Notes under the pieces: model-generated
What the model saw: the letters and a program-made list of their open reading frames with translations, nothing else
Databases searched by the model: none
Told to the model about the DNA's origin: nothing
NCBI GenBank assembly: GCA_018817515.1
Contig: JAHIUD010000032.1
Coordinates: 62,001 to 126,000 of the forward strand
Reading direction: 5' to 3'
Length of the DNA: 64,000 bases
Source: Pseudomonadota bacterium
GTDB taxonomy: Bacteria > Desulfobacterota > Desulfovibrionia > Desulfovibrionales > Desulfovibrionaceae
Shown: one piece after another, positions 1 to 64,000 of the stretch
How positions within the stretch are numbered: the stretch's first letter is position 1
Layout: each line of letters opens with the position of its first letter
Program-made: the position numbers and the translations under genes

Positions 1-61
1 GTTCCGGGGGCAGTCATGCGACCTCCATTGCGTTTCCGGGGATTGTGCAATAATATTTGAT

Positions 62-88
62 TTGGCGTCAGCCTTGTTCATGTATGAT
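62..88 (+). promoter_or_regulatory. Putative sigma70-type promoter of lolA
   Basis: A TTGGCG box (62-67) and a TATGAT box (83-88) lie 15 bases apart, 26 bases upstream of the lolA start. The spacing is shorter than the usual 17, so this is tentative. The rest of 1-113 holds no gene I can support. Confidence 0.35.
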
Positions 89-113
89 ATCAACAAAATA
101 ACGGAGCGAAATA

Positions 114-767
114 ATGCGCATGCGCACACTTCTTTCTTCTCTGGCCCTGCTGGGCCTGAGCATTCTCGTCCAGCCGTTGGCGGCCCAGGCCAATGCCCTC
201 ACCGACGCCATCCAGAAACGCTACGAATCCGTACAGCACTTCCAGGCCGACTTCCAGCAGGAGCTGACCAATGCCGCCAGCGGCAGCGTGGAGAAGCGCA
301 GCGGAAGAATCTGGTTCAAGCAGCCGTCCCTGGTGCGCTGGGATACGCTGAAGCCGGAGAAGGAGGTTCTCGTGGTGGGCCAGAGCGTTGTCTGGAACTA
401 CGTCGAGGCCGACAAGGTGGCCTTGAAGTATCGCGCAAACCAGGTCTTCAAGTCCAAGACCATGATCCGCTTCCTGTCTGGCAAGGCAAATCTCAACGAA
501 GACTTTAAGGTAACCGAGCAGGGCACTGAGGACGGGCTTCTTAAGGTACGCCTTCTGCCCAAGGAGCCGGAGACGAGCATGGTCATGGCCTATATCTGGG
601 TGGACCCAAAGACGCACCTCATGGGCCGGGTGCTCATCGTGGACTTCTTCGGCAACGGCAATCAGGTGACCCTGCACGGCCTGACCACGGACAAGAGGCC
701 TGACGCCAAGCTTTTTGAGTTCACGCCGCCTTCCGGCATTCAGATACGCGACAACACCAAGCAATAG
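114..767 (+). CDS. lolA: Outer-membrane lipoprotein carrier protein LolA
   Basis: Periplasmic chaperone that takes lipoproteins released by LolCDE and carries them to the outer membrane. The 217 residues match the family length. Residues 1-28 form a Sec signal peptide with cleavage expected after A-N-A. The mature part begins with the helical segment that leads into the beta-rich cup (F-x-A-D-F-Q-Q-E near residue 44), then the G-R-I-W-F-K-x-P-x-x-x-R-W-D motif near residue 64, both typical of LolA. The ATG start follows an A-C-G-G-A-G-C-G Shine-Dalgarno-like stretch. It converges on the rRNA pseudouridine synthase across a shared terminator. The family call is safe; activity is inferred. Confidence 0.9.
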   Translation: MRMRTLLSSLALLGLSILVQPLAAQANALTDAIQKRYESVQHFQADFQQELTNAASGSVEKRSGRIWFKQPSLVRWDTLKPEKEVLVVGQSVVWNYVEADKVALKYRANQVFKSKTMIRFLSGKANLNEDFKVTEQGTEDGLLKVRLLPKEPETSMVMAYIWVDPKTHLMGRVLIVDFFGNGNQVTLHGLTTDKRPDAKLFEFTPPSGIQIRDNTKQ

Positions 768-791
768 CTCTCCACCCGTAGCTGACAACGC

Positions 792-820
792 AAAAAAGGC
801 CTGGCTTTTCAGGCCTTTTT
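792..820. terminator. Bidirectional intrinsic terminator between lolA and the pseudouridine synthase gene
   Basis: An 11-bp perfect stem (five A plus GGCCTG, pairing with CAGGCC plus five T) closes on a short loop. It has an A-run on one side and a T-run on the other, so it can end transcription of both convergent genes. Confidence 0.85.
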
Positions 821-1597
821 CTATTCCGGGGGCAGGCCCACAGCCTGGCGCAGACGCTGGACTTCATCTCGTGTCAGTTCACGGGCCTCGCCCACCTTGA
901 GGCTGCCGAGCTCCAAAAATCCCTGGCGCACGCGGATCAGCCGCAGCACCGTGCGGCCCATGTCGCGGCACATGCGCCGGATCTGCCGGTTGAGACCCTG
1001 GACAAGGACCATCTCCAGCCAAGCCTCCCGGGCGTCCTGTCGCAATATGCGCACTTCCACCGGGGCCAGCTTCTCGCCCTCGGCCAAGGTCATGCCCTTG
1101 CGCATGACTTCCAGCCAGGCTTCGTCCACCTGTCCGCGCACAAGCACATGGTAGACCTTGGGCAGGTGCCAGCGCGGGGAGATGAGCCGGTTCATGAGGC
1201 TGCCGTCGGTGGTAAGCAGCAGCAAACCCTCGGAAAAATAGTCCAACCGTCCCACGTGCAGCAGCCGCTGCGCTCTAAATTCTTGCGGGAGAATGTCAAA
1301 TACCGTTTTCCGGCCCTGGGGATCGCGCGTGGTGGTGACCACCTGCACGGGTTTGTGCAGCAGCACTGTCATCTGGCGGCGCTGCTCACCCATAGAGTAG
1401 GGCGAACGCACAGGCTTCTCGTCCACAAGGACCGCGTCATCGACAGGGTTGACCCGTATGCCGGGTTCCTGAACGACAACACCGTTCAATTTCACGCGGC
1501 CTTGCAGGATGAGTTCGTCAGCGCCCCGGCGCGAGGCCACGCCGCACTCGGAAAGGTACTTGTTGATACGTATGGTGGTGTCGTTTAGATGTGCCAT
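821..1597 (-). CDS. 16S/23S rRNA pseudouridine synthase, RsuA/RluB family
   Basis: Converts a specific uridine in ribosomal RNA to pseudouridine. The 258 residues hold an N-terminal S4 RNA-binding domain (about 8-60, with I-N-K-Y-L-S-E-C-G-V-A-S-R-R) followed by the synthase domain. The catalytic aspartate is in G-R-L-D-Y-F-S-E-G-L-L-L-L-T-T-D-G near residue 120. The C-terminal R-Q-I-R-R-M motif is also present. RsuA and RluB cannot be told apart from sequence inspection, so no symbol is given. It is monocistronic and convergent with lolA; the ribosome-binding site upstream of the ATG is weak (AAAGAAA). Confidence 0.85.
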   Translation of the reverse strand: MAHLNDTTIRINKYLSECGVASRRGADELILQGRVKLNGVVVQEPGIRVNPVDDAVLVDEKPVRSPYSMGEQRRQMTVLLHKPVQVVTTTRDPQGRKTVFDILPQEFRAQRLLHVGRLDYFSEGLLLLTTDGSLMNRLISPRWHLPKVYHVLVRGQVDEAWLEVMRKGMTLAEGEKLAPVEVRILRQDAREAWLEMVLVQGLNRQIRRMCRDMGRTVLRLIRVRQGFLELGSLKVGEARELTRDEVQRLRQAVGLPPE

Positions 1598-1887
1598 ATA
1601 TTTCTTTTGGTTACATTGTCTAGAGAAATACTAGAAATACTCTAGCACCAATTTAGCGGTAATAATCTGTGTCGCAAGGCTCTATCGTACGGCTTGAGCA
1701 GTATGTCTTGCAACAGGCGCTCCCATTCAGTACAGATTTTCGGCGCAGTTGCGTCAAGCTTGCCAGCGCGCTGCTCAGCATGCCGCGCCTATTTCGGGCC
1801 CAGCGTCAGGGCAAGCTCCAACCGATGCTCCCGCCAGGGGGGCGCAGCTCCAGCACCACGTTTGAACCGCTGACACAGGGACCACTT

Positions 1888-2532
1888 ATGCGTTTGAATC
1901 CTGCCCGCATCGCCCCGGCCCTCACGGTGCTGTACCGCCTCTGGGTGTGGACCATGCGCTTTAAAAAAAATAAAAACTACAAGCTGATTCCTGATTATAT
2001 GGACAAGGGAAGGCCCGTTGTCCTGGCCATCTGGCACGAGGAACTCTTCGCCCTGACAGGCTTTGGCAGCACCGTTTTGGGGGGACGGCTCGCCACCGTG
2101 GTCAGCGACAGCCGCGATGGGGAGCTCATCGCCCAGGTGCTGCGGCGCATCGGGTTTGCCACGGCGCGGGGCTCCAGCACGCGCGGCGGGCTGAAGGCCC
2201 TGAACCAGTTGCGCCAGCACATGAGCGATGGCCGCATCGGCGTCATCACCGTGGACGGGCCGCGCGGCCCGCGCCAAATGGCCAAGGACGGTGCGGTGTA
2301 CCTGGCCCAGAAGGCTGGGGCGGTGATCTTACCGGTGCGCAGCCGCCCTTCGTCGGCCCATATATTCACGCGCTCCTGGGACCATTTTCAGCTGCCCCTG
2401 CCGTTTTGCGATTGCGCGGTGCTTATCGGCGAGCCCCTTGAGTTCGCGCCCGGCAAGATGACTTCCGAGGAACTCCGCCTGGGCAGCCAACGCCTGGCCC
2501 AGGCCCTGAAGGACACACTGGAGCTTGGCTGA
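1888..2532 (+). CDS. DUF374-type lysophospholipid acyltransferase family protein
   Basis: Likely inner-membrane-associated acyltransferase of the LPLAT superfamily, possibly acting on lipid A or another lipid. I chose the ATG at 1888 (214 residues, the usual DUF374 size), preceded by CAGGGAC. A GTG at 1669 would add 73 residues with no family resemblance. The DUF374 hallmarks are I-W-H-E-E-L near residue 49 (the acyltransferase His, with Glu in place of the usual Asp), S-x-S-R-D-G-E, the A-R-G-S-S-x-R-G-G block and T-V-D-G-P-R-G-P-R. The substrate is not predictable from sequence. Confidence 0.8.
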   Translation: MRLNPARIAPALTVLYRLWVWTMRFKKNKNYKLIPDYMDKGRPVVLAIWHEELFALTGFGSTVLGGRLATVVSDSRDGELIAQVLRRIGFATARGSSTRGGLKALNQLRQHMSDGRIGVITVDGPRGPRQMAKDGAVYLAQKAGAVILPVRSRPSSAHIFTRSWDHFQLPLPFCDCAVLIGEPLEFAPGKMTSEELRLGSQRLAQALKDTLELG

Positions 2533-2554
2533 CAACGTATACACTGAGACCAAA

Positions 2555-2582
2555 GGGGGGCCAGCAGGCCCCCTTCTCTTTT
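2555..2582. terminator. Intrinsic terminator between DUF374 gene and gcvT
   Basis: GGGGGCC pairs with GGCCCCC around an AGCA loop, followed by TTCTCTTTT. It lies between two convergent genes and probably serves the plus-strand gene; the reverse side has only a short T-run. Confidence 0.8.
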
Positions 2583-2583
2583 G

Positions 2584-3669
2584 CTACGCGAGTTTCACGC
2601 GGGCTGTGCCCTTGGTGTAGAAGGGCAGGGCGGCTCGCTTGGCTTCCAGGTCTCCGCGCTGGGTGCGCACCAGGAAGGACTGCTCTTCCGACACATCGGC
2701 GCGCACATAAGCCAGGGCCACGCAATGTCCCAGCGACGGCGCAAAGGATCCGCTGGTGACAACGCCAACGTCCTCGCCACCAGGCAGGACGATGCGGTCA
2801 TAGTGCCGCGCGCTGCGTCGCCCGGGCACCTCCAGGGCGATGAGCCGCTGACGCACGTTGGCCAAGGCGGCCTGACCGACAAAGGGCGTCTTCTTGCCCA
2901 GCAGGGGCCCGAACCCGGCCTCTGCCGGGGTGTGCTCGGTGTCCAGGTCCTGGCCGTAGAGCGGGTAGCCCATCTCCAGGCGCAGGGTGTCGCGAGCGCC
3001 CAGGCCAACGGGCTTCACCAGCGGGTGCGCAATGAGCGCCTCCCACATGGGCAGGGCCAGGGACGCGTCAAGGTACAGCTCATAGCCCAGCTCTCCGGTG
3101 TAGCCCGTGCGGCTGACCAGCAGGGGCTCGCCCTGCCAGATGGTGCGCATGAAGTTGAAGTATCCGGGCGACTGGAAGCCGCTTCCGAGCACAGCGCTGA
3201 GGACTTCAAGGGACTTGGGGCCCTGCACGTCGATTTTGGCGGTCTTGGCGGAGATGTTGGTCAGGACCGGACCCTTGGCCAGATTGGCGGACAACCAAGC
3301 GAAGTCGCCGGCCTCGCAGGCTCCGTTGACAACGAGCATGTAGGCATCGTCATCAAGACAGTAGATGATGAGGTCGTCGAGCACGCCGCCGTTTTCACCC
3401 AGCAGGAAGCCGTACCGGCACTTGCCCGGGGCCAAAGTGTCCAGGTCCTGTGTCACCAGGGCGCCCAGGGCGGTCTTTGCTCCAGCTCCAATGAGCGAGA
3501 ACTCGCCCATGTGGCAGATGTCGAAGATGCCAACGGCCTGGCGGGTGTGGTTGTGCTCAGCGATGATGCCCTCGTACTGTATGGGCATGTCGTATCCGGC
3601 AAAGGCGGCCATTTTGGCGTTTTTGCCGTGGTGCCATCCGGTAAGGGGCGTTGTCTTCAGGTTTTCCAC
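2584..3669 (-). CDS. gcvT: Aminomethyltransferase, glycine cleavage system T-protein
   Basis: T-protein of glycine cleavage: releases ammonia from the aminomethyl-lipoyl H-protein and passes the methylene group to tetrahydrofolate. The GTG at 3669 is preferred because AAGGAG lies just upstream; an upstream ATG at 3735 would add 22 residues lacking family character. From that start the protein has 361 residues, normal for GcvT. Typical segments are the folate-binding N-terminus (F-A-G-Y-D-M-P-I-Q-Y), V-G-I-F-D-I-C-H-M-G-E, D-D-L-I-I-Y and the C-terminal G-x-x-T-S-G-x-F-x-P-S-L. The other gcv genes are not next to it. It is transcribed divergently from the small Cys-rich gene at 3839. Confidence 0.92.
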   Translation of the reverse strand: MENLKTTPLTGWHHGKNAKMAAFAGYDMPIQYEGIIAEHNHTRQAVGIFDICHMGEFSLIGAGAKTALGALVTQDLDTLAPGKCRYGFLLGENGGVLDDLIIYCLDDDAYMLVVNGACEAGDFAWLSANLAKGPVLTNISAKTAKIDVQGPKSLEVLSAVLGSGFQSPGYFNFMRTIWQGEPLLVSRTGYTGELGYELYLDASLALPMWEALIAHPLVKPVGLGARDTLRLEMGYPLYGQDLDTEHTPAEAGFGPLLGKKTPFVGQAALANVRQRLIALEVPGRRSARHYDRIVLPGGEDVGVVTSGSFAPSLGHCVALAYVRADVSEEQSFLVRTQRGDLEAKRAALPFYTKGTARVKLA

Positions 3670-3706
3670 GTTACTCTCCTTGTCGCGTATTTCGTGCGAG
3701 GTGAGG

Positions 3707-3735
3707 ATATTGCCATATTCTTTGCCGGGCCTCAA
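3707..3735 (-). promoter_or_regulatory. Putative sigma70-type promoter of gcvT
   Basis: On the minus strand, TTGAGG (3735-3730) and CAATAT (3712-3707) are separated by 17 bases and sit about 38 bases upstream of the gcvT GTG. No glycine-riboswitch fold was recognised in the short leader. Confidence 0.4.
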
Positions 3736-3774
3736 TGACGAGTTTCGGGAATATTCCTACCCGACTGGTCCTTG

Positions 3775-3803
3775 TTGACGCTTCCTGGTATTTTCTTTAA
3801 TTA
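3775..3803 (+). promoter_or_regulatory. Putative sigma70-type promoter of the 3839-5917 gene group
   Basis: TTGACG (3775-3780) and TAATTA (3798-3803) have the ideal 17-base spacer. The transcript would start near 3810 and reach the GGAGGAAGAGA ribosome-binding site at about 3828. Confidence 0.55.
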
Positions 3804-3838
3804 AAGCCAGCCAAATAAATCTGCTGTGGAGGAAGAGA

Positions 3839-4051
3839 GTGCGCAAACTGGATCAGTGCCCTCGCGTAAAAATCAACGCCCAGTATTGCGTGTGCACCTA
3901 TCCCGGCTGCAGCAGGCGCGGCCTGTGCTGTGAATGCATGCACTACCACCGCCAGCGCAACGAGCTTCCGGCGTGCTATTTCACAGCGGACGAAGAGAAG
4001 ACCTTCAACCGAAGCGTCGAATTTTTCATCCAGCGTAGAACTGGGAAGTAG
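3839..4051 (+). CDS. Small cysteine-rich protein, DUF6485-like
   Basis: A 70-residue protein with a GTG start preceded by a strong GGAGGAAG site. Cysteines fall as C-x-C near residues 17-19, one in P-G-C-S-R-R-G near residue 24 and C-C-E-C near 30, followed by H-Y-H-x-R and L-P-A-C. This layout suggests a bound zinc or other metal. It resembles a family of small bacterial proteins (DUF6485, from memory) with no assigned function. It lies 10 bases upstream of the MreB-like gene, so it is probably co-transcribed with it and suhB. Confidence 0.75.
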   Translation: MRKLDQCPRVKINAQYCVCTYPGCSRRGLCCECMHYHRQRNELPACYFTADEEKTFNRSVEFFIQRRTGK

Positions 4052-4061
4052 GCGCCAGCAC

Positions 4062-5093
4062 ATGTCACTTCGTCTGCGCAACCCGCTCAAACTTCTGCGC
4101 AGCCATGCCATAGCCCTGGACATCGGCTCCGGGCGCACCCTTATCACCAACCCGCAGTCCGAGGTGCTCCTCGACGAGCCCACGGTCATTGCCATTGAAC
4201 ACGGCACAGGGTCCGTCATAGCCATCGGGACCGAGGCCAAGAGCTACCTGGGCAAGGCCCCGGAACGCATCCAGGTCATCCGGCCCATCCAGAACGGCGT
4301 CATCACGGATTTCGACTCCGCCAAGGCCCTGCTGCGCGCCTTCTTCAAGCGCATCAGCCCGGATGACGGTACCCGGCTCAAGGTCTGCGCTGTGGTCAGC
4401 TACGGCATCACCGAGCTTGAGAAGCGCACCTTTGCCGACTGCTGCAAGGCCGCTGGCGCCGGGAAGGTCGACCTTGTGGACACGCCGCTGGCCGCCGCCG
4501 TTGGCGCGGGCCTGGATATCCGCCAGCCCAAGGGACGCCTTCTGCTGGGCATCGGCGCGGGCCTGGCCGAAGCCTCGGTGCTCTGCCTGTCCGACGTGAT
4601 CTTCAACGATACGGCGCCGCTTGGCGCGGAAAACTTCCACGAGGCCGTGGCTAGGCATCTGGCTGCGCGCTTCAAGGTCTCCATCGGTGAAAACATGGCC
4701 GAGCAGGCCACCCTGCAATTGGCCTGGGCTGAACGCCCGGACGAGCCCCGCAGCATGACCCTCACCGGGAAATATTCCGGCAGCGGCACACCCTGCGCCC
4801 TTGAGCTGACGGACGCAGACCTCGAAGGCGCCTTGGACGAACCGCTGGACGCCCTGGAGGCGCTGGTGCGCAAGGCAATGGACAGGACTCCGGCGGAACT
4901 CGTGGCCGACATCGCGGACACCGGCCTGACGCTCTACGGCGGCGGCTCGCAGGTCCACGGCCTGGACAGCTCCCTTGGCGCGCGGCTCGGCCTGCGCACG
5001 CGTGTGGCCCAGGAGCCGAGCCTGGTCGCGGTGCTGGGCGCTGCGGCGACCCTGCGCCCGGACCTGGACTTCAAGAAGCTGCTGGTAAAATGA
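4062..5093 (+). CDS. MreB-like actin-fold protein with degenerate nucleotide site
   Basis: Actin/Hsp70-fold protein most like rod-shape MreB. The 343 residues start at the ATG at 4062; an upstream in-frame extension lies inside the previous gene. The phosphate-1 loop is recognisable (A-L-D-I-G-S-G-R-T at 18-26), as are the L-D-E-P-x-V-I-A-I strand, the R-P-I-x-N-G-V-I-T-D-F segment near 74 and the late Y-G-G-G-S-x-x-x-G-L-D. The phosphate-2 loop, normally D-[IV]-G-G-G-T, reads G163-I-G-A-G-L168, so the key Asp and Thr are gone. It may bind nucleotide poorly and act as a modified paralogue. The suhB start overlaps its stop by 4 bases. Confidence 0.75.
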   Translation: MSLRLRNPLKLLRSHAIALDIGSGRTLITNPQSEVLLDEPTVIAIEHGTGSVIAIGTEAKSYLGKAPERIQVIRPIQNGVITDFDSAKALLRAFFKRISPDDGTRLKVCAVVSYGITELEKRTFADCCKAAGAGKVDLVDTPLAAAVGAGLDIRQPKGRLLLGIGAGLAEASVLCLSDVIFNDTAPLGAENFHEAVARHLAARFKVSIGENMAEQATLQLAWAERPDEPRSMTLTGKYSGSGTPCALELTDADLEGALDEPLDALEALVRKAMDRTPAELVADIADTGLTLYGGGSQVHGLDSSLGARLGLRTRVAQEPSLVAVLGAAATLRPDLDFKKLLVK

Positions 5094-5917
5094 GCCAAGA
5101 TTTTCCGCCTGAAAGGCTTGCGGACATCCTTGCAGCCACGGCCAGTGCCGTGCTTGAGTCCGGGGAGATCATCCGCAAGCATGACCGCCTGCCCCGGCGC
5201 ATCCGCCACAAGGCCAGCCCCAAGGATCTCGTCACCGAAACCGACGTCGCTGTGGAGAATTTTCTGCGCGACCGCCTGGGACCGCTTGCGCCGGAGGCCG
5301 GATTCCTCGGCGAGGAGGGCAGCTCCGGCCTGGGCTTGCAGGGCCTGGCCTGGGTGGTGGATCCGGTGGACGGCACCACGAACTTCGCTCATGGGGTGCC
5401 CTTTGTGGCCACTTCCGTGGCCCTGTGCCTGGATGGCCTGCCGTTGCTCGGCGTGGTGAACCTGCCGCTGCTCGGCGAGATCTTCACCGCCGCCCGCGGC
5501 CAGGGTTCCAGACTCAACAACGAGCCCATCCATGTGTCGGACACGGCGACCCTGCTTGAGGCGCTGGTGGCCACAGGCTTCCCGTACCGCATCGAGGAGC
5601 ACCAGGAGGCCATCCTGCGTCAGTTGGCCCTGACCATGCCCGCCACGCAGGGGGTGCGCCGCGCCGGGGCAGCGGCTCTGGACCTGGCTTTTGTGGCCTG
5701 CGGCCGCTACGATGGCTTTTTCGAGTTCGCGCTGAACCCCTGGGATACCGCCGCCGGAGTCCTGCTCATCGAGGAGGCCGGGGGCAGGGTAGGGCGCATG
5801 AACACAGACGATCCGTACCGCCTGGGCGATCCTGATATTCTGGCCTCCAACGCCCTGCTTGAGCCTGACTTGCGGGCCCTGCTCAGGCGTGCCTGCGGTC
5901 CCGCTTCGGAAGTTTGA
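5090..5917 (+). CDS. suhB: Inositol monophosphatase family protein
   Basis: Mg-dependent phosphatase of the IMPase/SuhB fold; the substrate may be inositol-1-phosphate or another sugar phosphate. The 275 residues carry G-E-E-G (74-77), the metal site D91-P-V-D-G-T-T-N-F and a C-terminal W-D-T-A-A-G motif, so the catalytic set is complete. The ATG overlaps the stop codon of the MreB-like gene (ATGA), implying translational coupling. Its 3' end overlaps the opposing Nudix-like gene by 35 bases. SuhB is the closest named relative; CysQ-type activity is not excluded. Confidence 0.85.
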   Translation: MSQDFPPERLADILAATASAVLESGEIIRKHDRLPRRIRHKASPKDLVTETDVAVENFLRDRLGPLAPEAGFLGEEGSSGLGLQGLAWVVDPVDGTTNFAHGVPFVATSVALCLDGLPLLGVVNLPLLGEIFTAARGQGSRLNNEPIHVSDTATLLEALVATGFPYRIEEHQEAILRQLALTMPATQGVRRAGAAALDLAFVACGRYDGFFEFALNPWDTAAGVLLIEEAGGRVGRMNTDDPYRLGDPDILASNALLEPDLRALLRRACGPASEV

Positions 5918-6440
5918 GCTCCTTGGCCAGCAGAAGGAAGCGCGCGGATACGAGCTCGCTGAAATCCCTGAGCAGGCAGCGCAATTCCTCTGGTCCGAAG
6001 AAATAACTCTCCGCCTCTCCTGCAGCGCCCTGGCTGGCGCCCCACTCTGGCCGCGCCAGGGAGAACACGTGCAGGAACTCGTTGCCATTCTCCAGGCTGG
6101 GGGCCATGGCCTGCTCCAGGCGCATGCGCTCGGCGTGCAGGCCCAGCGTGCTCTGCAGTGCACGGGTAGCGGCGTCCTGCAAGGATTCCCCCCTGAACAC
6201 CGGGCTGCGCCCCGGGGTGTCCCAGCGCTCCGGTCCCTGGCCGCGCAGGCTCGGGCGCTTGCGCAAGAACAACCGTCCAGCCTCGTCATAGAGAAGGATG
6301 ACAACGCTGCGGTGGCAGAGTTGCTGACGCCGCACCTCGGCCACGGGCATGGCGGCCAGAGGCCGGCCAGCCTTGTCCATGACCTCGACCAGGAGGGCCT
6401 GGTCGGCACTGGAAACGCTTGTTGCAGACGAAGTTTTCAT
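5883..6440 (-). CDS. Nudix-fold protein with degenerate Nudix box
   Basis: A 185-residue protein related to the Idi/YfcD-like Nudix group. The ATG at 6440 has AAGAGA upstream; the longer frame runs into rimI. Residues 40-160 show the Nudix fold, including R-S-V-V-I-L-L-Y, L-F-L-R-K-R and W-D-T-P-G. In the Nudix box E85, R93 and G100 remain. The three acidic residues that bind metal in R-E-x-x-E-E are A94, S97 and T98, and the leading Gly is S79. Pyrophosphohydrolase activity is therefore doubtful and a ligand-binding role is possible. It converges on suhB with overlapping 3' ends and diverges from rimI. Confidence 0.75.
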   Translation of the reverse strand: MKTSSATSVSSADQALLVEVMDKAGRPLAAMPVAEVRRQQLCHRSVVILLYDEAGRLFLRKRPSLRGQGPERWDTPGRSPVFRGESLQDAATRALQSTLGLHAERMRLEQAMAPSLENGNEFLHVFSLARPEWGASQGAAGEAESYFFGPEELRCLLRDFSELVSARFLLLAKELKLPKRDRRHA

Positions 6441-6527
6441 ATAATCTCTTGGTGGTTGCGCGGGCGGTGGGCGGCTCAGTGCTTCCGCCGAGCGCCGCCA
6501 GGGAGAAGATAGCAGGACAGGGGACGG

Positions 6528-7022
6528 ATGCAAGATCATTCTGTGGTCACGCTCGGCGTGACGGACATCGGCGGGGTCATGGACCTTGAGCGCATGTGCT
6601 TCCGCACCCACTGGACGCGCGAGCAGTTCCTGCTCGGACTGGAGCGCAAGGCCTTCCGCATCCTGGGCATTCATGAGCGCGGCGTGCTCATCGCCTACTG
6701 CGCCTTTTCCGTCATCGCGGGGGAGATGGAGATCATGAACATCGCCACGCACCCGTTTCACCGCCGCAAGGGCCTTGGCAGGCGTCTGCTTGGCGAGGTG
6801 CTGCGCCAGTGCCGCCTTGAGGGCGTGAGCGAGGGCTTCCTCGAGGTCCGCAGTTCCAACACCGGGGCCATTGACCTCTATGGGAAATTCGGGTTTATAC
6901 AGATAGGTACACGCAAAAATTACTACCCGGACAATAATGAAGATGCGTTGCTGTTTCGCCTGGGGCTCCAGGAAGGGCAGGGCGCGTGTCCGGGCACACC
7001 ACCTTCCGCCAAGGAGGCTTGA
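6528..7022 (+). CDS. rimI: GNAT N-acetyltransferase, RimI-like
   Basis: Predicted ribosomal-protein-alanine N-acetyltransferase, using acetyl-CoA on the N-terminus of S18 or other proteins. The 164 residues have the RimI beginning (M-x-x-D-L-E-R-M-C-F near 19), the acetyl-CoA motif A-T-H-P-F-H-R-R-K-G-L-G-R-R-L-L near 78 and the E-V-R-S-S-N-T-G-A-I-D-L-Y-G-K-F-G-F block. The last 15 residues are an extra tail. The ATG is preceded by AGGGGACGG. Its stop lies 2 bases upstream of pgk, and the pgk ribosome-binding site is inside its last codons. Confidence 0.85.
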   Translation: MQDHSVVTLGVTDIGGVMDLERMCFRTHWTREQFLLGLERKAFRILGIHERGVLIAYCAFSVIAGEMEIMNIATHPFHRRKGLGRRLLGEVLRQCRLEGVSEGFLEVRSSNTGAIDLYGKFGFIQIGTRKNYYPDNNEDALLFRLGLQEGQGACPGTPPSAKEA

Positions 7023-7024
7023 GC

Positions 7025-8221
7025 ATGCGTTCCCTCGACCAGTTGGAAATCTCCGGCAAGAAACTGCTCATCCGCGTCGACTACAACGTTCCGCTGGACG
7101 GTGAGGTCATCAATGACGACATCCGCATCCGCGCCAGCCTGCCGACCCTGCGCTACGCCCTGGATCACGGCGCGGCCATCATCCTTTGCGCCCATGTGGG
7201 CAACCCCAAGGGCCAGCGGGTGCCTGAGCTCTCGCTCAAGCCCATGGCCGCGCGGCTGTCCGAGCTATTGGGACTGCCGGTGGCCATGGCGCCGGACTGC
7301 GTCGGGCCGGAGGTTGAACGGCTGGCCGCCGACCTCAAACCCGGCGAAGTGCTGATGCTTGAGAATCTGCGCTACCACGCAGAGGAACAGGGCAAGACCC
7401 CGGAGGCGCGCGGCGACTTCGGCAAGCGCCTGGCTGATCTGGCCGACATCTATGTCAACGATGCCTTTGGCGTGGCGCACAGGCCCAACGCCTCGGTGGT
7501 CGACGTGCCCCGGCAGTCCAAACTATGCTGCGCAGGCTTTCTGCTGCGCAAGGAATGGGACTACCTCAGCACGGCCATGACCAACCCCAAACGCCCGTAT
7601 GTAGCCATCTCCGGCGGAGCCAAGGTCTCCACCAAGCTTGGCATCATCCAGCACCTTTTGCCCATTGTGGATCACTTGGTCATCGGCGGGGCCATGGCCA
7701 ATACGTTCCTCCTGGCCCAGGGCTACTATGTCGGGGCCTCCTTGGTGGAGGAGCACATGGTGGACACGGCCAAGGTCATCCTGGACGAGGCTGGCCGCAT
7801 GGGCGCCAAGCTGCATCTGCCGGTGGACTTCCTCTGGGGCATGGACCACAAACAGGCTGTCGCCTCCGGCACCTGCGACGCCCACAACGTGCCGGAGGGC
7901 GCCATGCTCCTGGACATCGGGCCCAAGACCTTGCTGGCCTTCGGCGAATTGCTGCACACCGCCAAGACCGTGGTCTGGAACGGCCCCATGGGCCTTTTCG
8001 AGAACCCGGCCTTTGCCAAGGGCTCCATCGGCCTGTGCAAGCTCATCGCCAACTTGAGCGCCCTGACCATCGTTGGCGGCGGCGACACGGACTCCATGGT
8101 CCACGAGGCGCACCAGGAAGCAAAGATGAGCTTCATCTCCACTGGCGGCGGTTCCTTCCTTGAATTCCTCGAGGGCAAGGAACTGCCGGCCTTTACCGCC
8201 CTCAAGGAGTGTGGCGCATGA
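7025..8221 (+). CDS. pgk: Phosphoglycerate kinase
   Basis: Glycolytic/gluconeogenic enzyme interconverting 1,3-bisphosphoglycerate plus ADP with 3-phosphoglycerate plus ATP. The 398 residues match the family. The ATG at 7025 has AAGGAGG upstream; an in-frame start at 6986 lies in rimI. Seen are R-V-D-Y-N-V-P (17-23), the D-x-R-I-R segment, the G-G-A-K-V nucleotide loop and the C-terminal G-G-G-D-T. The substrate-site motif usually read H-x-G-R-P-K-G is H-V-G-N60-P-K-G here, with Asn for the usual basic residue. It is coupled to tpiA by an ATGA overlap. Confidence 0.95.
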   Translation: MRSLDQLEISGKKLLIRVDYNVPLDGEVINDDIRIRASLPTLRYALDHGAAIILCAHVGNPKGQRVPELSLKPMAARLSELLGLPVAMAPDCVGPEVERLAADLKPGEVLMLENLRYHAEEQGKTPEARGDFGKRLADLADIYVNDAFGVAHRPNASVVDVPRQSKLCCAGFLLRKEWDYLSTAMTNPKRPYVAISGGAKVSTKLGIIQHLLPIVDHLVIGGAMANTFLLAQGYYVGASLVEEHMVDTAKVILDEAGRMGAKLHLPVDFLWGMDHKQAVASGTCDAHNVPEGAMLLDIGPKTLLAFGELLHTAKTVVWNGPMGLFENPAFAKGSIGLCKLIANLSALTIVGGGDTDSMVHEAHQEAKMSFISTGGGSFLEFLEGKELPAFTALKECGA

Positions 8222-8973
8222 AAAAATTGTTTGCCGCCAACTGGAAGATGCACAAGACCACGTTCGAGGCCCGGCAGACCGCTGCCGAGCTCGCTGGCCT
8301 TGTGTCCGGAAAATTGAAGGCTGACCGCGAGGTCATGATCCTGCCCACGTTCACGGCCCTGGCCCCGGTGGCCGAGGCCCTGCGCGGCGCCGCGAGCTTC
8401 CTGGTCGGGGCGCAGAACTTCTACCCGCAGAAGCAGGGCGCGTTCACCGGCGAGATCTCGCCCGGCATGCTGCTCGATGTGGGCGCAAGCTTCGCCCTCA
8501 CCGGGCATTCCGAGCGCCGTCACGTGCTCGGGGAAACCGACGCAATGGTTGGCCTTAAGACGGCTTTTGGCCTGGAGTCGGGCCTGGGCATCATTCTTTG
8601 CGTGGGCGAGAAGCTTGAGGAGCGCAAGGCCGATGAGCTAGAGAGCGTCTTGGAGCGTCAGATCCGCGCGGGATTGCGCGATGTGGCGGTCGATGTCGAC
8701 CCGCAGCGCTTGGTGCTGGCCTATGAGCCTGTGTGGGCCATCGGCACCGGGCTTGTGGCCGGGGCCAAGGAGATACTGGAGGCGCACGCCTTTGTGCGGC
8801 GCATGCTGGTGGAGATCTTTGGCCTTTCAGCCAGCCAAATGCGCATCCTTTATGGAGGAAGCGTCAAGCCTGACAATGCTTCTGAGATCATTGCGCTTGA
8901 CAATGTCGACGGAGTGTTGGTAGGAGGCGCGAGCTTGAAGGCTGACGAGTTCAGCCGCATCGTCCTGGCCTGA
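8218..8973 (+). CDS. tpiA: Triosephosphate isomerase
   Basis: Interconverts dihydroxyacetone phosphate and glyceraldehyde-3-phosphate. The 251 residues have the complete active site: N8 and K10 in A-A-N-W-K, H97 in G-H-S-E-R-R and E170 in A-Y-E-P-V-W-A-I-G-T-G. The phosphate-binding G-G-S-V and G-G-A-S-L are also present. I chose the ATG at 8218 because it overlaps the pgk stop (ATGA); a GTG at 8209 is possible. It forms a pgk-tpiA-secG operon, an order common in bacteria. Confidence 0.95.
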   Translation: MKKLFAANWKMHKTTFEARQTAAELAGLVSGKLKADREVMILPTFTALAPVAEALRGAASFLVGAQNFYPQKQGAFTGEISPGMLLDVGASFALTGHSERRHVLGETDAMVGLKTAFGLESGLGIILCVGEKLEERKADELESVLERQIRAGLRDVAVDVDPQRLVLAYEPVWAIGTGLVAGAKEILEAHAFVRRMLVEIFGLSASQMRILYGGSVKPDNASEIIALDNVDGVLVGGASLKADEFSRIVLA

Positions 8974-9017
8974 TCCCAGACCCCAAGGACGCGACCGGTT
9001 TCAGTGAGGAGAAAACG

Positions 9018-9386
9018 TTGACTACCCTGGTTTTGACCATACACATCCTGGCTTGCGTGTTCCTGATTTTGTTCGTGCTTTTGCAGTCCGGACAGGAAGG
9101 CATGGGAGTCATCTTTGGCGGCGGCAGCGGTTCTGTCTTCGGCAGCACCGGCGCGGGTGGAATTCTTGTCCGCGTGACGGCTGTGTTGGCGACCATTTTT
9201 CTTGTTACTTCACTGGCATATAATGTCTTGACAAAACCTAGCAATTTGAGCGAAAGTTCCCTGATGCAACAGGGCGCGGCGGGCATGACCGCTCCGGCTC
9301 CTGCGCAGGCTCCTGCCCCCGGCGGCGTGAGTTTTCAAGAGCAGACCCTCCCCGTACCGGCCCCGGCCGCTGGAGAGACGAAATAA
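9018..9386 (+). CDS. secG: Protein-export membrane protein SecG
   Basis: Small subunit of the SecYEG translocon in the inner membrane. The 122 residues hold two membrane helices (about 3-22 and 50-70). Between them is the SecG signature L-L-Q-S-G-Q-E-G-M-G followed by a Gly/Ser-rich loop. The C-terminal 40 residues are Ala/Pro-rich, a frequent and poorly conserved tail. The start is a TTG with AGGAG about 8 bases upstream. It is the last protein gene of the pgk-tpiA-secG group, followed within 10 bases by tRNA-Leu. Confidence 0.9.
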   Translation: MTTLVLTIHILACVFLILFVLLQSGQEGMGVIFGGGSGSVFGSTGAGGILVRVTAVLATIFLVTSLAYNVLTKPSNLSESSLMQQGAAGMTAPAPAQAPAPGGVSFQEQTLPVPAPAAGETK

Positions 9387-9393
9387 CCCCCGT

Positions 9394-9480
9394 GCCGAGG
9401 TGGTGGAACTGGTAGACACGCTACTTTGAGGGGGTAGTGAGAGAAATCTCATAGGGGTTCGAGTCCCCTCCTCGGCACCA
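9394..9480 (+). tRNA. tRNA-Leu (anticodon GAG)
   Basis: An 87-base class II tRNA. The acceptor arms GCCGAGG and CCTCGGC pair, the anticodon stem CTACT/GGTAG encloses TTGAGGG (anticodon GAG), there is a long variable arm (GAGA/TCTC), and the T arm carries GTTCGAG. The CCA end is encoded (A plus CCA at 9477-9480). It marks the boundary between the GC-rich housekeeping block and the mosaic glycan locus. Confidence 0.95.
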
Positions 9481-9489
9481 AAAGAAATT

Positions 9490-9524
9490 AAAAGGAGATT
9501 GGCCGCAAGCTGATCTCTTTTTTT
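9490..9524 (+). terminator. Intrinsic terminator after tRNA-Leu
   Basis: AAAAGGAGATTGGC pairs with GCTGATCTCTTTTT (a few G-T wobbles) around CGCAA and runs into seven T. It would insulate the glycan locus from the pgk-secG-tRNA transcript. Confidence 0.8.
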
Positions 9525-9565
9525 CTTATGAGCCCTGTGGTTTTGGAAATGCGGGAGTTTTGAAT

Positions 9566-10663
9566 ATGACGGAGAAGCAGAACAGATTTGAGAAGCACAG
9601 CACAAAGATTACTGCGGTGCTCTATTCGGTCATAGGGCTTTTGCTTCTCGTTGGAACTTTTTTTTTGGTCAAGGCTGCACGTGATGAGTTGAATCGTGGC
9701 GGCGAGCGTTACATCGTACTCAGAGAGCCACGTCCATTTCAGGATATCTCTCATCGTCCATCAACAGAAACGCTGTTCTTAACCACAGGGCTTGAAAACA
9801 AGAAGTACAGATTACGTGTTGACGCTGATGGCTATATCATTCCGTCAAAGGTGCATGAGAATGCGGATCTGTCCATTGTTTTTCTTGGTGGTTCCACTAC
9901 CGAATGTCAGTATATGGACGAATTGGCCCGTTTTCCTTATCTTGTTGGTAGGCACCTTGAAAATTCACTTGGAATTACTGTAAACTCGTTCAATACTGGT
10001 CACGCTGGAAACAATTCTGAACATTCGTTATTCATTCTTCAAGCGAAAGTGGTTCCGAAGCATCCTAAGATTGTCGTGATGATGGAGTGCGTAAATGACC
10101 TAACGTGGTTATTGACGATGGGTAATTATTATGCACCACATTACAATAGAGGTATAATTGTTGAAAAAGAGTACAATCCAATCAAGAATTTCATTCTTTC
10201 TTTTGTTCGTCAGAAAGCTGCTGTTCAATTCGATGCGAATGACGAATTCGCAGGTTATAGAGAATCTAAAAAGTATATCTCTATCGAAGATATTTGTGCT
10301 CAATACAAGAAGAATTTAGAACTCTTTGTTTTTATCTGTAAGCAGCAAAATATTATCCCAGTATTAATGACACAGTTTAACAGATTTACGATGGAAACGA
10401 AAAAGGAGTTTCAAGATAATAACCATCTCAAGAGCTTAGAAGATAGATTTGGCATGTCTTTTGAGCAATATTATCATAGCTACCACAGTCTCAATAATGT
10501 TCAACGTATTGTTGCTGCAGAACAGCATATCCCTCTTATAGATCTTGATAAACTTGTTCCGAAGTCATCAGAGTATATGTATGATACCGTTCATCTTTCT
10601 GAGAAGGGGTCCCGGTTGGTTGCCGAGATAATTGCAAAACAACTTGAGCCCATCGCGCGCTGA
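9566..10663 (+). CDS. Membrane-anchored SGNH/GDSL-type hydrolase
   Basis: A 365-residue protein with one N-terminal membrane helix (about 16-36) and an exported SGNH hydrolase domain. The catalytic Ser is S110 in F-L-G-G-S-T-T-E; block II is G-H-A-G-N-N-S (145-151), block III is V-N-D (176-178), and the Asp/His pair is D340 and H343 in D-T-V-H-L. The set is complete, so a periplasmic esterase or acetyl-transferase role on a glycan is plausible. The ATG at 9566 follows GGGAG. Codon use is AT-rich, unlike its neighbours on both sides, which suggests separate acquisition. The substrate is unknown. Confidence 0.75.
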   Translation: MTEKQNRFEKHSTKITAVLYSVIGLLLLVGTFFLVKAARDELNRGGERYIVLREPRPFQDISHRPSTETLFLTTGLENKKYRLRVDADGYIIPSKVHENADLSIVFLGGSTTECQYMDELARFPYLVGRHLENSLGITVNSFNTGHAGNNSEHSLFILQAKVVPKHPKIVVMMECVNDLTWLLTMGNYYAPHYNRGIIVEKEYNPIKNFILSFVRQKAAVQFDANDEFAGYRESKKYISIEDICAQYKKNLELFVFICKQQNIIPVLMTQFNRFTMETKKEFQDNNHLKSLEDRFGMSFEQYYHSYHSLNNVQRIVAAEQHIPLIDLDKLVPKSSEYMYDTVHLSEKGSRLVAEIIAKQLEPIAR

Positions 10664-10713
10664 TGGTACTTATAAATCCAAGTGCTTTGGGACAGGTCTT
10701 TCGTCAATTATAA

Positions 10714-11664
<951 letters not shown>

Positions 11665-11678
11665 AAGGGCGCAAGGGC

Positions 11679-12977
11679 TTGAAGGGCGTAACAGCTTACA
11701 TCCTGGCGGGCGGGTTCGGTACCCGCCTCCGCCAGGTTGTTTCCGACCGTCCCAAGGTCATGGCCGAGGTGCTCGGCCGTCCTTTCCTCTACCATATCCT
11801 GGACCGTTTGGCCCGCCTGGGCATCGCCAAAGCTGTGGTCTGCACCGGCTACATGGCCGAACAGCTCGAAGCCGCAGTTGGCGCCACCTATCGCGGCATG
11901 GAGCTTTGCTACTCGCGCGAGGACACGCCGCTCGGCACCGGCGGGGCGCTGCGTCTGGCCCTTGAAAGATACCCCGCCGACCTGGCCCTGGCACTGAACG
12001 GTGATTCCCTGGTGGAGGCCGACCTGGCCGACTTCCTGGACTGGTTCGGACGGAATGACTTTCAGGCGTCGCTGCTGCTTGTGGGCGTGGATGATTGCGC
12101 GCGCTTCGGGCGCGTGGAGACCGGCGGAAGAGACGGCGACGCGCAGGGCAGGGTGCTGGCCTTCCGTGAAAAGGGCGCTCCTGGTCCCGGCCTCATCAAC
12201 GCAGGTGTCTATCTGCTGCGCCCGCAGGCCCTCTCTCGCGTGGAACCCGGCCACAGCGCCTCCATCGAGACAGACGTGTTCCCGCATCTGGCCCAGCACG
12301 GCAGCCTCGGCGGCTTTACGGTCCAGGGCGGCTTCCTGGACATCGGAACCCCGGAGTCATACACCGCAGCCGGGCGCTTCCTGCGCAAGGCCACCCACGG
12401 AGCAGGGCAGGGCGCCGTTTTCCTGGACCGCGACGGCACCGTCATCGCCGAACGCCACTATCTGCACGATCCGGACGGCGTGGAGCTTCTGCCCGGTGCT
12501 GCGGAAGGCATGCGTGTCATGCAGGAACTTGGCCTCAGGCTCGTGCTGGTGACCAACCAGTCCGGAGTCGGCCGGGGATATTTTGGCCGCGACGCAGTGG
12601 AGCGTGTGCACGGACGGCTGCTTGAGCTTCTGGAGAATGAGGGCGTGGAACTGGACGCCATATATCTCTGCCCGCATACGCCAGACGATGCCTGTTCCTG
12701 CCGCAAGCCAAGGCCCGGGCTCATCGAGCGTGCTGTGGCCGACCTGGGCGTTGACCCTGCCCGGAGCTTTGTCATCGGTGACAAGGCTTGCGATGTGGAC
12801 CTTGGTCTGGTAGTTAACGCCTCCACGTTCCTCGTCACCACGGGGCACGGTGCAGGTCAAGTCGCAGAGTGCGGCAACCGGGCACACCATGTCGTCGGCA
12901 CCCTCATCGAGGCAGCGCTGCAAATCGAATCCATCCTGGCCGCACCCAGCGCGAGTGGCGGTGTGGAGATTTCATGA
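11679..12977 (+). CDS. Bifunctional heptose-1-phosphate guanylyltransferase / heptose-bisphosphate phosphatase (HddC-GmhB fusion)
   Basis: A 432-residue protein with two enzymatic domains. Residues 1-235 are a sugar-phosphate nucleotidyltransferase (L-A-G-G-F-G-T-R-L at 9-17, L-N-G-D-S-L near 106, and a late G-x-x-x-D-I-G-T-P), matching HddC-type enzymes. Residues 245-415 are a HAD phosphatase like GmhB: D250-R-D252-G-T, V-T-N-Q-S-G-V-G-R-G and a zinc loop C-P-H...C-x-C-R-K-P. Together they would dephosphorylate heptose 1,7-bisphosphate and activate heptose-1-phosphate with GTP. The TTG start lies 14 bases after the previous gene, and the stop overlaps the kinase start (ATGA). Confidence 0.85.
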   Translation: MKGVTAYILAGGFGTRLRQVVSDRPKVMAEVLGRPFLYHILDRLARLGIAKAVVCTGYMAEQLEAAVGATYRGMELCYSREDTPLGTGGALRLALERYPADLALALNGDSLVEADLADFLDWFGRNDFQASLLLVGVDDCARFGRVETGGRDGDAQGRVLAFREKGAPGPGLINAGVYLLRPQALSRVEPGHSASIETDVFPHLAQHGSLGGFTVQGGFLDIGTPESYTAAGRFLRKATHGAGQGAVFLDRDGTVIAERHYLHDPDGVELLPGAAEGMRVMQELGLRLVLVTNQSGVGRGYFGRDAVERVHGRLLELLENEGVELDAIYLCPHTPDDACSCRKPRPGLIERAVADLGVDPARSFVIGDKACDVDLGLVVNASTFLVTTGHGAGQVAECGNRAHHVVGTLIEAALQIESILAAPSASGGVEIS

Positions 12978-14035
12978 TCATATGCAGAACCCCCTTTCGC
13001 GTCTCATTTTTTGGCGGCGGAACCGACTATCCCGGCTGGTATCGTGAGCACGGCGGCCAGGTGCTGTCCACGGCCATCGACAAGTACTGCTACATCACCC
13101 TGCGCTACCTGCCGCCCTTCTTCGAGCACCGCATCCGCGCCGTGTACTCAAAGATGGAAATCTGCCAGCACTATGAGGAACTCAAGCACCCGGCCATCCG
13201 TGAGACGCTGAGATTCCTCAAGTTTGAACGCAATCTTGAAATCCACCACGACGGTGACCTGCCCGCCCGCAGCGGCATGGGTTCCAGTTCCTCCTTCACT
13301 GTTGGTCTGCTGCATGCCTTGTATGCCCTGAACGGCCAGATGCCGAGCAAAGAGCAACTGACACGTGAGAGCATCCACATTGAGCAGGATCTCATCAAGG
13401 AGACGGTCGGTTCCCAAGATCAGTGCGCTGCCGCTTATGGTGGGTTCAACCACATCATCTTCCACCGCGATGGCGAGATCGAGGTCCGGCCAATGACTCT
13501 GTCGCGTCCGCGGCTGAACGAGCTCTCGGATCATCTTATGCTTTTCTACACAGGCATCATGCGTACCGCTTCCGATGTGGCTCAAACCTACGTTGAGAAC
13601 CTGGGCGCAAAGGAAAAGCTTTTGCGTACCATGCACGACATGGTGGACGCAGGTGTCAAGCTTGTGCAGAGCCACCGCTGCATCTGCGGCTTTGGCGATC
13701 TGCTGAACGAGGCCTGGATAGCCAAGCGCGAGTTGAGCCCAAACATCTCCAACGGCTTGGTCGATGAATTCTACGAGCGCGCCCGCGACAACGGAGCCAT
13801 CGGCGGCAAGCTCATCGGCGCTGGCGGTGGTGGCTTTCTTCTGCTGTTTGTGCCGCCGTCCGCCCAGTCCCGCGTTCGTGAGAGTTTGAGCGAGCTGTTG
13901 CACGTTCCTTTTTCCTTCAACCGCAACGGCAGCCAGATCATCTTCTTCGACCCCTCACGCCAAGACTTCAGCCAGTATGAGCGGGACCGCACGGCCCGTG
14001 ACATCAAGGCCTTTCACGAACTCGGCAAGCGCTGA
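12974..14035 (+). CDS. hddA: GHMP kinase, D-glycero-D-manno-heptose 7-phosphate kinase-like
   Basis: Predicted to phosphorylate heptose-7-phosphate at C1 for GDP-heptose synthesis. The 353 residues begin with R-T-P-F-R-V-S-F-F-G-G-G-T-D-Y, a signature of HddA-type kinases. The GHMP ATP loop is at about 98-108 (A-R-S-G-M-G-S-S-S-S-F), and the third motif is G-G-K-L-I-G-A-G-G-G-G-F near 277. The start at 12974 overlaps the preceding fusion gene, so the two products are translationally coupled. The neighbouring guanylyltransferase/phosphatase supports the heptose assignment over fucokinase or galactokinase. Confidence 0.88.
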   Translation: MIICRTPFRVSFFGGGTDYPGWYREHGGQVLSTAIDKYCYITLRYLPPFFEHRIRAVYSKMEICQHYEELKHPAIRETLRFLKFERNLEIHHDGDLPARSGMGSSSSFTVGLLHALYALNGQMPSKEQLTRESIHIEQDLIKETVGSQDQCAAAYGGFNHIIFHRDGEIEVRPMTLSRPRLNELSDHLMLFYTGIMRTASDVAQTYVENLGAKEKLLRTMHDMVDAGVKLVQSHRCICGFGDLLNEAWIAKRELSPNISNGLVDEFYERARDNGAIGGKLIGAGGGGFLLLFVPPSAQSRVRESLSELLHVPFSFNRNGSQIIFFDPSRQDFSQYERDRTARDIKAFHELGKR

Positions 14036-14055
14036 TTCCTGCCACGGAGACCACA

Positions 14056-15525
14056 TTGTCAAAGTTAGATGTCATCCTGGTCAAGCCAGGCAGCCAGAAG
14101 CAGATCTATGGCGACCTGAGCGATTTTGCCCTCACGGGCATCGAACAGCCCTTGTGGTCCGCGCTTCTTGGCGCACATCTGCGCCAGCAGGGCTACACCG
14201 TGCAGCTCCTGGACGCCGAGGCCGAGCGCCTGAGCTACGCGGACACGGCCCGGGCCATGCTGGACGCCGCACCGAGGTTGGCCTGCGTGGTGGTTTCCGG
14301 CACCAACCCCTCGGCCTCGACCATGAACATGCTCGGCGCCCAGGAGATACTGAGGGAACTGAGCGAACTTGCACCCGAGCTGCCGACCCTGATCATGGGC
14401 CTGCATCCTTCGGCGCTGCCGGAACGCACTCTTGAGGAAGCCGGCGCACGTTTTGTCTGCCAGGGCGAAGGCTTTTATACCCTGCCTGCGCTCCTTGACG
14501 CCCTGAAGTCCGGGGCCACCGACTTTCCCATCCCCGGCCTCCTGTACAAGGAGCAGGGCAGGGTGGTGCGCAATCCCGCAGCGCCCACCTTCGAGAACCT
14601 GGAAGCCCTGCCCGCGCCGGCCTGGGACCTCTTGCCCATGCAGAGCTACCGCGCGCACAACTGGCACTGCTTCGGCCACATCAACGACCGCCAGCCCTAC
14701 GCCGTGATCTACACCAGCCTGGGCTGCCCATACTCCTGCAGCTTCTGCTGCATCAACACCCTCTACGGCAAGCGCGGCATCCGCTACCGCAGCCTGGAGA
14801 GCGTGGTGGAGGAGATCGACTGGCTCGTGGAACGCCATGGCGTGCGCAACATCAAGATCCTGGACGAGATGTTCGCACTCGACGAGAAGCGCGTGGTGCG
14901 CTTCTGCGAGATGCTCATAGCCCGCGGCCACGACCTGAACATCTGGGCCTATGCCCGGGTGAACACGGTGACCGAGCCCATGCTGGCCAAGATGCGCCAG
15001 GCCGGGATACATTGGCTGGCTTACGGTTTCGAATCCGCCAGCGAGCGCGTACTGAAGGACGTGAGCAAGGGCTACCACATGGACCAGGTGGCCCAGGTGG
15101 TGGACTGGACGCGCAAGCACGGCATCCACATCTGCGCCAACTACATCTTCGGCCTGCCTGAGGACGATTACGAGTCCATGAACCAGACATTGTCCTTCAT
15201 GATCGAGATGAACGCCGAATGGGCCAACATCTACTCGACCATGGCCTATCCCGGCTCGAAACTCTACGAGGACGCCGTGAAGTCCGGTCTGCCCCTGCCG
15301 GACTCCTGGGTCGGTTTCTCGCAATACTCGGCAGACTGCCTGCCCCTGCCCACAAAGCACCTTTCCGGCGGCCAGGTGCTGGCCTTCCGCGACTACGCTT
15401 TTGAGGCATACTTTCGCAACCCGCGCTATCTGGACATGATCGGCCGCACCTTTGGCCGCGAGACCGCCGACCACATCCTCGCCATGTCCGCCCACAGACT
15501 GCGCCGCAATTTCGCCACGTACTAA
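14056..15525 (+). CDS. B12-binding-domain radical SAM protein
   Basis: A 489-residue protein with a cobalamin-binding-type N-terminal domain (about 1-150, ending near the G-L-H-P-S motif) and a radical SAM domain with the 4Fe-4S cysteines C224, C228 and C231 (C-P-Y-S-C-S-F-C). The G-F-E-S-A-S-E-R-V segment and the G-L-P-E-D-D motif are typical of the BchE/P-methylase superfamily. It may carry out a methylation or rearrangement on a sugar. The TTG start has GGAGACC upstream. GC-rich codon use ties it to the heptose core rather than to the AT-rich radical SAM genes further on. The reaction is unknown. Confidence 0.82.
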   Translation: MSKLDVILVKPGSQKQIYGDLSDFALTGIEQPLWSALLGAHLRQQGYTVQLLDAEAERLSYADTARAMLDAAPRLACVVVSGTNPSASTMNMLGAQEILRELSELAPELPTLIMGLHPSALPERTLEEAGARFVCQGEGFYTLPALLDALKSGATDFPIPGLLYKEQGRVVRNPAAPTFENLEALPAPAWDLLPMQSYRAHNWHCFGHINDRQPYAVIYTSLGCPYSCSFCCINTLYGKRGIRYRSLESVVEEIDWLVERHGVRNIKILDEMFALDEKRVVRFCEMLIARGHDLNIWAYARVNTVTEPMLAKMRQAGIHWLAYGFESASERVLKDVSKGYHMDQVAQVVDWTRKHGIHICANYIFGLPEDDYESMNQTLSFMIEMNAEWANIYSTMAYPGSKLYEDAVKSGLPLPDSWVGFSQYSADCLPLPTKHLSGGQVLAFRDYAFEAYFRNPRYLDMIGRTFGRETADHILAMSAHRLRRNFATY

Positions 15526-15572
15526 TTCGGCCCCACCATAGGCGACCGACTCTCAGAAATATTGGAGGGACT

Positions 15573-16088
15573 ATGGAACTTCGCGTTGAAAAGACAAAGC
15601 TGGACGGAGTGCTGCTCATCAAGCCCGATACCTTTGAGGATTTCCGGGGCGAATACGTGGAGCTGTACAACCGCGAGCTGTACCAAAAGGCTGGCGTTGG
15701 CGTGGAGTTCGTGCAGGACGACATCTCCGTGTCGCACAAGAACGTGCTGCGCGGCTTCCACGGCGACCTCAAGACCACCAAGATGATCTCCTGCCTGTTG
15801 GGCCGCTTCTACATGGTGGTGGTCAACTGCGACAAGGACAGCGCGGGCTACGGCCAGTGGCAGGGCTTCACCCTGACGGAGAAGAACCGCTTCCAGGTGC
15901 TGGTGCCGCCCAAGCATGGCCTTGGCCACCTGGCGCTGACCGACCGCATCATCTTCCATTACAAGCAGAGCACCTACTACGATCCTGCCTCGCAGTTCAC
16001 CAGGGTCTGGAACGACCCGGAGTTGAACGTCTGGTGGCCGGTGAAGAACCCCATCCTCTCGCAGCGCGACGAGCAGGGCCACTGGTGA
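15573..16088 (+). CDS. dTDP-4-dehydrorhamnose 3,5-epimerase-like cupin (RmlC family)
   Basis: A 171-residue cupin of the RmlC family. It has the F-R-G-E-Y motif near 24, Q-D-D-I-S-V-S near 48 and the catalytic-His segment V-L-R-G-F-H-G near 58-64, where RmlC proteins have L-R-G-L-H-Y. Such enzymes invert C3 and/or C5 of 4-keto nucleotide sugars. Beside an SDR resembling GDP-heptose 4-dehydrogenase, it could be a GDP-4-keto-heptose 3,5-epimerase, as for Campylobacter Cj1430; this is inference. The GGAGGG site gives a clear start. It probably continues the operon into the transketolase pair. Confidence 0.8.
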   Translation: MELRVEKTKLDGVLLIKPDTFEDFRGEYVELYNRELYQKAGVGVEFVQDDISVSHKNVLRGFHGDLKTTKMISCLLGRFYMVVVNCDKDSAGYGQWQGFTLTEKNRFQVLVPPKHGLGHLALTDRIIFHYKQSTYYDPASQFTRVWNDPELNVWWPVKNPILSQRDEQGHW

Positions 16089-16095
16089 GGAACGC

Positions 16096-16947
16096 ATGGA
16101 CATAACGGCCATGAAGGAAAAATCACGCTGGGTCTGGCGCGAGACGCTCAAGATCCACAAGTTCTGCCCGGAGTCACGCATCGCGTCCTCGCTCTCCTGC
16201 GTGGAGATTCTGGTGGCGCTTTACTATGGCGGCGTGCTTAATTTTGATGCAAAACAGCCATTTAGTGAAGACCGCGATCGCCTGATCATCAGCAAGGGCC
16301 ACGGCTCCATCTCCTATTACCCGATTCTTGCGGACCTCGGCTTCATAGCCAAAAAGGAACTGGACGCGCCGGGCAGCCTGGACTCCAAGCTCAAGGCCAT
16401 CCCGGACACGCTCATCGAGGGTTACGAGACCATCAACGGTTCGCTCGGCCACGGCATAGGGGTCGGCATCGGCATGGCCCTGGGGCTCAAGGCCAAAGGC
16501 TCGGAGCGCAAGGTCTTTGTCCTGGTGGGCGACGGCGAGCTCAACGAGGGCTCCATGTGGGAAGCCATCATGCTCGCCGGGCACCACAAGCTCGACAACC
16601 TCTGCGTCATCGTGGATAAGAACAACCTGTGCATGCTCGACTACTGTCGCAATATTGTTGACTTGGAGCCCATTGAGGCCAAGTTCCAGGCCTTTGGCTG
16701 GGACTCGGTGACTGTAGACGGGCACGATGAACAGGCCGTGGCTGAAACGCTTACAGCCTTCAAGACCCGCAAGGCAGGTTCTCGAAGTCTTGTTGTGGTT
16801 GCGCACACAGTGAAGGGCAGGGGGGTCAAGTCCCTTGAGGTCGACAGCCTGTGCCACATCAAGAGCCTGAAGCCGGATGCCATTGACGAGCTTTTGAAGG
16901 CTGACGAGCTCTCGCATGCCCAGACTCGGCTTGGGGAGGGCGCGTAA
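16096..16947 (+). CDS. Transketolase N-terminal subunit (thiamine-diphosphate binding)
   Basis: A 283-residue protein covering the pyrophosphate-binding half of transketolase. It has S-K-G-H-G-S near 75, G-S-L-G-H-G-I-G near 115 and the ThDP motif G-D-G-E-L-N-E-G-S-M-W-E-A near 143, ending in K-N-N. With the next gene it forms a split, two-subunit transketolase. In this locus it may make sedoheptulose-7-phosphate, the precursor of activated heptoses, or a branched sugar; that link is inferred from position. The GAGGAA site precedes the ATG. Confidence 0.9.
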   Translation: MDITAMKEKSRWVWRETLKIHKFCPESRIASSLSCVEILVALYYGGVLNFDAKQPFSEDRDRLIISKGHGSISYYPILADLGFIAKKELDAPGSLDSKLKAIPDTLIEGYETINGSLGHGIGVGIGMALGLKAKGSERKVFVLVGDGELNEGSMWEAIMLAGHHKLDNLCVIVDKNNLCMLDYCRNIVDLEPIEAKFQAFGWDSVTVDGHDEQAVAETLTAFKTRKAGSRSLVVVAHTVKGRGVKSLEVDSLCHIKSLKPDAIDELLKADELSHAQTRLGEGA

Positions 16948-17886
16948 ATGGCTATCCCGACTAACATCATGCGCGAGGCCATGATCCTGCGTTTGCGCGA
17001 GCTGATGATTGAGGACGACCGCATCTTCTTCGTCTCCGCCGACTTCGGCGCCCAGTCCCTGGACGGCCTTCGCGAGGACTTTCCTGGCCGCTTCCTCAAC
17101 GTCGGCATCGCCGAGCAGAACTGCATCAACATCTGTACCGGCCTGGCGCTTGAGGGCTTCAAGGTGTTCGCCTACGGCATTGCGCCGTTCATCTCCATGC
17201 GCCCCTATGAACAGATCCGCATCAATCTGTCCCTGCTGTCGCAAACCCGGCCCATGAACGTCAACATCATTAGTGTTGGCGCCGGGGTGAGCTACGACGT
17301 CTCCGGTCCCACGCACCATTGCCTGGAAGACATCTCCGTGATGCGCACCCTGCCGCACATGCGCGTGTTCTCGCCTTGTGACGCCGCCTGCGCGGCCCAG
17401 TTCGTTGATTATGCCCTGGCTACGTCCGGCCCGAAGTACATCCGCCTGGACGGCAAGGCCTTGCCCGGCGTGTACGCCGAGCGGACTGCGGACTTTGCCA
17501 AGGGGTTTGCGGAGCTGCGCCACGGCAGTGATGTCTGCATCATCGCTACAGGCGTCATGACGCATACGGCCCTTGAAGTGGCTGAACGCCTGCCCGGGAA
17601 GGTCGGGGTCATCGACGCCTTCCTGCTGGACAACCTGGATGAGGCGGCCCTGGCAGAGTGTCTGCGCGGCTATGCGCGCGTGGCCACCCTGGAGGAGGCG
17701 TTCATCGGCTGCGGCGGGCTGGACAGCTTGGTCTCATGCGTGTTGGAGCGGCAGAACCTGCCGGCCAGGCAACAACGATTTGGCTTCCAACGCGGGTATA
17801 ATTTTGATAATGGAGGTCGCCTGCACTTGCACAGAAGTGTCGGCATCGACACAGACTCCCTGGCGCGCAGCCTGGCCAATACTTAA
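16948..17886 (+). CDS. Transketolase C-terminal subunit
   Basis: A 312-residue partner of the preceding gene with the pyrimidine-binding domain. The catalytic Glu lies in V-G-I-A-E-Q-N near residue 52. The Y-D-V-S-G-P-T-H-H segment and a C-terminal transketolase domain from about residue 190 follow. The ATG directly follows the TAA of the N-terminal subunit, so equal expression is likely. Split transketolases are common in polysaccharide and secondary-metabolite clusters. Confidence 0.9.
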   Translation: MAIPTNIMREAMILRLRELMIEDDRIFFVSADFGAQSLDGLREDFPGRFLNVGIAEQNCINICTGLALEGFKVFAYGIAPFISMRPYEQIRINLSLLSQTRPMNVNIISVGAGVSYDVSGPTHHCLEDISVMRTLPHMRVFSPCDAACAAQFVDYALATSGPKYIRLDGKALPGVYAERTADFAKGFAELRHGSDVCIIATGVMTHTALEVAERLPGKVGVIDAFLLDNLDEAALAECLRGYARVATLEEAFIGCGGLDSLVSCVLERQNLPARQQRFGFQRGYNFDNGGRLHLHRSVGIDTDSLARSLANT

Positions 17887-17903
17887 CCCTTGGATGGTTC
17901 TTC

Positions 17904-18611
17904 ATGAAAGTTACGCTGCTTATGCCTGTTCTGAACGAACGGGAGAGTATGGAAGTCATAATGCCCCAGATCGACAGATCCTGGGTACACCAGATACTCA
18001 TCGCCGACGGCGGTTCCACCGATGGAACCATTGAATACTGCAAGGAACACGGCTACGAACATTTCGTGCAGAAGATTCCGGGCATTCGTCAGGCCTACAA
18101 TGAGGCGCTGCCGCTCATCACAGGCGACGCCATCATCACCTTCAGCCCCGATGGCAACTGCATCCCCAACGACATTCCGCCCCTTATCAAGATGTTTGAG
18201 GACGGTAAGTACGACATGGTCATCGCCTCGCGCTATTTCGATGGCGCCAAGAGCGAGGACGACGATTTCATCACGACCATCGGTAACTGGATCTTCACCA
18301 CCTCGTGCAACCTGATGTTCGGGTACAAGTACACCGACTGCATGGTCATCTACCGCATCTACTGGAAACAGATGATCTATGACCTGGAGCTGGACAAGGA
18401 CAAATGGTACAGCACGTTTGAGAAACTTTATTGCACTCGCCTGAGCTGGGAACCCATGCTCTCTGCCCGCGCGGCCAAGCGCAAATATAAGATCGGAGAG
18501 ATGCTGGGTTTTGAACCCGCCCGCATCGCCGGCGTACGTAAGTTGCAGATCATCCGCTGGGGACTTGGCTACTACAGCCAGTTCATCCGTGATTGGCTGT
18601 TCTGGAAATAG
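17904..18611 (+). CDS. Family 2 glycosyltransferase
   Basis: A 235-residue GT-A glycosyltransferase without membrane helices. The nucleotide-sugar site is seen in M-P-V-L-N-E-R near 7, A-D-G-G-S-T-D-G-T near 34 and F-S-P-D-G-N (about 81-86, in the DxD position). The acceptor and donor are unknown; a heptosyl or other sugar transferase to a lipid carrier or glycan is possible, as is a polyprenyl-phosphate sugar synthase lacking the membrane tail. It is the last GC-rich gene of the heptose core; composition changes sharply right after it. Confidence 0.85.
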   Translation: MKVTLLMPVLNERESMEVIMPQIDRSWVHQILIADGGSTDGTIEYCKEHGYEHFVQKIPGIRQAYNEALPLITGDAIITFSPDGNCIPNDIPPLIKMFEDGKYDMVIASRYFDGAKSEDDDFITTIGNWIFTTSCNLMFGYKYTDCMVIYRIYWKQMIYDLELDKDKWYSTFEKLYCTRLSWEPMLSARAAKRKYKIGEMLGFEPARIAGVRKLQIIRWGLGYYSQFIRDWLFWK

Positions 18612-18653
18612 CTTTCATTGTCAAAGGGATCATGCTAACCACTGGAGTGTGAT

Positions 18654-19199
18654 ATGTCGGTTGGTATATACAATCCTGTGGCCACACTCCTCGATAAGGC
18701 TTTGCATGCACTGTTCTGGACTTTGTACGGATTTATCAAGTACATCCCCCCCCCTCTTGGGGATATTTTGCGCTCTCTGTTTATTCGCATGTTTTCTCAC
18801 AAGTTCAATGCATGGCACGTTCGAGAAGGGATTAGCATATGGTATCCCTGGCGTTTAGCCGTAGGGAAATATTCAACACTCAACGACTACATTTGGATCA
18901 ATGCATCCGGCGGTGTTGAGATAGGTGAGGGTGTACAGATTGGGGCAAGGGTTTCCATTGTCAGTGACAGCCACATCTATCAAAATACTGAAGTTCCTGT
19001 GTTTCGTCAGGGCAAAGACAATGCTCCAATCCGTATCGGCGATGATGTCTGGGTTGGAATTAATGTTACGATTCTCAAGGGGGTGACCATCGGCAAAGGG
19101 GCTATTATCGGCGCAAACGCCCTTGTGAACAAAGACATTCCAGAGTTTGCCATTGCAGCTGGAATACCAGCCAGGATCATTGGCCATCGTGGTACATAG
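18654..19199 (+). CDS. Hexapeptide-repeat acyltransferase
   Basis: A 181-residue left-handed beta-helix acyltransferase. Hexapeptide repeats run from about residue 70 to 170 (V-E-I-G-E-G-V-Q-I-G-A, I-R-I-G-D-D-V-W-V-G, V-T-I-G-K-G-A-I-I-G-A), ending with the A-G-I-P-A-R-I-I-G motif of the maa/WbbJ group. The candidate catalytic His is in D-S-H near residue 104. It probably O-acetylates a sugar. The GGAG site precedes the ATG. It opens the long AT-rich tract. Confidence 0.85.
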   Translation: MSVGIYNPVATLLDKALHALFWTLYGFIKYIPPPLGDILRSLFIRMFSHKFNAWHVREGISIWYPWRLAVGKYSTLNDYIWINASGGVEIGEGVQIGARVSIVSDSHIYQNTEVPVFRQGKDNAPIRIGDDVWVGINVTILKGVTIGKGAIIGANALVNKDIPEFAIAAGIPARIIGHRGT

Positions 19200-19255
19200 C
19201 CTCATTCGCTGTGCTTGTTGACTTAAAATATAAACATTTTGCAAAGTTGTGTACA

Positions 19256-20713
19256 ATGAAAATACTGCTAATTAATCCTCCAGACGACCTTTTCGAGGTT
19301 ATAGGTGGGGGTGAAGTCTTTATTTCAAACATGGAACCGCTTGGTATCCTTTATATCGCTGCTGTTTTACGCGAAGGCGGTCATGATGTTGCGGTCATTG
19401 ATGCTTACGCTGAGAGACTAACCCAGGCAAAGTTGGAGACGCGGATACTAGAGTGTTGTCCACAGATGATCGGTTTCACTTGCTTCACCTCAAATGGTGG
19501 AATTGTCTATAATTTCTGCAAAAATCTAAAGTCAAAACATCCCAATATTACGATAGTTCTTGGAAATGTCCATGCGTCTGTATTTGCTCGACAATACCTT
19601 TTGAATGGTTGCTGTGATTACGTCATCCATGGCGAAGGGGAGTACCCTATGCTGCAACTTGCGGATGCAATCAGCAACAACCTACCGATTACGGATGTTC
19701 CAGCTTTGTCTTATGTCGTTAATGGAGTCGTGGAGACAACGTCTGATCCTTATTATATTAAAGACATAAGTGTCGTTCCCATGCCAGCACGAGATTTAGT
19801 TCGTCAAGATTTATATAACATCAAACAGATTAATAATTTTTCACTACATAATTATGGCAACAATAAATCTAGAAAACACATGTTTACATCACGAGGTTGC
19901 CCGAACAGATGCACATTCTGCACTGTACATCATAGCATAAAGCAACGGTTTAATACTGTTGAGCAGTCTCTTGATGAGGTTGAGACTCTAATTAATGACT
20001 ACAATGCTGGTTATATATTTTTTACAGACTCATTATTTGTTGGAAAGAAAAAGCGTGTTTTGGAGATATGCAAAAGAATTCGTGAAAGAAAGCTCGACTT
20101 CAAATGGGGCTGCGAAGCTCACGTTAAATTTATTGATGAAGAAATGCTTCTGGCCATGGAAGAGGCTGGCTGTGTGGACCTTGATTTCGGTCTTGAATCC
20201 GGAGTCGACCGCTTGCTGATAGAAATCGGGAAAAAATTTACATCTGATGATGCGTTAAACGTCATTAGACTTGTAAAGAAAACAACTAAAATCCATGTAA
20301 CTGGGTTATTCATCCTCGGTCTCCCTGGTGAGACACTTCAGGAGACAAAACAAACCATACAACATGCAACTCAGCTACCTCTGGATATGGCCCAATTTAC
20401 GATTTTAACTCCCTTCCCAGGGTCACAAATATTTGACGAATTGTCTGGACGGGGTGAAATCGATACAGGGATTAGGCCTGGAGACAAACTCGACACTGAC
20501 GTATGGCATCGCTACTCATCATATATTTCTTACACTGATAAAAAGCCGATATGGGTAACACCAGAACATACGGCAGATGGTTTAAAAGGTTTACAAAAGT
20601 ATGCGCTTAGACGATTCTACTTTCGTCCATACGCCTTTTGGCAACAGTTGAAGCGTATTCGCCTCTCCAATTTGCCACACATGATAAAGGCTGCATGGGA
20701 CACTTTTATATAA
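19256..20713 (+). CDS. B12-binding-domain radical SAM protein
   Basis: A 485-residue protein of the cobalamin-binding radical SAM type. The N-terminal 150 residues form a B12-binding-like domain starting M-K-I-L-L-I-N-P-P-D. The radical SAM cysteines are C215, C219 and C222 (G-C-P-N-R-C-T-F-C), followed by G-L-E-S-G-V-D-R-L and F-I-L-G-L-P-G-E-T. The ATG at 19256 is used because the family sequence begins there; an upstream start at 19211 adds 15 unrelated residues. The ribosome-binding site is poor. The substrate is unknown; it shares its AT-rich composition with the next gene and may act with it. Confidence 0.8.
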   Translation: MKILLINPPDDLFEVIGGGEVFISNMEPLGILYIAAVLREGGHDVAVIDAYAERLTQAKLETRILECCPQMIGFTCFTSNGGIVYNFCKNLKSKHPNITIVLGNVHASVFARQYLLNGCCDYVIHGEGEYPMLQLADAISNNLPITDVPALSYVVNGVVETTSDPYYIKDISVVPMPARDLVRQDLYNIKQINNFSLHNYGNNKSRKHMFTSRGCPNRCTFCTVHHSIKQRFNTVEQSLDEVETLINDYNAGYIFFTDSLFVGKKKRVLEICKRIRERKLDFKWGCEAHVKFIDEEMLLAMEEAGCVDLDFGLESGVDRLLIEIGKKFTSDDALNVIRLVKKTTKIHVTGLFILGLPGETLQETKQTIQHATQLPLDMAQFTILTPFPGSQIFDELSGRGEIDTGIRPGDKLDTDVWHRYSSYISYTDKKPIWVTPEHTADGLKGLQKYALRRFYFRPYAFWQQLKRIRLSNLPHMIKAAWDTFI

Positions 20714-20741
20714 CATGTCAACACTAGGAATAGGTTGAGTC

Positions 20742-23237
20742 GTGGGACAAGAGAAAAGAGTAGCCTTCATCGTTACAAGCTATGGATATGCGGAGCCCTT
20801 TGGGGTTATGCATTTGGCGACCATTGCCAAGAATGAAGGGTGGACTGCGAAGCTGTTCCAGACTGCTGTAGACTCACAGGAAGATGTCGTAAAATTTTGC
20901 CCTGATGTTTTGGCATACAGTGTGTTATCATCCCAGCAGGACGAAATACTTTCCTTTAATCGCGATCTTAGAAAGCACATAAATGCCGTGAGTATTATGG
21001 GTGGACATCACCCAACCTATTTTCCAGAAGTTGTTAATGACCCTCATCTTGACTTGATCTGCATTGGCGAAGGTGAGCAAGCTTTTTTGGATTTTCTTAG
21101 ACATTATGACGACCCCACCTCTTGGGATTTAATCAATAATCTGACTACATACCCACGTATACCTACATTAAATAGATTGATTACAGACTTTGACTCGATC
21201 GGTTGTCCAGACCGCGAGATAGTTTACTCGAACCCTTGGATCGCAAGACAGAAGATGAAGTCCTTCTATGCAACAAGAGGCTGCCCATTTAACTGCACAT
21301 ATTGCATGAATCACTCTTTCAACAACATGTACAAGCACAACGGTCCTTTTGTACGTAGACGCAAGGTCGATCATATCATTAATGAAATTATCTATGTGCG
21401 TGATCGTTGGCCTTTAGAATTTTTAAGATTTAATGATGATTGCTTTGCTCTTGTCGCAAATGACTGGCTTGAGGAATTTTGCGACAAATATCCGAAGATC
21501 ATAAATTTACCTTTTTGGGTCCAAGTGCGTCCTGACGTTGTCAAGGAGGATGCCCTAAGGCTTCTTAAAAATGCGGGGTGTCATGTCGTCGGCACTTCAA
21601 TTGAATCCGCAAACCCAGAAATTCGTAAGAAGATATTACGTCGCGGTGACGATAATAATGCTTTACGAAATGGTTTTTCTACAATGCGTAAGCTAGGATT
21701 AAAAACACAAACTAATTGCATTTTCGCATTGCCAGGTGCAACACTTGATGATGACAAGGCCAGCATTGACTTTATGATTGAGAACCGTATCGATTTGTTT
21801 TCGACTACCATATTCCAGCCTTTTCGTGGGACTGATATTTATAAGTATTGTGTTGAGAATAACCTTGTTGGCGAGAACATTGCAGAATATTTTCCAACAT
21901 CAAACTGGAATATGTCTGTCTTAAATTCCTACTCTGAACGCGACAGACGTTTTCATTATAACCTCACGAGGTTCACTCCCCTTATTGGACTGGCGCCATG
22001 GCTTAAGAAGCTTTGCTATCAACTCTGTGTATTGCCTCCTAACATCTTTTTTGACATAGTATTCTACATTTCGAGGCATGCAGCTTGGAAAAAAGTCATC
22101 CCCATCCGATTGAGCTGCGCGGACATAATTGGCTTTGTAATAACATCTTTGCGATTACATTTTATTAAGCAAACAAAGAAATCCTCCACGGTTTCCTTGA
22201 CGAGCAAAATTTATAAGCTTTTTCTGTCTTTGTCTTTAAAAGCGTCTTTTGCATTTCGTTTGCTAAAGACTGGAAAAATATCCTTACGTAAAGTTTATGT
22301 CCTGATAGCTAATATTTTACATCATTTTCGAAGGAGCGAGTACTCGTCGACCACTCCGAGTGTATTGATCCTCGATGTAACGAATAGATGCAATCTTCAT
22401 TGTCGTGTTTGCCGGCATTCGCAAACTGAAATACTAGATCTTCTTGGTGATGAAAATTCAGATAAAATTCCTTTAGGTATGATGTCTTATGATTTGTTCC
22501 TGAATATTATTGATCAGTCAGCAAAAGACGTTTTCTTTGTTCTGCTTTATCTCTCCGGTGAGCCCTTGCTCAATAAAGATGTGGAGAAAATGGTTCTTAA
22601 AGCTTCATCATCTAAGGTTGCGACCATTCTTGCTACAAACGGCATGCTTTTGACTGAAGATGTAGCGCAAAATCTGTTTGAAGCTGGTTTAGACTATCTC
22701 AAAGTCGCGATTAGTGGCATGACACAAGACGTTTACTCTAAAGAACATCGTGGTGGAATCATTGATCTTGTCAAGAACAACTTATCAACTGCCGCACGAG
22801 TACGAGACGAAATTTGTGCCTCTACCGTAATTGTGATGGACTATATTGTGTATGAGCACAATGAGCATCAGGTTGACTTGGCCAAGGCTTTTTGTCGCGA
22901 AAATAATATTATGATCTCGCTTCGCAAGGGTCTTATTCGAAATGAAGCTGACGGATTCACACCTTCTAGCTATGGTAAGATAAGTATGTCTACAGTTCTG
23001 TGCGACTGGTTATGGAAGATCATGAGTATCGGATGGGATGGCTCCGTTTTACCTTGCTGTGAGTATGCGTTTACGTCTAAGAAAATAGTTCTTGGTAATG
23101 TTAACAAGGAAAGCATTCAAGATATATGGAATGGGAAGAAGTATATAGCATATCGTCAGGCTCATCTTAGAACTGGTCGCTCAAGTTACAAAATGTGTAA
23201 TGGATGTCATTACGACGGCATTGATTTTCAGGGATGA
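20742..23237 (+). CDS. Double radical SAM fusion protein (B12-type radical SAM plus radical SAM/SPASM-like)
   Basis: An 831-residue uninterrupted frame with two radical SAM modules. The first, residues 1-430, has a B12-binding-type domain, the cluster cysteines C181, C185 and C188 (G-C-P-F-N-C-T-Y-C) and G-T-S-I-E-S-A-N-P-E. A hydrophobic and basic linker spans about 430-535. The second module has C550, C554 and C557 (N-R-C-N-L-H-C-R-V-C) and a Cys-rich C-terminal SPASM-like part (L-P-C-C-E near 773 and C-N-G-C-H near the end) that may bind extra clusters. Each half resembles a free-standing enzyme. The start is GTG with a weak site. The stop overlaps the following methyltransferase (ATGA). 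Function unknown. Confidence 0.82.
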   Translation: MGQEKRVAFIVTSYGYAEPFGVMHLATIAKNEGWTAKLFQTAVDSQEDVVKFCPDVLAYSVLSSQQDEILSFNRDLRKHINAVSIMGGHHPTYFPEVVNDPHLDLICIGEGEQAFLDFLRHYDDPTSWDLINNLTTYPRIPTLNRLITDFDSIGCPDREIVYSNPWIARQKMKSFYATRGCPFNCTYCMNHSFNNMYKHNGPFVRRRKVDHIINEIIYVRDRWPLEFLRFNDDCFALVANDWLEEFCDKYPKIINLPFWVQVRPDVVKEDALRLLKNAGCHVVGTSIESANPEIRKKILRRGDDNNALRNGFSTMRKLGLKTQTNCIFALPGATLDDDKASIDFMIENRIDLFSTTIFQPFRGTDIYKYCVENNLVGENIAEYFPTSNWNMSVLNSYSERDRRFHYNLTRFTPLIGLAPWLKKLCYQLCVLPPNIFFDIVFYISRHAAWKKVIPIRLSCADIIGFVITSLRLHFIKQTKKSSTVSLTSKIYKLFLSLSLKASFAFRLLKTGKISLRKVYVLIANILHHFRRSEYSSTTPSVLILDVTNRCNLHCRVCRHSQTEILDLLGDENSDKIPLGMMSYDLFLNIIDQSAKDVFFVLLYLSGEPLLNKDVEKMVLKASSSKVATILATNGMLLTEDVAQNLFEAGLDYLKVAISGMTQDVYSKEHRGGIIDLVKNNLSTAARVRDEICASTVIVMDYIVYEHNEHQVDLAKAFCRENNIMISLRKGLIRNEADGFTPSSYGKISMSTVLCDWLWKIMSIGWDGSVLPCCEYAFTSKKIVLGNVNKESIQDIWNGKKYIAYRQAHLRTGRSSYKMCNGCHYDGIDFQG

Positions 23238-23992
23238 GTATGGATTTGCGCGATTTAACGTTTTCTTATTATGTACGAAGGTTGAGCAGGAAAACTCTTC
23301 CCGACTCAATCCTGTCCGGAAATGTAGTAGAATTAGGTGCAGGCATTGACAATTACTCTACACTATTTGAAGCCAATCGTTATACAGCTGTTGATGTTTG
23401 GCGTCCCGCCCAGAGGGTAGAATATTCCTTTGTTCAAGCGGATATCTGTTTATTACCTTTTGGCACTAACGCTTTCGATTATTTCATAGCATCTAACGTT
23501 CTCGAGCATATTAAATCTCCAGGTGATGTGCTAGAAAGACTCTATTCCATCTGTTCAGGCGGAGGATATATTGTTGTTCCTGTTAACGGTAAATTCCCAT
23601 TTATCTATGATCCAATCAACTGGATACGTAAGCGCCTAGGGTTACCAATTTGCAACTTTGGCATTGGGGGCTTTGGTCATGTCTCATTATTGTCAGAAGC
23701 TGAATGGGAGAATCTTTTTTCAAAGAATAACTTTACAATAGTTAGCAAGTCGTACATGCACATGGACGCATGGTCTTGTATTGAGTTTTTCGTATTCAGC
23801 ATTTTCTTTTCAAGAAAAGAGTACGTCACTTTGTGCAATAGTAATGCAAAGGTTGGTAATTTTAATTTTTTGGCTAGACTTTTATATTTTATTCAGAAGG
23901 TTCAAGCACCGATCTTCAGATTCCTGAAAGCAACTTCTTGGTCCCCGTCCGGATATATATGTGTTTCTTATACGTTAAACAAACGCATTTGA
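23234..23992 (+). CDS. SAM-dependent methyltransferase, class I
   Basis: A 252-residue methyltransferase. The SAM-binding motif I is V-V-E-L-G-A-G-I-D near residue 31, an acidic residue follows in Y-T-A-V-D-V, and the later D-Y-F-I-A-S-N-V-L-E-H motif is typical of the Methyltransf_11/25 group. The C-terminal third is hydrophobic (F-F-V-F-S-I-F-F near 187), hinting at membrane contact. The start overlaps the double radical SAM gene by 4 bases, so the two are translationally coupled and may act on the same molecule. Confidence 0.8.
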   Translation: MSMDLRDLTFSYYVRRLSRKTLPDSILSGNVVELGAGIDNYSTLFEANRYTAVDVWRPAQRVEYSFVQADICLLPFGTNAFDYFIASNVLEHIKSPGDVLERLYSICSGGGYIVVPVNGKFPFIYDPINWIRKRLGLPICNFGIGGFGHVSLLSEAEWENLFSKNNFTIVSKSYMHMDAWSCIEFFVFSIFFSRKEYVTLCNSNAKVGNFNFLARLLYFIQKVQAPIFRFLKATSWSPSGYICVSYTLNKRI

Positions 23993-24032
23993 ATCGTATT
24001 GCACACTATGCAACGATAGAGGTAAGCATACA

Positions 24033-24992
24033 ATGGACAGGCCTATTGTTTCTATCATTTCTCCGATTTTCAATGAGCTTGATAATATAAAACCATTTTA
24101 TACAAAGATCAACAATGTTTTGCATGGTCTAGTTGAACCCTGCGAAGTAATTTTCGTTAACGATGGCAGTACTGATGGAAGCATTGATTACTTGAAAGAG
24201 ATTGCTTCACGAGATCCGCGTGTAAAAGTTATCAGCTTTACACGGAATTTTGGGCAAACCCCAGCAATAATGGCTGGTATTGAACATGCTCAAGGGGATT
24301 TGATCGTTACAATTGATTCAGATCTACAGAATGATCCCGAAGATATCCCTCTGATGATCGAATTGATTAAAGACAATAAGGTTGATGTCGTATCTGGCTG
24401 GAGGAATGATCGCAAGGATCATACATTAACAAGACGTATACCATCTTTTTTAGCGAACAGACTCATCTCATGGTTAACTGGCATAAAACTTCATGATTAC
24501 GGATGTTCATTAAAGATTTATCGAGCCGATGTTTTGAAAAAGGTAAACTTATACGGTGAGCTGCATAGATTCATTCCAGCTCTTGTGGCCCAGGCAGGTG
24601 GCAAGATTATGGAGGTCAAGGTTCGACACCATCCACGTTCCTCTGGTAAATCAAAGTACGGACTAGAAAGAGTTATAAAAGTGTTTTTTGACCTTTTTCT
24701 TTTAAAGTTCTTGTCTGGATATTCCACACGTCCTATTCACTTTTTCGGTCAATTTGGACTTGCTGCTTTCTTCGTTGGATTTTTATTGGCAACATACGTT
24801 GCTTGGTTAAGAATTGTGCAGGATATTCCTGGTGTTAACCTAATTACATATCTGATTCTTGCAATGCTATTTCTTCTTGTAGGTGTCCAGACAATACTGA
24901 TGGGGCTTCTTGGTGAGATTGGGATTCGCACATACCATGAGTGCCAACATACTAAAAAGATCTATGTTATTGAAGAAATTTTCCCCGGATAA
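24033..24992 (+). CDS. GtrB/DPM1-like family 2 glycosyltransferase with two membrane helices
   Basis: A 319-residue enzyme predicted to load a sugar onto undecaprenyl phosphate. The catalytic GT-A domain spans 1-225 with V-N-D-G-S-T-D-G-S near 44 and the metal site D-S-D-L-Q-N-D-P near 95. Two helices follow (about 236-258 and 266-292), the architecture of GtrB/ArnC-type polyprenyl-phosphate glycosyltransferases. Und-P-sugars are donors for GT-C enzymes in the periplasm, and a GT-C-like protein is encoded at 27453. The AGAGGTAAG site precedes the ATG. Confidence 0.88.
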   Translation: MDRPIVSIISPIFNELDNIKPFYTKINNVLHGLVEPCEVIFVNDGSTDGSIDYLKEIASRDPRVKVISFTRNFGQTPAIMAGIEHAQGDLIVTIDSDLQNDPEDIPLMIELIKDNKVDVVSGWRNDRKDHTLTRRIPSFLANRLISWLTGIKLHDYGCSLKIYRADVLKKVNLYGELHRFIPALVAQAGGKIMEVKVRHHPRSSGKSKYGLERVIKVFFDLFLLKFLSGYSTRPIHFFGQFGLAAFFVGFLLATYVAWLRIVQDIPGVNLITYLILAMLFLLVGVQTILMGLLGEIGIRTYHECQHTKKIYVIEEIFPG

Positions 24993-25012
24993 TATTGCAT
25001 AAGGGACTTTAT

Positions 25013-26896
25013 ATGTGTGGAATTTGCGGTAGCTGCGGCTCAGGTTGCATTGAAACTATACAGCATATGGCTACTGCCCTTGCCCATAGGGGGCCAGATG
25101 AATTTGGTTTTTGGTACGAGAATAGTTGCAATTTGCATTTTGGACATAGGCGCCTTAGTATTGTTGATATCGACGAAGGGAAACAGCCCATGCGCACAGT
25201 TGATGGCAATCTGTGTGTTGTATTTAACGGTGAAATATACAATCATATTGAATTAAGAAGATACTTGGAATCTCGTGGATATTCATTCATAACTGACCAC
25301 TCTGATACTGAGGTTTTATTGCATGGTTACCGTGAGTGGGGAGTCGAACTTTCCAATAAACTTAATGGAATGTGGGCCTTTGCCATATTTGACAAAATAA
25401 ATAATGTAATTTTTTGTAGTAGAGATCGATTTGGCGAAAAACCTTTTTACTACTCATATCAAAATAATACTTTTGCTTTCTCTTCTGAACTGTTTTCATT
25501 GCAACAACATCCTAGTATAGATTGTCGTCTGTCTATGCCAGCCCTTCAAAAATATTTTGCTTACTGTTTTATCCCGGCACCGAATACTGTTTTCGTGAAC
25601 ATTTTTAAACTCCAAGCTGGTCATGATTTAGTTTTTAATGTGTATGATCGTTCCATCAAGTTAAGGGAGTACTGGGAGTATCAGCCAGATCCATTCATTA
25701 ATATTCCACATTGCCCTGAGGAGGAATGGGGGGGGCAACTCAAAGAGCTAATTGACCGCTCAGTCAAGAATCGAATGGTTGCAGATGTGCCAATAGGAGT
25801 ATTTTTAAGTGGTGGCATAGATTCATCAATTATCTCTGGGCTTGCCTCTAAATCTTTACCGCCTGGTCAGTTGAAGACCTTTTCGATAGGTTTTCAGAAC
25901 TCTTCGTTTGATGAATCCCAATACGCAGACATCGTTTCTAAGCACTTTGGTACAGACCATCATTGTCGTATGTTCTCAATGACGGACACTCTTGATATTA
26001 TACCAGAAGTATTAAGAAAGACCGATGAGCCGATGGGGGACAGTTCAAACTTCCCTTTCTATCTTCTTTGCTCTGAAGCACGACGGAAAGTCAAAGTTGT
26101 ACTTTCTGGAGATGGAGCTGATGAACTATTCGCAGGTTATGACCCGTTCAAAGCTTTGTCACTATCGTACGCTTATCAGAAATATGTACCGCGTAGTGCT
26201 CATAGTAGTATTTTAAAGATTGCCTCACTGCTACCTGTTGGTCATAAGAATATGACTTTTTCTTTCAAAATGACAAAAACGCTATCAGCTCTATCACGCG
26301 ACAATCGTTATTGGAACCCAATATGGCATGGATCTCTAACACCAGAAGATATATCAGATTTATTTTCTACTAAAATTCGCGATGAAGACATTTTCTCTGA
26401 GGCAATTACATACTGGGCTAACTGCTCTTCGGACAATATTGTGGATCAAACTATACAGTTTTACATAAAGCTGTATCTTCAAGATCGAATACTCGTGAAA
26501 AGTGATAGATACAGCATGCTCCACGGCTTAGAAGTGCGTTCGCCGTTTCTGGATTACGATTTGGTTGATTTTGTGCGTAAAATTCCTTGGCAGTTCAAAA
26601 TGAAGGGCAATATGCAAAAGCATATACTAAAGATGGCTTTTACAAGCCTCTTACCACATGAGATAATTTTTAGAAAAAAGAAGGGATTTGGTTCACCTGT
26701 TGGGCGTTGGTTCAAGGATAGAGTCATAGCACTGCCTCCGATGAAGGGCCTTCCTTTTATTAATCATAACGTTGTAGCTACAAAAGTAAAACGACATTGT
26801 TCTGGTAACGAAGACAACAGGCTTTTTTTGCTTAATGTCTTATTTCTAACTTCTTTTATAGATAGGTTTAATTTGAACGGTAAGGAGCGTTATTAA
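25013..26896 (+). CDS. Asparagine synthase-like glutamine amidotransferase
   Basis: A 627-residue AsnB-family enzyme. Cys2 of M-C-G-I-C-G is the N-terminal glutaminase nucleophile and fixes the start at 25013. The class II amidotransferase domain covers about 2-215 (H-R-G-P-D-E, F-N-G-E-I-Y-N-H). The synthetase domain has the ATP loop S266-G-G-I-D-S-S and S-G-D-G-A-D-E-L-F-A-G. In glycan loci such enzymes are thought to amidate sugar carboxylates or other acids rather than make free asparagine. Position favours this, but plain asparagine synthesis cannot be excluded. It is followed by a 556-base gap. Confidence 0.88.
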   Translation: MCGICGSCGSGCIETIQHMATALAHRGPDEFGFWYENSCNLHFGHRRLSIVDIDEGKQPMRTVDGNLCVVFNGEIYNHIELRRYLESRGYSFITDHSDTEVLLHGYREWGVELSNKLNGMWAFAIFDKINNVIFCSRDRFGEKPFYYSYQNNTFAFSSELFSLQQHPSIDCRLSMPALQKYFAYCFIPAPNTVFVNIFKLQAGHDLVFNVYDRSIKLREYWEYQPDPFINIPHCPEEEWGGQLKELIDRSVKNRMVADVPIGVFLSGGIDSSIISGLASKSLPPGQLKTFSIGFQNSSFDESQYADIVSKHFGTDHHCRMFSMTDTLDIIPEVLRKTDEPMGDSSNFPFYLLCSEARRKVKVVLSGDGADELFAGYDPFKALSLSYAYQKYVPRSAHSSILKIASLLPVGHKNMTFSFKMTKTLSALSRDNRYWNPIWHGSLTPEDISDLFSTKIRDEDIFSEAITYWANCSSDNIVDQTIQFYIKLYLQDRILVKSDRYSMLHGLEVRSPFLDYDLVDFVRKIPWQFKMKGNMQKHILKMAFTSLLPHEIIFRKKKGFGSPVGRWFKDRVIALPPMKGLPFINHNVVATKVKRHCSGNEDNRLFLLNVLFLTSFIDRFNLNGKERY

Positions 26897-27452
26897 ATTT
26901 TCAACATACAATCACATTCATACTTTTATGTAACGGATTATTGGCAGGACAATCTGAGTTGAGGGAGTACGTTTAACTCTACAACAGTTTTGACCTCACA
27001 CTTAGCCAGATGGCTGTGTGGATAAGTCAGTGAAGTGACCAATCTGATCTTTACTGACGAGATTAAACTTAGAGGGGGCGCGTGGCTTACAGATCGCCAA
27101 CGTACTAGATCATCTTTAAAGACATAATCGAAAAGACGAGTGACACCTTTTACCCAAGCTGCATCTGTGCTCGCCGTTGGACAAAGTCCAAGCCCAGGGC
27201 ACTGTTATCCACTGGAATATTTGACCCGTTCTCACAACGTTAGGCATAACTGACAAATCGTGATCGGCGTAGGTTATAATAGAAGAGTAATCCCCCTCCC
27301 GCCATCAAGTCATAGCAAAAAGCCGTATGTTGTATTTAGTCGATCGCGCAGACAAAAGTATAAGCTGGAGCTAATTTTCTAGAGTGTTGCGACACGTTAC
27401 CTCTGGCATGTTTTGTGCGATAGTATAAAAGCTTAACACTTTTGAGGCAGTA
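26897..27452 (+). other. Intergenic stretch of 556 bases without a recognisable gene
   Basis: No start-to-stop gene of convincing length was found on either strand. It holds a hairpin at 26997-27020 (CACAC-TT-AGCC with GGCT-GTGTG), a tight inverted repeat at 27177-27191 (TTGGAC-AAA-GTCCAA), and a minus-strand stop-free stretch of 88 codons (27204 to 26938) without a usable start. It is less AT-rich than its flanks and may be a degraded gene or mobile-element scar. Confidence 0.5.
27404..27418 (+). promoter_or_regulatory. Candidate sigma54 (-24/-12) promoter
   Basis: TGGCATG-TTTT-GTGC has GG and GC exactly 10 bases apart, close to the TGGCAC-N5-TTGC consensus. A transcript would start near 27430, upstream of the GAGGCAG ribosome-binding site and the ATG at 27453. 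The -12 box has one mismatch. Confidence 0.35.
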
Positions 27453-29165
27453 ATGCTTACTCGTATATTCCTTGCTAAGCCAGCAATGAAAAATAAGCTT
27501 GACAAATGTCAAAAAAGACTTTGCTTAAGTTTAAACAATCATCCTAACGCTTATGCACTATTATCCCTGTCGGCAATAGCAGGCCTAGGGCTATACGTCA
27601 GGTTTTCGATGCTTTCTTCTGTTGGCCTTCTTGATGGAGATGATTTTTTCTATGTAAAATGGGCATATTTATGGCTCAGTGGGGACTTCAAGCTCTTTGG
27701 ATTATACAGAATAGCAAACGCTATTCTTGGAGCAATTGCATTACGACTATTCGGAGTTAATGACTATAGCATTCATTATTTTGTCGCATTATTCGGGACT
27801 ATCAATATCGTTATTGGCTACTGTCTTTCTGTATTGGTTACAAGATCTAGAGTCGTCTCTCTTGCGCTAGTTTTAATACACTGTTTATCTCTAAGAGTTG
27901 TTGAGGTTGATCGAACACTGATACCGTACACTTTTACTGAGACTTTTTTTTTAATTTCTTGTGTATTTTTCATACTACATTTACGGGTCAACGTTTCAGT
28001 AAATTTACGGAACAGATATTTCGCATTGGTTTATATTTCCCTGTCAGGCTTGTTTTTGAGTTTTTCAGCACATGCACATTGGGAGATAGCTTGCCACGCC
28101 GTTCCCATGGCAATATTGATACTTATGCATGGGTACTTTTCTAAAGTGGGCTCTACTAGATTTTCATCACTTTCATCCATGATTTTCTGTGTCTCTTTCT
28201 GGGTTCCCATACTTATAGGGGTTTATATTTTTTCAGGCAATGTCGTTTTTCATGGGATATTCAATGTCAACTCAACATTGCACGCAATGGCAACAATAAG
28301 TTCATTTTCAATATCGAGATATATAAATGAATACCTGTCACTATATAAAGCAGTGGTGAGCGCAAACACTGGTTCATATATTCTAGGCATAATGTTTTTC
28401 TTAAACTCAATGCATCTACTATATTTGATATGTAAGACATCATTGTTCAAGTTTTCGAGCCATATATCTAGGATTCAAATGCTTTGCTGTGTATACTTCA
28501 TGGTACTTATTTGGTTCTATATTTTATCAATGCGCGTTTTGAATTTTGACTCATTCATAAGAAATTGGCATGCTCAACATCTCACAGTCATCGTTTTGGT
28601 ATTTACATTTACTCTTTTATCTTCATTGCTAAATGCAGTATTTCCAAATCCGAAATCAACCGCACGCTATGTTTTTTTACTATTACTGATTGCTGTATTT
28701 GTACAAAGCCAACCGCTTGAAGCATTCACAGCAAGATTTCATCATCCTACTTCATACAGAATCATGGGGGACGTTCTTTCCTCCCGTGTGAGTGCGAAGG
28801 ATCGTGTTCTAGTCGCACCGTATCTTGTCCTTGATTTTCGTTATCAGACATTGACCCCACCGAGCTATTTGTCCAAGGAATATGTTGACCATATATTTGA
28901 GTACACATCAGATCTACCGCTTCGTATACAAATACAGAAACACGGCATTAGATATTTTGTAGACGCTAAACAGCTTATTCATAATAATGCAGATGATCAG
29001 GTCGGAGTAAAATCCAATTTAGGTAGAGTATACGACATTGATCCTAATGAATACTCCTTGGAAATTGAATACGCTAGAATGAAAGAATATTTGCGCGAAG
29101 TAAATGCAGTCATGATATTTAGTTCTGATAAAATTGATATTTATGACCTTAAGTCGGGTACGTAA
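27453..29165 (+). CDS. Polytopic membrane protein, probable GT-C fold glycosyltransferase
   Basis: A 570-residue protein with about ten hydrophobic helices between residues 33 and 430 and a soluble C-terminal part of about 130 residues. An acidic motif, L-L-D-G-D-D-F-F-Y, follows the first helix, where GT-C enzymes (PMT/ArnT type) place their catalytic Asp. The layout matches undecaprenyl-phosphate-sugar-using transferases that act on the periplasmic face. The GtrB-like enzyme at 24033 could make its donor. The start is ATG after GAGGCAG. It is very AT-rich. Family placement rests on architecture rather than on a unique motif. Confidence 0.6.
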   Translation: MLTRIFLAKPAMKNKLDKCQKRLCLSLNNHPNAYALLSLSAIAGLGLYVRFSMLSSVGLLDGDDFFYVKWAYLWLSGDFKLFGLYRIANAILGAIALRLFGVNDYSIHYFVALFGTINIVIGYCLSVLVTRSRVVSLALVLIHCLSLRVVEVDRTLIPYTFTETFFLISCVFFILHLRVNVSVNLRNRYFALVYISLSGLFLSFSAHAHWEIACHAVPMAILILMHGYFSKVGSTRFSSLSSMIFCVSFWVPILIGVYIFSGNVVFHGIFNVNSTLHAMATISSFSISRYINEYLSLYKAVVSANTGSYILGIMFFLNSMHLLYLICKTSLFKFSSHISRIQMLCCVYFMVLIWFYILSMRVLNFDSFIRNWHAQHLTVIVLVFTFTLLSSLLNAVFPNPKSTARYVFLLLLIAVFVQSQPLEAFTARFHHPTSYRIMGDVLSSRVSAKDRVLVAPYLVLDFRYQTLTPPSYLSKEYVDHIFEYTSDLPLRIQIQKHGIRYFVDAKQLIHNNADDQVGVKSNLGRVYDIDPNEYSLEIEYARMKEYLREVNAVMIFSSDKIDIYDLKSGT

Positions 29166-29166
29166 A

Positions 29167-30045
29167 ATGTTGAAGTATATATATTACTGTTGCATATTGT
29201 CTTTAGTCTTCTGCTTATTTTCTTGTACTAATGACAATGGTAATTTACTGCTTAATAATGATTCCAAAAAATCTATCACTACAAAAGTAGTACCTAGTAA
29301 ATTCGAGTATTTTGATAATTCTATAGGCATCCGTTTTGTTCGTATCCCTTCCGGCAAATTTTATATGGGTCAACAGATCGAGAAAGGAGGGTTACCAGAT
29401 GAGTCTCCAATTTTCGAACACGCAATCACAGCTCCATTATATTTTGGTGAGTGCGAGATCACACAACGTCAGTGGTTAAGAGTAATGAAGAAAAATCCAA
29501 GTTTGTTTCAAATCAAAAACATCAACAGGTTAATTAATGCGTACAACTCTGCAGTTGCTAGCAAAATTACATATGATAACCCTGTTGATAGTGTTAGCTG
29601 GGAGGAAGCTAAGATCTTTATTTTGCGTCTAAACAAACTTGACAAACATTGGAAATATAGATTGCCTACAGAGGCAGAGTGGGAGTATGCAGCCAAGGCC
29701 GGAGCTGATCGCTATTATTTCCTTTCAAATGAAAACAGGTGGCCCGTACGAACAGACACAATATCGCTTTATAGCTCGATGCGTGGCGGTGTAACATTTG
29801 CTGCAAAAAGTTTTACTCCGAACAACTGGGGTATTTATGATATGGATGGAAATTTGAGAGAGTGGTGTGAAGATACCTATAATTCTTACGGTCATGATTG
29901 GACAGTTAAAAATATGCGTGTAAATCGTGGTCCTTGTTGGATAGATCCACAGAACATGCGTATAGCCCAACGATATTGCAACTTTGAAAACACTAAAAGT
30001 CCATTCATAGGGTTTCGTATTGTTGCAGAAAGGACAGCAAATTAG
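29167..30045 (+). CDS. SUMF1/FGE-fold lipoprotein
   Basis: A 292-residue predicted lipoprotein. From the ATG at 29167 there is a short basic start, a hydrophobic stretch and a lipobox ending L-F-S-C near residue 19. Residues 45-290 form a formylglycine-generating-enzyme-like domain: I-P-S-G-K-F-Y-M-G, E-C-E-I-T-Q-R-Q-W, N-P-V-D-S-V-S-W-E-E-A, Y-R-L-P-T-E-A-E-W-E-Y-A, G-N-L-R-E-W-C and G-F-R-I. The two catalytic cysteines of true FGE are not in their expected places (R-G-P-C-W replaces R-G-G-S-W), so it is more likely a binding or structural member. It starts one base after the GT-C-like gene and probably works with it at the envelope. Confidence 0.8.
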   Translation: MLKYIYYCCILSLVFCLFSCTNDNGNLLLNNDSKKSITTKVVPSKFEYFDNSIGIRFVRIPSGKFYMGQQIEKGGLPDESPIFEHAITAPLYFGECEITQRQWLRVMKKNPSLFQIKNINRLINAYNSAVASKITYDNPVDSVSWEEAKIFILRLNKLDKHWKYRLPTEAEWEYAAKAGADRYYFLSNENRWPVRTDTISLYSSMRGGVTFAAKSFTPNNWGIYDMDGNLREWCEDTYNSYGHDWTVKNMRVNRGPCWIDPQNMRIAQRYCNFENTKSPFIGFRIVAERTAN

Positions 30046-30117
30046 ATTTCAATGTAGCTAGATTGTCTGGTCTATTACTTTTGGGCATACTTTAACAGTA
30101 TAGAACGAGAGCAAAAC

Positions 30118-31230
30118 ATGAAAACAACGGATTTAAGTATATTAACTTGCTTAGAATGTCGTGGTGATATTTCTTTTCAGCGCGGGGTGGTGACTGAGAG
30201 TATTATAGACCATGGCATTCTAGAGTGTTCAAAATGTGGCACACTGTACCCAGTAATTGACACAGTGGCCATTATGTTTAAAAAAGAAATAGCTCTTTTG
30301 CATCTATGTGATGATGAGCTTAATTTCCTTCGTACTCATGGTTATGAGGAGTGTATCCCGGCAGCTTTTGATGTTGAAGAGGAATATTTAAAACAGGTTG
30401 AAGTAGCAAGCAATTGGGAATACCAATGGACAAAACAATACAACTATTCGAATGAAGATTTTTCTAAAAACTATTTCCTCTCAGAGGAAATGTTTTACGA
30501 ATTTATACCTTTAAGCTATTCTGATGTTTTTGATAAGGATGTTTGTATCATTTGTTCGGGTAAAGGTCGCGAAGCGCACAACATTCTATTACGGAAACCA
30601 GCTAGAGTCGTTTGTTGTGAGATTGGATCAGAAATTTATCAAACACGCCATGTAGTTGCCAACAAAGATCTGGTATTGATTAAATCAGATGCCATGGATA
30701 TCCCCTTGAAAGATAATGCCATGGGTCTTGTTCTTTGCGATCATGCTTTGCAACATGTCCTAGACCATCGTAGGGCATATTCTGAGATGTCGCGAGTGGC
30801 ATCACCTCATGGTGTAGTTTGTATCAACGTTTACAGTCTTGAGAATAACTTTATCATGACCAAACTAGTTGACCCCTCAAAGTTTATTATTCACAAGCTC
30901 CCTTTATCTTTTATAAATTACCTATCCATTCTTCCTGCAATACTTGTTTATATTGCTATTTACTGCCTATACGTACCTGCTAACAAGATTTCAAAAAAAG
31001 TAGCAAGTTTTTTACCATTGAACGACCACATGATATATTGGTCCAAGTATAATAGCTTCAAAACAATTTGGACTTGGTGCTTTGATTTGATCCATGCACC
31101 TATTTCTTATCATTTTTCGAAGGATGAAGTGATGGCTCTCGCTTTCGAAAACAATCTAAAGTTGAGATTCGTTGAAAACATTCATGGTACTACATGGACA
31201 ACAATAGCCGAAAAATATTCCCCATCTTGA
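30118..31230 (+). CDS. SAM-dependent methyltransferase with N-terminal zinc ribbon
   Basis: A 370-residue protein. The first 55 residues resemble a Trm112-like zinc ribbon (C-L-E-C near 11-14, C-S-K-C near 37-40, then G-T-L-Y-P-V-I). A class I methyltransferase fold follows from about 140, with C-I-I-C-S-G-K-G-R-E-A as the SAM loop, V-C-C-E-I-G, and V-L-C-D-H-A-L-Q-H-V-L. Two hydrophobic segments around 258-290 suggest membrane association. It is the last gene of the AT-rich tract and converges on the YfhO-like gene. The acceptor may be a sugar or lipid; unknown. Confidence 0.75.
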   Translation: MKTTDLSILTCLECRGDISFQRGVVTESIIDHGILECSKCGTLYPVIDTVAIMFKKEIALLHLCDDELNFLRTHGYEECIPAAFDVEEEYLKQVEVASNWEYQWTKQYNYSNEDFSKNYFLSEEMFYEFIPLSYSDVFDKDVCIICSGKGREAHNILLRKPARVVCCEIGSEIYQTRHVVANKDLVLIKSDAMDIPLKDNAMGLVLCDHALQHVLDHRRAYSEMSRVASPHGVVCINVYSLENNFIMTKLVDPSKFIIHKLPLSFINYLSILPAILVYIAIYCLYVPANKISKKVASFLPLNDHMIYWSKYNSFKTIWTWCFDLIHAPISYHFSKDEVMALAFENNLKLRFVENIHGTTWTTIAEKYSPS

Positions 31231-31347
31231 AGCTTGCTGCCTACGACCATTACTTTGAGAATTTGATTTATCGTTGTACGAAGGATATAACGATAGTGTG
31301 AATATACTTCAGTGCTCAACGCTGCTTCGGGTTATGAAATTTTTTCC

Positions 31348-33873
31348 TTACAGTAAACGACTTATACGGCGGCTCCAGAGAGAAATTACAATCCCTATAC
31401 ACGTGATTGACCAGATCGCATAGCCGTATGTCTCCGCCTGCGGTCCTTTGTTCCTGCTCATCACGAAGAGGGCAAAGCTCAAGGCCCATACCGCTCCGGA
31501 GCAGCCTCCGATGGTGAGGCATCTGCGCCAGGACAGCGCAAGTTGCTGGGATGGCGCAGCCAAGAGCGTGGCAGGTTGGGGGCTTGATGTCTGGCGAAAT
31601 AAAACCGCAGAGAGCATCAGCACGATTCCGGCCAGAGAGGCCAGGTTCAGCCACCATATGAGCGGACTCTTGAAGGTCAGCTCGATGTTAAACGGCCCTG
31701 CCCGATCTATGCTGATGCCCTGGAAGGCGTGGTTGGCCCGGAACACATGGAGCTTTTCGCCTTCTGATTCGGCCTGCCAACGCGGATCATAATTGTTGCT
31801 TACCACCAGCACGCCCGGACCGTTGGCCTTACCTTCCAGCACGATGCGGTCCGGCGACCAGGACGTGATGCGCACGTCTCCAGGTGAATCCTTGCCGGAA
31901 GACATCCGAAACTCCTCTGGCAGGTCCTCCCTGGCCAGGAACACCTCCGAGCGCAGGGTGGGGGCGGATGCCGAGCCAAGGGCCGAGAGCACCTGCTGAC
32001 GCTCTTCCAGAACCACAGGATGAGCGAGGTATGCCCGCGCCTGAGGCGTCGCCAGGGTGTAGATCCACAGCGGCAAGCTATGCATCTTGGCCAGGCCCAG
32101 TTTCGACAGCCACGGCGCTTCCTGGTCCAGACCGGGAGAGACCACCACGCTTCTGGCAAACTGCTCCAGCCCAGCCACCGGCTCTGCGGCCACCACATGG
32201 GTCACGTTCATGACCTCAAGAAGTCTCCAGTTCAAATCCGCTGCCGTGCGCGGTTTCAGGGCCGGGATGGTGATCCCGTGCTGATCGTGGTCGATCTTGT
32301 TGCGCGAAAGGTAGAGCTGCCGCCAGAGATCATTGAATTCCGTGACCAGTTTTTGCGTGGGCAACTGTGGGCGCACGATTTCGAGCACGAACTCCTTATA
32401 GTACTTGTTAAAGAGTGGCGATTTGCCGCCCACAGTATCCAGCCCATAGCTCTGGATTACACCAGGATGCACGTCGATGCAGGCGACGCGGAAAGGGTGC
32501 TTGTCCGTTTTCCGTGCCAGCTCCGTCAGGGCAGGATGGCCCAAGTAGCCCTTAGCATAGGGCACGAATAGACCGGAGGTCATGAACTGCTGGCGGACGA
32601 TCATGCCCACTCCGGCCAGGCAGATGAGCAGTGCGGTCAGGGCCAGGGTCAGAGTGCGCTGGGGGGGCTTGTCCATTGAGCGTCGCAGCAGCATGATTGT
32701 GGCGATGCCGGCGCCAAGCGGGAAAACGTAGCCCAGGACCTTGTGCGCCGCGCCGAACAGAGGCAGCACAGCCAAAATGATCAGGACGTGCCACCAGGCG
32801 AAGCTGCGACTCTCGCTGGCATAGGTCTCCACAGCCAGGGCCGCGATGAGGAACGAGAGAATCCCCGTGGTTGTGGCGAACATGAACAGGTCCATCTTGA
32901 GCAGGAAGGAACCGGCAAAAACACTCTTCAAGTCGCTGTTGAAGGCGCTGGAGATGAGAAGTACGGCCAGGAGCATGACCAGGCAAACGCGGAGTCTTTT
33001 CCTATTGAACAAGGGCAGGGCGAGCAGGACCAGACCGAGCATGCTCTGGTCGCCCAGGCGGCCAGCAAACCAGTGCCAAAAGTCGCGCAACGCGGCACCA
33101 AGGCCAGGATAACGGAAATCCCAGTCGCGCTGGGCAAAGGGGATGTATAGAAACAGACTGACAATGGACGGCACAAAGAGCAGCACATAGCCTGTCCAGA
33201 CCAGGAACACTCCCAGTACCTGCCTGCGGAAATTCGGCAGATGACGCCCCATGAACAGCACCAGAGCCAGATGGATGACGGGAAAATGCGGCAGTGTCAG
33301 TACAGGATAGGAAAACAGGCTGACCAGCAGGATAAGGAGGGCGCTGCCGAGTCGCTTCAGGCGGCCGAGATCGGAACGGCAAAGGTCCACTGTCCAGACA
33401 AAGACCGCGGGAAAGGCATAGGGCATGACCATGTGCACATTGCCGCTGACCCAGGTGAGGGAAAAGAGCGCGGCCATGACCAGGGACACCTGGCGCGAAA
33501 TGCGCGGCAGGATGCGCAGAAAACGATACATGCCGTAGCCGGCAAGAAACATCTGGGCGATGTTCCACAGCAGGGCCAAAAGCCAGATGGGCAAGACCAT
33601 GGAAAACACTACGCCTGGATGGTAGGGCGGGTGCTGCCCCACAAAGGAGGGCGCGCCTCCGGCCAGGAAGGGGTACCAGCTGAAAGCGCCGTACTCCGAC
33701 CAAAGCCGAGCCATGGCCAGGAAATGCGAGAAATGCACCTCCAGGGTGTCGTAGAAGTCTATGACCGCATAGGGGCCGAGTAGGATCTTGTCGAGGTAGC
33801 AGAGCAGGGCCAGGACAAACAGAGACATGATGTCACGGGTCTCTTCGTTCATGGAGCGCTGGGCGATGGGCAT
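31348..33873 (-). CDS. YfhO-like polytopic membrane protein
   Basis: An 841-residue membrane protein with about a dozen helices in residues 15-450, a large soluble domain (about 450-745) and two or more helices at the C-terminus. The V-L-V-V-S-N-N-Y-D-P-R-W-Q-A segment near 715, followed by F-R-A-N-H-A-F-Q-G, is the typical end of YfhO proteins, which take part in glycosylating cell-wall polymers in Gram-positives and are GT-C related. The start at 33873 has GAGGTCCC upstream; an ATG at 33852 is an alternative. It is GC-rich and opposite in strand to the glycan locus, so it may be native. Confidence 0.7.
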   Translation of the reverse strand: MPIAQRSMNEETRDIMSLFVLALLCYLDKILLGPYAVIDFYDTLEVHFSHFLAMARLWSEYGAFSWYPFLAGGAPSFVGQHPPYHPGVVFSMVLPIWLLALLWNIAQMFLAGYGMYRFLRILPRISRQVSLVMAALFSLTWVSGNVHMVMPYAFPAVFVWTVDLCRSDLGRLKRLGSALLILLVSLFSYPVLTLPHFPVIHLALVLFMGRHLPNFRRQVLGVFLVWTGYVLLFVPSIVSLFLYIPFAQRDWDFRYPGLGAALRDFWHWFAGRLGDQSMLGLVLLALPLFNRKRLRVCLVMLLAVLLISSAFNSDLKSVFAGSFLLKMDLFMFATTTGILSFLIAALAVETYASESRSFAWWHVLIILAVLPLFGAAHKVLGYVFPLGAGIATIMLLRRSMDKPPQRTLTLALTALLICLAGVGMIVRQQFMTSGLFVPYAKGYLGHPALTELARKTDKHPFRVACIDVHPGVIQSYGLDTVGGKSPLFNKYYKEFVLEIVRPQLPTQKLVTEFNDLWRQLYLSRNKIDHDQHGITIPALKPRTAADLNWRLLEVMNVTHVVAAEPVAGLEQFARSVVVSPGLDQEAPWLSKLGLAKMHSLPLWIYTLATPQARAYLAHPVVLEERQQVLSALGSASAPTLRSEVFLAREDLPEEFRMSSGKDSPGDVRITSWSPDRIVLEGKANGPGVLVVSNNYDPRWQAESEGEKLHVFRANHAFQGISIDRAGPFNIELTFKSPLIWWLNLASLAGIVLMLSAVLFRQTSSPQPATLLAAPSQQLALSWRRCLTIGGCSGAVWALSFALFVMSRNKGPQAETYGYAIWSITCIGIVISLWSRRISRLL

Positions 33874-34037
33874 CAGAGGGACCTCAAGTAAACGTATTTC
33901 GAATCGCCCTGGCGGCCCAGGGCTTTACTGGCCAATGAAGTTGGTATAGGAAAACTCCGCCTCAAACGATGCTGAAGTTCGATCGAAGTTGAAGAAAAAT
34001 CCTGACGCCATCCATTTCCACCCCAACCCCGGACAAC

Positions 34038-34736
34038 ATGGACACAGCCCCCAACCGTTTCGGAAAGATGAAGCGCCTCGTGCTTCTGGCGTTCTTCGTG
34101 GCCGGAGCGGTCATTGTCTGGCGTCTTTGGGACCTGCGATTGCTTACCTCGGCAGGCGTGCTCCAGGCTGCGACAGAGCATGCGCTTCTGGCCCCGCTGG
34201 TCTTTGTCGGCGCTTATGCACTGGCTGTCTTGTTCATGCTCCCCACACTGCCCCTGAACATTGGCGCGGGCTTTCTCTGGGGACCATTTCTTGGCGGAAT
34301 TTATTCCCTGTTCGGCAGCACCCTTGGGGCTGTGGGCGCATTTTTGTTCGCCCGCACGACCTTCGGCCAGCCCATGGCCCGCCAGTTCAAGGGTCGGATC
34401 ATCAAGAAGCTCGCCACATCGCTGGAAGATGGCGGCTGGAAGGTCGTGGCCTTCGCCCGACTCAATCCCGCCGTGCCCACCAGCATCGTCAACTTCCTCT
34501 TCGGCCTGACCTCGCTGCCCCTGTGGACCTATACATGGGTGTCCTTCGTCTTCTTTTTCCCGCTTTGCTACGCGTTTTCCTACCTGGGATTCTACACGGG
34601 CGGCTTCATGCTCGATGGAGACATGAGCCGAATAGTGCGCATCATCGTGGTCAGCCTGGGCATCGGACTGCTCATCCTGGGCGGCAGGCACCTGCTGCAG
34701 GACACCAAGGAATCCAACGGCCCCGACGCAACCTAG
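34038..34736 (+). CDS. TVP38/TMEM64 family (VTT-domain) membrane protein
   Basis: A 232-residue inner-membrane protein with an N-terminal helix (12-30) and a VTT core. The helix at about 52-75 is followed by P-L-N-I-G-A-G-F-L-W-G-P-F-L-G-G near 75, G-A-V-G-A-F-L-F-A-R near 98, and R-L-N-P-A-V-P near 143. Relatives act as lipid scramblases or transporters, with undecaprenyl-phosphate recycling shown for some DedA-superfamily members; that role here is inference. It is divergent from the YfhO-like gene. Confidence 0.8.
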   Translation: MDTAPNRFGKMKRLVLLAFFVAGAVIVWRLWDLRLLTSAGVLQAATEHALLAPLVFVGAYALAVLFMLPTLPLNIGAGFLWGPFLGGIYSLFGSTLGAVGAFLFARTTFGQPMARQFKGRIIKKLATSLEDGGWKVVAFARLNPAVPTSIVNFLFGLTSLPLWTYTWVSFVFFFPLCYAFSYLGFYTGGFMLDGDMSRIVRIIVVSLGIGLLILGGRHLLQDTKESNGPDAT

Positions 34737-34800
34737 AGCTGAGCCTTCAGCTTAAGCCCCCCAGCCCAGCCGAGTTAGACGGAGGTCGAAATTCTCCGGC

Positions 34801-35208
34801 CTAGAGCATCTGCACCGTCTTCTTCTTGATGAGCAGCTCGGGGTGGGCTGTGGCGCAGGCAGACACATCCTCATAGATTTTCTGCACAGTTGCGGTCGGC
34901 ACGTTGGCCGCGATACGCAGAATGGGCGAATCCTCAACGAACAGAGGCATCCAGTCGCAGGTGGCCAGCTTTTCCCAGGCGCCCCTTTTGCCGCAGAGGA
35001 TCACGCCGGGCTTGATCTGCAACGTGACCTGGAAGGCCGAATAGGTGTTGACGTCCTCCAGCAGCTCGGCAGGAGTGCTGTCATGCAGGCTGCTGGCCTG
35101 GATGGAAAGGTAGAAGATCCCGCCAATGTCCAGATCCTCGAACCAACGCTCACCGGTCTCGGCAATCCTCATGTTCTCCTTTAACAAACTGCGGAAGTCT
35201 GCGGCCAT
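34801..35208 (-). CDS. Conserved protein of unknown function
   Basis: A 135-residue soluble protein I do not recognise. The ATG at 35208 follows AGGAG with good spacing; an ATG at 35238 would extend it into the neighbouring gene. It has no signal peptide or membrane helix, a mixed alpha/beta look and a lysine-rich end (I-K-K-K-T). It lies downstream of the large TPR gene on the same strand, 33 bases away, so the two may be co-transcribed. Confidence 0.6.
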   Translation of the reverse strand: MAADFRSLLKENMRIAETGERWFEDLDIGGIFYLSIQASSLHDSTPAELLEDVNTYSAFQVTLQIKPGVILCGKRGAWEKLATCDWMPLFVEDSPILRIAANVPTATVQKIYEDVSACATAHPELLIKKKTVQML

Positions 35209-35241
35209 GCTGGCATCTCCTAGGTCTTGAGGGTTCATGCG

Positions 35242-37464
35242 CTAGAAGGGGTACACGGCCTCCGGGCCGTCCTTGGCGGAAGTCGGCTTGCCGGATTTGG
35301 CCTCAAGCGCGTTCAGACGATTGCGCGCAGCATCTTTGGCTTCTTTGGTGTCAGCCGTGGCGATCACTGCGTGCAAGAACTTCTTGGCCGGTTCAAAATT
35401 CCCTTTGAGCTCATAGATCATTGCCGCCCGGTACATGGCCACGGTCGGCCACATGGGCTCTTTGGGATACTCGTAGGCCAATCGCAGGTAAAAGTCCAAT
35501 GCTGCGTCATAGTTGCGCAAGGAATGTTCGCCTTCGCCCAGCCAGAACAGCACCTCGGCCTGGAGAGGCCTGGGCAGTTTGTCGCGCATTTCCCAAAGGG
35601 CCAACAGTTGCTTGCGTCCGCCCTCGAAGTCACCCTTGAGCTGCAGGAAGGTGGCCATGTCCAGACGCGTCTTGGGGGCCAGCTCCACGCCAAGTCCGGC
35701 CAAGGCCTGATAGGTCGCCAAGGCCTCGGCATCCTTGCCGGAATCGCGTTCCATCTTGGCCTTGAGCCCAAGGCGTACAGCCTGACCGGCTTTGTCAGAT
35801 GACATATCGGCCATTCGATTGAGGTAGGTCTCAGCCAGCTGGAAGTAGCGGCCTTCAATGGCTTTCTGCGCCAGATACGTCAGGCAATCGTAGCCGAATG
35901 TCGTGTCCGGGAAGAGGAACGCCGAACGCCTGGCCAGTTCCGGCCCTGGGGCGGCGTCCCAGCGGGCCTGCCAGTCGGCCAGCACAAGCAGTCTGTCCAA
36001 TGGCCAGAGCTTGTTCACAGCGCTTGAGCGGCCAACTTCGGCCTTGGTCCAAAAGGGGGCTTCGGCGATGAGCGCCGTGCCCGTGCCAGCGGCGGCCAGC
36101 AGGCTGCGCAGGGCAGGGGAGAGCTTGGCAGCCGCGCCGATCTCCTGGGGAAGCAGGTTCTTGACCTCCTCCTGGGTGAGCATGCCCCCGGCCAGGCGCA
36201 GGCTCAAGGGCAGTTTGCGCTTGTCCAGGCCAGCCCAGGTCTCGCGCGCGGCTTCCAGGTCGCCGTTCTCAACGAGCAGCACGAATTTGAGCGAACGCAA
36301 CAGGCGCGACATGTCCTCGGACAGCAGCATGGACTGCAGCTCCTTGTCCACGGTCTCACGGGCTTCCTGGTTGGGCAGCTGGTTGATGTTGTTGCGGAAT
36401 TTCGTCCATGACGACGAGACCGTGCTGCCCAGGAACCAAACATCGCGGTTGGCCGCGAAGGGGGCCAGGAGGTTGGCGCTCCAGAATCCGGCGGCCTTGG
36501 CGTAGCCTGCAGCGCGCAGGGTCTTGGTGTCGTGGGGCTTGCCGGTCTCCATGAAGGTGATCATGGCTGACCAGAAATCCTTGAGGGCCGGATCCGGCAG
36601 GGCGTCCAGAGCAGTGCGGGCGTGGCTGAAATCCTCCAGGCTGGCCGCTGCCAAGGCCTCGGCGATGTGCTGACGATCCTCAGGGCTCACGCTGAGCGGA
36701 GCATCCTTATCTTTAGCGGGCGCTTTCGCGGCCTTGGCCTTCTTGTCCTTGGGCGCGGCCTTGTCGTCGTCCTTGATATCGGGCTGTCCCAGGGGTGCCT
36801 CGCCAGCGGCCAAGACAAGGGCCTCCTGGGCCTTGACCCAGAAATTGTGCGGCCCCCAGGCGGCCGCGGCCTGTTCCAACAGGCTGCGCAGATTGTTCTC
36901 CAGAGCGTCGCTGGACGCGGAAGGTGTGCCTGCATAGGCCCAGAACTGACGACGCCACACGTCCACCCAGAGGGATTCCAGACCGGGTTCAGCCGTGAGG
37001 CGCTCCTTGAGGGCCTTGGCGTCCATGAGCTTGGCCGAATGGCTGTACCAGATGACCGCCTTGTAAGGATCACCAAGGGCGCGATGGGCTTGGGCGCCGA
37101 GCCAGAGCCGCTGGCCTTCCGCGGCGGGGTCCTCAAGGGCAGGCTGGGCCTCGATGAGCGCCAGGGCCTCCTGGGGTGAGCCCTGCATGAGCAGGCCCTC
37201 GGCGCGCTTCAGGACATTTGCGCCGGCGTCTTGGCCAGACTGTTCCGGCTCGGGCAGCACGATGCGGTCATAAGCGCCGTATTTCTTGAGCCACTGTTCA
37301 AAAGCGGCGTCCGTGGGTGCAGGCTTGTTGGCCTGCGTCTTATCCGTCTTGACGGCTTTGGCCGGGGCCTTGCGCGCAGCGGAAATGGAATCCGTAGACA
37401 TAAAGAAGACCATGAACACAGGCAAAAGCGTCGTCACGCCGAACATGCGCTTATATTTCAACAT
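35242..37464 (-). CDS. Exported tetratricopeptide-repeat protein
   Basis: A 740-residue protein. From the ATG at 37464 (after GAGGCG) the first 30 residues look like a signal peptide. TPR-like helical repeats occur near 70-140 and again in the last 200 residues (A-x-A-L-A-L-I-E-A-Q-P, R-Y-F-Q-L-A-E-T-Y-L-N-R-M, Y-D-A-A-L-D-F-Y-L-R-L-A-Y). A low-complexity Lys/Ala/Asp stretch lies near 215-245. It is probably periplasmic and a scaffold for an envelope complex. The C-terminus ends in V-Y-P-F. The specific role is unknown. Confidence 0.7.
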   Translation of the reverse strand: MLKYKRMFGVTTLLPVFMVFFMSTDSISAARKAPAKAVKTDKTQANKPAPTDAAFEQWLKKYGAYDRIVLPEPEQSGQDAGANVLKRAEGLLMQGSPQEALALIEAQPALEDPAAEGQRLWLGAQAHRALGDPYKAVIWYSHSAKLMDAKALKERLTAEPGLESLWVDVWRRQFWAYAGTPSASSDALENNLRSLLEQAAAAWGPHNFWVKAQEALVLAAGEAPLGQPDIKDDDKAAPKDKKAKAAKAPAKDKDAPLSVSPEDRQHIAEALAAASLEDFSHARTALDALPDPALKDFWSAMITFMETGKPHDTKTLRAAGYAKAAGFWSANLLAPFAANRDVWFLGSTVSSSWTKFRNNINQLPNQEARETVDKELQSMLLSEDMSRLLRSLKFVLLVENGDLEAARETWAGLDKRKLPLSLRLAGGMLTQEEVKNLLPQEIGAAAKLSPALRSLLAAAGTGTALIAEAPFWTKAEVGRSSAVNKLWPLDRLLVLADWQARWDAAPGPELARRSAFLFPDTTFGYDCLTYLAQKAIEGRYFQLAETYLNRMADMSSDKAGQAVRLGLKAKMERDSGKDAEALATYQALAGLGVELAPKTRLDMATFLQLKGDFEGGRKQLLALWEMRDKLPRPLQAEVLFWLGEGEHSLRNYDAALDFYLRLAYEYPKEPMWPTVAMYRAAMIYELKGNFEPAKKFLHAVIATADTKEAKDAARNRLNALEAKSGKPTSAKDGPEAVYPF

Positions 37465-37612
37465 GCTGAATCGCCTCAGGAATGTTCGCCTTGCGGACAA
37501 GACGGTCAGGGTTGCAGCAAACTCTTGAGAACAGTCGCTATTCCAGGCCACGATTTCCACCGCCAAGAAGAGAAGGGGTCCCGCGGTTCACATCCATCCG
37601 CAATAAAGTTTA

Positions 37613-37628
37613 CATAATTTACATTATG
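37613..37628. promoter_or_regulatory. Palindromic operator-like site
   Basis: CATAAT-TTAC-ATTATG is a perfect 6-bp inverted repeat with a 4-base spacer, in the AT-rich upstream region of the TPR gene. It could bind a dimeric regulator; the regulator is not identifiable. Confidence 0.35.
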
Positions 37629-37678
37629 AGACAAAATGCGGTCAAAGCCCGGTGCCTGGAAAGGGCGGCCAGGCCCTG

Positions 37679-38317
37679 CTACTTCTTGGCCCAGTCGGCC
37701 AGGAACTTGGCCAGGCCGATGTCGGTGAGCGGATGCTTTATCAAGTCCAGCAGGACGCTGAGCGGAATGGTGATGGCGTCGGCTCCAAGCAGCGCCGCCT
37801 GAAAGAACTGGCTGGTGTTGCGGATGCTCGCCGCCAGCACCTGTGTGGCCATGTCGTAATTGCGAAAGATGGACATAAGGTCCTGGACAAGCTGCATGCC
37901 GTCCTGGCCCACGTCATCCAGACGACCGATGAACGGGCTCACGTAGGTGGCTCCGGCCTTGGCCGCAAGCAGTGCCTGGTTCGCGGAGAATACCAGGGTC
38001 GCGTTGGTCTCGATGCCGCGCAGATGCAATTCCTTGATTGTCTTGAGACCTTCAAGAGTTACTGGAACTTTGATCACGACATTCGGGGCGATCTTCACAA
38101 GATCACGCGCCTCGGCCAACATGGCCGGTGATTCCGTGGCGATGACCTCCACGCTCACCGGTCCATCGACCTCCTTGCAGATCTGGCGGACAACCTTCTT
38201 CCAGTCCCCCTTCTCCTTAGATAAGAGGCTCGGGTTGGTGGTCACGCCTTCAATGGCTCCCAGGGACACGGCCTGACGGATCTGCTCGATGTTCGCGGTG
38301 TCGAGAAAGATTTTCAT
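37679..38317 (-). CDS. Transaldolase / fructose-6-phosphate aldolase family protein
   Basis: A 212-residue short transaldolase of the FSA/TalC type. The Schiff-base lysine is K83 in V-V-I-K-V-P-V-T. F-L-D-T-A-N opens the protein, and V-T-T-N-P-S-L-L (25-32), F-S-A-N-Q-A-L and S-P-F-I-G-R-L-D-D are typical. The ATG at 38317 has GGGAGG upstream. Transaldolase and FSA activity cannot be separated by eye. Either would link to sedoheptulose-7-phosphate, but this gene lies well outside the heptose locus. Confidence 0.9.
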   Translation of the reverse strand: MKIFLDTANIEQIRQAVSLGAIEGVTTNPSLLSKEKGDWKKVVRQICKEVDGPVSVEVIATESPAMLAEARDLVKIAPNVVIKVPVTLEGLKTIKELHLRGIETNATLVFSANQALLAAKAGATYVSPFIGRLDDVGQDGMQLVQDLMSIFRNYDMATQVLAASIRNTSQFFQAALLGADAITIPLSVLLDLIKHPLTDIGLAKFLADWAKK

Positions 38318-38357
38318 GGAGCCTCCCAAGGGGCTGAATTGCTAGGTGGGCAAAAAA

Positions 38358-38639
38358 TCAGGACTTTCCGCCCTCTTCCGATCCCTGGATGCGCTTGAGG
38401 TAGGTTTCGCGGCAATCGTAGGAGCAGAAATTGAGAACCACGTCGCCCTGGCGCACGCGGATATCGCTGTTCTTGGAGACGTACGCCCCGCACACCGGGT
38501 CTTTGACCATCTCGCCGGAGGCCTGGAGGTTTTCGGTCTTCTCCTCGGCCTTGTTCTGCTTGTAGCGCTTGTCGCCCATGAAGAGCTTCCAGACCACAAA
38601 GCCGCATATGAATACGATGAGCAGCTTGGTAAAACTCAT
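38358..38639 (-). CDS. Small membrane-anchored YHS/TRASH-domain protein
   Basis: A 93-residue protein with one N-terminal helix (about 4-20), a charged linker and a YHS-like metal-binding domain: D-P-V-C-G-A-Y-V near 47 and F-C-S-Y-D-C-R-E-T-Y near 70. Such domains bind copper or zinc and often accompany metal handling. It lies 40 bases upstream of the transaldolase-like gene on the same strand, and downstream of folK. Confidence 0.82.
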   Translation of the reverse strand: MSFTKLLIVFICGFVVWKLFMGDKRYKQNKAEEKTENLQASGEMVKDPVCGAYVSKNSDIRVRQGDVVLNFCSYDCRETYLKRIQGSEEGGKS

Positions 38640-38700
38640 ATGATGACGTCTCCTCTCCAGACTCGCGGGCTGCGGGCGTGGGCGCCCTGCTCGTGGGTGC

Positions 38701-39219
38701 CTATTTCTGGGTGATGTTCCGACCTTCCAGGGTGTAGCTCAGCCCGGCCAAAACCTCGTCAATGCTCCGGCCGTCCTTGAACACGAGCTTCGGCGCGACA
38801 TCGCGCAGAGGCACCAGGACAAAGGCGCGCTCAAGCATGCGCGGATGCGGCAGAGTCAGATATTCCGTGTCCATCTCCGTATCACCGAAGGTCAAGAGAT
38901 CCAGGTCGATGATGCGCGGCCCGCCAGGATCTGCTCCGCGCAGGCGCCCCAGCTTTTGCTCGATGGCCTGGATGGTGGACAAAAAGCCCTCCGGCGCCCA
39001 GACGTCAGAGGCCACCTCCAGGCGCACCACAGCGTTGGAGAACCAGGGCTGGTCCTTGACGGCCCCCTGAGGCTCGGTGTGGTAGATGTGCGAAAGGGCG
39101 CCGAAAGCAATGTCGTTTCCGTAGTCCTCAAGCAACGTCAGGGCTTCGTTAATGTTGGCCTCGGCGTCTCCGATATTGGAGCCAAGGGCAACATAGGTGG
39201 TTAGAGTTGGGAAATCCGT
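38701..39219 (-). CDS. folK: HPPK (6-hydroxymethyl-7,8-dihydropterin pyrophosphokinase), probable ACG start
   Basis: Transfers pyrophosphate from ATP to hydroxymethyl-dihydropterin in folate synthesis. The essential N-terminal motif Y-V-A-L-G-S-N-I-G-D and the later G-P-R-I-I-D-L-D-L-L are present. The first ATG/GTG/TTG in frame is the TTG at 39135, which would delete the G-S-N loop. Upstream there is no such codon before the frame closes. An ACG at 39219-39217 sits 7 bases after AAGGAGG (39233-39227), the only well-placed ribosome-binding site. Starting there gives 172 residues, a normal HPPK length. It overlaps the end of dapL by 19 bases. An ACG start or a base error in the data are the two explanations. 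Confidence 0.82.
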   Translation of the reverse strand, partial: TDFPTLTTYVALGSNIGDAEANINEALTLLEDYGNDIAFGALSHIYHTEPQGAVKDQPWFSNAVVRLEVASDVWAPEGFLSTIQAIEQKLGRLRGADPGGPRIIDLDLLTFGDTEMDTEYLTLPHPRMLERAFVLVPLRDVAPKLVFKDGRSIDEVLAGLSYTLEGRNITQK

Positions 39220-40367
39220 AACACCGCCTCCTTCAGTCGATCCGTGTTCACCGTGAGCGAGATGCGGAAATAGCCCTCGCCCGGAGCGCCAAAGCCGTTG
39301 CCCGGGGTGGTCACCACGCCGGTCTGCTTGAGAACCCTGGTCACGAAGTCTTGGGAGGTCACGCCGCCGGGGACCTTGGACCAGATATAAAAGGTGGCCT
39401 CAGGGATGCGGCAGGAGATGCCCGCCTTCTTCAAGGCCTCGATGACCACATCGCGGCGCTCGCGGTAGATGCCGCGGAGCTCTGCGGTGTAGGCGTCGCC
39501 CTGGTTCAGGGCCACGATACCAGCTTCCTGCACGGCCTGGAAGATGCCGGAGTCCACATTTTCCTTCACCTTGCCCAGGCCCTTGACCAGGGAGGCGTTG
39601 CCCACGGCCATGCCGATGCGCCAGCCGGTCATGTTGTAGGTCTTGGACAGGGAGTGGAACTCGATGGCCACATCGCGGCCGCCGGGGATCTCCAGGATCG
39701 ACAGGGGCTTGTTGTCCTCGTTGAAGTACATCTCGGTGTAGGCCGCGTCGTGCACGACGATGACCTCGAACTCCAGGGCCTTGGCGATGAGCTTCTCGTA
39801 GAACGAGCGCGGGGCCATGGCCGCCGTGGGGTTGTTCGGGTAGTTGACGTAGATGGCCTTGGCGCGCTTCCAGGTGTCGTTGTCGATGGCGTCCAGGTCC
39901 GGCAGGAAATTGTTCTCGTCGGTGAGCGGCAGGTACATGGGGATGCCGCCCACGAACTCCGTGGTCACGCCGTAGACCGGATAGTTGGGCGTGGCGATGA
40001 GCACCAGGTCGCCGGGATTCACAAAGGCCAGAGGGAAGTGCGCGATGCCTTCCTTGGAGCCGATGAGGCTCACGACCTCGGTCTGCGGGTCCAGGCTGAC
40101 GCCGAAGCGGCGCAGATACCAGTCGGCCACGGCCTGGCGGAAGCTCAGAAGCCCCACGTAGGAAGGATACTGGTGGTTGGCCGGATTGCGGGCAGCGGCG
40201 CAGAGCGCGTCAATGATGAAGTCCGGGGTGGGCAGGTCGGGATCGCCGATGCCCAGGCTGATGATGTCCAGGCCCTTGGCGCGGACCTCTTCCTTGGCCT
40301 TGTCGACGGCGGCGAACAAATACGGGGGCAGGCTCGCAAGACGCTGTGCAAGCTGGAAATCAGGCAT
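39201..40367 (-). CDS. dapL: LL-diaminopimelate aminotransferase-like class I aminotransferase
   Basis: PLP enzyme that makes LL-diaminopimelate from tetrahydrodipicolinate, a direct route to lysine and peptidoglycan precursors used by Desulfovibrio. The 388 residues include G-I-G-D-P-D-L-P-T-P (39-48), Y-P-N-N-P-T-A near 176 and the PLP lysine K242 in S-L-S-K-T-Y-N-M-T-G-W-R. Other class I aminotransferases share these motifs, so DapL is the best but not the only reading. lysA, for the last step of the same pathway, is at 52168. A GGAG site precedes the ATG. Its 3' end overlaps folK. Confidence 0.8.
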   Translation of the reverse strand: MPDFQLAQRLASLPPYLFAAVDKAKEEVRAKGLDIISLGIGDPDLPTPDFIIDALCAAARNPANHQYPSYVGLLSFRQAVADWYLRRFGVSLDPQTEVVSLIGSKEGIAHFPLAFVNPGDLVLIATPNYPVYGVTTEFVGGIPMYLPLTDENNFLPDLDAIDNDTWKRAKAIYVNYPNNPTAAMAPRSFYEKLIAKALEFEVIVVHDAAYTEMYFNEDNKPLSILEIPGGRDVAIEFHSLSKTYNMTGWRIGMAVGNASLVKGLGKVKENVDSGIFQAVQEAGIVALNQGDAYTAELRGIYRERRDVVIEALKKAGISCRIPEATFYIWSKVPGGVTSQDFVTRVLKQTGVVTTPGNGFGAPGEGYFRISLTVNTDRLKEAVLRISQL

Positions 40368-40398
40368 AAGGGGCTCCTTTGGTGCAATTGGAAACGCT

Positions 40399-40428
40399 TG
40401 TGTAATTGTTCGGCCCTGCTTCTGTCAA
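40399..40428 (-). promoter_or_regulatory. Putative sigma70-type promoter of dapL-folK
   Basis: A perfect TTGACA (minus strand, 40428-40423) and TACACA (40404-40399) are 18 bases apart, about 30 bases upstream of the dapL start. The -10 box is weak. Confidence 0.4.
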
Positions 40429-40585
40429 TCTGGCTTATGCGAACAGGGAGCCATAGCCGGAACCCGCCGCCGCTCTTGCCGAGGACGGAGAAAACGTTTA
40501 GTTCCTGAGTGGAGACAGTTGGACCGGCACCTGCCTGAGCGATGACGGAGCGGACTCCCCTGCCCCGACTGGCGGTGATGATCTG

Positions 40586-41539
40586 ATGAACACCATGCCT
40601 GACGATACCGGAACATACGTTTCTCATCCCGTCGCTGACCGCTACCTCCAACATCTTGTGGTGGAACGGGGCTTGTCGGACAACACAACGCAGGCATACT
40701 CCGCTGACATCGTTACTTTTCTGACTTTCCTGGAGACCCTGGGCTCCACGCTGGAAACCTGCACCCAACGCCATTTGTTCCTCTTTTTGACCCACCTGCG
40801 CGCACGCAAACTTGCGGCCGCGAGCTTGGCCAGGCACCTGTCCAGCGTGCGCGGGCTTTTTGCCTATGCCGTCCAGGCCGGACTCTTGGCAGAAGACCCG
40901 TCGGTTCTGCTGGAAAGCCCCAAGCTCCCGGCCCAGCTCCCCGAATTTTTGACCCACGCCGAAATGGACCGCCTGCTGGAGCAGCCTGATGTGACCACCG
41001 CGCTGGGCTTCCGCGATCGCGTCATGCTGGAGCTGCTCTATGCCTGCGGGCTGCGCATCTCCGAGCTCATCGGCCTTGTGCTGGGCGACTTCGACCCGCA
41101 GACAGGCGTGTTGCGCGTCTTCGGCAAGCGCTCCAAGGAGCGCCTTGTGCCTGTCCACTTTGCGGCCCAGCGCCTGCTTTGCGACTATCTCGATCACAAG
41201 CGCGCCGGGTTCAACCCCCTGCAAAAACACATCTTCCTGAACCGCTCGGGCAAGGGCCTGACCCGCCAGGGCGTGTGGAAGCTGGTCAAACGCTACGCCG
41301 AGGCGGCAAACATCCGGCGCAGCATCTCGCCGCACACCTTCCGCCACTCCTTTGCCACGCATCTGCTGGAAGGCGGCGCGGACCTGCGCACCGTACAGAT
41401 TCTGCTTGGCCACGCCGCCATCAACGCCACCGAGATCTACACACACATCCAGTCCGGCCGCCTCATGCGCATCCATGAGCAGTATCACCCGCGCTCGACC
41501 GGGGGGCTTTCGCCGCTTGCGGCAGAGGCGGAATCTTGA
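40586..41539 (+). CDS. xerD: Tyrosine recombinase XerD/XerC
   Basis: Site-specific recombinase that resolves chromosome dimers at dif with a partner. The 317 residues have the SAM-like core-binding domain (15-105) and a full catalytic set: R157 in G-L-R-I-S-E, K181 in G-K-R-S-K-E-R-L-V-P, H250-x-x-R253 in H-T-F-R-H-S-F, H276 in G-H-A and the nucleophile Y285 in T-E-I-Y-T-H. Length and close family motifs favour a housekeeping Xer over a phage integrase. Its stop overlaps the next gene (TTGA). Confidence 0.88.
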   Translation: MNTMPDDTGTYVSHPVADRYLQHLVVERGLSDNTTQAYSADIVTFLTFLETLGSTLETCTQRHLFLFLTHLRARKLAAASLARHLSSVRGLFAYAVQAGLLAEDPSVLLESPKLPAQLPEFLTHAEMDRLLEQPDVTTALGFRDRVMLELLYACGLRISELIGLVLGDFDPQTGVLRVFGKRSKERLVPVHFAAQRLLCDYLDHKRAGFNPLQKHIFLNRSGKGLTRQGVWKLVKRYAEAANIRRSISPHTFRHSFATHLLEGGADLRTVQILLGHAAINATEIYTHIQSGRLMRIHEQYHPRSTGGLSPLAAEAES

Positions 41540-44244
41540 GCAAGGCCCAGCTGATCAAAGCGCACACGGTCATCACGGCCCACGCAAACGCGGACTTCGA
41601 CGCCCTGGCGGCCATGATCGCGGCCAGCCGCCTGTACCCGGACGCAGCGCTCATCTTTCCCGGCAGCCAGGAAAAGAACCTGCGCAATTTCTACATCCAG
41701 AGCACCACGTACCTCTTCAACTTCAAGCACTTCAAGGACATCGACCCGGAGGCCGTGGAGCTTCTGGTGGTCGTCGACACCCGGCAGAAGTCACGCCTGC
41801 CCCATGTGGCGCTGCTTCTGGACAAGCCTGAGATCAAGATCCACGTCTACGACCACCACCCGGACACGGACGAGGATCTCCAGGCCGAGTTCTCCCGCGT
41901 GGAGGCCTGGGGCTCCACCACCACCATCCTCGTGCACGAGATGATCGCCAAGGGCGTGGTGCCCAACATCGAGGAGGCCACGGTCCTTGGCCTGGGCATC
42001 TTTGAGGACACCGGTTCCTTCAGCTTCGCCTCCACCACGCCGGAGGACTTCAGCGCCGCGGGCTGGCTGCGCCGGAACGGCATGGACCTGGACGTCATCT
42101 CCGACCTGCTGGCGCGCGACCTGTCATCAGAACAGATCACCATCTTGAGCGCCCTCATCGAATCAGCCAAGCTGCACGATTTCCACGGCATCGAGGTCGT
42201 TATCGCCGAGGTCAGCACGGAAGAGTTCGTCAGCGATTTCGCCTACCTCGTCCACAAGTACATCGACATGGAGAACGTCCGGGTGATGTTCGCCCTGGGC
42301 CGCATGAACGATCGCATCCACCTAGTGGCGCGCTCTCGCACCGCCGAGGTCAATGTGGGCAACATCTGCACCTTCTTCGGCGGCGGGGGGCACGCCTACG
42401 CGGCCTCGGCCACCATCAAGGACAAGACCTTAAGCCAGGTGCGCGACGAATTGCTGGCCCTGCTCTACTCGCACATCAACCCCCAGTTGGTGGCCGCAAC
42501 GCTCATGTCCACGCCGCCCGTGACCATCGAGTCCGACCACAGCATGTCCGACGCGGCGGAGCTCATGACGCGCTTCGGGCTCAAGGGTGTGCCTGTTGTG
42601 GCGCCGGGCACCATGCGCTGCGTGGGGCTCATGGAGCGCAAGATCGCGGACAAGGCCCTGAGCCACGGGTTGGGTGGCGCTGCCCTTGGCGTCTACATGC
42701 TGGCCGACTACGCCCAGGTGAACGAGGACGCGGACCTGTACCAGGTCATGGAGATCATCATCGGCAAGCGCCAGCGGCTTCTGCCGGTGCTTCGCGGCGA
42801 GGAGGTCGTGGGCGTGGTCACACGCACCGATCTGGTGAACCAGATGGTCGAGCAGTCGGCGCGCATCTCCGAGGTGGTGCTGCCGGATCGCAAGAAGGAG
42901 CGCAACATCCGGCCGGTGATGCGCACACGCCTGCCCGGCTCGGTCATCGCCTTGCTTGAGCAGGCCGGGCACCTGGGCCAGCAACTGGGCTTCAAAGTCT
43001 ACGCCGTGGGCGGCTTCGTGCGTGACATCCTCATCGCCCGGCCCAACCTGGACATCGACCTGGTAGTCGAGGGCGACGGCATCCAGTTCGCCCGCGAACT
43101 CGCGGCCTTGCGTCAGGGCCGGGTCAAGGAGCACCTCAAGTTCAAGACCGCCGTGGTGGTCTTCCCAGACGGACAGCGCATCGACGTGGCCACTGCCCGG
43201 CTGGAGTACTACGAGTATCCAACCGCCCTGCCCACAGTGGAGCTCTCTTCAATCAAGATGGATCTGTACCGCCGCGACTTCACGGTCAACGCCCTGGCCT
43301 TGCAGCTCAATCCGGGCGATTTCGGCCAGCTCATGGACTTCTTCGGCGCCCAGCGCGACATCAAGGAAAAGATCATCCGCGTCCTGCATTCGCTGAGTTT
43401 CGTGGAGGATCCCACGCGCATCCTCAGGGCCATCCGCTTCGAGCAACGCTTCAATTTCCGCATCGACGGCCAGACCCACCGGCTCATCAAGAACGCCGTG
43501 CAGCTCAAGTTGTTCCACAAACTCTCCGGTTCGCGGCTGACCCATGAGCTTCAGTTGATCATGAACGAGGACAACGTCCTGGAATGCTTGAACCGGCTAC
43601 ATGAGCTCAAGCTCATGGCCGCCATTCATCCGCTGCTGGCCCTGGATACCGAGCGCATGCGCGTCCTGAGCGAGGTCCACAAGGTCCACACCTGGTACAA
43701 GCTGCTGTATCTGGAACCCAAGGCCAACGCCTGGAAACTGTTCATGCTGGGCCTGACCATGGGCCTGGAGCGCAATCAGTTGGAGCTGGTCGGTCAGCGG
43801 CTGCGCTACTCGGAGCGCGAGTTGCGTGATTTCCTCTCCCTGCGCGATCAACTGGGCGAGGCCCTGGCCAGGCTCATGGTCTGGCAGGACAACCACTCCC
43901 CCCTAAGCGAAATTTACTTCACTCTCGCCCCCCTGCCGGTGGAGGCCGTGCTCTTCCTCATGGCCCGCAGCCGCCGCGAAGCCATCCGCAAGAACATTTC
44001 GCTCTTCCTCACGCGCATGCGTACCCAGGATCTGTTCATCGATGGCGAGGATCTGAAGTCTCTTGGCCTGCATACCGGTCCGGCCTTTGCGCATGTTCTG
44101 CAGGCCGTCCGCGCGGCTCTTGTGGATGGCGAGGCAGTGACCCGCGAAAAGCAAATGGAGCTTGCCAAGAGCCTCATAGAGGAGCTAGGGGACAAGGGCT
44201 TTGCGGACTTTCCACCGCACCGGGGCAGGCATGCCCGGAAGTAA
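41536..44244 (+). CDS. DHH-CBS-polynucleotide adenylyltransferase fusion (tRNA nucleotidyltransferase family)
   Basis: A 902-residue multidomain enzyme. Residues 1-310 are a DHH/DHHA1 phosphoesterase (H-A-N-A-D-F-D-A near 16, V-V-D-T, Y-D-H-H-P-D near 109, G-G-G-G-H at about 286). Two CBS domains follow (about 330-445). The nucleotidyltransferase head comes next, with A-V-G-G-F-V-R-D near 490 and D-I-D-L-V-V-E, then Y-R-R-D-F-T-V-N-A-L-A and the RNA-binding region. In some bacteria such proteins add A or CCA to tRNA ends. Whether this one adds CCA or only A is not clear by inspection. The TTG start overlaps the xerD stop. Confidence 0.88.
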   Translation: MSKAQLIKAHTVITAHANADFDALAAMIAASRLYPDAALIFPGSQEKNLRNFYIQSTTYLFNFKHFKDIDPEAVELLVVVDTRQKSRLPHVALLLDKPEIKIHVYDHHPDTDEDLQAEFSRVEAWGSTTTILVHEMIAKGVVPNIEEATVLGLGIFEDTGSFSFASTTPEDFSAAGWLRRNGMDLDVISDLLARDLSSEQITILSALIESAKLHDFHGIEVVIAEVSTEEFVSDFAYLVHKYIDMENVRVMFALGRMNDRIHLVARSRTAEVNVGNICTFFGGGGHAYAASATIKDKTLSQVRDELLALLYSHINPQLVAATLMSTPPVTIESDHSMSDAAELMTRFGLKGVPVVAPGTMRCVGLMERKIADKALSHGLGGAALGVYMLADYAQVNEDADLYQVMEIIIGKRQRLLPVLRGEEVVGVVTRTDLVNQMVEQSARISEVVLPDRKKERNIRPVMRTRLPGSVIALLEQAGHLGQQLGFKVYAVGGFVRDILIARPNLDIDLVVEGDGIQFARELAALRQGRVKEHLKFKTAVVVFPDGQRIDVATARLEYYEYPTALPTVELSSIKMDLYRRDFTVNALALQLNPGDFGQLMDFFGAQRDIKEKIIRVLHSLSFVEDPTRILRAIRFEQRFNFRIDGQTHRLIKNAVQLKLFHKLSGSRLTHELQLIMNEDNVLECLNRLHELKLMAAIHPLLALDTERMRVLSEVHKVHTWYKLLYLEPKANAWKLFMLGLTMGLERNQLELVGQRLRYSERELRDFLSLRDQLGEALARLMVWQDNHSPLSEIYFTLAPLPVEAVLFLMARSRREAIRKNISLFLTRMRTQDLFIDGEDLKSLGLHTGPAFAHVLQAVRAALVDGEAVTREKQMELAKSLIEELGDKGFADFPPHRGRHARK

Positions 44245-44302
44245 CCTGCGCTAATTTGTTCGATGACAATATCCTTTGCAATGCTCTTGCCGGGAGGATC
44301 GC

Positions 44303-45067
44303 ATGTCACAGGATGATGCACTCATAATAGTCAAGGTCGAAAAGGAAAACGACGACACGACATCAATTTACTTCACCGGCCCGGACATGGAGCGGTTCAA
44401 AAACCGCAAACCCGGCCAGTACGCCGCCATCCGCATTTACAAGGACGGCGGCTGGAGTGCACCACACCCCTTCACGCTCTCCAGCTCACCCAGCGAAGAA
44501 ACCCTGCGCATGACCATCAAGAAGTCCGGCGAGTTCACCTCATCCATTCCGGACATCGAACCCGGCACGCCCATCCAATGCAGCGGCCCCTACGGCCAAT
44601 TCTGCAAGGACATAGCCACGAGCAAAGAGATCGTCATGATCGCCGGTGGAGTGGGCATCACTCCGTTCCTCAGCGTGCTGCGGCACTTTCGGGAGACGGT
44701 TGCGGACAATCAGGTCACACTCTTCTGGGCCAACAAGACCCCGGACGACGCCTTTGCCGCAAAGGAGCTTGAGGAATTCACCCGACATCTCAAGCTTTCC
44801 GTGGTGCATGTCTTCAGCCGCGTCGCACCGGCTGACCAGACCGAGGCGCCAGAGTTCACCGACAACCGTCCAGGAAAAATTTCTCATGAATACGGTCGAT
44901 TGAATCAGGCTATGTTTTTGCGCCACATCACCTCGGTCAACGCCTCCTTCTATCTCTGCGGGCCCCCCGCCATGCAGCAGACCGTGTTGGAGGAGCTTTC
45001 GCTGTATGGTGTGGAGCCGGGCAAGGTGGATAAGGAAGCCTTTGTCTTCAGTCCCAAAACAAAGTGA
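44303..45067 (+). CDS. FAD/NAD(P)-binding oxidoreductase, ferredoxin-NADP reductase-like
   Basis: A 254-residue flavoprotein of the FNR fold. The FAD-binding beta-barrel (1-105) has H-P-F-T-L-S-S near 60, the NAD(P) domain has I-A-G-G-V-G-I-T-P near 115, and the C-terminal nucleotide motif Y-L-C-G-P-P-A-M is near 222. No 2Fe-2S domain follows, so an external electron partner is needed. The ATG at 44303 has GGGAGG upstream; the ORF's 9-residue extension is not used. It is 17 bases upstream of the CBS gene, suggesting an operon with it and the transporter. Confidence 0.8.
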   Translation: MSQDDALIIVKVEKENDDTTSIYFTGPDMERFKNRKPGQYAAIRIYKDGGWSAPHPFTLSSSPSEETLRMTIKKSGEFTSSIPDIEPGTPIQCSGPYGQFCKDIATSKEIVMIAGGVGITPFLSVLRHFRETVADNQVTLFWANKTPDDAFAAKELEEFTRHLKLSVVHVFSRVAPADQTEAPEFTDNRPGKISHEYGRLNQAMFLRHITSVNASFYLCGPPAMQQTVLEELSLYGVEPGKVDKEAFVFSPKTK

Positions 45068-45084
45068 GCCCCAGGGAGACGCGC

Positions 45085-45549
45085 ATGAAGATCGTACAGT
45101 TCATGAACACTGACTTGACCCGGGTAAGACCGGACACGGATTTCGCCACGCTGCTGGCGACCCACGCCAGCACGGAAACCCGGCATACCTATGTCGTTGA
45201 CGAGGCCGGGCACCTGAAGGGAGTCGTCACCAACCTGGACATGCTGAAGAGGATGGTGCCTTCCTACCTGACCTCGACGCTGGCCTCCTCCATCTCCGAT
45301 GGCGCGGAGCTTATCCGCAAACGCTTTGAGGAGTGCAAGCACCTCACTGCGGCAGATGTCATGCAGCGCGACTTTTTGCTTCTGAACACCGAGGACACCC
45401 TCATCGAGGCTGATGTCCACCTGCATGAGGGCCGCTACAACGCCCTGCCGGTGGTGGACAGCGCAGGCATCCTCGTCGGGGATATCGACCGCAGGGTCAT
45501 TCTGAAGCACATCGCCGTAGACATTTGCGGCCTTCCCGCCAAGGCCTAG
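45085..45549 (+). CDS. CBS-domain protein
   Basis: A 154-residue protein made of two CBS motifs. The first is at about 8-60 (T-Y-V-V-D-E-A-G-H-L-K-G-V-V-T-N-L-D), then a linker with charged helices, and the second is at about 90-148 (A-D-V-M-Q-R-D-F-L-L-L, Y-N-A-L-P-V-V-D-S-A-G-I-L-V-G-D-I-D-R-R). CBS pairs bind adenosine nucleotides and often regulate a partner. Here the immediate downstream gene is an ion transporter, 11 bases away. The ATG at 45085 follows GGGAGA. Confidence 0.82.
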   Translation: MKIVQFMNTDLTRVRPDTDFATLLATHASTETRHTYVVDEAGHLKGVVTNLDMLKRMVPSYLTSTLASSISDGAELIRKRFEECKHLTAADVMQRDFLLLNTEDTLIEADVHLHEGRYNALPVVDSAGILVGDIDRRVILKHIAVDICGLPAKA

Positions 45550-45560
45550 GGGGAAACGCC

Positions 45561-46883
45561 ATGTTCTGGGTTGCCACATGCATTTTCGTCGTCTGCTACG
45601 CCGCCATCGTCTCGGAGAAGATCCACAAGACCAAAGTGGCCTTGGCAGGCGCGGCGCTGACCCTTATCCTCAAGGTCCTCACCCAGGAAGACGCCTTCCA
45701 CAACATTGAACTCGGCGTAGACTGGAACGTCATATTCCTGCTCATCTCGATGATGATCATGGTCAACATCATGAGCAAGACGGGCGTGTTCCAATACGTC
45801 GCCATCAAGGCGGCCAAGCTGGGACGCGGCAATCCGTTCTCGATCATGGTCATCTTTTCCGTGATCACGGCCATCGCCTCGGCGCTCTTGGACAACGTCA
45901 CCACAGTGCTTCTGCTTGCGCCGGTCACGCTGCTCATCGCAGATGAGCTCGAGATCGACCCGGTGCCCTACCTGATCACCGAGGCCTTGGCCTCCAATAT
46001 CGGCGGCACGGCTACGCTCATTGGCGATCCGCCGAATATCATGATCGCCTCCAAGGCCGGTTTGAACTTCATGGATTTCATCGTTCACATCGCGCCCATC
46101 ATCGTCATCATCATGGTCGTCTGGATGATCTTCTGGAAGGTCGTGTTCGGCAAGCGGCTGCACGTCAGCGAGAAGAACAAGATCCGCGTCATGGCCATGA
46201 ACGAACGTGAGATGATCAAGGACCCTGCGCTGCTCAAGAAGTCCGGCACCATCATGGGCCTGACCATCCTGGGCTTCATGATGCACGGGTTCCTGCACTT
46301 CGAACCGGCCACCATCGCCCTGGCGGGCGCGGCCACCCTGCTCCTGGTGAGCGGTGAAGATCCCCACCACATCCTGGTTGAGGTCGAGTGGCCCACGATC
46401 TTCTTCTTCATCGGCCTGTTCATCATCATCGGCGGAACCGTGAAGGCCGGCATGATCTCGTTCATGTCCCAGCAGATGATCGCGCTCACCGCACCCACAG
46501 CCGACAATACGCTTGTGCTCAGCATGGTCATGGTCTGGTTCTCGGGCATCGCCTCCGCGATCGTGGACAACATCCCCTTCGTGGCCACCATGAACCCGCT
46601 GCTGGTGGAGTTGGCCGCGAAGATTTTTGGCGGCACCGGGGTTGAGGCCCTGCAACACGCCAAGATGATGCCGGTGTGGTGGGCGCTGTCCCTTGGCGCG
46701 TGCCTGGGCGGCAATGGAACGGCCATCGGCGCCTCGGCCAACGTGATCATCGTGGGCATGGCGGAAAAGGCAGGCAAGCCCATAACCTTCCTGCGTTTCA
46801 TGAAGTACGGCGTCCCGGTCACCATGCTCACGCTTGCCATTTCAACTGCTTACATATACGTTCGCTATTACTATTTCGGCTAG
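45561..46883 (+). CDS. ArsB/NhaD-type anion or sodium-proton transporter
   Basis: A 440-residue inner-membrane carrier of the ion transporter superfamily. There are about ten helices, with two related halves. The conserved D-N-V-T-T-V-L-L and G-G-T-A-T-L-I-G-D-P-P-N-I motifs (near 112 and 148) and the second-half D-N-I-P-F-V-A and G-G-N-G-T-A-I-G-A-S-A-N resemble NhaD and ArsB/P-permease proteins. Sodium/proton exchange is the likeliest role, but arsenite or anion transport cannot be ruled out. It ends just upstream of a strong hairpin. Confidence 0.8.
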   Translation: MFWVATCIFVVCYAAIVSEKIHKTKVALAGAALTLILKVLTQEDAFHNIELGVDWNVIFLLISMMIMVNIMSKTGVFQYVAIKAAKLGRGNPFSIMVIFSVITAIASALLDNVTTVLLLAPVTLLIADELEIDPVPYLITEALASNIGGTATLIGDPPNIMIASKAGLNFMDFIVHIAPIIVIIMVVWMIFWKVVFGKRLHVSEKNKIRVMAMNEREMIKDPALLKKSGTIMGLTILGFMMHGFLHFEPATIALAGAATLLLVSGEDPHHILVEVEWPTIFFFIGLFIIIGGTVKAGMISFMSQQMIALTAPTADNTLVLSMVMVWFSGIASAIVDNIPFVATMNPLLVELAAKIFGGTGVEALQHAKMMPVWWALSLGACLGGNGTAIGASANVIIVGMAEKAGKPITFLRFMKYGVPVTMLTLAISTAYIYVRYYYFG

Positions 46884-46890
46884 GATCATA

Positions 46891-46939
46891 GTCTGTTGCC
46901 CCGCTTTCGGCATTGTGATGAGATGGCGGGGCAACAGAC
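46891..46939 (+). other. Strong 14-bp perfect hairpin between transporter and HIT genes
   Basis: GTCTGTTGCCCCGC (46891-46904) is repeated as its exact reverse complement at 46926-46939, with a 21-base loop. No T-run follows on either strand, so it is not a classical terminator. It could be a Rho-independent-like pause, an RNA-stability element, or a protein-binding site. Confidence 0.6.
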
Positions 46940-46970
46940 AATGGTGGACATTTGAACAGGTGAAAGCTGC

Positions 46971-47456
46971 ATGAATGTATTGTGGGCCCCTTGGCGGCTT
47001 GACTATATCCTCGGTCCCAAACCGGATGAATGCGTGTTCTGCGTACCCAGCCACACCGGCGAGGACGCGGAGCGCTTCATCCTGTATCGGGGCAGGCACA
47101 ACTTCGTCATCATGAACCGCTTCCCCTACAACAATGCCCACCTCATGGTGACGCCCTTCCGGCACGTGGGCTGCATCACGGAGCTGACTCCCGAGGAAGC
47201 ACACGAGAACATGGAACTTCTCCAGTCCTGTGTGCGCATCCTGGAGCAGGTCTTCCATCCCCATGGCATCAACGCCGGGTTGAACCTTGGCGAGTCCGCC
47301 GGATCGGGCATCGCCGCACACATCCACTTCCAGATCGTGCCGCGCTGGAACGGCGACGCCTCGTTCATGGCCGTTTTCAGCGAGACAAGAGTCATTCCGG
47401 AGCACCTGCGCTCCACATATGAACGCCTCAAGCCCCATTTCGACGCCCTGGGCTGA
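46971..47456 (+). CDS. HIT-family protein, Ap4A phosphorylase-like
   Basis: A 161-residue histidine-triad protein. A zinc-site start C21-V-F-C24 is followed by the core F-P-Y-N-N-A-H-L-M-V-T-P near 51-62. The active-site line H117-I-H119-F-Q121 has Gln where Hint proteins carry a third His. The Gln form occurs in GalT and Ap4A phosphorylase branches, so a dinucleoside polyphosphate substrate is plausible. It heads a run of genes with lapA and lapB-like proteins. Confidence 0.82.
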   Translation: MNVLWAPWRLDYILGPKPDECVFCVPSHTGEDAERFILYRGRHNFVIMNRFPYNNAHLMVTPFRHVGCITELTPEEAHENMELLQSCVRILEQVFHPHGINAGLNLGESAGSGIAAHIHFQIVPRWNGDASFMAVFSETRVIPEHLRSTYERLKPHFDALG

Positions 47457-47480
47457 CCCTGGGCCTACAAGGAGAATTCT

Positions 47481-47819
47481 ATGCGCTATCTCAAGGCCGC
47501 AATGCTTGCCCTGCTGTTTGTCGTGTCCATGCTCTTTTTCGTGCAGAACAATGGACCGCTCTCCACCAGCCTGCAGCTTGAGTTCAATCTCATCACCGTG
47601 CACCTCATCTCCATCCCCTTGCCTCTGTACCTGTTCGTGCTGGCGGCATTTCTGCTGGGCGTCATGTTTTCGCTGGGCTTTCTGCTGGTGGACCGCATTC
47701 GTCTGGCCCTGGAGCTCAAGGCCCTGCGCAGACAGTACGCTACCCTTGAAGATGAAGCCCTGGCGCTGCGCACCCTGCCCCTGAACCAGGCCGAGAACAA
47801 GCCGAACAGCGGCCTGTAG
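47481..47819 (+). CDS. LapA-domain (DUF1049) membrane protein
   Basis: A 112-residue inner-membrane protein with two helices (about 5-22 and 48-72) and a charged, helical C-terminal segment. The F-V-Q-N-N motif near 20 is a signature of LapA, which in E. coli works with LapB in controlling lipopolysaccharide synthesis through LpxC turnover. The gene after it encodes a LapB-like TPR protein, supporting the pairing. AAGGAG precedes the ATG. Confidence 0.85.
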   Translation: MRYLKAAMLALLFVVSMLFFVQNNGPLSTSLQLEFNLITVHLISIPLPLYLFVLAAFLLGVMFSLGFLLVDRIRLALELKALRRQYATLEDEALALRTLPLNQAENKPNSGL

Positions 47820-47834
47820 AGGACGGAGAGCTTC

Positions 47835-48974
47835 GTGCCCTGGAACGAGATCTTCCTTCTCGGACGTCGCAAGTCCAGGCTGCTGGCTGCCGCGGAAACC
47901 TCCGGCGCGGGCGAACAGCATGCGCTTCAGGATACACGCGCGGCCATTGAGGAACTCTCCCAGGCTGTCCGCAACAACCCGGAATCCGTCGAGATATATC
48001 TGGCCTTGGGCAACCTGTACCGGTCACAGGGCGAGATCGAGCGAGCCATCCACATCCGCAACAGCCTCATCGCGCGCCCAGGCCTTGACCCGGTCCTCAA
48101 GGCGCGCAGCCAGTTCGAACTGGGCCGTGACTTTCGGCGCGGCGGCATGCTCGACAGGTCGCGCCAGGCCTTTGAGGACGCCAGCCAGATCCTTGGCCGC
48201 AGCGAGGAGATAGAGCATGAGCTGGCCCGGCTGGCCGCTGATTCCGGCGAGTTCGAACGCGCTGCCGAACATTACGGACGCATGGGCCGCGCCCTGGCCC
48301 AGGCCCATTTCCTGGCGCGCCAGGCAGGCGAGCATTTCCGGCTCGGAGAGGCCGCCCTGGGCGAAAAATTCATCAAGCAGGCCCTGGCCATCTTCCCGGC
48401 CTCGCCCGAAGCTTGGCTGGCCAGCGTGGTCCAGGCCACACTTTCCGGCAACACCACGCAGTTAAGCGAAAGCCTGCGCAACGCCTGCACCAACATCCCG
48501 CCACCGCAGCGCTTCCTGCTGCTGGAAGGGCTGCTGGAGGCCCTTTCGGCCGCGCGCGTGGACAATGGCGGCGGCAGTGGCGCCCGGGCTCTGGCCACGG
48601 CCCAGATATCCGCCCTGGTCGGAGCCTCGGTGCAGACCCTCGCCACCTTCCCGCCTGACACGCTGCTGTGTTACTATTGCGCCAAGCTCTTTCTCTTCGA
48701 GGCCGACCTGGAGAACGCCAAACACTGGCTGGAGAAGGCCCTGGTGCTCAACGCCGACTTCTGGCTGGCAAGGCTTGAACTGGTCTCCCTGGTGCTGACG
48801 GACCAGGAGCTGACGCACTTCCTGCGCGACCAGATGGCCTACTTCATCAGCCACGCCCGCAAGTCCAAGCGCTTTGTCTGCCAGGCCTGCGGGTTCCGCT
48901 GGGACAAGACCTTCTTTGTCTGCCCGCGCTGCCGCTCCTGGCACAGCATCCTGTTCCGGCAGGAGTTTTCCTGA
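47835..48974 (+). CDS. LapB-like TPR protein with rubredoxin-type zinc motif
   Basis: A 379-residue protein with tandem TPR helices from about 30 to 325 and a C-terminal metal knuckle: C-Q-A-C-G-F near 349 and C-P-R-C-R-S-W-H-S near 363. This is the layout of LapB (YciM). Unlike the E. coli protein it shows no clear N-terminal membrane helix. The next-door LapA-like gene may provide the anchor. The start is GTG with GGAG 8 bases upstream. Confidence 0.8.
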   Translation: MPWNEIFLLGRRKSRLLAAAETSGAGEQHALQDTRAAIEELSQAVRNNPESVEIYLALGNLYRSQGEIERAIHIRNSLIARPGLDPVLKARSQFELGRDFRRGGMLDRSRQAFEDASQILGRSEEIEHELARLAADSGEFERAAEHYGRMGRALAQAHFLARQAGEHFRLGEAALGEKFIKQALAIFPASPEAWLASVVQATLSGNTTQLSESLRNACTNIPPPQRFLLLEGLLEALSAARVDNGGGSGARALATAQISALVGASVQTLATFPPDTLLCYYCAKLFLFEADLENAKHWLEKALVLNADFWLARLELVSLVLTDQELTHFLRDQMAYFISHARKSKRFVCQACGFRWDKTFFVCPRCRSWHSILFRQEFS

Positions 48975-49028
48975 CCCCTGCCAGCGCGCCTTGCCCCCCC
49001 AAAGCCAGATGAACCCAGGGACAGCAGC

Positions 49029-51665
49029 ATGAACGCCCCGAAACTCACCCCCATGTTCGAGCAGTACATGCAGGTCAAAGCCGAGCATCCGGATGCCCTG
49101 CTCTTTTTCCGCATGGGCGACTTCTTCGAGCTGTTCTTCGATGACGCCGAGATTGCCGCGCGTGAGCTGTCCATCACCCTCACCTCGCGCAATCCCGGCG
49201 CCGAGGCCAAGGTGCCCATGTGCGGCGTGCCGCACCACTCGGTGGATGGCTATCTGGCCCAGCTTCTGGACAAGGGCTACAAGATCGCCATCTGCGACCA
49301 GATTGAGGATCCCCGCCAGGCCAAGGGGCTGGTGAAGCGCGCCGTGACCCGGGTGCTCACCCCGGGCACCATCGTCGAGGACCTCTCCCTTACCGCCAAG
49401 AACCACAACTACCTCGCCGCAGTCTACTGGGACGCCGACAAGGGCGCGGGGGGCCTTGGCTGGGTGGACTTCTCCACCTCGGAATGGTCGGGCCTGTTCT
49501 CCAGGCGAGAGACCGACCTCTGGCAGTGGGCCATGAAGATCGCCCCTCGCGAGCTTCTTTTGCCGCCTGGCAAAAAAGTGCCACAGCAGTACTTCGAACT
49601 TGGCGCTCAGGTGACGCAACTGCCCAGTCCCAGCTCTTTCGACCTCTCCGGGGGAACCGAGGCCGTGCTGCGCGCCCAGAATACCCCGGAGCTGGCCACC
49701 CTGGACCTGGCTGACAAGCCGGAGCTTGTGCGCGCGCTGGGCGCCCTGCTGGGCTACCTCAGGCGCACACAGATGACCGACTCCCCGCCCCTGGGCGAAT
49801 TCCGGGTGCTTGATCTGTCGCGTCACCTGGTGCTCGACGAGGTCACCGAGCGCAACCTGGAGATCTTCCGCAGACTGGACGGTCGCCCCGGTCCAGGCAC
49901 GCTCTGGCAGGTGCTGGACTTCACCCAGACCGCCATGGGCGGACGCCTGCTGGAATCGCGCCTGCGCCAACCCTGGCGCGAGCTGGCCCCTGTCACGCGC
50001 ACGCTTGATGTGGTGGACTTTCTGTTCAGGCGTGACACCCTGCGCCAGGACCTGCGTCGCCAGCTCTCCGACGTACGCGACCTGGAGCGCCTGGCCACGC
50101 GCATCGCGCTCTCTCGCGCCACCCCCCGCGACATCGTGGCCGTGCGCGAGAGCCTCACGCGCTTGCCCGCGATGCAGACGCTGCTGCACGCGGCGACAGA
50201 AGGCGATAATGCTGATGCACCGGCGGAGCTGAAAAGCCTCCTCAAGTCCTGGGACTCTATGACGGACGTGGCTGACGAGCTCACCCGCGCCCTGGTGGAC
50301 TCCCCACCCGTGGTCATCACCGACGGCGGGTTGTTCCTGCCGGGCTATGATCCGGCGCTGGACGAGCTGATCTCGCTCACCGAACACGGCGAGGCGCGCA
50401 TCCGCACCATGCTCGAGCGCGAGCGCGACGCCTGTGGCATCCCCAAGCTCAAGCTCGGCTTCAACAAGGTCTTCGGTTATTACCTCGAAATTTCGCATGC
50501 CTACCAGGGCCAGGTGCCGGAGCATTTCATCCGCCGCCAGACGCTGGTCAACTGCGAGCGCTACATCACCCAGGAATTGAAAGACCTCGAGGAGCGCCTG
50601 CTCTCGGCTGCTGATGAGCGCAAGTCCCTTGAATACCGCTTGTTCAACGAACTTCGCGACAAGCTGGCGGGCCTGCGCGCGCGCTTCATGTTCATGGCCG
50701 GGGGCCTGGCCGGGTTGGACTACTGGCAAGGCCTGGCCGAGGCCGCGCGTCAGAATGATTGGAACCGCCCGGAATTGCACGAGGGCATCGAAACTGAGAT
50801 CATCCAGGGCCGTCACCCCGTGGTGGAGGCCGCCAGCGGCGCTGCCAACTACATCCCAAGCGACCTGCGCCTGGACGAGACGCGGCGCATTCTGCTCATC
50901 ACAGGGCCAAACATGGCGGGCAAGTCCACCGTGCTGCGCCAGGCCGCGCTCATCACCATCCTGGCCCAGATGGGCTCCTTTGTTCCGGCCAAAAGCGCGC
51001 GCCTGGGCCTGGCCGACCGCGTGTTCTCCCGCGTCGGGGCCTCGGACAATCTGGCCCGCGGCCAGAGCACCTTCATGGTCGAGATGATGGAGACCGCTCG
51101 CATCCTCCGGCAGGCCACCTCGCGCAGCCTGGTCATCCTGGACGAGATCGGCCGTGGCACCAGCACCTTTGACGGCCTTGCCCTGGCCTGGGCCGTGGTG
51201 GAGGAGCTGTCCCGGCGCGGACGCGGCCAAGTGCGCACCCTGTTCGCCACGCACTATTTTGAGCTGACGAGCCTGGAAGGCCGCATCCCAGGCCTGCGCA
51301 ACCTGAATATCGCCGTGCGCGAGTGGAAGGGCGACATCGTGTTTTTGCGCAAGCTCGTGCCCGGCCCGGCGGACAAAAGCTACGGCATCGAGGTGGCGAG
51401 ACTGGCCGGCGTGCCCCAGGCCGTGGTCCAGCGGGCGCGGGAAATCCTTGCGTCCCTCGAGGAAAAATCGCAAAGTGAGCGCGGCGGGGCGTCCCAGGCC
51501 ATTCAGGCCCGGCAGAGCCTGCTGCCCGGCATGCCCACCCAGGAACCCCAGGCCCCGGAGCCGGAAAGCCCGGTGCTGGTGGAACTGCGTCGCCTAGACC
51601 TGAACGGGCTTTCGCCCCTGGCCGCCTTGACCCTGCTGCATGAATGGAAAAAGAGCGTGACCTAA
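49029..51665 (+). CDS. mutS: DNA mismatch repair protein MutS
   Basis: Recognises mismatches and small loops and starts repair with MutL. The 878 residues have the N-terminal mismatch-binding domain with the Phe-x-Glu motif (F-F-E-L-F-F-D-D-A near 33), the connector and lever regions and the clamp. The ATPase has Walker A G626-P-N-M-A-G-K-S-T, the later L-D-E-I-G-R-G-T-S-T and the F-A-T-H-Y motif. The ATG start follows AGGGA. Length and order are normal. Confidence 0.95.
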   Translation: MNAPKLTPMFEQYMQVKAEHPDALLFFRMGDFFELFFDDAEIAARELSITLTSRNPGAEAKVPMCGVPHHSVDGYLAQLLDKGYKIAICDQIEDPRQAKGLVKRAVTRVLTPGTIVEDLSLTAKNHNYLAAVYWDADKGAGGLGWVDFSTSEWSGLFSRRETDLWQWAMKIAPRELLLPPGKKVPQQYFELGAQVTQLPSPSSFDLSGGTEAVLRAQNTPELATLDLADKPELVRALGALLGYLRRTQMTDSPPLGEFRVLDLSRHLVLDEVTERNLEIFRRLDGRPGPGTLWQVLDFTQTAMGGRLLESRLRQPWRELAPVTRTLDVVDFLFRRDTLRQDLRRQLSDVRDLERLATRIALSRATPRDIVAVRESLTRLPAMQTLLHAATEGDNADAPAELKSLLKSWDSMTDVADELTRALVDSPPVVITDGGLFLPGYDPALDELISLTEHGEARIRTMLERERDACGIPKLKLGFNKVFGYYLEISHAYQGQVPEHFIRRQTLVNCERYITQELKDLEERLLSAADERKSLEYRLFNELRDKLAGLRARFMFMAGGLAGLDYWQGLAEAARQNDWNRPELHEGIETEIIQGRHPVVEAASGAANYIPSDLRLDETRRILLITGPNMAGKSTVLRQAALITILAQMGSFVPAKSARLGLADRVFSRVGASDNLARGQSTFMVEMMETARILRQATSRSLVILDEIGRGTSTFDGLALAWAVVEELSRRGRGQVRTLFATHYFELTSLEGRIPGLRNLNIAVREWKGDIVFLRKLVPGPADKSYGIEVARLAGVPQAVVQRAREILASLEEKSQSERGGASQAIQARQSLLPGMPTQEPQAPEPESPVLVELRRLDLNGLSPLAALTLLHEWKKSVT

Positions 51666-51679
51666 ATCATGAGCAAAAA

Positions 51680-52138
51680 ATGAAAAAGAATACTGGTTTG
51701 TCGCTCATCCGCTGCGCCGCCCTTGCGCTGGCCGCCCTGCTTTGCCTTTCCGCCTGCGGCAAGCGCGAATGGCCCATTCCCGTCAGCAGCCAGGACAAAT
51801 TCCGCTGGCGCAGCGTGGAGCTTCAGCGCAACCAGGGCTGCATCATCCTCAATTGCGAGCTCTCCGGCAACTGGGAGAACATCGACACGGTGAAGGTCCT
51901 GCTGGAATCCGTGGGCAATGGCCCGGATGACGGTTGCGCCAGCTGCCCCTTCACCCCGCGCAAGACCATCGTCTTCAATCCCGGTGACGCAGCCATGCGC
52001 AGGGACATGAACCGCATCGTGCTCACTGCCTGCGACCTGGACCCGGGCAAGACCTACCGTGTTCAGATCATCGGCTTCAACTCTTTCGCCCGCATCGCCC
52101 CTCTGGCGTCCGAGCTTGTGCTCAGCGCCCCGAAGTAA
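51680..52138 (+). CDS. Predicted lipoprotein of unknown function
   Basis: A 152-residue lipoprotein. From the ATG at 51680, a basic start is followed by a hydrophobic stretch and the lipobox L-S-A-C (Cys near 25). The mature part has paired cysteines (G-C-I-I-L-N-C near 52 and C-A-S-C near 88) and a beta-rich look; I know no family. Its start lies 15 bases after mutS and it precedes lysA. The Shine-Dalgarno site is weak (GAGCAA). No function is proposed. Confidence 0.7.
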   Translation: MKKNTGLSLIRCAALALAALLCLSACGKREWPIPVSSQDKFRWRSVELQRNQGCIILNCELSGNWENIDTVKVLLESVGNGPDDGCASCPFTPRKTIVFNPGDAAMRRDMNRIVLTACDLDPGKTYRVQIIGFNSFARIAPLASELVLSAPK

Positions 52139-52167
52139 CCACCTATGCACAGGAGAATTTAGCCCCC

Positions 52168-53406
52168 ATGCATCATTTCGAGCAGAGAAACGGCACCCTG
52201 TTTGTGGAAGGCGTCAGCATCACGGACCTTGCGGAGACCTACGGAACCCCCCTGTACGTCTATTCCACGGCGACGCTGAAACGGCATTTCGAGGCCTTTG
52301 ACTCGGCCTTTGCCTCCATGGAGCATCTGACCTGCTATTCCGTGAAGGCCAACTCCAACCTGCACGTGCTGCGCCTGCTGGCCTCCCTGGGCGCGGGCAT
52401 GGACATCGTCTCCGGCGGAGAGTTGTACCGCGCGCTCCTGGCCGGTGTGCCGGCCGAAAAGATCGTCTACTCCGGCGTGGGCAAAAAGCCCGAGGAGATC
52501 AGGCAGGCGCTCAGCTCAGGCATCCTCATGTTCAACGTCGAGTCCATGCAGGAGCTCATCCGCATCAACGACGTGGCGCGCGAGATGGCCAAGGTGGCCA
52601 AGGTCAGCTTCCGCATCAACCCGGACGTAGACCCCAAGACCCACCCCTACATTTCCACAGGCCTTAAAAAGAACAAGTTCGGCCTGAACATCGACCTCTC
52701 CCTCGAGGCTTACGCCCTGGCGCGGGATCTGCCTAATGTCGAGGCCGTGGGCATCGACTGCCACATCGGCTCGCAGCTCACCAGCATCGACCCCTTCCTG
52801 GAGGCCCTGGACAAGCTGCTCCTCTTCTACGACAAGCTCAAGGCCATGAACCTGGACATCCGCTACCTCGATCTGGGCGGCGGTCTCGGCATCAACTACG
52901 ATGAGGAACAGCCGCCCCACCCCAAGGAATTCGGCGCGGCCCTGACCAAGGCCCTGGGCAAGCTGCCGCTCAAGCTCATCCTTGAGCCGGGGCGCGTCAT
53001 CGTGGGCAACGCGGGCGTCCTGGTCACCGAAGTCCTGTACACCAAGCAGAGCCCGAACAAGAGCTTTGTCATCGTGGACGCCGCCATGAACGATCTGGTG
53101 CGCCCTTCTCTGTACGGCTCCTTCCACCGCGTGGAGGAAGTCACCCCGCAGGGGCGCCCCATCCTTGACGTGGACGTTGTCGGTCCCATCTGCGAGTCCG
53201 GCGACTTCCTGGCCAAGGACCGCCAGCTGCCTGAAGTGCAGCAGGGCGAACGCCTGGCCGTCTATTCCGCCGGGGCATACGGCTTCACCATGTCCTCCAA
53301 CTACAATACCAGGCCCAGGGCCGCCGAGATCCTTGTGGATGGCGAGCAGGTCATCGTGGCCCGCAGGCGCGAGACCTACGAATCCCTGGTCGCCCAGGAA
53401 CTCTAG
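52168..53406 (+). CDS. lysA: Diaminopimelate decarboxylase
   Basis: PLP enzyme converting meso-diaminopimelate to lysine. The 412 residues carry the PLP lysine K60 in Y-S-V-K-A-N-S, S-G-G-E-L near 84, H-I-G-S-Q near 195, the phosphate loop G-G-G-L-G and E-P-G-R, and the substrate Cys in C-E-S-G-D-F near 342. Together with dapL at 39201 it fits a lysine route through LL-diaminopimelate. The AGGAGAAT site gives a clear ATG start. Confidence 0.93.
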   Translation: MHHFEQRNGTLFVEGVSITDLAETYGTPLYVYSTATLKRHFEAFDSAFASMEHLTCYSVKANSNLHVLRLLASLGAGMDIVSGGELYRALLAGVPAEKIVYSGVGKKPEEIRQALSSGILMFNVESMQELIRINDVAREMAKVAKVSFRINPDVDPKTHPYISTGLKKNKFGLNIDLSLEAYALARDLPNVEAVGIDCHIGSQLTSIDPFLEALDKLLLFYDKLKAMNLDIRYLDLGGGLGINYDEEQPPHPKEFGAALTKALGKLPLKLILEPGRVIVGNAGVLVTEVLYTKQSPNKSFVIVDAAMNDLVRPSLYGSFHRVEEVTPQGRPILDVDVVGPICESGDFLAKDRQLPEVQQGERLAVYSAGAYGFTMSSNYNTRPRAAEILVDGEQVIVARRRETYESLVAQEL

Positions 53407-53412
53407 CCAGTC

Positions 53413-53447
53413 AGGGGGCTGGGACGAAGCGCCCGGCCCCCTTTCCG
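53413..53447 (+). terminator. Possible terminator after lysA
   Basis: AGGGGGCTGGG (53413-53423) pairs with CCCGGCCCCCT (53432-53442), one wobble, around an 8-base loop. The T-run that follows is short, so termination is likely but incomplete, and rsmE begins within 16 bases. Confidence 0.5.
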
Positions 53448-53457
53448 CCTACCATAT

Positions 53458-54225
53458 ATGCCGCGCCTGAACTCCTACCACCTCCCAGCGGAACTCTGGC
53501 CCGCCCAGAACGCCCCACGCGTGCGGCTCGAAGGCCCTGAGGCCAGGCACCTGCTCGGCGTTCTGCGCGCCAAGCCCGGCGACATACTGCGGCTCTTTGA
53601 CGGCCAGGGACGCTCCTGCCTGTGCGAGCTTGTCGCGGCTTCCGGCAAGGACAAGGCTGAGCTCGCCGTACGCGAACAGTTGCTTGAACCCAGGCCCACG
53701 GCAGGTATTGTGCTGGCGCTGGGCTGGAACAAGTCTTCGCGCCGCGACTGGGTGCTGGAGAAGGCCGTGGAGCTGGACGCGCTGGGCCTGCTGTTCTGGA
53801 CTGCCGTGCGCAGCCAGGGCGCTGCCCCACCCGAGGCCAAGGACTCCTGGCGCGAGAAGTGCGTGCAGGCCGCCAAGCAGTGCGGCTCGGCCTGGCTGCC
53901 GGAGCTTGGCGTGGTGACAGGCGGTGTGGAGGGTCTGGCGCGCGTTGCGGCAAAGCCCTACGGATGTTATGATGCCTGCTATGTGCTTGACGAGGGCGCA
54001 CCCATTGACGCTCAGCCGGACCCGGCAAGCCTGGCCGCAGGCAGGAGCCTTATGGTCATCGGCCCCGAGGGCGGCCTGGAGCGCCGCGAGGCCGAGATCC
54101 TGACCCGGGCGGGCTTCAAAGCATTGAGCCTCGGGCCGCGCCCGCTCCGCTGGGAGACGGCGGCGCTGTACTGCCTGGGTTTGGCGCACTATGCCGCACG
54201 CAAACAAGAGCATTCGAGGACCTGA
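53458..54225 (+). CDS. rsmE: 16S rRNA m3U1498 methyltransferase RsmE
   Basis: SPOUT-fold methyltransferase that methylates U1498 of 16S rRNA. The 255 residues show the N-terminal PUA-like part (R-H-L-L-G-V-L-R near 35), the K-S-S-R-R-D-W-V-L-E-K-A-V-E-L segment near 90, I-G-P-E-G-G near 201 and the SAM knot L-G-P-R-P-L-R-W-E-T-A-A near 223. The R-W-E-T-A-A variant has Trp where relatives often have Thr. Its stop overlaps the next start by one base (TGATG). Confidence 0.9.
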   Translation: MPRLNSYHLPAELWPAQNAPRVRLEGPEARHLLGVLRAKPGDILRLFDGQGRSCLCELVAASGKDKAELAVREQLLEPRPTAGIVLALGWNKSSRRDWVLEKAVELDALGLLFWTAVRSQGAAPPEAKDSWREKCVQAAKQCGSAWLPELGVVTGGVEGLARVAAKPYGCYDACYVLDEGAPIDAQPDPASLAAGRSLMVIGPEGGLERREAEILTRAGFKALSLGPRPLRWETAALYCLGLAHYAARKQEHSRT

Positions 54226-55463
54226 TGCGCATCGAAATTTCCGAAAAGCAGCCGCTGGCCGACAAGATCCGGCCCCAGACCCTGGACGAGTTCGTGGGCC
54301 AGAGCCACCTGCTGGAGCGCATCGCGGCCTTTGCCCAGGGCCCGCGCCTGCCGAGCCTGCTGTTCTTCGGTCCGCCGGGCTGCGGCAAATCCACCCTGGC
54401 CATGCTCATGGCCAAGGCAGCGGGCAAGAAATGGATCCGCGTGAGCGCGCCCGAGGCTGGTCTGGCCGCCCTGCGCAAGCGTTTGGAAGGAGTCGAGGTG
54501 CTCATCCTCGACGAGATCCACCGCTTCTCCAAGGCCCAGCAGGACTTCTTCCTGCCCATCCTGGAAAGCGGCGAGGTCGTGCTCCTGGCCACCACAACGG
54601 AAAATCCGTCCTTCAGCGTCACCCGGCAGCTGCTCTCGCGGCTGCACGTGCTGCGCTTCCGCTCGCTCACGCGTGAGGAACTTTCGCGCATGGCCCGGCG
54701 CGGGGCCAAGGTCCTTGGAGCCGAGTGGCAGGACGAGGTCTTTGACCTGCTTGCCGCCATGTCCGCTGGCGATGGCCGCGCCCTGCTGAATCTGGTGGAG
54801 CATGTGGCGGGCATGCCCAAGGACAAGCTGAGCATTGAGGAATTGCGCCAGGCCCTGCCCGAGGTGGTCATCCGTGGCGACCGCGACGGCGACTCGCACT
54901 ACGAGCTGGCCTCGGCGCTCATAAAGTCCATCCGCGGCAGCGACCCGGACGCGGCCCTGTACTACCTGGCCTGCCTGCTGGAAAGCGGCGAGGACCCGCG
55001 CTTCATCTGCCGCCGGCTCGTGCTCTCGTCTTCGGAAGACATCGGCCTGGGCGATCCGCAGGCGCTGCCTCTGGCTGTGGCCTGCCAGCAGGCCGTGGAG
55101 TTCGTGGGCATGCCCGAGGGCTTCATCCCCCTGGCTGAGACGGTGATCTACCTGGCCCTGGCGCCCAAAAGCAACGCAAGTTATGCCGGGTACTTGAATG
55201 CACTGAAGGAAGTCCGGGAGAACGGCCTCATGCCCGTGCCCCTGCATCTGCGCAACGCCAGCACCACGCTGCACAAGGAATGGGGCTACGGGCGCGGTTA
55301 CAAGTATCCGCATGCCTTCCCACAAGCCTGGGTGGAGCAGGAATACCTGCCGCATGAGCTGGCCCAGCGCAAGGCACAGTTCTATTTCCCGAAGAACGAG
55401 GGCGCCGAGTCCAGGATGCACACCTGGCTGGCCTCGCGCAAACGCACGACCCGAAAGCCTTAA
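54225..55463 (+). CDS. rarA: Replication-associated recombination protein RarA (MgsA)
   Basis: AAA+ ATPase related to clamp loaders, working at stalled replication forks. The 412 residues have Walker A at G49-P-P-G-C-G-K-S-T57, Walker B in L-I-L-D-E-I-H-R-F near 99, sensor segments (T-T-T-E-N-P-S-F) and the C-terminal tetramerisation region with L-P-L-A-V-A-C-Q near 280. The D-K-I-R-P start is family-typical. It is coupled to rsmE by the TGATG overlap and converges on the next gene 9 bases away. Confidence 0.92.
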   Translation: MRIEISEKQPLADKIRPQTLDEFVGQSHLLERIAAFAQGPRLPSLLFFGPPGCGKSTLAMLMAKAAGKKWIRVSAPEAGLAALRKRLEGVEVLILDEIHRFSKAQQDFFLPILESGEVVLLATTTENPSFSVTRQLLSRLHVLRFRSLTREELSRMARRGAKVLGAEWQDEVFDLLAAMSAGDGRALLNLVEHVAGMPKDKLSIEELRQALPEVVIRGDRDGDSHYELASALIKSIRGSDPDAALYYLACLLESGEDPRFICRRLVLSSSEDIGLGDPQALPLAVACQQAVEFVGMPEGFIPLAETVIYLALAPKSNASYAGYLNALKEVRENGLMPVPLHLRNASTTLHKEWGYGRGYKYPHAFPQAWVEQEYLPHELAQRKAQFYFPKNEGAESRMHTWLASRKRTTRKP

Positions 55464-55471
55464 GCCGAGCC

Positions 55472-56743
55472 TTAAGTCTCCTGGCCGCTTTTCTTGTCGT
55501 ACAGCTTGCGCCACTCGTCCAGGAACAGGACTGCGGTGTCGAGCTCGTCGAGCTTGCCCTGTTGCTGCCGGATGGCCCAGACCAGGTCCGCAAAGCTCGT
55601 GTCCGCAGGCAGGGCCAGCCGGTCCAAGAGGCCCGCGATCTGCTGGGCAAGCTCTTGCGGAAGGCCCTCGGCGGCCTGGACCGACGCGCGTTCCCTTGGC
55701 CAGCCCTCCAGACGTGAGGCGATGAAGTCGAGAAGCGTCTGCATGCGCGCGGCATAGGTGTGCTCGCGCAACACGCGGGCCTGGCCGCGCCGGGCAATGG
55801 CCTCCCGCTCTTCTGGATGGCTGAGATAGTGCACGATTTTCTCTTGGAGTTCGGCCATGCTGTCAAAGGTCGCCAACTCATCCTGGGCAAAGGCCTCGGG
55901 CATAAGGCTGCGCCGGTCCACCAGCTGGAAGGCCCGGCAGGCCGCCACCTCAAAGGTGCGCGGGTTGATGAAATCCCCGCCGCTGACAAGATCCTTGGCC
56001 TGGATGCTGGAGTGCAGGTTGATGTTCACCTTGGTGGCGTTGAAGATGCGTACGCAATCCTCGCTGGATACCCGCGCCCCGGCCATCTGTACAAAGGGCT
56101 CAAGCACGCTGTCGCCCTCCCATTCCGTACCCCAGAGCTTGAAATCATGGCGAATGAGGTCACGGAAGGCCACGCGGCGGTTGGCGTAGCCCGCGCCCAT
56201 GAAGGACACGTCCGAGCCGAACTTGCGCTGTTCCGCCGCAGAAAGCTCAAGTGGTTTATGAACTTCTGGGTGGGCGGCCAAAGGCAGGTACAACACGTTC
56301 TGAACGCCAATGGCCTGTAATTCGTCGAATATTCCATCCTGCTGAATAACTGCAAAGAAGTCGTAATGTGGCGCGAAGCCCTTCCAGTAGGTGAACAGGC
56401 GGAAGTCCTCCACGAACCACATGGCCGTGGGCACGCCGTCACGCCGCAAGCGCTTGAGGGCCTGGATGGACAGCGGAGCCTGGGCCTGGGCCAGCACGAG
56501 GTCGGGCTCAAAGGTCTCGACCTTGGCCAGCACGGCCTGTGACACTACCTGCAGATAGCTGTTCTCCAGGTATTGCAGGCGGTCAGTACCCACCTTGAGG
56601 GCTTGGAGGGCCCTGTAGCCGGGATAAAAATCCGGGGCTTCGAATACCTCCACCAGGTGCCCGAGCTGCCGCAGGGCCGCAATGCAATACCTGCCGATGG
56701 GCAGGGAGCCGCCATAGAGCGGCAGCACAACCAGTATCCTCAC
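55472..56743 (-). CDS. CgeB-like glycosyltransferase family 1 protein
   Basis: A 423-residue protein with an N-terminal DUF3880-type domain (M-W-F-V-E-D-F-R near 109) and a C-terminal glycosyltransferase-like domain (F-N-A-T-K-V-N-I-N-L-H near 230, G-D-F-I-N-P-R-T-F-E-V near 252). The final 60 residues are a charged helical tail. Relatives called CgeB occur in flagellar and spore-coat glycosylation. The GTG start is preceded by AAGGGGGCGAG. With the next gene it may form a small glycosylation pair. The substrate is unknown. Confidence 0.78.
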   Translation of the reverse strand: MRILVVLPLYGGSLPIGRYCIAALRQLGHLVEVFEAPDFYPGYRALQALKVGTDRLQYLENSYLQVVSQAVLAKVETFEPDLVLAQAQAPLSIQALKRLRRDGVPTAMWFVEDFRLFTYWKGFAPHYDFFAVIQQDGIFDELQAIGVQNVLYLPLAAHPEVHKPLELSAAEQRKFGSDVSFMGAGYANRRVAFRDLIRHDFKLWGTEWEGDSVLEPFVQMAGARVSSEDCVRIFNATKVNINLHSSIQAKDLVSGGDFINPRTFEVAACRAFQLVDRRSLMPEAFAQDELATFDSMAELQEKIVHYLSHPEEREAIARRGQARVLREHTYAARMQTLLDFIASRLEGWPRERASVQAAEGLPQELAQQIAGLLDRLALPADTSFADLVWAIRQQQGKLDELDTAVLFLDEWRKLYDKKSGQET

Positions 56744-56850
56744 CCTCGCCCCCTTGATGCCCAGCCTGATTGCGTATCAATACCTGCATTCCGGCAATTT
56801 TCGATACGATTCAGGCAAAAGGCATAGTCACGACAAAGTCTAAACTTTCT

Positions 56851-58176
56851 TTAACATGCTGTAATATCATTATCATGATCAATATGACTCAAAATGTTCG
56901 CCATGCGGTTCACAGAGGATTCCGGGTCTTGGGCCAACCAATCGCGTTCCATGTACAGGCGCTCTGCCAGCTCATGGAGGACGAGCGAGGGCTCGCCCTG
57001 CCCTGCCCCGACATGCCCGCACCCGACATGCCCGCAAAGAAAGTCGCGGAAATGCCTGCGCAGGTCGGCCTGAGCATCTGGACCGGCCTGGGCGGTGAAT
57101 GTCTGGCCGAGCCTGTCCGTGTCCGAAGCGAAGGCCGTCAGCCCCTCCGGCAGGTGGTCGGCCTCGCGCGTCGAGAGATAGCGCACCAGCTCCGGTCCGT
57201 CGAAGGGTCGCAAACAGGCGACCTCGGACTGGCAGCTCTGGGATTCCAGACAGGGCGCGCACTCCAGGTTGGCCTGGAGCACCAGATGGCCCTGGCCGTA
57301 GGGTCCTGTCTCGTGGCACCAGGCCGAGGACAAAAACGTGCCCAGCACCGGCACGCCAAGATGTGCTGCCAGATGCATGGTCCCGGTGTCCGGGCTCAGC
57401 ACAAGGTCCAGCCCGGCCACGGCCTCCACAAGCCCTGCCCAGTTGGTGCTTCCGCAAAGGTTGCGCAGCACGCGGGCGTGCCGCCCAGGAAGTTCGCGTA
57501 CGAGCTGCCTTGCCGCCTGCGCCTCGGACGCGCTGCCCAAAAGGACCAGGGCGTCGTCGCCGCGCATGTCGAGCAGGCCTGTGACCAGCGCAGCCAGGAT
57601 CTTGGGCGGCAGGGAGCGCCGTGACTCTCGTCCGGCCATGACCACGCCCAGGCCACCGCCCCTGCCCTTGGCCACAGGATTGACCTCGGCAGCAGGCACG
57701 GGTGCGGGATGGTGCCAGGCCCAGAAATCCGCGACGTTGAGCCCGATGCGGCGCATGGCGGACCAGCGCATGGCCAGCCTGGCCCACTGCCCCACCACCT
57801 CCTGGCCGTTCTGCCAGACATGCCCGCGCACGCGCTCAGGCTCGAACAACGCGGCCAGGCGGTAGTTCAGAGGCGAGAAATTGAGGTTGTAGACGCGCTT
57901 GAAGTCCAGGGACGCAAGCTCGCGGAAGGCCGGAACGTTCTTCTCCAGCAGCACGCGCGCCTGCTCGGAGGGCGGCAGCTTGGCCAGGGCCGTGCCGTGC
58001 GCACAGACCGGGTGCAGATGCACCTGGGGATACAACAGCCGCGCCAGGGGGGCCAGGGACTCGTCCAGGCACAGGTGAACCTCGCAGTCCGGCTCGGCGC
58101 ACAGCGAAAGGAGCAGACGCTTGGTCTGCACGAGGTCGCCGAAGCGGGCCAGTTGGATGACGAGGCAAGCGCTCAT
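56851..58176 (-). CDS. Family 9 glycosyltransferase (heptosyltransferase-like)
   Basis: A 441-residue GT-B enzyme of the ADP-heptose:LPS heptosyltransferase type. It has an N-terminal A-R-F-G-D-L-V-Q-T-K near 10 and the donor-site S-P-D-T-G-T-M-H-L-A-A near 261, followed by L-G-V-P-V-L-G-T-F. A Cys-rich loop (C-A-P-C, C-Q-S-E-V-A-C) around 300-320 is common in this family. A short repeat H-V-G-C-G-H-V-G-A-G near 393 comes from a 15-base near-repeat. The sugar and acceptor are not defined; a heptosyl donor is possible. It is divergent from the siroheme gene. Confidence 0.85.
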   Translation of the reverse strand: MSACLVIQLARFGDLVQTKRLLLSLCAEPDCEVHLCLDESLAPLARLLYPQVHLHPVCAHGTALAKLPPSEQARVLLEKNVPAFRELASLDFKRVYNLNFSPLNYRLAALFEPERVRGHVWQNGQEVVGQWARLAMRWSAMRRIGLNVADFWAWHHPAPVPAAEVNPVAKGRGGGLGVVMAGRESRRSLPPKILAALVTGLLDMRGDDALVLLGSASEAQAARQLVRELPGRHARVLRNLCGSTNWAGLVEAVAGLDLVLSPDTGTMHLAAHLGVPVLGTFLSSAWCHETGPYGQGHLVLQANLECAPCLESQSCQSEVACLRPFDGPELVRYLSTREADHLPEGLTAFASDTDRLGQTFTAQAGPDAQADLRRHFRDFLCGHVGCGHVGAGQGEPSLVLHELAERLYMERDWLAQDPESSVNRMANILSHIDHDNDITAC

Positions 58177-58295
58177 GGGTCGGGGGGCTCTCCTATTTCA
58201 TGTCTGGCGACACCCTATCCCAGGCCCGGTGAATCTGGCAAGAATGGCTGCATTGCCATTTTACAGACCGGGCAAGGATTTGGTATGGTCAATGG

Positions 58296-59033
58296 ATGCG
58301 CTACTATCCCATGTTCGTCAGCCTCGCCGACCGGGCCTGCCTTGTGGTGGGCGCGGGCCAGGTGGGCCTGCGCAAAATCGAGACCCTGGCCGACTGCAAT
58401 GCCGCCAGCATCCTTGTTGTGGACCAGAATCCCCCGGATGAGGCTCTGGGCCAGTTGCTCACGCGCCCTGGCATAGGCTTCGCCCAGCGCGACTTCCAGG
58501 AGTCGGACCTGGACGGAGTGTTTCTGGCCATCGCCTCCACCAGCAGCCCCATGGTGAACCAGCGCATCAGCGACCTCTGCCGGGAGCGCGGGGTGCTCTG
58601 CAACATTGTGGACCAGCCCGAAGCCTGCTCGTTCATCGTTCCGGCTACGGTCCGCCGGGGCGACCTGACCCTGGCCATTTCCACCGGCGGCCAGAGCCCG
58701 GCCCTGGCCAAGCGCATCCGGAAAGACTTGCAGGAGGCCTTTGGTCAGGAGTATGCACTTTTCCTCGACCTCATGGGACGGTTGCGGCCCCTGATCCTGA
58801 GCCTTGGCCTGGACACCCGGGTCAACACCGAGATCTTCCGCGCCCTGGTGGGCTCGCGCCTGCTGGAGGCCTTGAGGCTTGGCGATGCGGAACTGGCCAA
58901 AGCTGAGCTGGCCGCGCAGTTTTTACACAGCTCGGCACAAGGCCCGGCAGAGGAACTGGCGCCTCAACAATACGCTTTTCTACATGCCCAACTGTCCGAA
59001 ATGATAACGGAGATCCTGCATGGCCCTGCCTGA
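58296..59033 (+). CDS. Precorrin-2 dehydrogenase / sirohydrochlorin ferrochelatase-type (siroheme synthase N-domain)
   Basis: A 245-residue protein with the NAD-binding domain of siroheme synthase: P-M-F-V-S-L-A near 5, V-V-G-A-G-Q-V-G-L-R-K near 17, then C-N-I-V-D near 108, F-I-V-P-A-T-V-R-R-G-D-L and S-T-G-G-Q-S-P near 131-137. It lacks the methyltransferase half of full CysG. It therefore oxidises precorrin-2 and may insert iron. In Desulfovibrio siroheme is also an intermediate of heme synthesis. The ATG has a weak site. It overlaps the HemX-like gene by 14 bases. Confidence 0.85.
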   Translation: MRYYPMFVSLADRACLVVGAGQVGLRKIETLADCNAASILVVDQNPPDEALGQLLTRPGIGFAQRDFQESDLDGVFLAIASTSSPMVNQRISDLCRERGVLCNIVDQPEACSFIVPATVRRGDLTLAISTGGQSPALAKRIRKDLQEAFGQEYALFLDLMGRLRPLILSLGLDTRVNTEIFRALVGSRLLEALRLGDAELAKAELAAQFLHSSAQGPAEELAPQQYAFLHAQLSEMITEILHGPA

Positions 59034-59853
59034 ACTGCTACCGATCCTCGTCATCGCCCTGTACTTCTTGGGGACCGTGCTCTTTGTCGTGGGCTCGGCC
59101 CTGCGCAACGAACGCCTCAAGGTCGCGTCCCTTGGCCTGGCGGCCGTGGGCTTCTCCCTGCACACCTTTGACCTGGTGCACATGCTCAGCGGGGTCGACG
59201 CGGCCCAGAGCCTTACCGCCGGGCGCTTCCTGTTCTGCCTGCTCGGCTGGGGAATCCTGAGCCTGTTCCTGCTGCTCTGGTGGCGGCTTAAGCTCAAGTT
59301 CCTGGCCGTGGTGGCCATGCCCCTGGCGCTCATGATGTACGTCACCGCCAACGCCACGGTGGGCGTGAGCACCAAGCTGCCGCCCATGCTCTCGGGCCTG
59401 TTCTTCTTCATGCACATCGGTACGCTCTTCGCCAGCATGGCTTTGCTGGCCATGGGCTTTGGCGCGGGACTGGCCTTTCTGCACCTGGAAAAGCGCATCA
59501 AAACCAAGGCGGGCCTGAAGCAGTTCCAGAAGGACATGCCTTCGCTGGACACCTTTGACCGCGTGAACCATTTTGTCGTCCTGTGTGGCTTTCCGCTCTA
59601 CACCCTGGGTCTGGCCTCGGGCTATGTCTGGGCCTGGCTTTCGGCCCGGCGCGTGTTCTCCCTTGACCCCAAGGAGATCGTGGCGCTCATCGTGCTGCTG
59701 CTCTACGCCTATCTGTTCCACCAGCGCCTGGTCATGGGCTGGCGGGGCCGCAAACCAGCGGTCATGGCCATCTGCGTGTTCCTGCTCACTGTCATCTCCA
59801 TGCTCGGCATCAATTTCCTGGTGCCCACAACCTTTCACGGTTTTAAACCGTAG
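59020..59853 (+). CDS. HemX/CcsA-like cytochrome assembly membrane protein
   Basis: A 277-residue protein with about eight helices, in the CcsA/HemX branch. Possible heme-ligand histidines are seen in H-T-F-D-L-V-H near 48 and F-M-H near 131. The G-F-P-L-Y-T-L-G-L-A-S-G-Y-V-W-A segment near 190 resembles the W-rich region of CcsA-type proteins but with fewer Trp. In other bacteria HemX next to hemA tunes HemA levels. Here the gene sits between the siroheme gene and hemA. GGAGATC precedes the ATG. Confidence 0.75.
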   Translation: MALPELLPILVIALYFLGTVLFVVGSALRNERLKVASLGLAAVGFSLHTFDLVHMLSGVDAAQSLTAGRFLFCLLGWGILSLFLLLWWRLKLKFLAVVAMPLALMMYVTANATVGVSTKLPPMLSGLFFFMHIGTLFASMALLAMGFGAGLAFLHLEKRIKTKAGLKQFQKDMPSLDTFDRVNHFVVLCGFPLYTLGLASGYVWAWLSARRVFSLDPKEIVALIVLLLYAYLFHQRLVMGWRGRKPAVMAICVFLLTVISMLGINFLVPTTFHGFKP

Positions 59854-59861
59854 CGGCCATA

Positions 59862-61274
59862 ATGGATAAAACGATCTTCCTTGTCGGACTCAATCACCGC
59901 TGCGCCGGTGTGGACGTGCGCGAAAAGTTTGCCCTGACCAACGTCGCGGACTTTGAGAAGAGCCTGCTGGCCGCGTGCCCCCTGCGCGAGGTCATGGCCC
60001 TGTCCACCTGCAACCGCGTGGAGATCCTCGTGGTGGCTGACAGCGACCGCTGCGCAGGAATCGACCTGCCGGAGGCCGTGCTGGGCCATTGGGCCGAAAC
60101 CTGCGCGGGCCCCCTTGCCACCTTGCGTGAGCACACCTACCGCCACTCCAGCCTGGACGCCGTGACGCACCTGTTCTGCGTGGCCGCCAGCCTCGATTCC
60201 ATGGTCATGGGCGAGCCGCAGATCCTGGGGCAGCTCAAGAGCAGCTACCGCAAGGCTGTGGAAACCGGCACGGCGCGAGTCATCATCAACCGCCTGCTGC
60301 ACAAGTCCTTTTCCGTGGCCAAGCGCGTGCGTACCGAGACGGCCATCGCCTCAAGCGCCGTGTCCATCAGCTATGCCGCCGTGGAGCTGGCCAAGAAGAT
60401 CTTTGGCGAACTCTCCGGCAAGACGGCCATGCTCGTAGGCGCAGGCGAGATGGCCGAGCTGGCCGCAACGCACCTGCTCGCCTCGGGCATCGAGAAGCTC
60501 TACATCACCAACCGCACCTATTCCCGAGCCCAGGAGCTGGCCAAGACCATGCACGGTGAGGCCATCCTCTTTGAGGGCATGGTGGACCAGCTGCGCGACG
60601 TGGACATCGTCATCAGTTCCACCGGCTCGCCCACGGCCATCATCCGCGCCAAGGACATCCGCGAGGTCTTGAAAAAGCGCCGCAACCGCGCCATGTTCTT
60701 CATCGACATCGCCGTGCCGCGCGACATAGACCCGGACGTCAATGCGCTCGACAACGTCTACCTCTACGACATCGACGACCTGAAGGAGGTCGTGGAGGAG
60801 AACATGAGCGCCCGCCAGGGCGAGGCCGTCAAGGCCCGCGCCATCGTGGACGTGGAGACCCAGGCCTTCGCCACCTGGCTCAAATCCCTGGCCCTGCAGC
60901 CTACCATCACCGACCTGCTGGGCCGGGCCGAGGAAGTGGCCGGGCGCGAGCTGGCCAAGACCCTGAAGCGTCTGGGCGACGTGGACGACGAAACCCGCGC
61001 GGCTCTGGAGGTCCTGGTGTCCTCGGTAAGCCGCAAGCTCCTGCACGAGCCCATCTGCTTCCTCAAGCGCCGTACGCGAGAGGAAGGCACAGCCGAACGC
61101 TTCATCGACATGACCCGGCGCATCTTCAACCTCGACGCCGACGCGGTCATCGAGGACGCGCACCTGGACCGGCGAACCGTCGATGACGAGGAAAGCTGCG
61201 GCGAGATACTCGACTGTGAATGCTGCCGCGACGATAGTATTTCGTCGCCGGACAGCGTGGCCGACAAGAAATAG
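59862..61274 (+). CDS. hemA: Glutamyl-tRNA reductase
   Basis: First committed enzyme of tetrapyrrole synthesis, reducing glutamyl-tRNA to glutamate-1-semialdehyde. The 470 residues have the catalytic Cys50 in L-S-T-C-N-R-V-E, G-L-N-H at 9-12, E-P-Q-I-L-G-Q near 117, the NADPH domain (L-V-G-A-G-E-M-A near 190) and the dimerisation helix to about 430. The last 40 residues are acidic and Cys-rich (C-E-C-C), an unusual tail. It lies 8 bases after the HemX-like gene. Confidence 0.93.
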   Translation: MDKTIFLVGLNHRCAGVDVREKFALTNVADFEKSLLAACPLREVMALSTCNRVEILVVADSDRCAGIDLPEAVLGHWAETCAGPLATLREHTYRHSSLDAVTHLFCVAASLDSMVMGEPQILGQLKSSYRKAVETGTARVIINRLLHKSFSVAKRVRTETAIASSAVSISYAAVELAKKIFGELSGKTAMLVGAGEMAELAATHLLASGIEKLYITNRTYSRAQELAKTMHGEAILFEGMVDQLRDVDIVISSTGSPTAIIRAKDIREVLKKRRNRAMFFIDIAVPRDIDPDVNALDNVYLYDIDDLKEVVEENMSARQGEAVKARAIVDVETQAFATWLKSLALQPTITDLLGRAEEVAGRELAKTLKRLGDVDDETRAALEVLVSSVSRKLLHEPICFLKRRTREEGTAERFIDMTRRIFNLDADAVIEDAHLDRRTVDDEESCGEILDCECCRDDSISSPDSVADKK

Positions 61275-61286
61275 ACCGGAGAGATC

Positions 61287-61625
61287 ATGCGCACCTATCT
61301 CCTTGAAGACTTCCTCCCCGAACAGCTGGAACACGTGGGCCAGCGGCTGGCCGAAATGGGCCTGTCCGGCCCGCTGGACGGCATCTACTACCTGCCCCTG
61401 GCCCTGGACCTGCTTAACGACGAGCAGCGCGACCACCATGGCGAATGCGGCCCGTACATCTTCGTGCTGGAGGTGGTGGGCGAGACCAGCCTCAAGCTCG
61501 AACTCCTGGTGCGCGCCCAGGGCAAGCTGCGCTGCTCCTGCGTGGCCTACGCAACGCCCGAACAGCGTGCCTTCATCATGGACTACATGGACAACTTCCT
61601 GCGCGAGATGGGGATCACCATTTAG
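61287..61625 (+). CDS. Conserved protein of unknown function
   Basis: A 112-residue soluble protein between hemA and tilS, starting at an ATG after GGAGAG. It has alternating alpha/beta character, a C-S-C near 84-86 and an acidic overall charge. I recognise no family. tilS starts 2 bases after its stop, so the genes are likely co-translated, and hemA is 12 bases upstream. Confidence 0.7.
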   Translation: MRTYLLEDFLPEQLEHVGQRLAEMGLSGPLDGIYYLPLALDLLNDEQRDHHGECGPYIFVLEVVGETSLKLELLVRAQGKLRCSCVAYATPEQRAFIMDYMDNFLREMGITI

Positions 61626-61627
61626 AC

Positions 61628-62689
61628 ATGGACGATAAAACGCAGCGTTTGCAGGACCTTCCGCGCAAGGCGGCCCGGTTCTGCCTCGGCATCGGCTCCT
61701 TTGCCGCGCACGAGCTGGGCTGCGACTTCCCCTCCCTGCACTGCCTTGTGGCCTGTTCCGGCGGCGCGGACTCCACCGCCCTGCTGCGCATCGCGCACCT
61801 GCTCGCCCAAACCAGGGGCGGCACGGTCAGCGCCGCGCACCTGGACCACTCCCTGCGGCCGGAATCTCCCCACGATGCTGAATTTGTTTCACAACTCTGC
61901 GCCCCGCTTGGCGTGGAGCTGCATTCCGAGCGTCAGGACATCGCCAGCCAGGCCCAGGCTTCAGGCATGGGGCTTGAGGAGGCCGGGCGCGTGGCTCGGT
62001 ATGCGTTTCTGGAACGCATCCGGCACCAGATCGGCGCGGATGTCATCCTGGTGGCGCACCAGTTGAACGACCTGGCCGAGGACCAGCTCCTGCGGCTCAT
62101 GCGCGGCACCGGCTGGCCCGCCCTGGGGGGCATGGAAGGTCACGATCCGGGCAGGAAGCTGCTCCGTCCTCTTTTGCTCTGTCCGCGCGCGCACTTGGAA
62201 GATTTCTTGAGAATCTCTCATCAGCCCTGGCGAGACGACATCAGTAATTTTGATCGCGCAACAACGCGCAACCGCGTTCGGCACGATGTGCTGCCGGAGC
62301 TTTTGCGCAACAATCCGTGCTACCTGGACAGCGCAGCAAGACTGTGGCGGCAGGCACGCATGGACGCAACGCATTGGGACGCGGCCTTGGCCGATGTGTT
62401 GCCCAAGGTTCTGCTTCAAACCACAGACCTTGCAAACCGGGAAAGACGCCTGATCCCGGCCAAGGTCTTGAAGTCCTGCCCTGCTCCGTTGCGGCTGCGC
62501 CTGTACAAGGCCGTTCTCGAGGCCACGGGACCGGGCCAGAGCCTCTGCGACGGCCTGTTCCGGCTGGATGAACTCTGGCAAACACGGGGCACGGGCAAGA
62601 GCGTGCGGTTCCCCGGCGACAAGGAAGCGCGCATCTCCCGGACAGGTATAGCCGTGCAGGTCATTGACAGGAAAAAAGAGTGCGGATAA
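61628..62689 (+). CDS. tilS: tRNA(Ile)-lysidine synthetase
   Basis: Converts C34 of the CAU anticodon of tRNA-Ile to lysidine. The 353 residues carry the PP-loop S44-G-G-A-D-S-T and A-H-L-D-H-S-L-R near 75, then H-Q-L-N-D-L-A-E-D near 146, where the usual second Asp motif (H-x-x-D-D-Q-A-E) has Asn. F-D-R-A-T-T-R-N-R-V-R-H is typical of TilS. The C-terminus is short compared with the E. coli enzyme (432 residues). The ATG at 61628 is preferred over a longer frame that overlaps the previous gene. Confidence 0.9.
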   Translation: MDDKTQRLQDLPRKAARFCLGIGSFAAHELGCDFPSLHCLVACSGGADSTALLRIAHLLAQTRGGTVSAAHLDHSLRPESPHDAEFVSQLCAPLGVELHSERQDIASQAQASGMGLEEAGRVARYAFLERIRHQIGADVILVAHQLNDLAEDQLLRLMRGTGWPALGGMEGHDPGRKLLRPLLLCPRAHLEDFLRISHQPWRDDISNFDRATTRNRVRHDVLPELLRNNPCYLDSAARLWRQARMDATHWDAALADVLPKVLLQTTDLANRERRLIPAKVLKSCPAPLRLRLYKAVLEATGPGQSLCDGLFRLDELWQTRGTGKSVRFPGDKEARISRTGIAVQVIDRKKECG

Positions 62690-62738
62690 GAGCTTGTGAA
62701 TCTTTTGCACAAGCAAAAAAATCACCTTTGGAGGCACA

Positions 62739-63407
62739 ATGAATATTCTTATGTTCGGACCCAACGGCAGCGGCAAAGGCACCCAGGGCACCCTGGTGAA
62801 GGCCAAGTACAACCTGGACCACATCGAATCCGGCGCCATCTTCCGCAAGCACATCGGCGGCGGCACCGAGCTCGGCATGAAGGCCAAGGAGTACATCAAC
62901 CGCGGCGAGCTGGTCCCCGACGACATCACCATCCCCATGGTCCTTGACGTGCTGAAGAACGCCAGCAGCAACGGCTGGCTCCTGGACGGCTTCCCGCGCA
63001 GCCTGGTCCAGGCCGAGAAGCTCTGGGAAGCGCTGCAGGCTGGCGGCCAGAAGCTCGATTTCGTCATCGAGATCCTGCTGCCCCGCCAGATTGCCAAGAA
63101 CCGCATCATGGGCCGCCGCCTGTGCGCAAATGACAACAACCACCCGAACAACATCTTCATCGACGCCATCAAGCCCAATGGCGATGTCTGCCGCGTGTGC
63201 GGCGGCGCACTGACCGCCCGCGCCGACGACCAGGACGAGGGCGCCATCGATAAGCGCCACGACATCTACTACGACGACAAGACCGGCACCGTCGCCGCCG
63301 CCTACTTCTACAAGGCCCTGGCCGCCAAGGGCGCCTGCAAGTACATTGAGCTCAACGGCGAAGGCTCCATCGACTCCATCAAGAAGACCCTGCTGGACCA
63401 GCTGTAA
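62739..63407 (+). CDS. adk: Adenylate kinase with metal-binding LID
   Basis: Interconverts 2 ADP with ATP and AMP. The 222 residues have the P-loop G7-P-N-G-S-G-K-G-T15, the D-G-F-P-R motif at 83-87 and the LID. The LID carries C129, H135, C151 and C154, spaced C-x5-H-x15-C-x2-C. This pattern matches the metal-binding LID known from D. gigas adenylate kinase (zinc, cobalt or iron) and differs from the usual four-Cys type. GGAGG precedes the ATG. A terminator follows. Confidence 0.95.
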   Translation: MNILMFGPNGSGKGTQGTLVKAKYNLDHIESGAIFRKHIGGGTELGMKAKEYINRGELVPDDITIPMVLDVLKNASSNGWLLDGFPRSLVQAEKLWEALQAGGQKLDFVIEILLPRQIAKNRIMGRRLCANDNNHPNNIFIDAIKPNGDVCRVCGGALTARADDQDEGAIDKRHDIYYDDKTGTVAAAYFYKALAAKGACKYIELNGEGSIDSIKKTLLDQL

Positions 63408-63450
63408 GCCGACGGCTTTCAGGCTGACAGCAGTCTGCGCCAACGATAAA

Positions 63451-63484
63451 GGCCCCCTTCCGCAAGGAAGGGGGCCTTCTTCTT
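63451..63484 (+). terminator. Intrinsic terminator after adk
   Basis: GGCCCCCTTCC (63451-63461) pairs with GGAAGGGGGCC (63466-63476) around GCAA, followed by TTCTTCTT. It separates adk from the convergent secF; in the reverse direction only a short T-run follows. Confidence 0.9.
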
Positions 63485-63503
63485 GGGCCAAAGCCCGGCA
63501 AAC

Positions 63504-64000
63504 TTAAGCGGTCTTGGTCCTGGTCTTGCCCTTGGCCGGCGCGGGCGCGTCAACTTCAGGAACAGCAAGGCTGCTGATGATTGGAGCAGCGACGTAGATG
63601 GAGGAATAGGTTCCCACCACGATGCCGATGAGCATGGCCAGGGCGAAGTCATGGATCACCGCGCCACCGAACAGGAACAGGCTGAACACGGCCAGGAAGG
63701 CCAGGCCGGAGGTCATGATGGTACGCGACAGGGTCTGGTTCACGCTCTTGTTGATGATCACCGGCAGGGTGTCACCGGTCTTGAGGCTGCGCGTCTCGCG
63801 GATGCGGTCGTAGACGATGATGGTGTCGTTGAGCGAGAAGCCGATGAGGGTCAACAGCGCCGCGATGATGGTCAGGTCGAACTCCTTGTTCATGATGGAG
63901 AACAATCCGACGGTTATGAGCACGTCGTGGATGAGGGCCACAATGGCCCCCAGGGCGTAGTTGAGCCGCAGGAAGAAGCACAGCCCGAGGGTGATGAGTA
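63504..64000 (-). CDS. secF: Protein-export membrane protein SecF, C-terminal part (truncated by the window edge)
   Basis: The final 164 or so residues of SecF, whose 5' end lies beyond 64000. Visible are the helices of the RND-like core with A-L-I-H-D-V, the L-I-G-F-S-L-N-D-T-I-I-V-Y-D-R-I-R-E motif, N-x-S-V-N-Q-T-L-S-R-T and the last helix, then a basic tail (K-G-K-T-R-T-K). SecF works with SecD to drive protein export using the proton gradient. secG, another Sec gene, lies far away at 9018. Confidence 0.92.
   Translation of the reverse strand, partial: LITLGLCFFLRLNYALGAIVALIHDVLITVGLFSIMNKEFDLTIIAALLTLIGFSLNDTIIVYDRIRETRSLKTGDTLPVIINKSVNQTLSRTIMTSGLAFLAVFSLFLFGGAVIHDFALAMLIGIVVGTYSSIYVAAPIISSLAVPEVDAPAPAKGKTRTKTA

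Follow-up and report, generated by a model that had tools for sequence, protein, structure and literature searches.

Two-core radical SAM chains are already known, so the fusion described here is not new in kind. In FbiC, the FO synthase, a single chain contains two radical SAM domains, versions split over two genes exist elsewhere, and making the one product takes two distinct deoxyadenosyl radicals (PMC11917521). MJ0619/GDGT-MAS carries two CxxxCxxC motifs and was once proposed to run two reactions (PMC5943407); its structure comprises one radical SAM core plus auxiliary-cluster domains (PMC9433317). AprD4 is described as a dehydratase (PMC5461906) and MgmA as a B12-domain radical SAM enzyme acting on protein (PMC11796369).

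We analyzed a 64,000-nucleotide stretch of a Desulfovibrionaceae draft assembly, referred to here as the window, in which one gene encodes two radical SAM cores. The encoded protein resembles FbiC, a fused CofG-CofH, in having two cores per chain, but no CofG or CofH model was among the best 25 of the 86 NCBIfam models matching it. FbiC is not known to carry B12-binding or SPASM domains. Unlike in MJ0619, the two motifs each sit in a full core. The first-pass annotation had regarded such a fusion as belonging to no described family; FbiC contradicts this for two cores per chain, whereas the combination of B12/radical SAM with SPASM was absent from the partial texts that we searched on double or fused radical SAM cores, and the available part of PMC13331322 yielded nothing on two-core fusions.

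Domain layout and nearest solved relatives

The gene occupies an uninterrupted forward-strand frame with a GTG start and a TGA stop. Its features, with residues numbered in the protein, are as follows.

20742..23237, + strand, fusion gene, B12-binding/radical SAM plus radical SAM/SPASM, 831 aa (open frame, Pfam domains)
20742..21104, + strand, Rossmann-type B12-binding domain, residues 1-121 (PF02310; model pLDDT 81-96 per block of ten)
21261..21926, + strand, first radical SAM core, residues ~174-395, C181/C185/C188 (PF04055, invariant Cys, AprD4-like model)
21936..22178, + strand, basic hydrophobic helical tail of the first enzyme, residues 399-479 (present in standalone relatives, model helices)
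22200..22346, + strand, basic hydrophobic helical head of the second enzyme, residues 487-535 (similar N-terminus in standalone relatives)
22359..22850, + strand, second radical SAM core, residues ~540-703, C550/C554/C557 (second PF04055 stretch, half-only model)
23001..23210, + strand, SPASM domain, residues 754-823, Cys 754/772/773/819/822 (PF13186, BtrN-like Cys spacing)

In Pfam searches, residues 9-117 matched the B12-binding family PF02310 with 47.4 bits against a cut-off of 32.1, and residues 754-823 matched SPASM PF13186 with 63.0 bits against 21.5. Radical_SAM PF04055 matched two stretches, with a CxxxCxxC in each half, and scored 113.8 bits over the protein as a whole (cut-off 29.5). 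The open frame, the Pfam matches and the fold bear out the first-pass proposal of two complete radical SAM centres in one polypeptide, with both motifs exactly at the residues it had named; both Pfam and the fold identify the second module, which might have proved to be a non-enzymatic domain, as a complete radical SAM core. Both motifs are intact and invariant in aligned relatives (8 and 14 sequences), the C181/C185/C188 triad in all 8 of its set, the query counted among them. The N-terminal half has the B12-binding domain of cobalamin-dependent (class B) radical SAM enzymes and may use cobalamin. No NCBIfam radical SAM model, TIGR04295 (B12_rSAM_oligo) included, exceeded its own cut-off among the best 25 of 86 ordered by E-value, the best score there being 84.5 bits.

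In the full SPASM type, at least seven Cys serve two auxiliary clusters. The tail of the fusion protein has five (754, 772, 773, 819 and 822), which fit one auxiliary cluster rather than two. Four of them share the spacing C-x17-C...C-x2-C with BtrN (PDB 4m7t; query 754, 772, 819, 822; BtrN fragment 189, 207, 252, 255), the 2-deoxy-scyllo-inosamine dehydrogenase, whose four corresponding Cys bind its auxiliary cluster.

AprD4 was the nearest solved relative of the N-terminal half by profile (E 1e-33) and by model (PDB 6fd2; Z 30.1 over 401 residues, rmsd 3.4); the OxsB and MgmA folds scored Z 28.9 and 28.3. This apramycin radical SAM diol dehydratase has a sugar substrate, as we read for the N-terminal half, but is itself unfused; the query scored 56.8 bits against the AprD4-type equivalog NF033070, whose cut-off is 500, and carries CX3CX2C where the aligned AprD4 stretch has CX3CX3C. 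For the C-terminal half, BtrN was the nearest solved relative by sequence (E 4.9e-13) and ranked first by Foldseek when this half was modelled alone. Fold alignment with VIA-align placed DesII and BtrN level at the top (Z 22.2), with BlsE at 21.7; the BtrN alignment spanned 227 residues at rmsd 2.7 and 23% identity. DesII (TDP-desosamine radical SAM deaminase) and BlsE (cytosylglucuronate decarboxylase) also act on sugars and tie with BtrN in fold, but they have single radical SAM cores and 15-19% identity to the C-terminal half, which differs from BtrN in having an extra helical head and in being fused to another enzyme. By sequence and by model, both halves are nearest to sugar- or cyclitol-modifying radical enzymes (AprD4; BtrN, DesII, BlsE).

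The peptide-modifying SuiB follows closely for the C-terminal fold (Z 21.0), and B12-domain radical SAM enzymes such as MgmA also modify proteins; both observations run against a sugar reading. The whole-chain model was poor in its second half because second-half alignment rows were misaligned and left out, only the L095 fusion described below covering that region. The second-half structure was taken from the model of that half alone.

The junction and a second, separate fusion

Between the cores, the first-pass annotation had described a hydrophobic basic linker. Basic hydrophobic helices are present, but they are the tail of the first enzyme and the head of the second; a dedicated linker domain was considered and rejected, since standalone relatives of both halves bear such helices. 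Similarity to standalone first-half relatives ends at about query residue 480 and that to second-half relatives starts at about 495-497, leaving no separate linker. The standalone first-half relatives carry the 399-479 tail, their ends falling in or near that region, and the final 80 aa of seven of them contain 12-18 K+R versus 1-6 D+E. This tail was modelled as helices, with confidence dropping beyond about residue 460. Model confidence was low to middling for the 487-535 head, which has similar N-terminal counterparts in standalone frames (L039:8251-9276 and L061:2698-3771).

The fusion is about as long as two separate proteins placed end to end (for example, 486 aa in genome G301 plus 341 aa in G116, 827 versus 831). 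No stop codon, which at first reading would have counted against the fusion, separates the halves in the assembled sequence, and the frame is unbroken; the other reading frames near the junction contain many stops. Codons between residues 391 and 580 include no ATG or GTG, only TTG, so the second half has no good internal start.

One homolog with the same layout was recovered in the search that the first-pass annotation had suggested. It is an 849-residue protein at L095:265-2814, on contig IMGVR_UViG_3300032053_009940, which the source collection labels viral, as it does all viral-labelled contigs below. It matched query residues 43-822 in one alignment (23% identity, pairwise E 3e-51) and shares the domain order, cysteine pattern and glycan-type neighbours of the query, from which it differs in origin and in its linker. 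The linker is acidic (29 D+E, 16 K+R), whereas the central helices of the query are basic. Two neighbours on the same contig share 61% and 67% identity with the first half of the L095 protein, which joins them in the tree (100/99). In the query, the first half clusters with seven proteins that are unfused (98/98) and the second half with two others, likewise unfused (100/99), the latter branch being the only starred one of 11 inner branches in a weakly resolved second-half tree. A single ancient fusion common to both proteins was rejected on the contig-neighbour identity and the trees, which indicate that the L095 fusion arose independently of the query fusion. Its acidic linker, together with the non-basic head of one of four separate second-half proteins (G099; 3 K+R, 3 D+E), argues that membrane attachment is not general.

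Occurrence of fused, paired and separate halves

Searched with the whole protein, overlapping samples of 59, 395 and 297 genomes (in the latter two, scoring was confined to the top two or three candidates of each genome) contained a fusion across both halves only in the window's own copy. Whole-protein matches were obtained in 11 of 59 genomes (E 1e-40), 25 of 395 (E 1e-60) and 6 of 297 (E 1e-75), each covering one half except for that copy. The second half alone matched 2 of 297 genomes (its own and G116) at E 1e-40, 4 of 40 at E 1e-20 and, at E 1e-50, 1 of 12 (G116) and 1 of 199 (its own). With a profile whose two rows were the two fusions, matches at E 1e-70 came from 0 of 3, 2 of 12, 36 of 63 and 2 of 2 genomes, with none bridging both halves in these sets; five matches that had long open frames were inspected, and one region was retrieved entire (L326). 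Across 325 loci (2.53 Mb, overlaps included), there was no third frame of at least 550 codons with two CxxxCxxC motifs more than 200 residues apart. The viral scan returned no relative of the query protein and, for the L095 fusion, only itself; 0 of 117 and 0 of 143 matching plasmid records qualified at 80% coverage, and the phage searches gave 0 of 4 and 0 of 4. Two second-half patterns, too narrow to exclude other loci, found one locus (L061) in genome_contigs (84,980 species).

Split pairs of neighbouring genes, which had also been suggested as a check, were recovered repeatedly on viral-labelled contigs and in bacteria. A set of 90 distinct B12/radical SAM frames from viral-labelled contigs, which leaves out the L095 fusion (also present as L231), includes 24 that are accompanied on the same strand by a second-type frame no more than 1 kb away; in 13 of these cases the two frames overlap. 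The two profiles used for this count were derived in part from sequences in the set itself. Among these 24, contigs L242, L244, L246, L256 and L266, and likewise L245, L247 and L248, are closely similar by lengths and gaps, and the second-type frames of L133 (196 aa, 30 bits), L289 (507 aa, 47 bits) and L280, which contains a 763-aa triple fusion, are weak or odd.

In bacteria, one split pair 12 bases apart adjoins an O-antigen ligase-like gene, and another is separated by a Wzt gene and follows an ABC-2 transporter gene. A second-type frame lay somewhere in 14 of 41 bacterial loci, one of which (L326) was chosen for a long-looking open frame and so is not a random draw. By tblastn (E 1e-6), a second-half match fell within the stretch read at 8 of 40 first-half loci, and 32 had none. 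The second half also occurs without the first in the stretch read of L039, and genome and contig searches returned standalone relatives of each half. The lack of a close fused relative among the genomes searched, and of a nearby partner for most first-half relatives, counts against the bifunctional reading favoured below.

The glycan-type island and the proposed role of the fusion

The fusion gene lies in a low-GC island, downstream of a sugar cassette, on whose sugar identity a literature search gave nothing relevant. The island and the neighbouring genes are as follows.

18654..31230, + strand, low-GC glycan-type island holding the fusion gene (G+C profile; replaced in congener)
19211..20713, + strand, separate B12-binding radical SAM gene, 28 bases upstream of the fusion gene (PF02310 and PF04055)
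23234..23992, + strand, class I SAM methyltransferase gene (PF13489 and PF08241)
24033..24992, + strand, glycosyltransferase family 2 gene, downstream (PF00535, 120.4 bits)

From 19 to 31 kb, G+C is 37-42% per kilobase, with about 51% at both edges and 57-69% across most of the remaining window. A congener (L174) has different genes at this place, and the island is variable and looks like a glycan-type, surface-sugar gene cluster. A promoter and terminator scan of the island gave nothing, the counts being equal to those of shuffles (42 vs 39.7; 10 vs 9.2). The 4-base overlap with the methyltransferase gene noted at first reading is real (ATGA, with the ATG at 23234 and the fusion stop ending at 23237); its functional meaning is a matter of inference.

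The architecture, the fusion point, the independent second fusion, the split pairs and the glycan-type setting can all be read from the sequences themselves. We favour, at a probability of roughly 0.55, a bifunctional in-frame fusion that carries out two radical steps on one glycan, with chemistry, order and substrate that we infer. The two complete radical SAM enzymes joined in it are encoded elsewhere by separate genes, at times adjacent and often within glycan-type clusters. A partnership of the two enzymes, probably on the same sugar, is suggested by the independently formed second fusion and by the many gene pairs lying side by side; the same two findings make two successive radical steps on one substrate plausible. 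Given its BtrN/DesII-like build and sites for one auxiliary cluster, the C-terminal half would act on a sugar linked to a nucleotide or a lipid, oxidising or opening a C-OH position of that sugar by means of a 5'-deoxyadenosyl radical. The N-terminal half, with its AprD4-like, cobalamin-dependent build, would carry out the other radical modification of the same glycan, namely C-methylation if cobalamin is bound and otherwise dehydration or epimerisation. The central basic helices may hold the enzyme at the inner membrane, the site of lipid-linked glycan synthesis, and the coupled methyltransferase may finish the product. Being fused would keep the two activities at a fixed ratio and leave the intermediate a shorter way to travel.

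The strongest competing explanation, a minority possibility that deserves serious weight, is chance tethering: an in-frame stop was lost between adjacent glycan genes, and the halves act uncoupled on different substrates or positions. The near-additive length, the lack of a close fused relative among the genomes searched and the occurrence of each half without the other in stretches read all agree with it, but a functional link is indicated by the independent fusion, whose domains come in the same order, and by the recurrence of overlapping pairs. Rather improbably, one half alone is catalytic and the other has turned into a binding or electron-transfer module. MJ0619 sets a precedent (PMC5943407, PMC9433317), but in the present protein both halves contain a Radical_SAM Pfam match, take a radical SAM fold when modelled and retain an invariant CxxxCxxC. 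That a base error in this draft assembly of 114 contigs, judged from assembled sequence alone, masks a stop or frameshift between two ordinary neighbours is very improbable, given a gene well inside its contig (82742-85234 of C87), a second half without an ATG or GTG start across the 188 codons before residue 580, and an independent fusion of the same layout.

Polysaccharide clusters commonly contain B12/radical SAM genes, of whose reactions few are known. For a bifunctional enzyme working on one glycan, the value of a natural fusion is that it names the partner, that is, which second radical enzyme works with which first, and both partners point to sugar chemistry (AprD4-like and BtrN-like). 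It offers one protein to express and one glycan to analyze, and the same guess extends to the split pairs. More speculatively, and with the odds against it, this protein may be the first representative of tandem radical enzymes dedicated to surface sugars, in which, at the membrane, a cobalamin-dependent core and a BtrN-like dehydrogenating core hand a sugar intermediate from one radical active site to the other, with like neighbouring pairs recurring in bacterial and viral-labelled glycan-type clusters. Should both steps fall on one sugar, the protein would be two-radical tailoring machinery of another type than FO synthase.

Architecture of the fusion protein and its junction

On the sequence evidence, the following gene encodes a genuine fusion of two known enzyme kinds:

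20742-23237, + strand: fusion gene, open frame with a GTG start, 831 residues

Pfam detected a B12-binding domain (residues 9-117), two Radical_SAM stretches and a SPASM domain (754-823), each above its cut-off. The first-pass annotation had proposed two complete radical SAM centres in one polypeptide, and this held: Pfam and fold comparison identified a Radical_SAM core in each half, and both cysteine motifs (C181, C185, C188 and C550, C554, C557) lie where they had been placed. Because both halves are cores by these two measures, it is unlikely that one motif is merely an auxiliary site, as in MJ0619 (PMC5943407, PMC9433317). The number of cysteines in the SPASM part, five, is consistent with a single auxiliary cluster; the expected cofactors would be two radical SAM clusters and one auxiliary cluster, perhaps with cobalamin.

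Relatives of each half occur elsewhere as separate proteins. First-half relatives in other genomes are mostly 450-550 residues long, with similarity reaching query residue 480, and similarity to separate second-half proteins (L039:8251-9276 in genome G116, 341 residues; L061:2698-3771 in a Geobacteraceae MAG, 357 residues) starts at about residue 495-497. Their summed lengths approximate the fusion (486 residues in genome G301 plus 341 in G116 gives 827, against 831). The junction had been described as a basic hydrophobic linker. It is indeed basic, with 14 Lys/Arg against 4 Asp/Glu at residues 395-484 and 10 against 1 at 485-535; judged by the separate relatives, it is not a distinct linker, being the tail of the first enzyme followed by the head of the second. 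The charge comes from the helical ends of the two separate enzymes, which are themselves basic: across their C-terminal 80 residues, seven unfused relatives of the first half hold 12-18 Lys/Arg against 1-6 Asp/Glu, and the N-termini of second-half proteins hold 12 and 4 (first 75 residues, L061) or 13 and 3 (first 59, G116), with 7 and 3 (G299) and 3 and 3 (G099) in two more distant ones. Such ends may anchor both enzymes at the membrane. No in-frame ATG or GTG occurs at residues 391-580 of the fusion gene, making a separate start of the second half unlikely.

A second fusion and independent origins

Across overlapping samples of 59 relatives, 395 genomes from the phylum and 297 from the order, the latter two scored on the best two or three candidates for each genome, the whole protein as query gave a match over both halves solely in the window's own genome. 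None of the plasmid or phage records covered 80% of it. One homologue with a like fusion, L095:265-2814 (849 residues), did emerge from the loci retrieved by a first-half profile; it lies on a viral-labelled contig with 24% G+C across the 14.5 kb read. Its domains follow the query's order (B12-binding, two Radical_SAM stretches, SPASM), it aligns with query residues 43-822 in a single match (23% identity, pairwise E 3e-51), and it shares the query's cysteine pattern, down to the C-x17-C and C-x2-C spacings of the SPASM domain. Nearby lie two further B12/radical SAM genes and the genes of two other proteins, one like mannose-6-phosphate isomerase (29.8 bits against a cut-off of 23.6) and one resembling a methyltransferase (25.3 bits, under the cut-off of 27), so that its surroundings appear glycan-like, as do those of the window's gene.

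The first half of the L095 fusion shares 61% and 67% identity with its two same-contig neighbours and clusters with them in a tree of 25 first halves (100/99); the query's first half is placed there with seven unfused proteins in an eight-member group (98/98). In a tree of 14 second halves, poorly resolved apart from this group, the query clusters with the unfused L061 and G116 proteins (100/99). These identities and groupings indicate that the two fusions formed independently.

Genomic setting of the fusion gene

G+C is low around the fusion gene, at 37-42% between 19 and 31 kb, against mostly 57-69% in the remaining window. Upstream is a sugar cassette encoding an epimerase, an NTP-transferase/HAD protein, a GHMP kinase, a further B12/radical SAM protein, a dTDP-sugar isomerase-like protein, a split transketolase and a glycosyltransferase; two transketolase genes adjacent to a radical SAM gene hint that the sugar is unusual and perhaps branched. 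The cassette spans 10726-18611, and most or part of it also occurs in G116 (L039), G277 (L167) and a congener (L174).

In the congener, the part of the cassette within the fetched stretch is kept at 83-95% identity and is followed by different genes, including a separate first-half relative (28%), with no second half in the stretch read. G116 carries the cassette at 36-62% identity plus an unfused second half; the stretch read there contains no first half of the query's type. Separate first halves also adjoin such cassettes in L147, L149 and L167. These settings indicate that each half is separately associated with this type of sugar locus.

The 4-base overlap between the methyltransferase and fusion genes that the first-pass annotation had noted was confirmed. 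At locus L082, a radical SAM/SPASM domain shares a chain with methyltransferase and glycosyltransferase-type domains, which strengthens the case that such methyltransferases and second-half enzymes work together. This 763-residue triple fusion (L082:705-2996, viral-labelled IMGVR_UViG_3300037493_005911; glycosyltransferase-type sugar-binding region, methyltransferase, radical SAM/SPASM) precedes a B12/radical SAM frame by one base, and the activities it joins are of the same kinds as in the window.

Elsewhere in the glycan-type island, 29134-30045 encodes a formylglycine-generating-enzyme-like (FGE-sulfatase) protein that has a relative (37%) in the island of the congener, and 24995-26896 an asparagine synthase-like amidotransferase sharing 48% identity with its L171 (G028) counterpart, itself close to a separate first-half relative. 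The island is tightly packed except for 556 bases between two genes (26897-27452).

Recurrence of the pairing and likely chemistry

Split pairs of neighbouring genes, which the first-pass annotation had suggested seeking, are present on viral-labelled contigs and in bacteria. On viral-labelled contigs, 24 of 90 distinct B12/radical SAM frames are accompanied by a second-type frame (one resembling the second half) that lies on the same strand and no more than 1 kb away, a count that includes close relatives and used profiles partly built from the same set, and is thus evidence of recurrence, not a rate. Thirteen of the 24 overlap that frame (six in the fusion's order, seven reversed), and Pfam found radical SAM and SPASM in all seven second-type frames tested from such contigs (L081, L108, L114, L116, L118, L120, L128). 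Bacterial locus L326 has a pair separated by 12 bases beside an O-antigen ligase-like gene, its second gene matching Radical_SAM and not SPASM; L170 has an ABC-2 transporter, then a first-half gene, a Wzt ATPase gene and a second-half gene; and in L061 the second-half gene lies 96 bases ahead of a B12-type radical SAM gene (B12-binding 30.6 bits, just under the cut-off of 32.1). Most bacterial first-half relatives have no partner close by: tblastn found one at 8 of 40 loci, and profiles at 14 of 41, mostly non-adjacent. When the window's proteins served as tblastn queries, arrays of several B12/radical SAM-type genes also appeared in bacterial loci, with six such genes in L161, five in L166 and four in L168.

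The fusion of two radical SAM classes had been thought undescribed. For this combination, B12/radical SAM with radical SAM/SPASM, we found no published description in the open-licence literature searched; two cores within one chain do have a precedent in FbiC (PMC11917521). On sequence grounds, the strongest point is the recurrence of this pairing, seen in three arrangements: two fusions, overlapping genes, and genes in one operon.

AprD4 was the top solved structure for the first-half profile (E 1e-33) and the best fold match of the first-half model (Z 30.1 over 401 residues), followed by OxsB (28.9) and MgmA (28.3). For the second half, BtrN led by profile (E 4.9e-13), and the fold matches were tied among DesII (22.2), BtrN (22.2, rmsd 2.7) and BlsE (21.7), with the peptide-modifying SuiB at 21.0. 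In PMC5461906, AprD4 with its reductase partner is described as deoxygenating a pseudodisaccharide, and GenD1 and GenK as aminoglycoside methylases of the cobalamin-dependent radical SAM type. From these reactions and nearest relatives, we infer that one half would catalyze oxidation or elimination at a C-OH carbon of a glycan, and that a second radical modification of that glycan would follow or precede this step.
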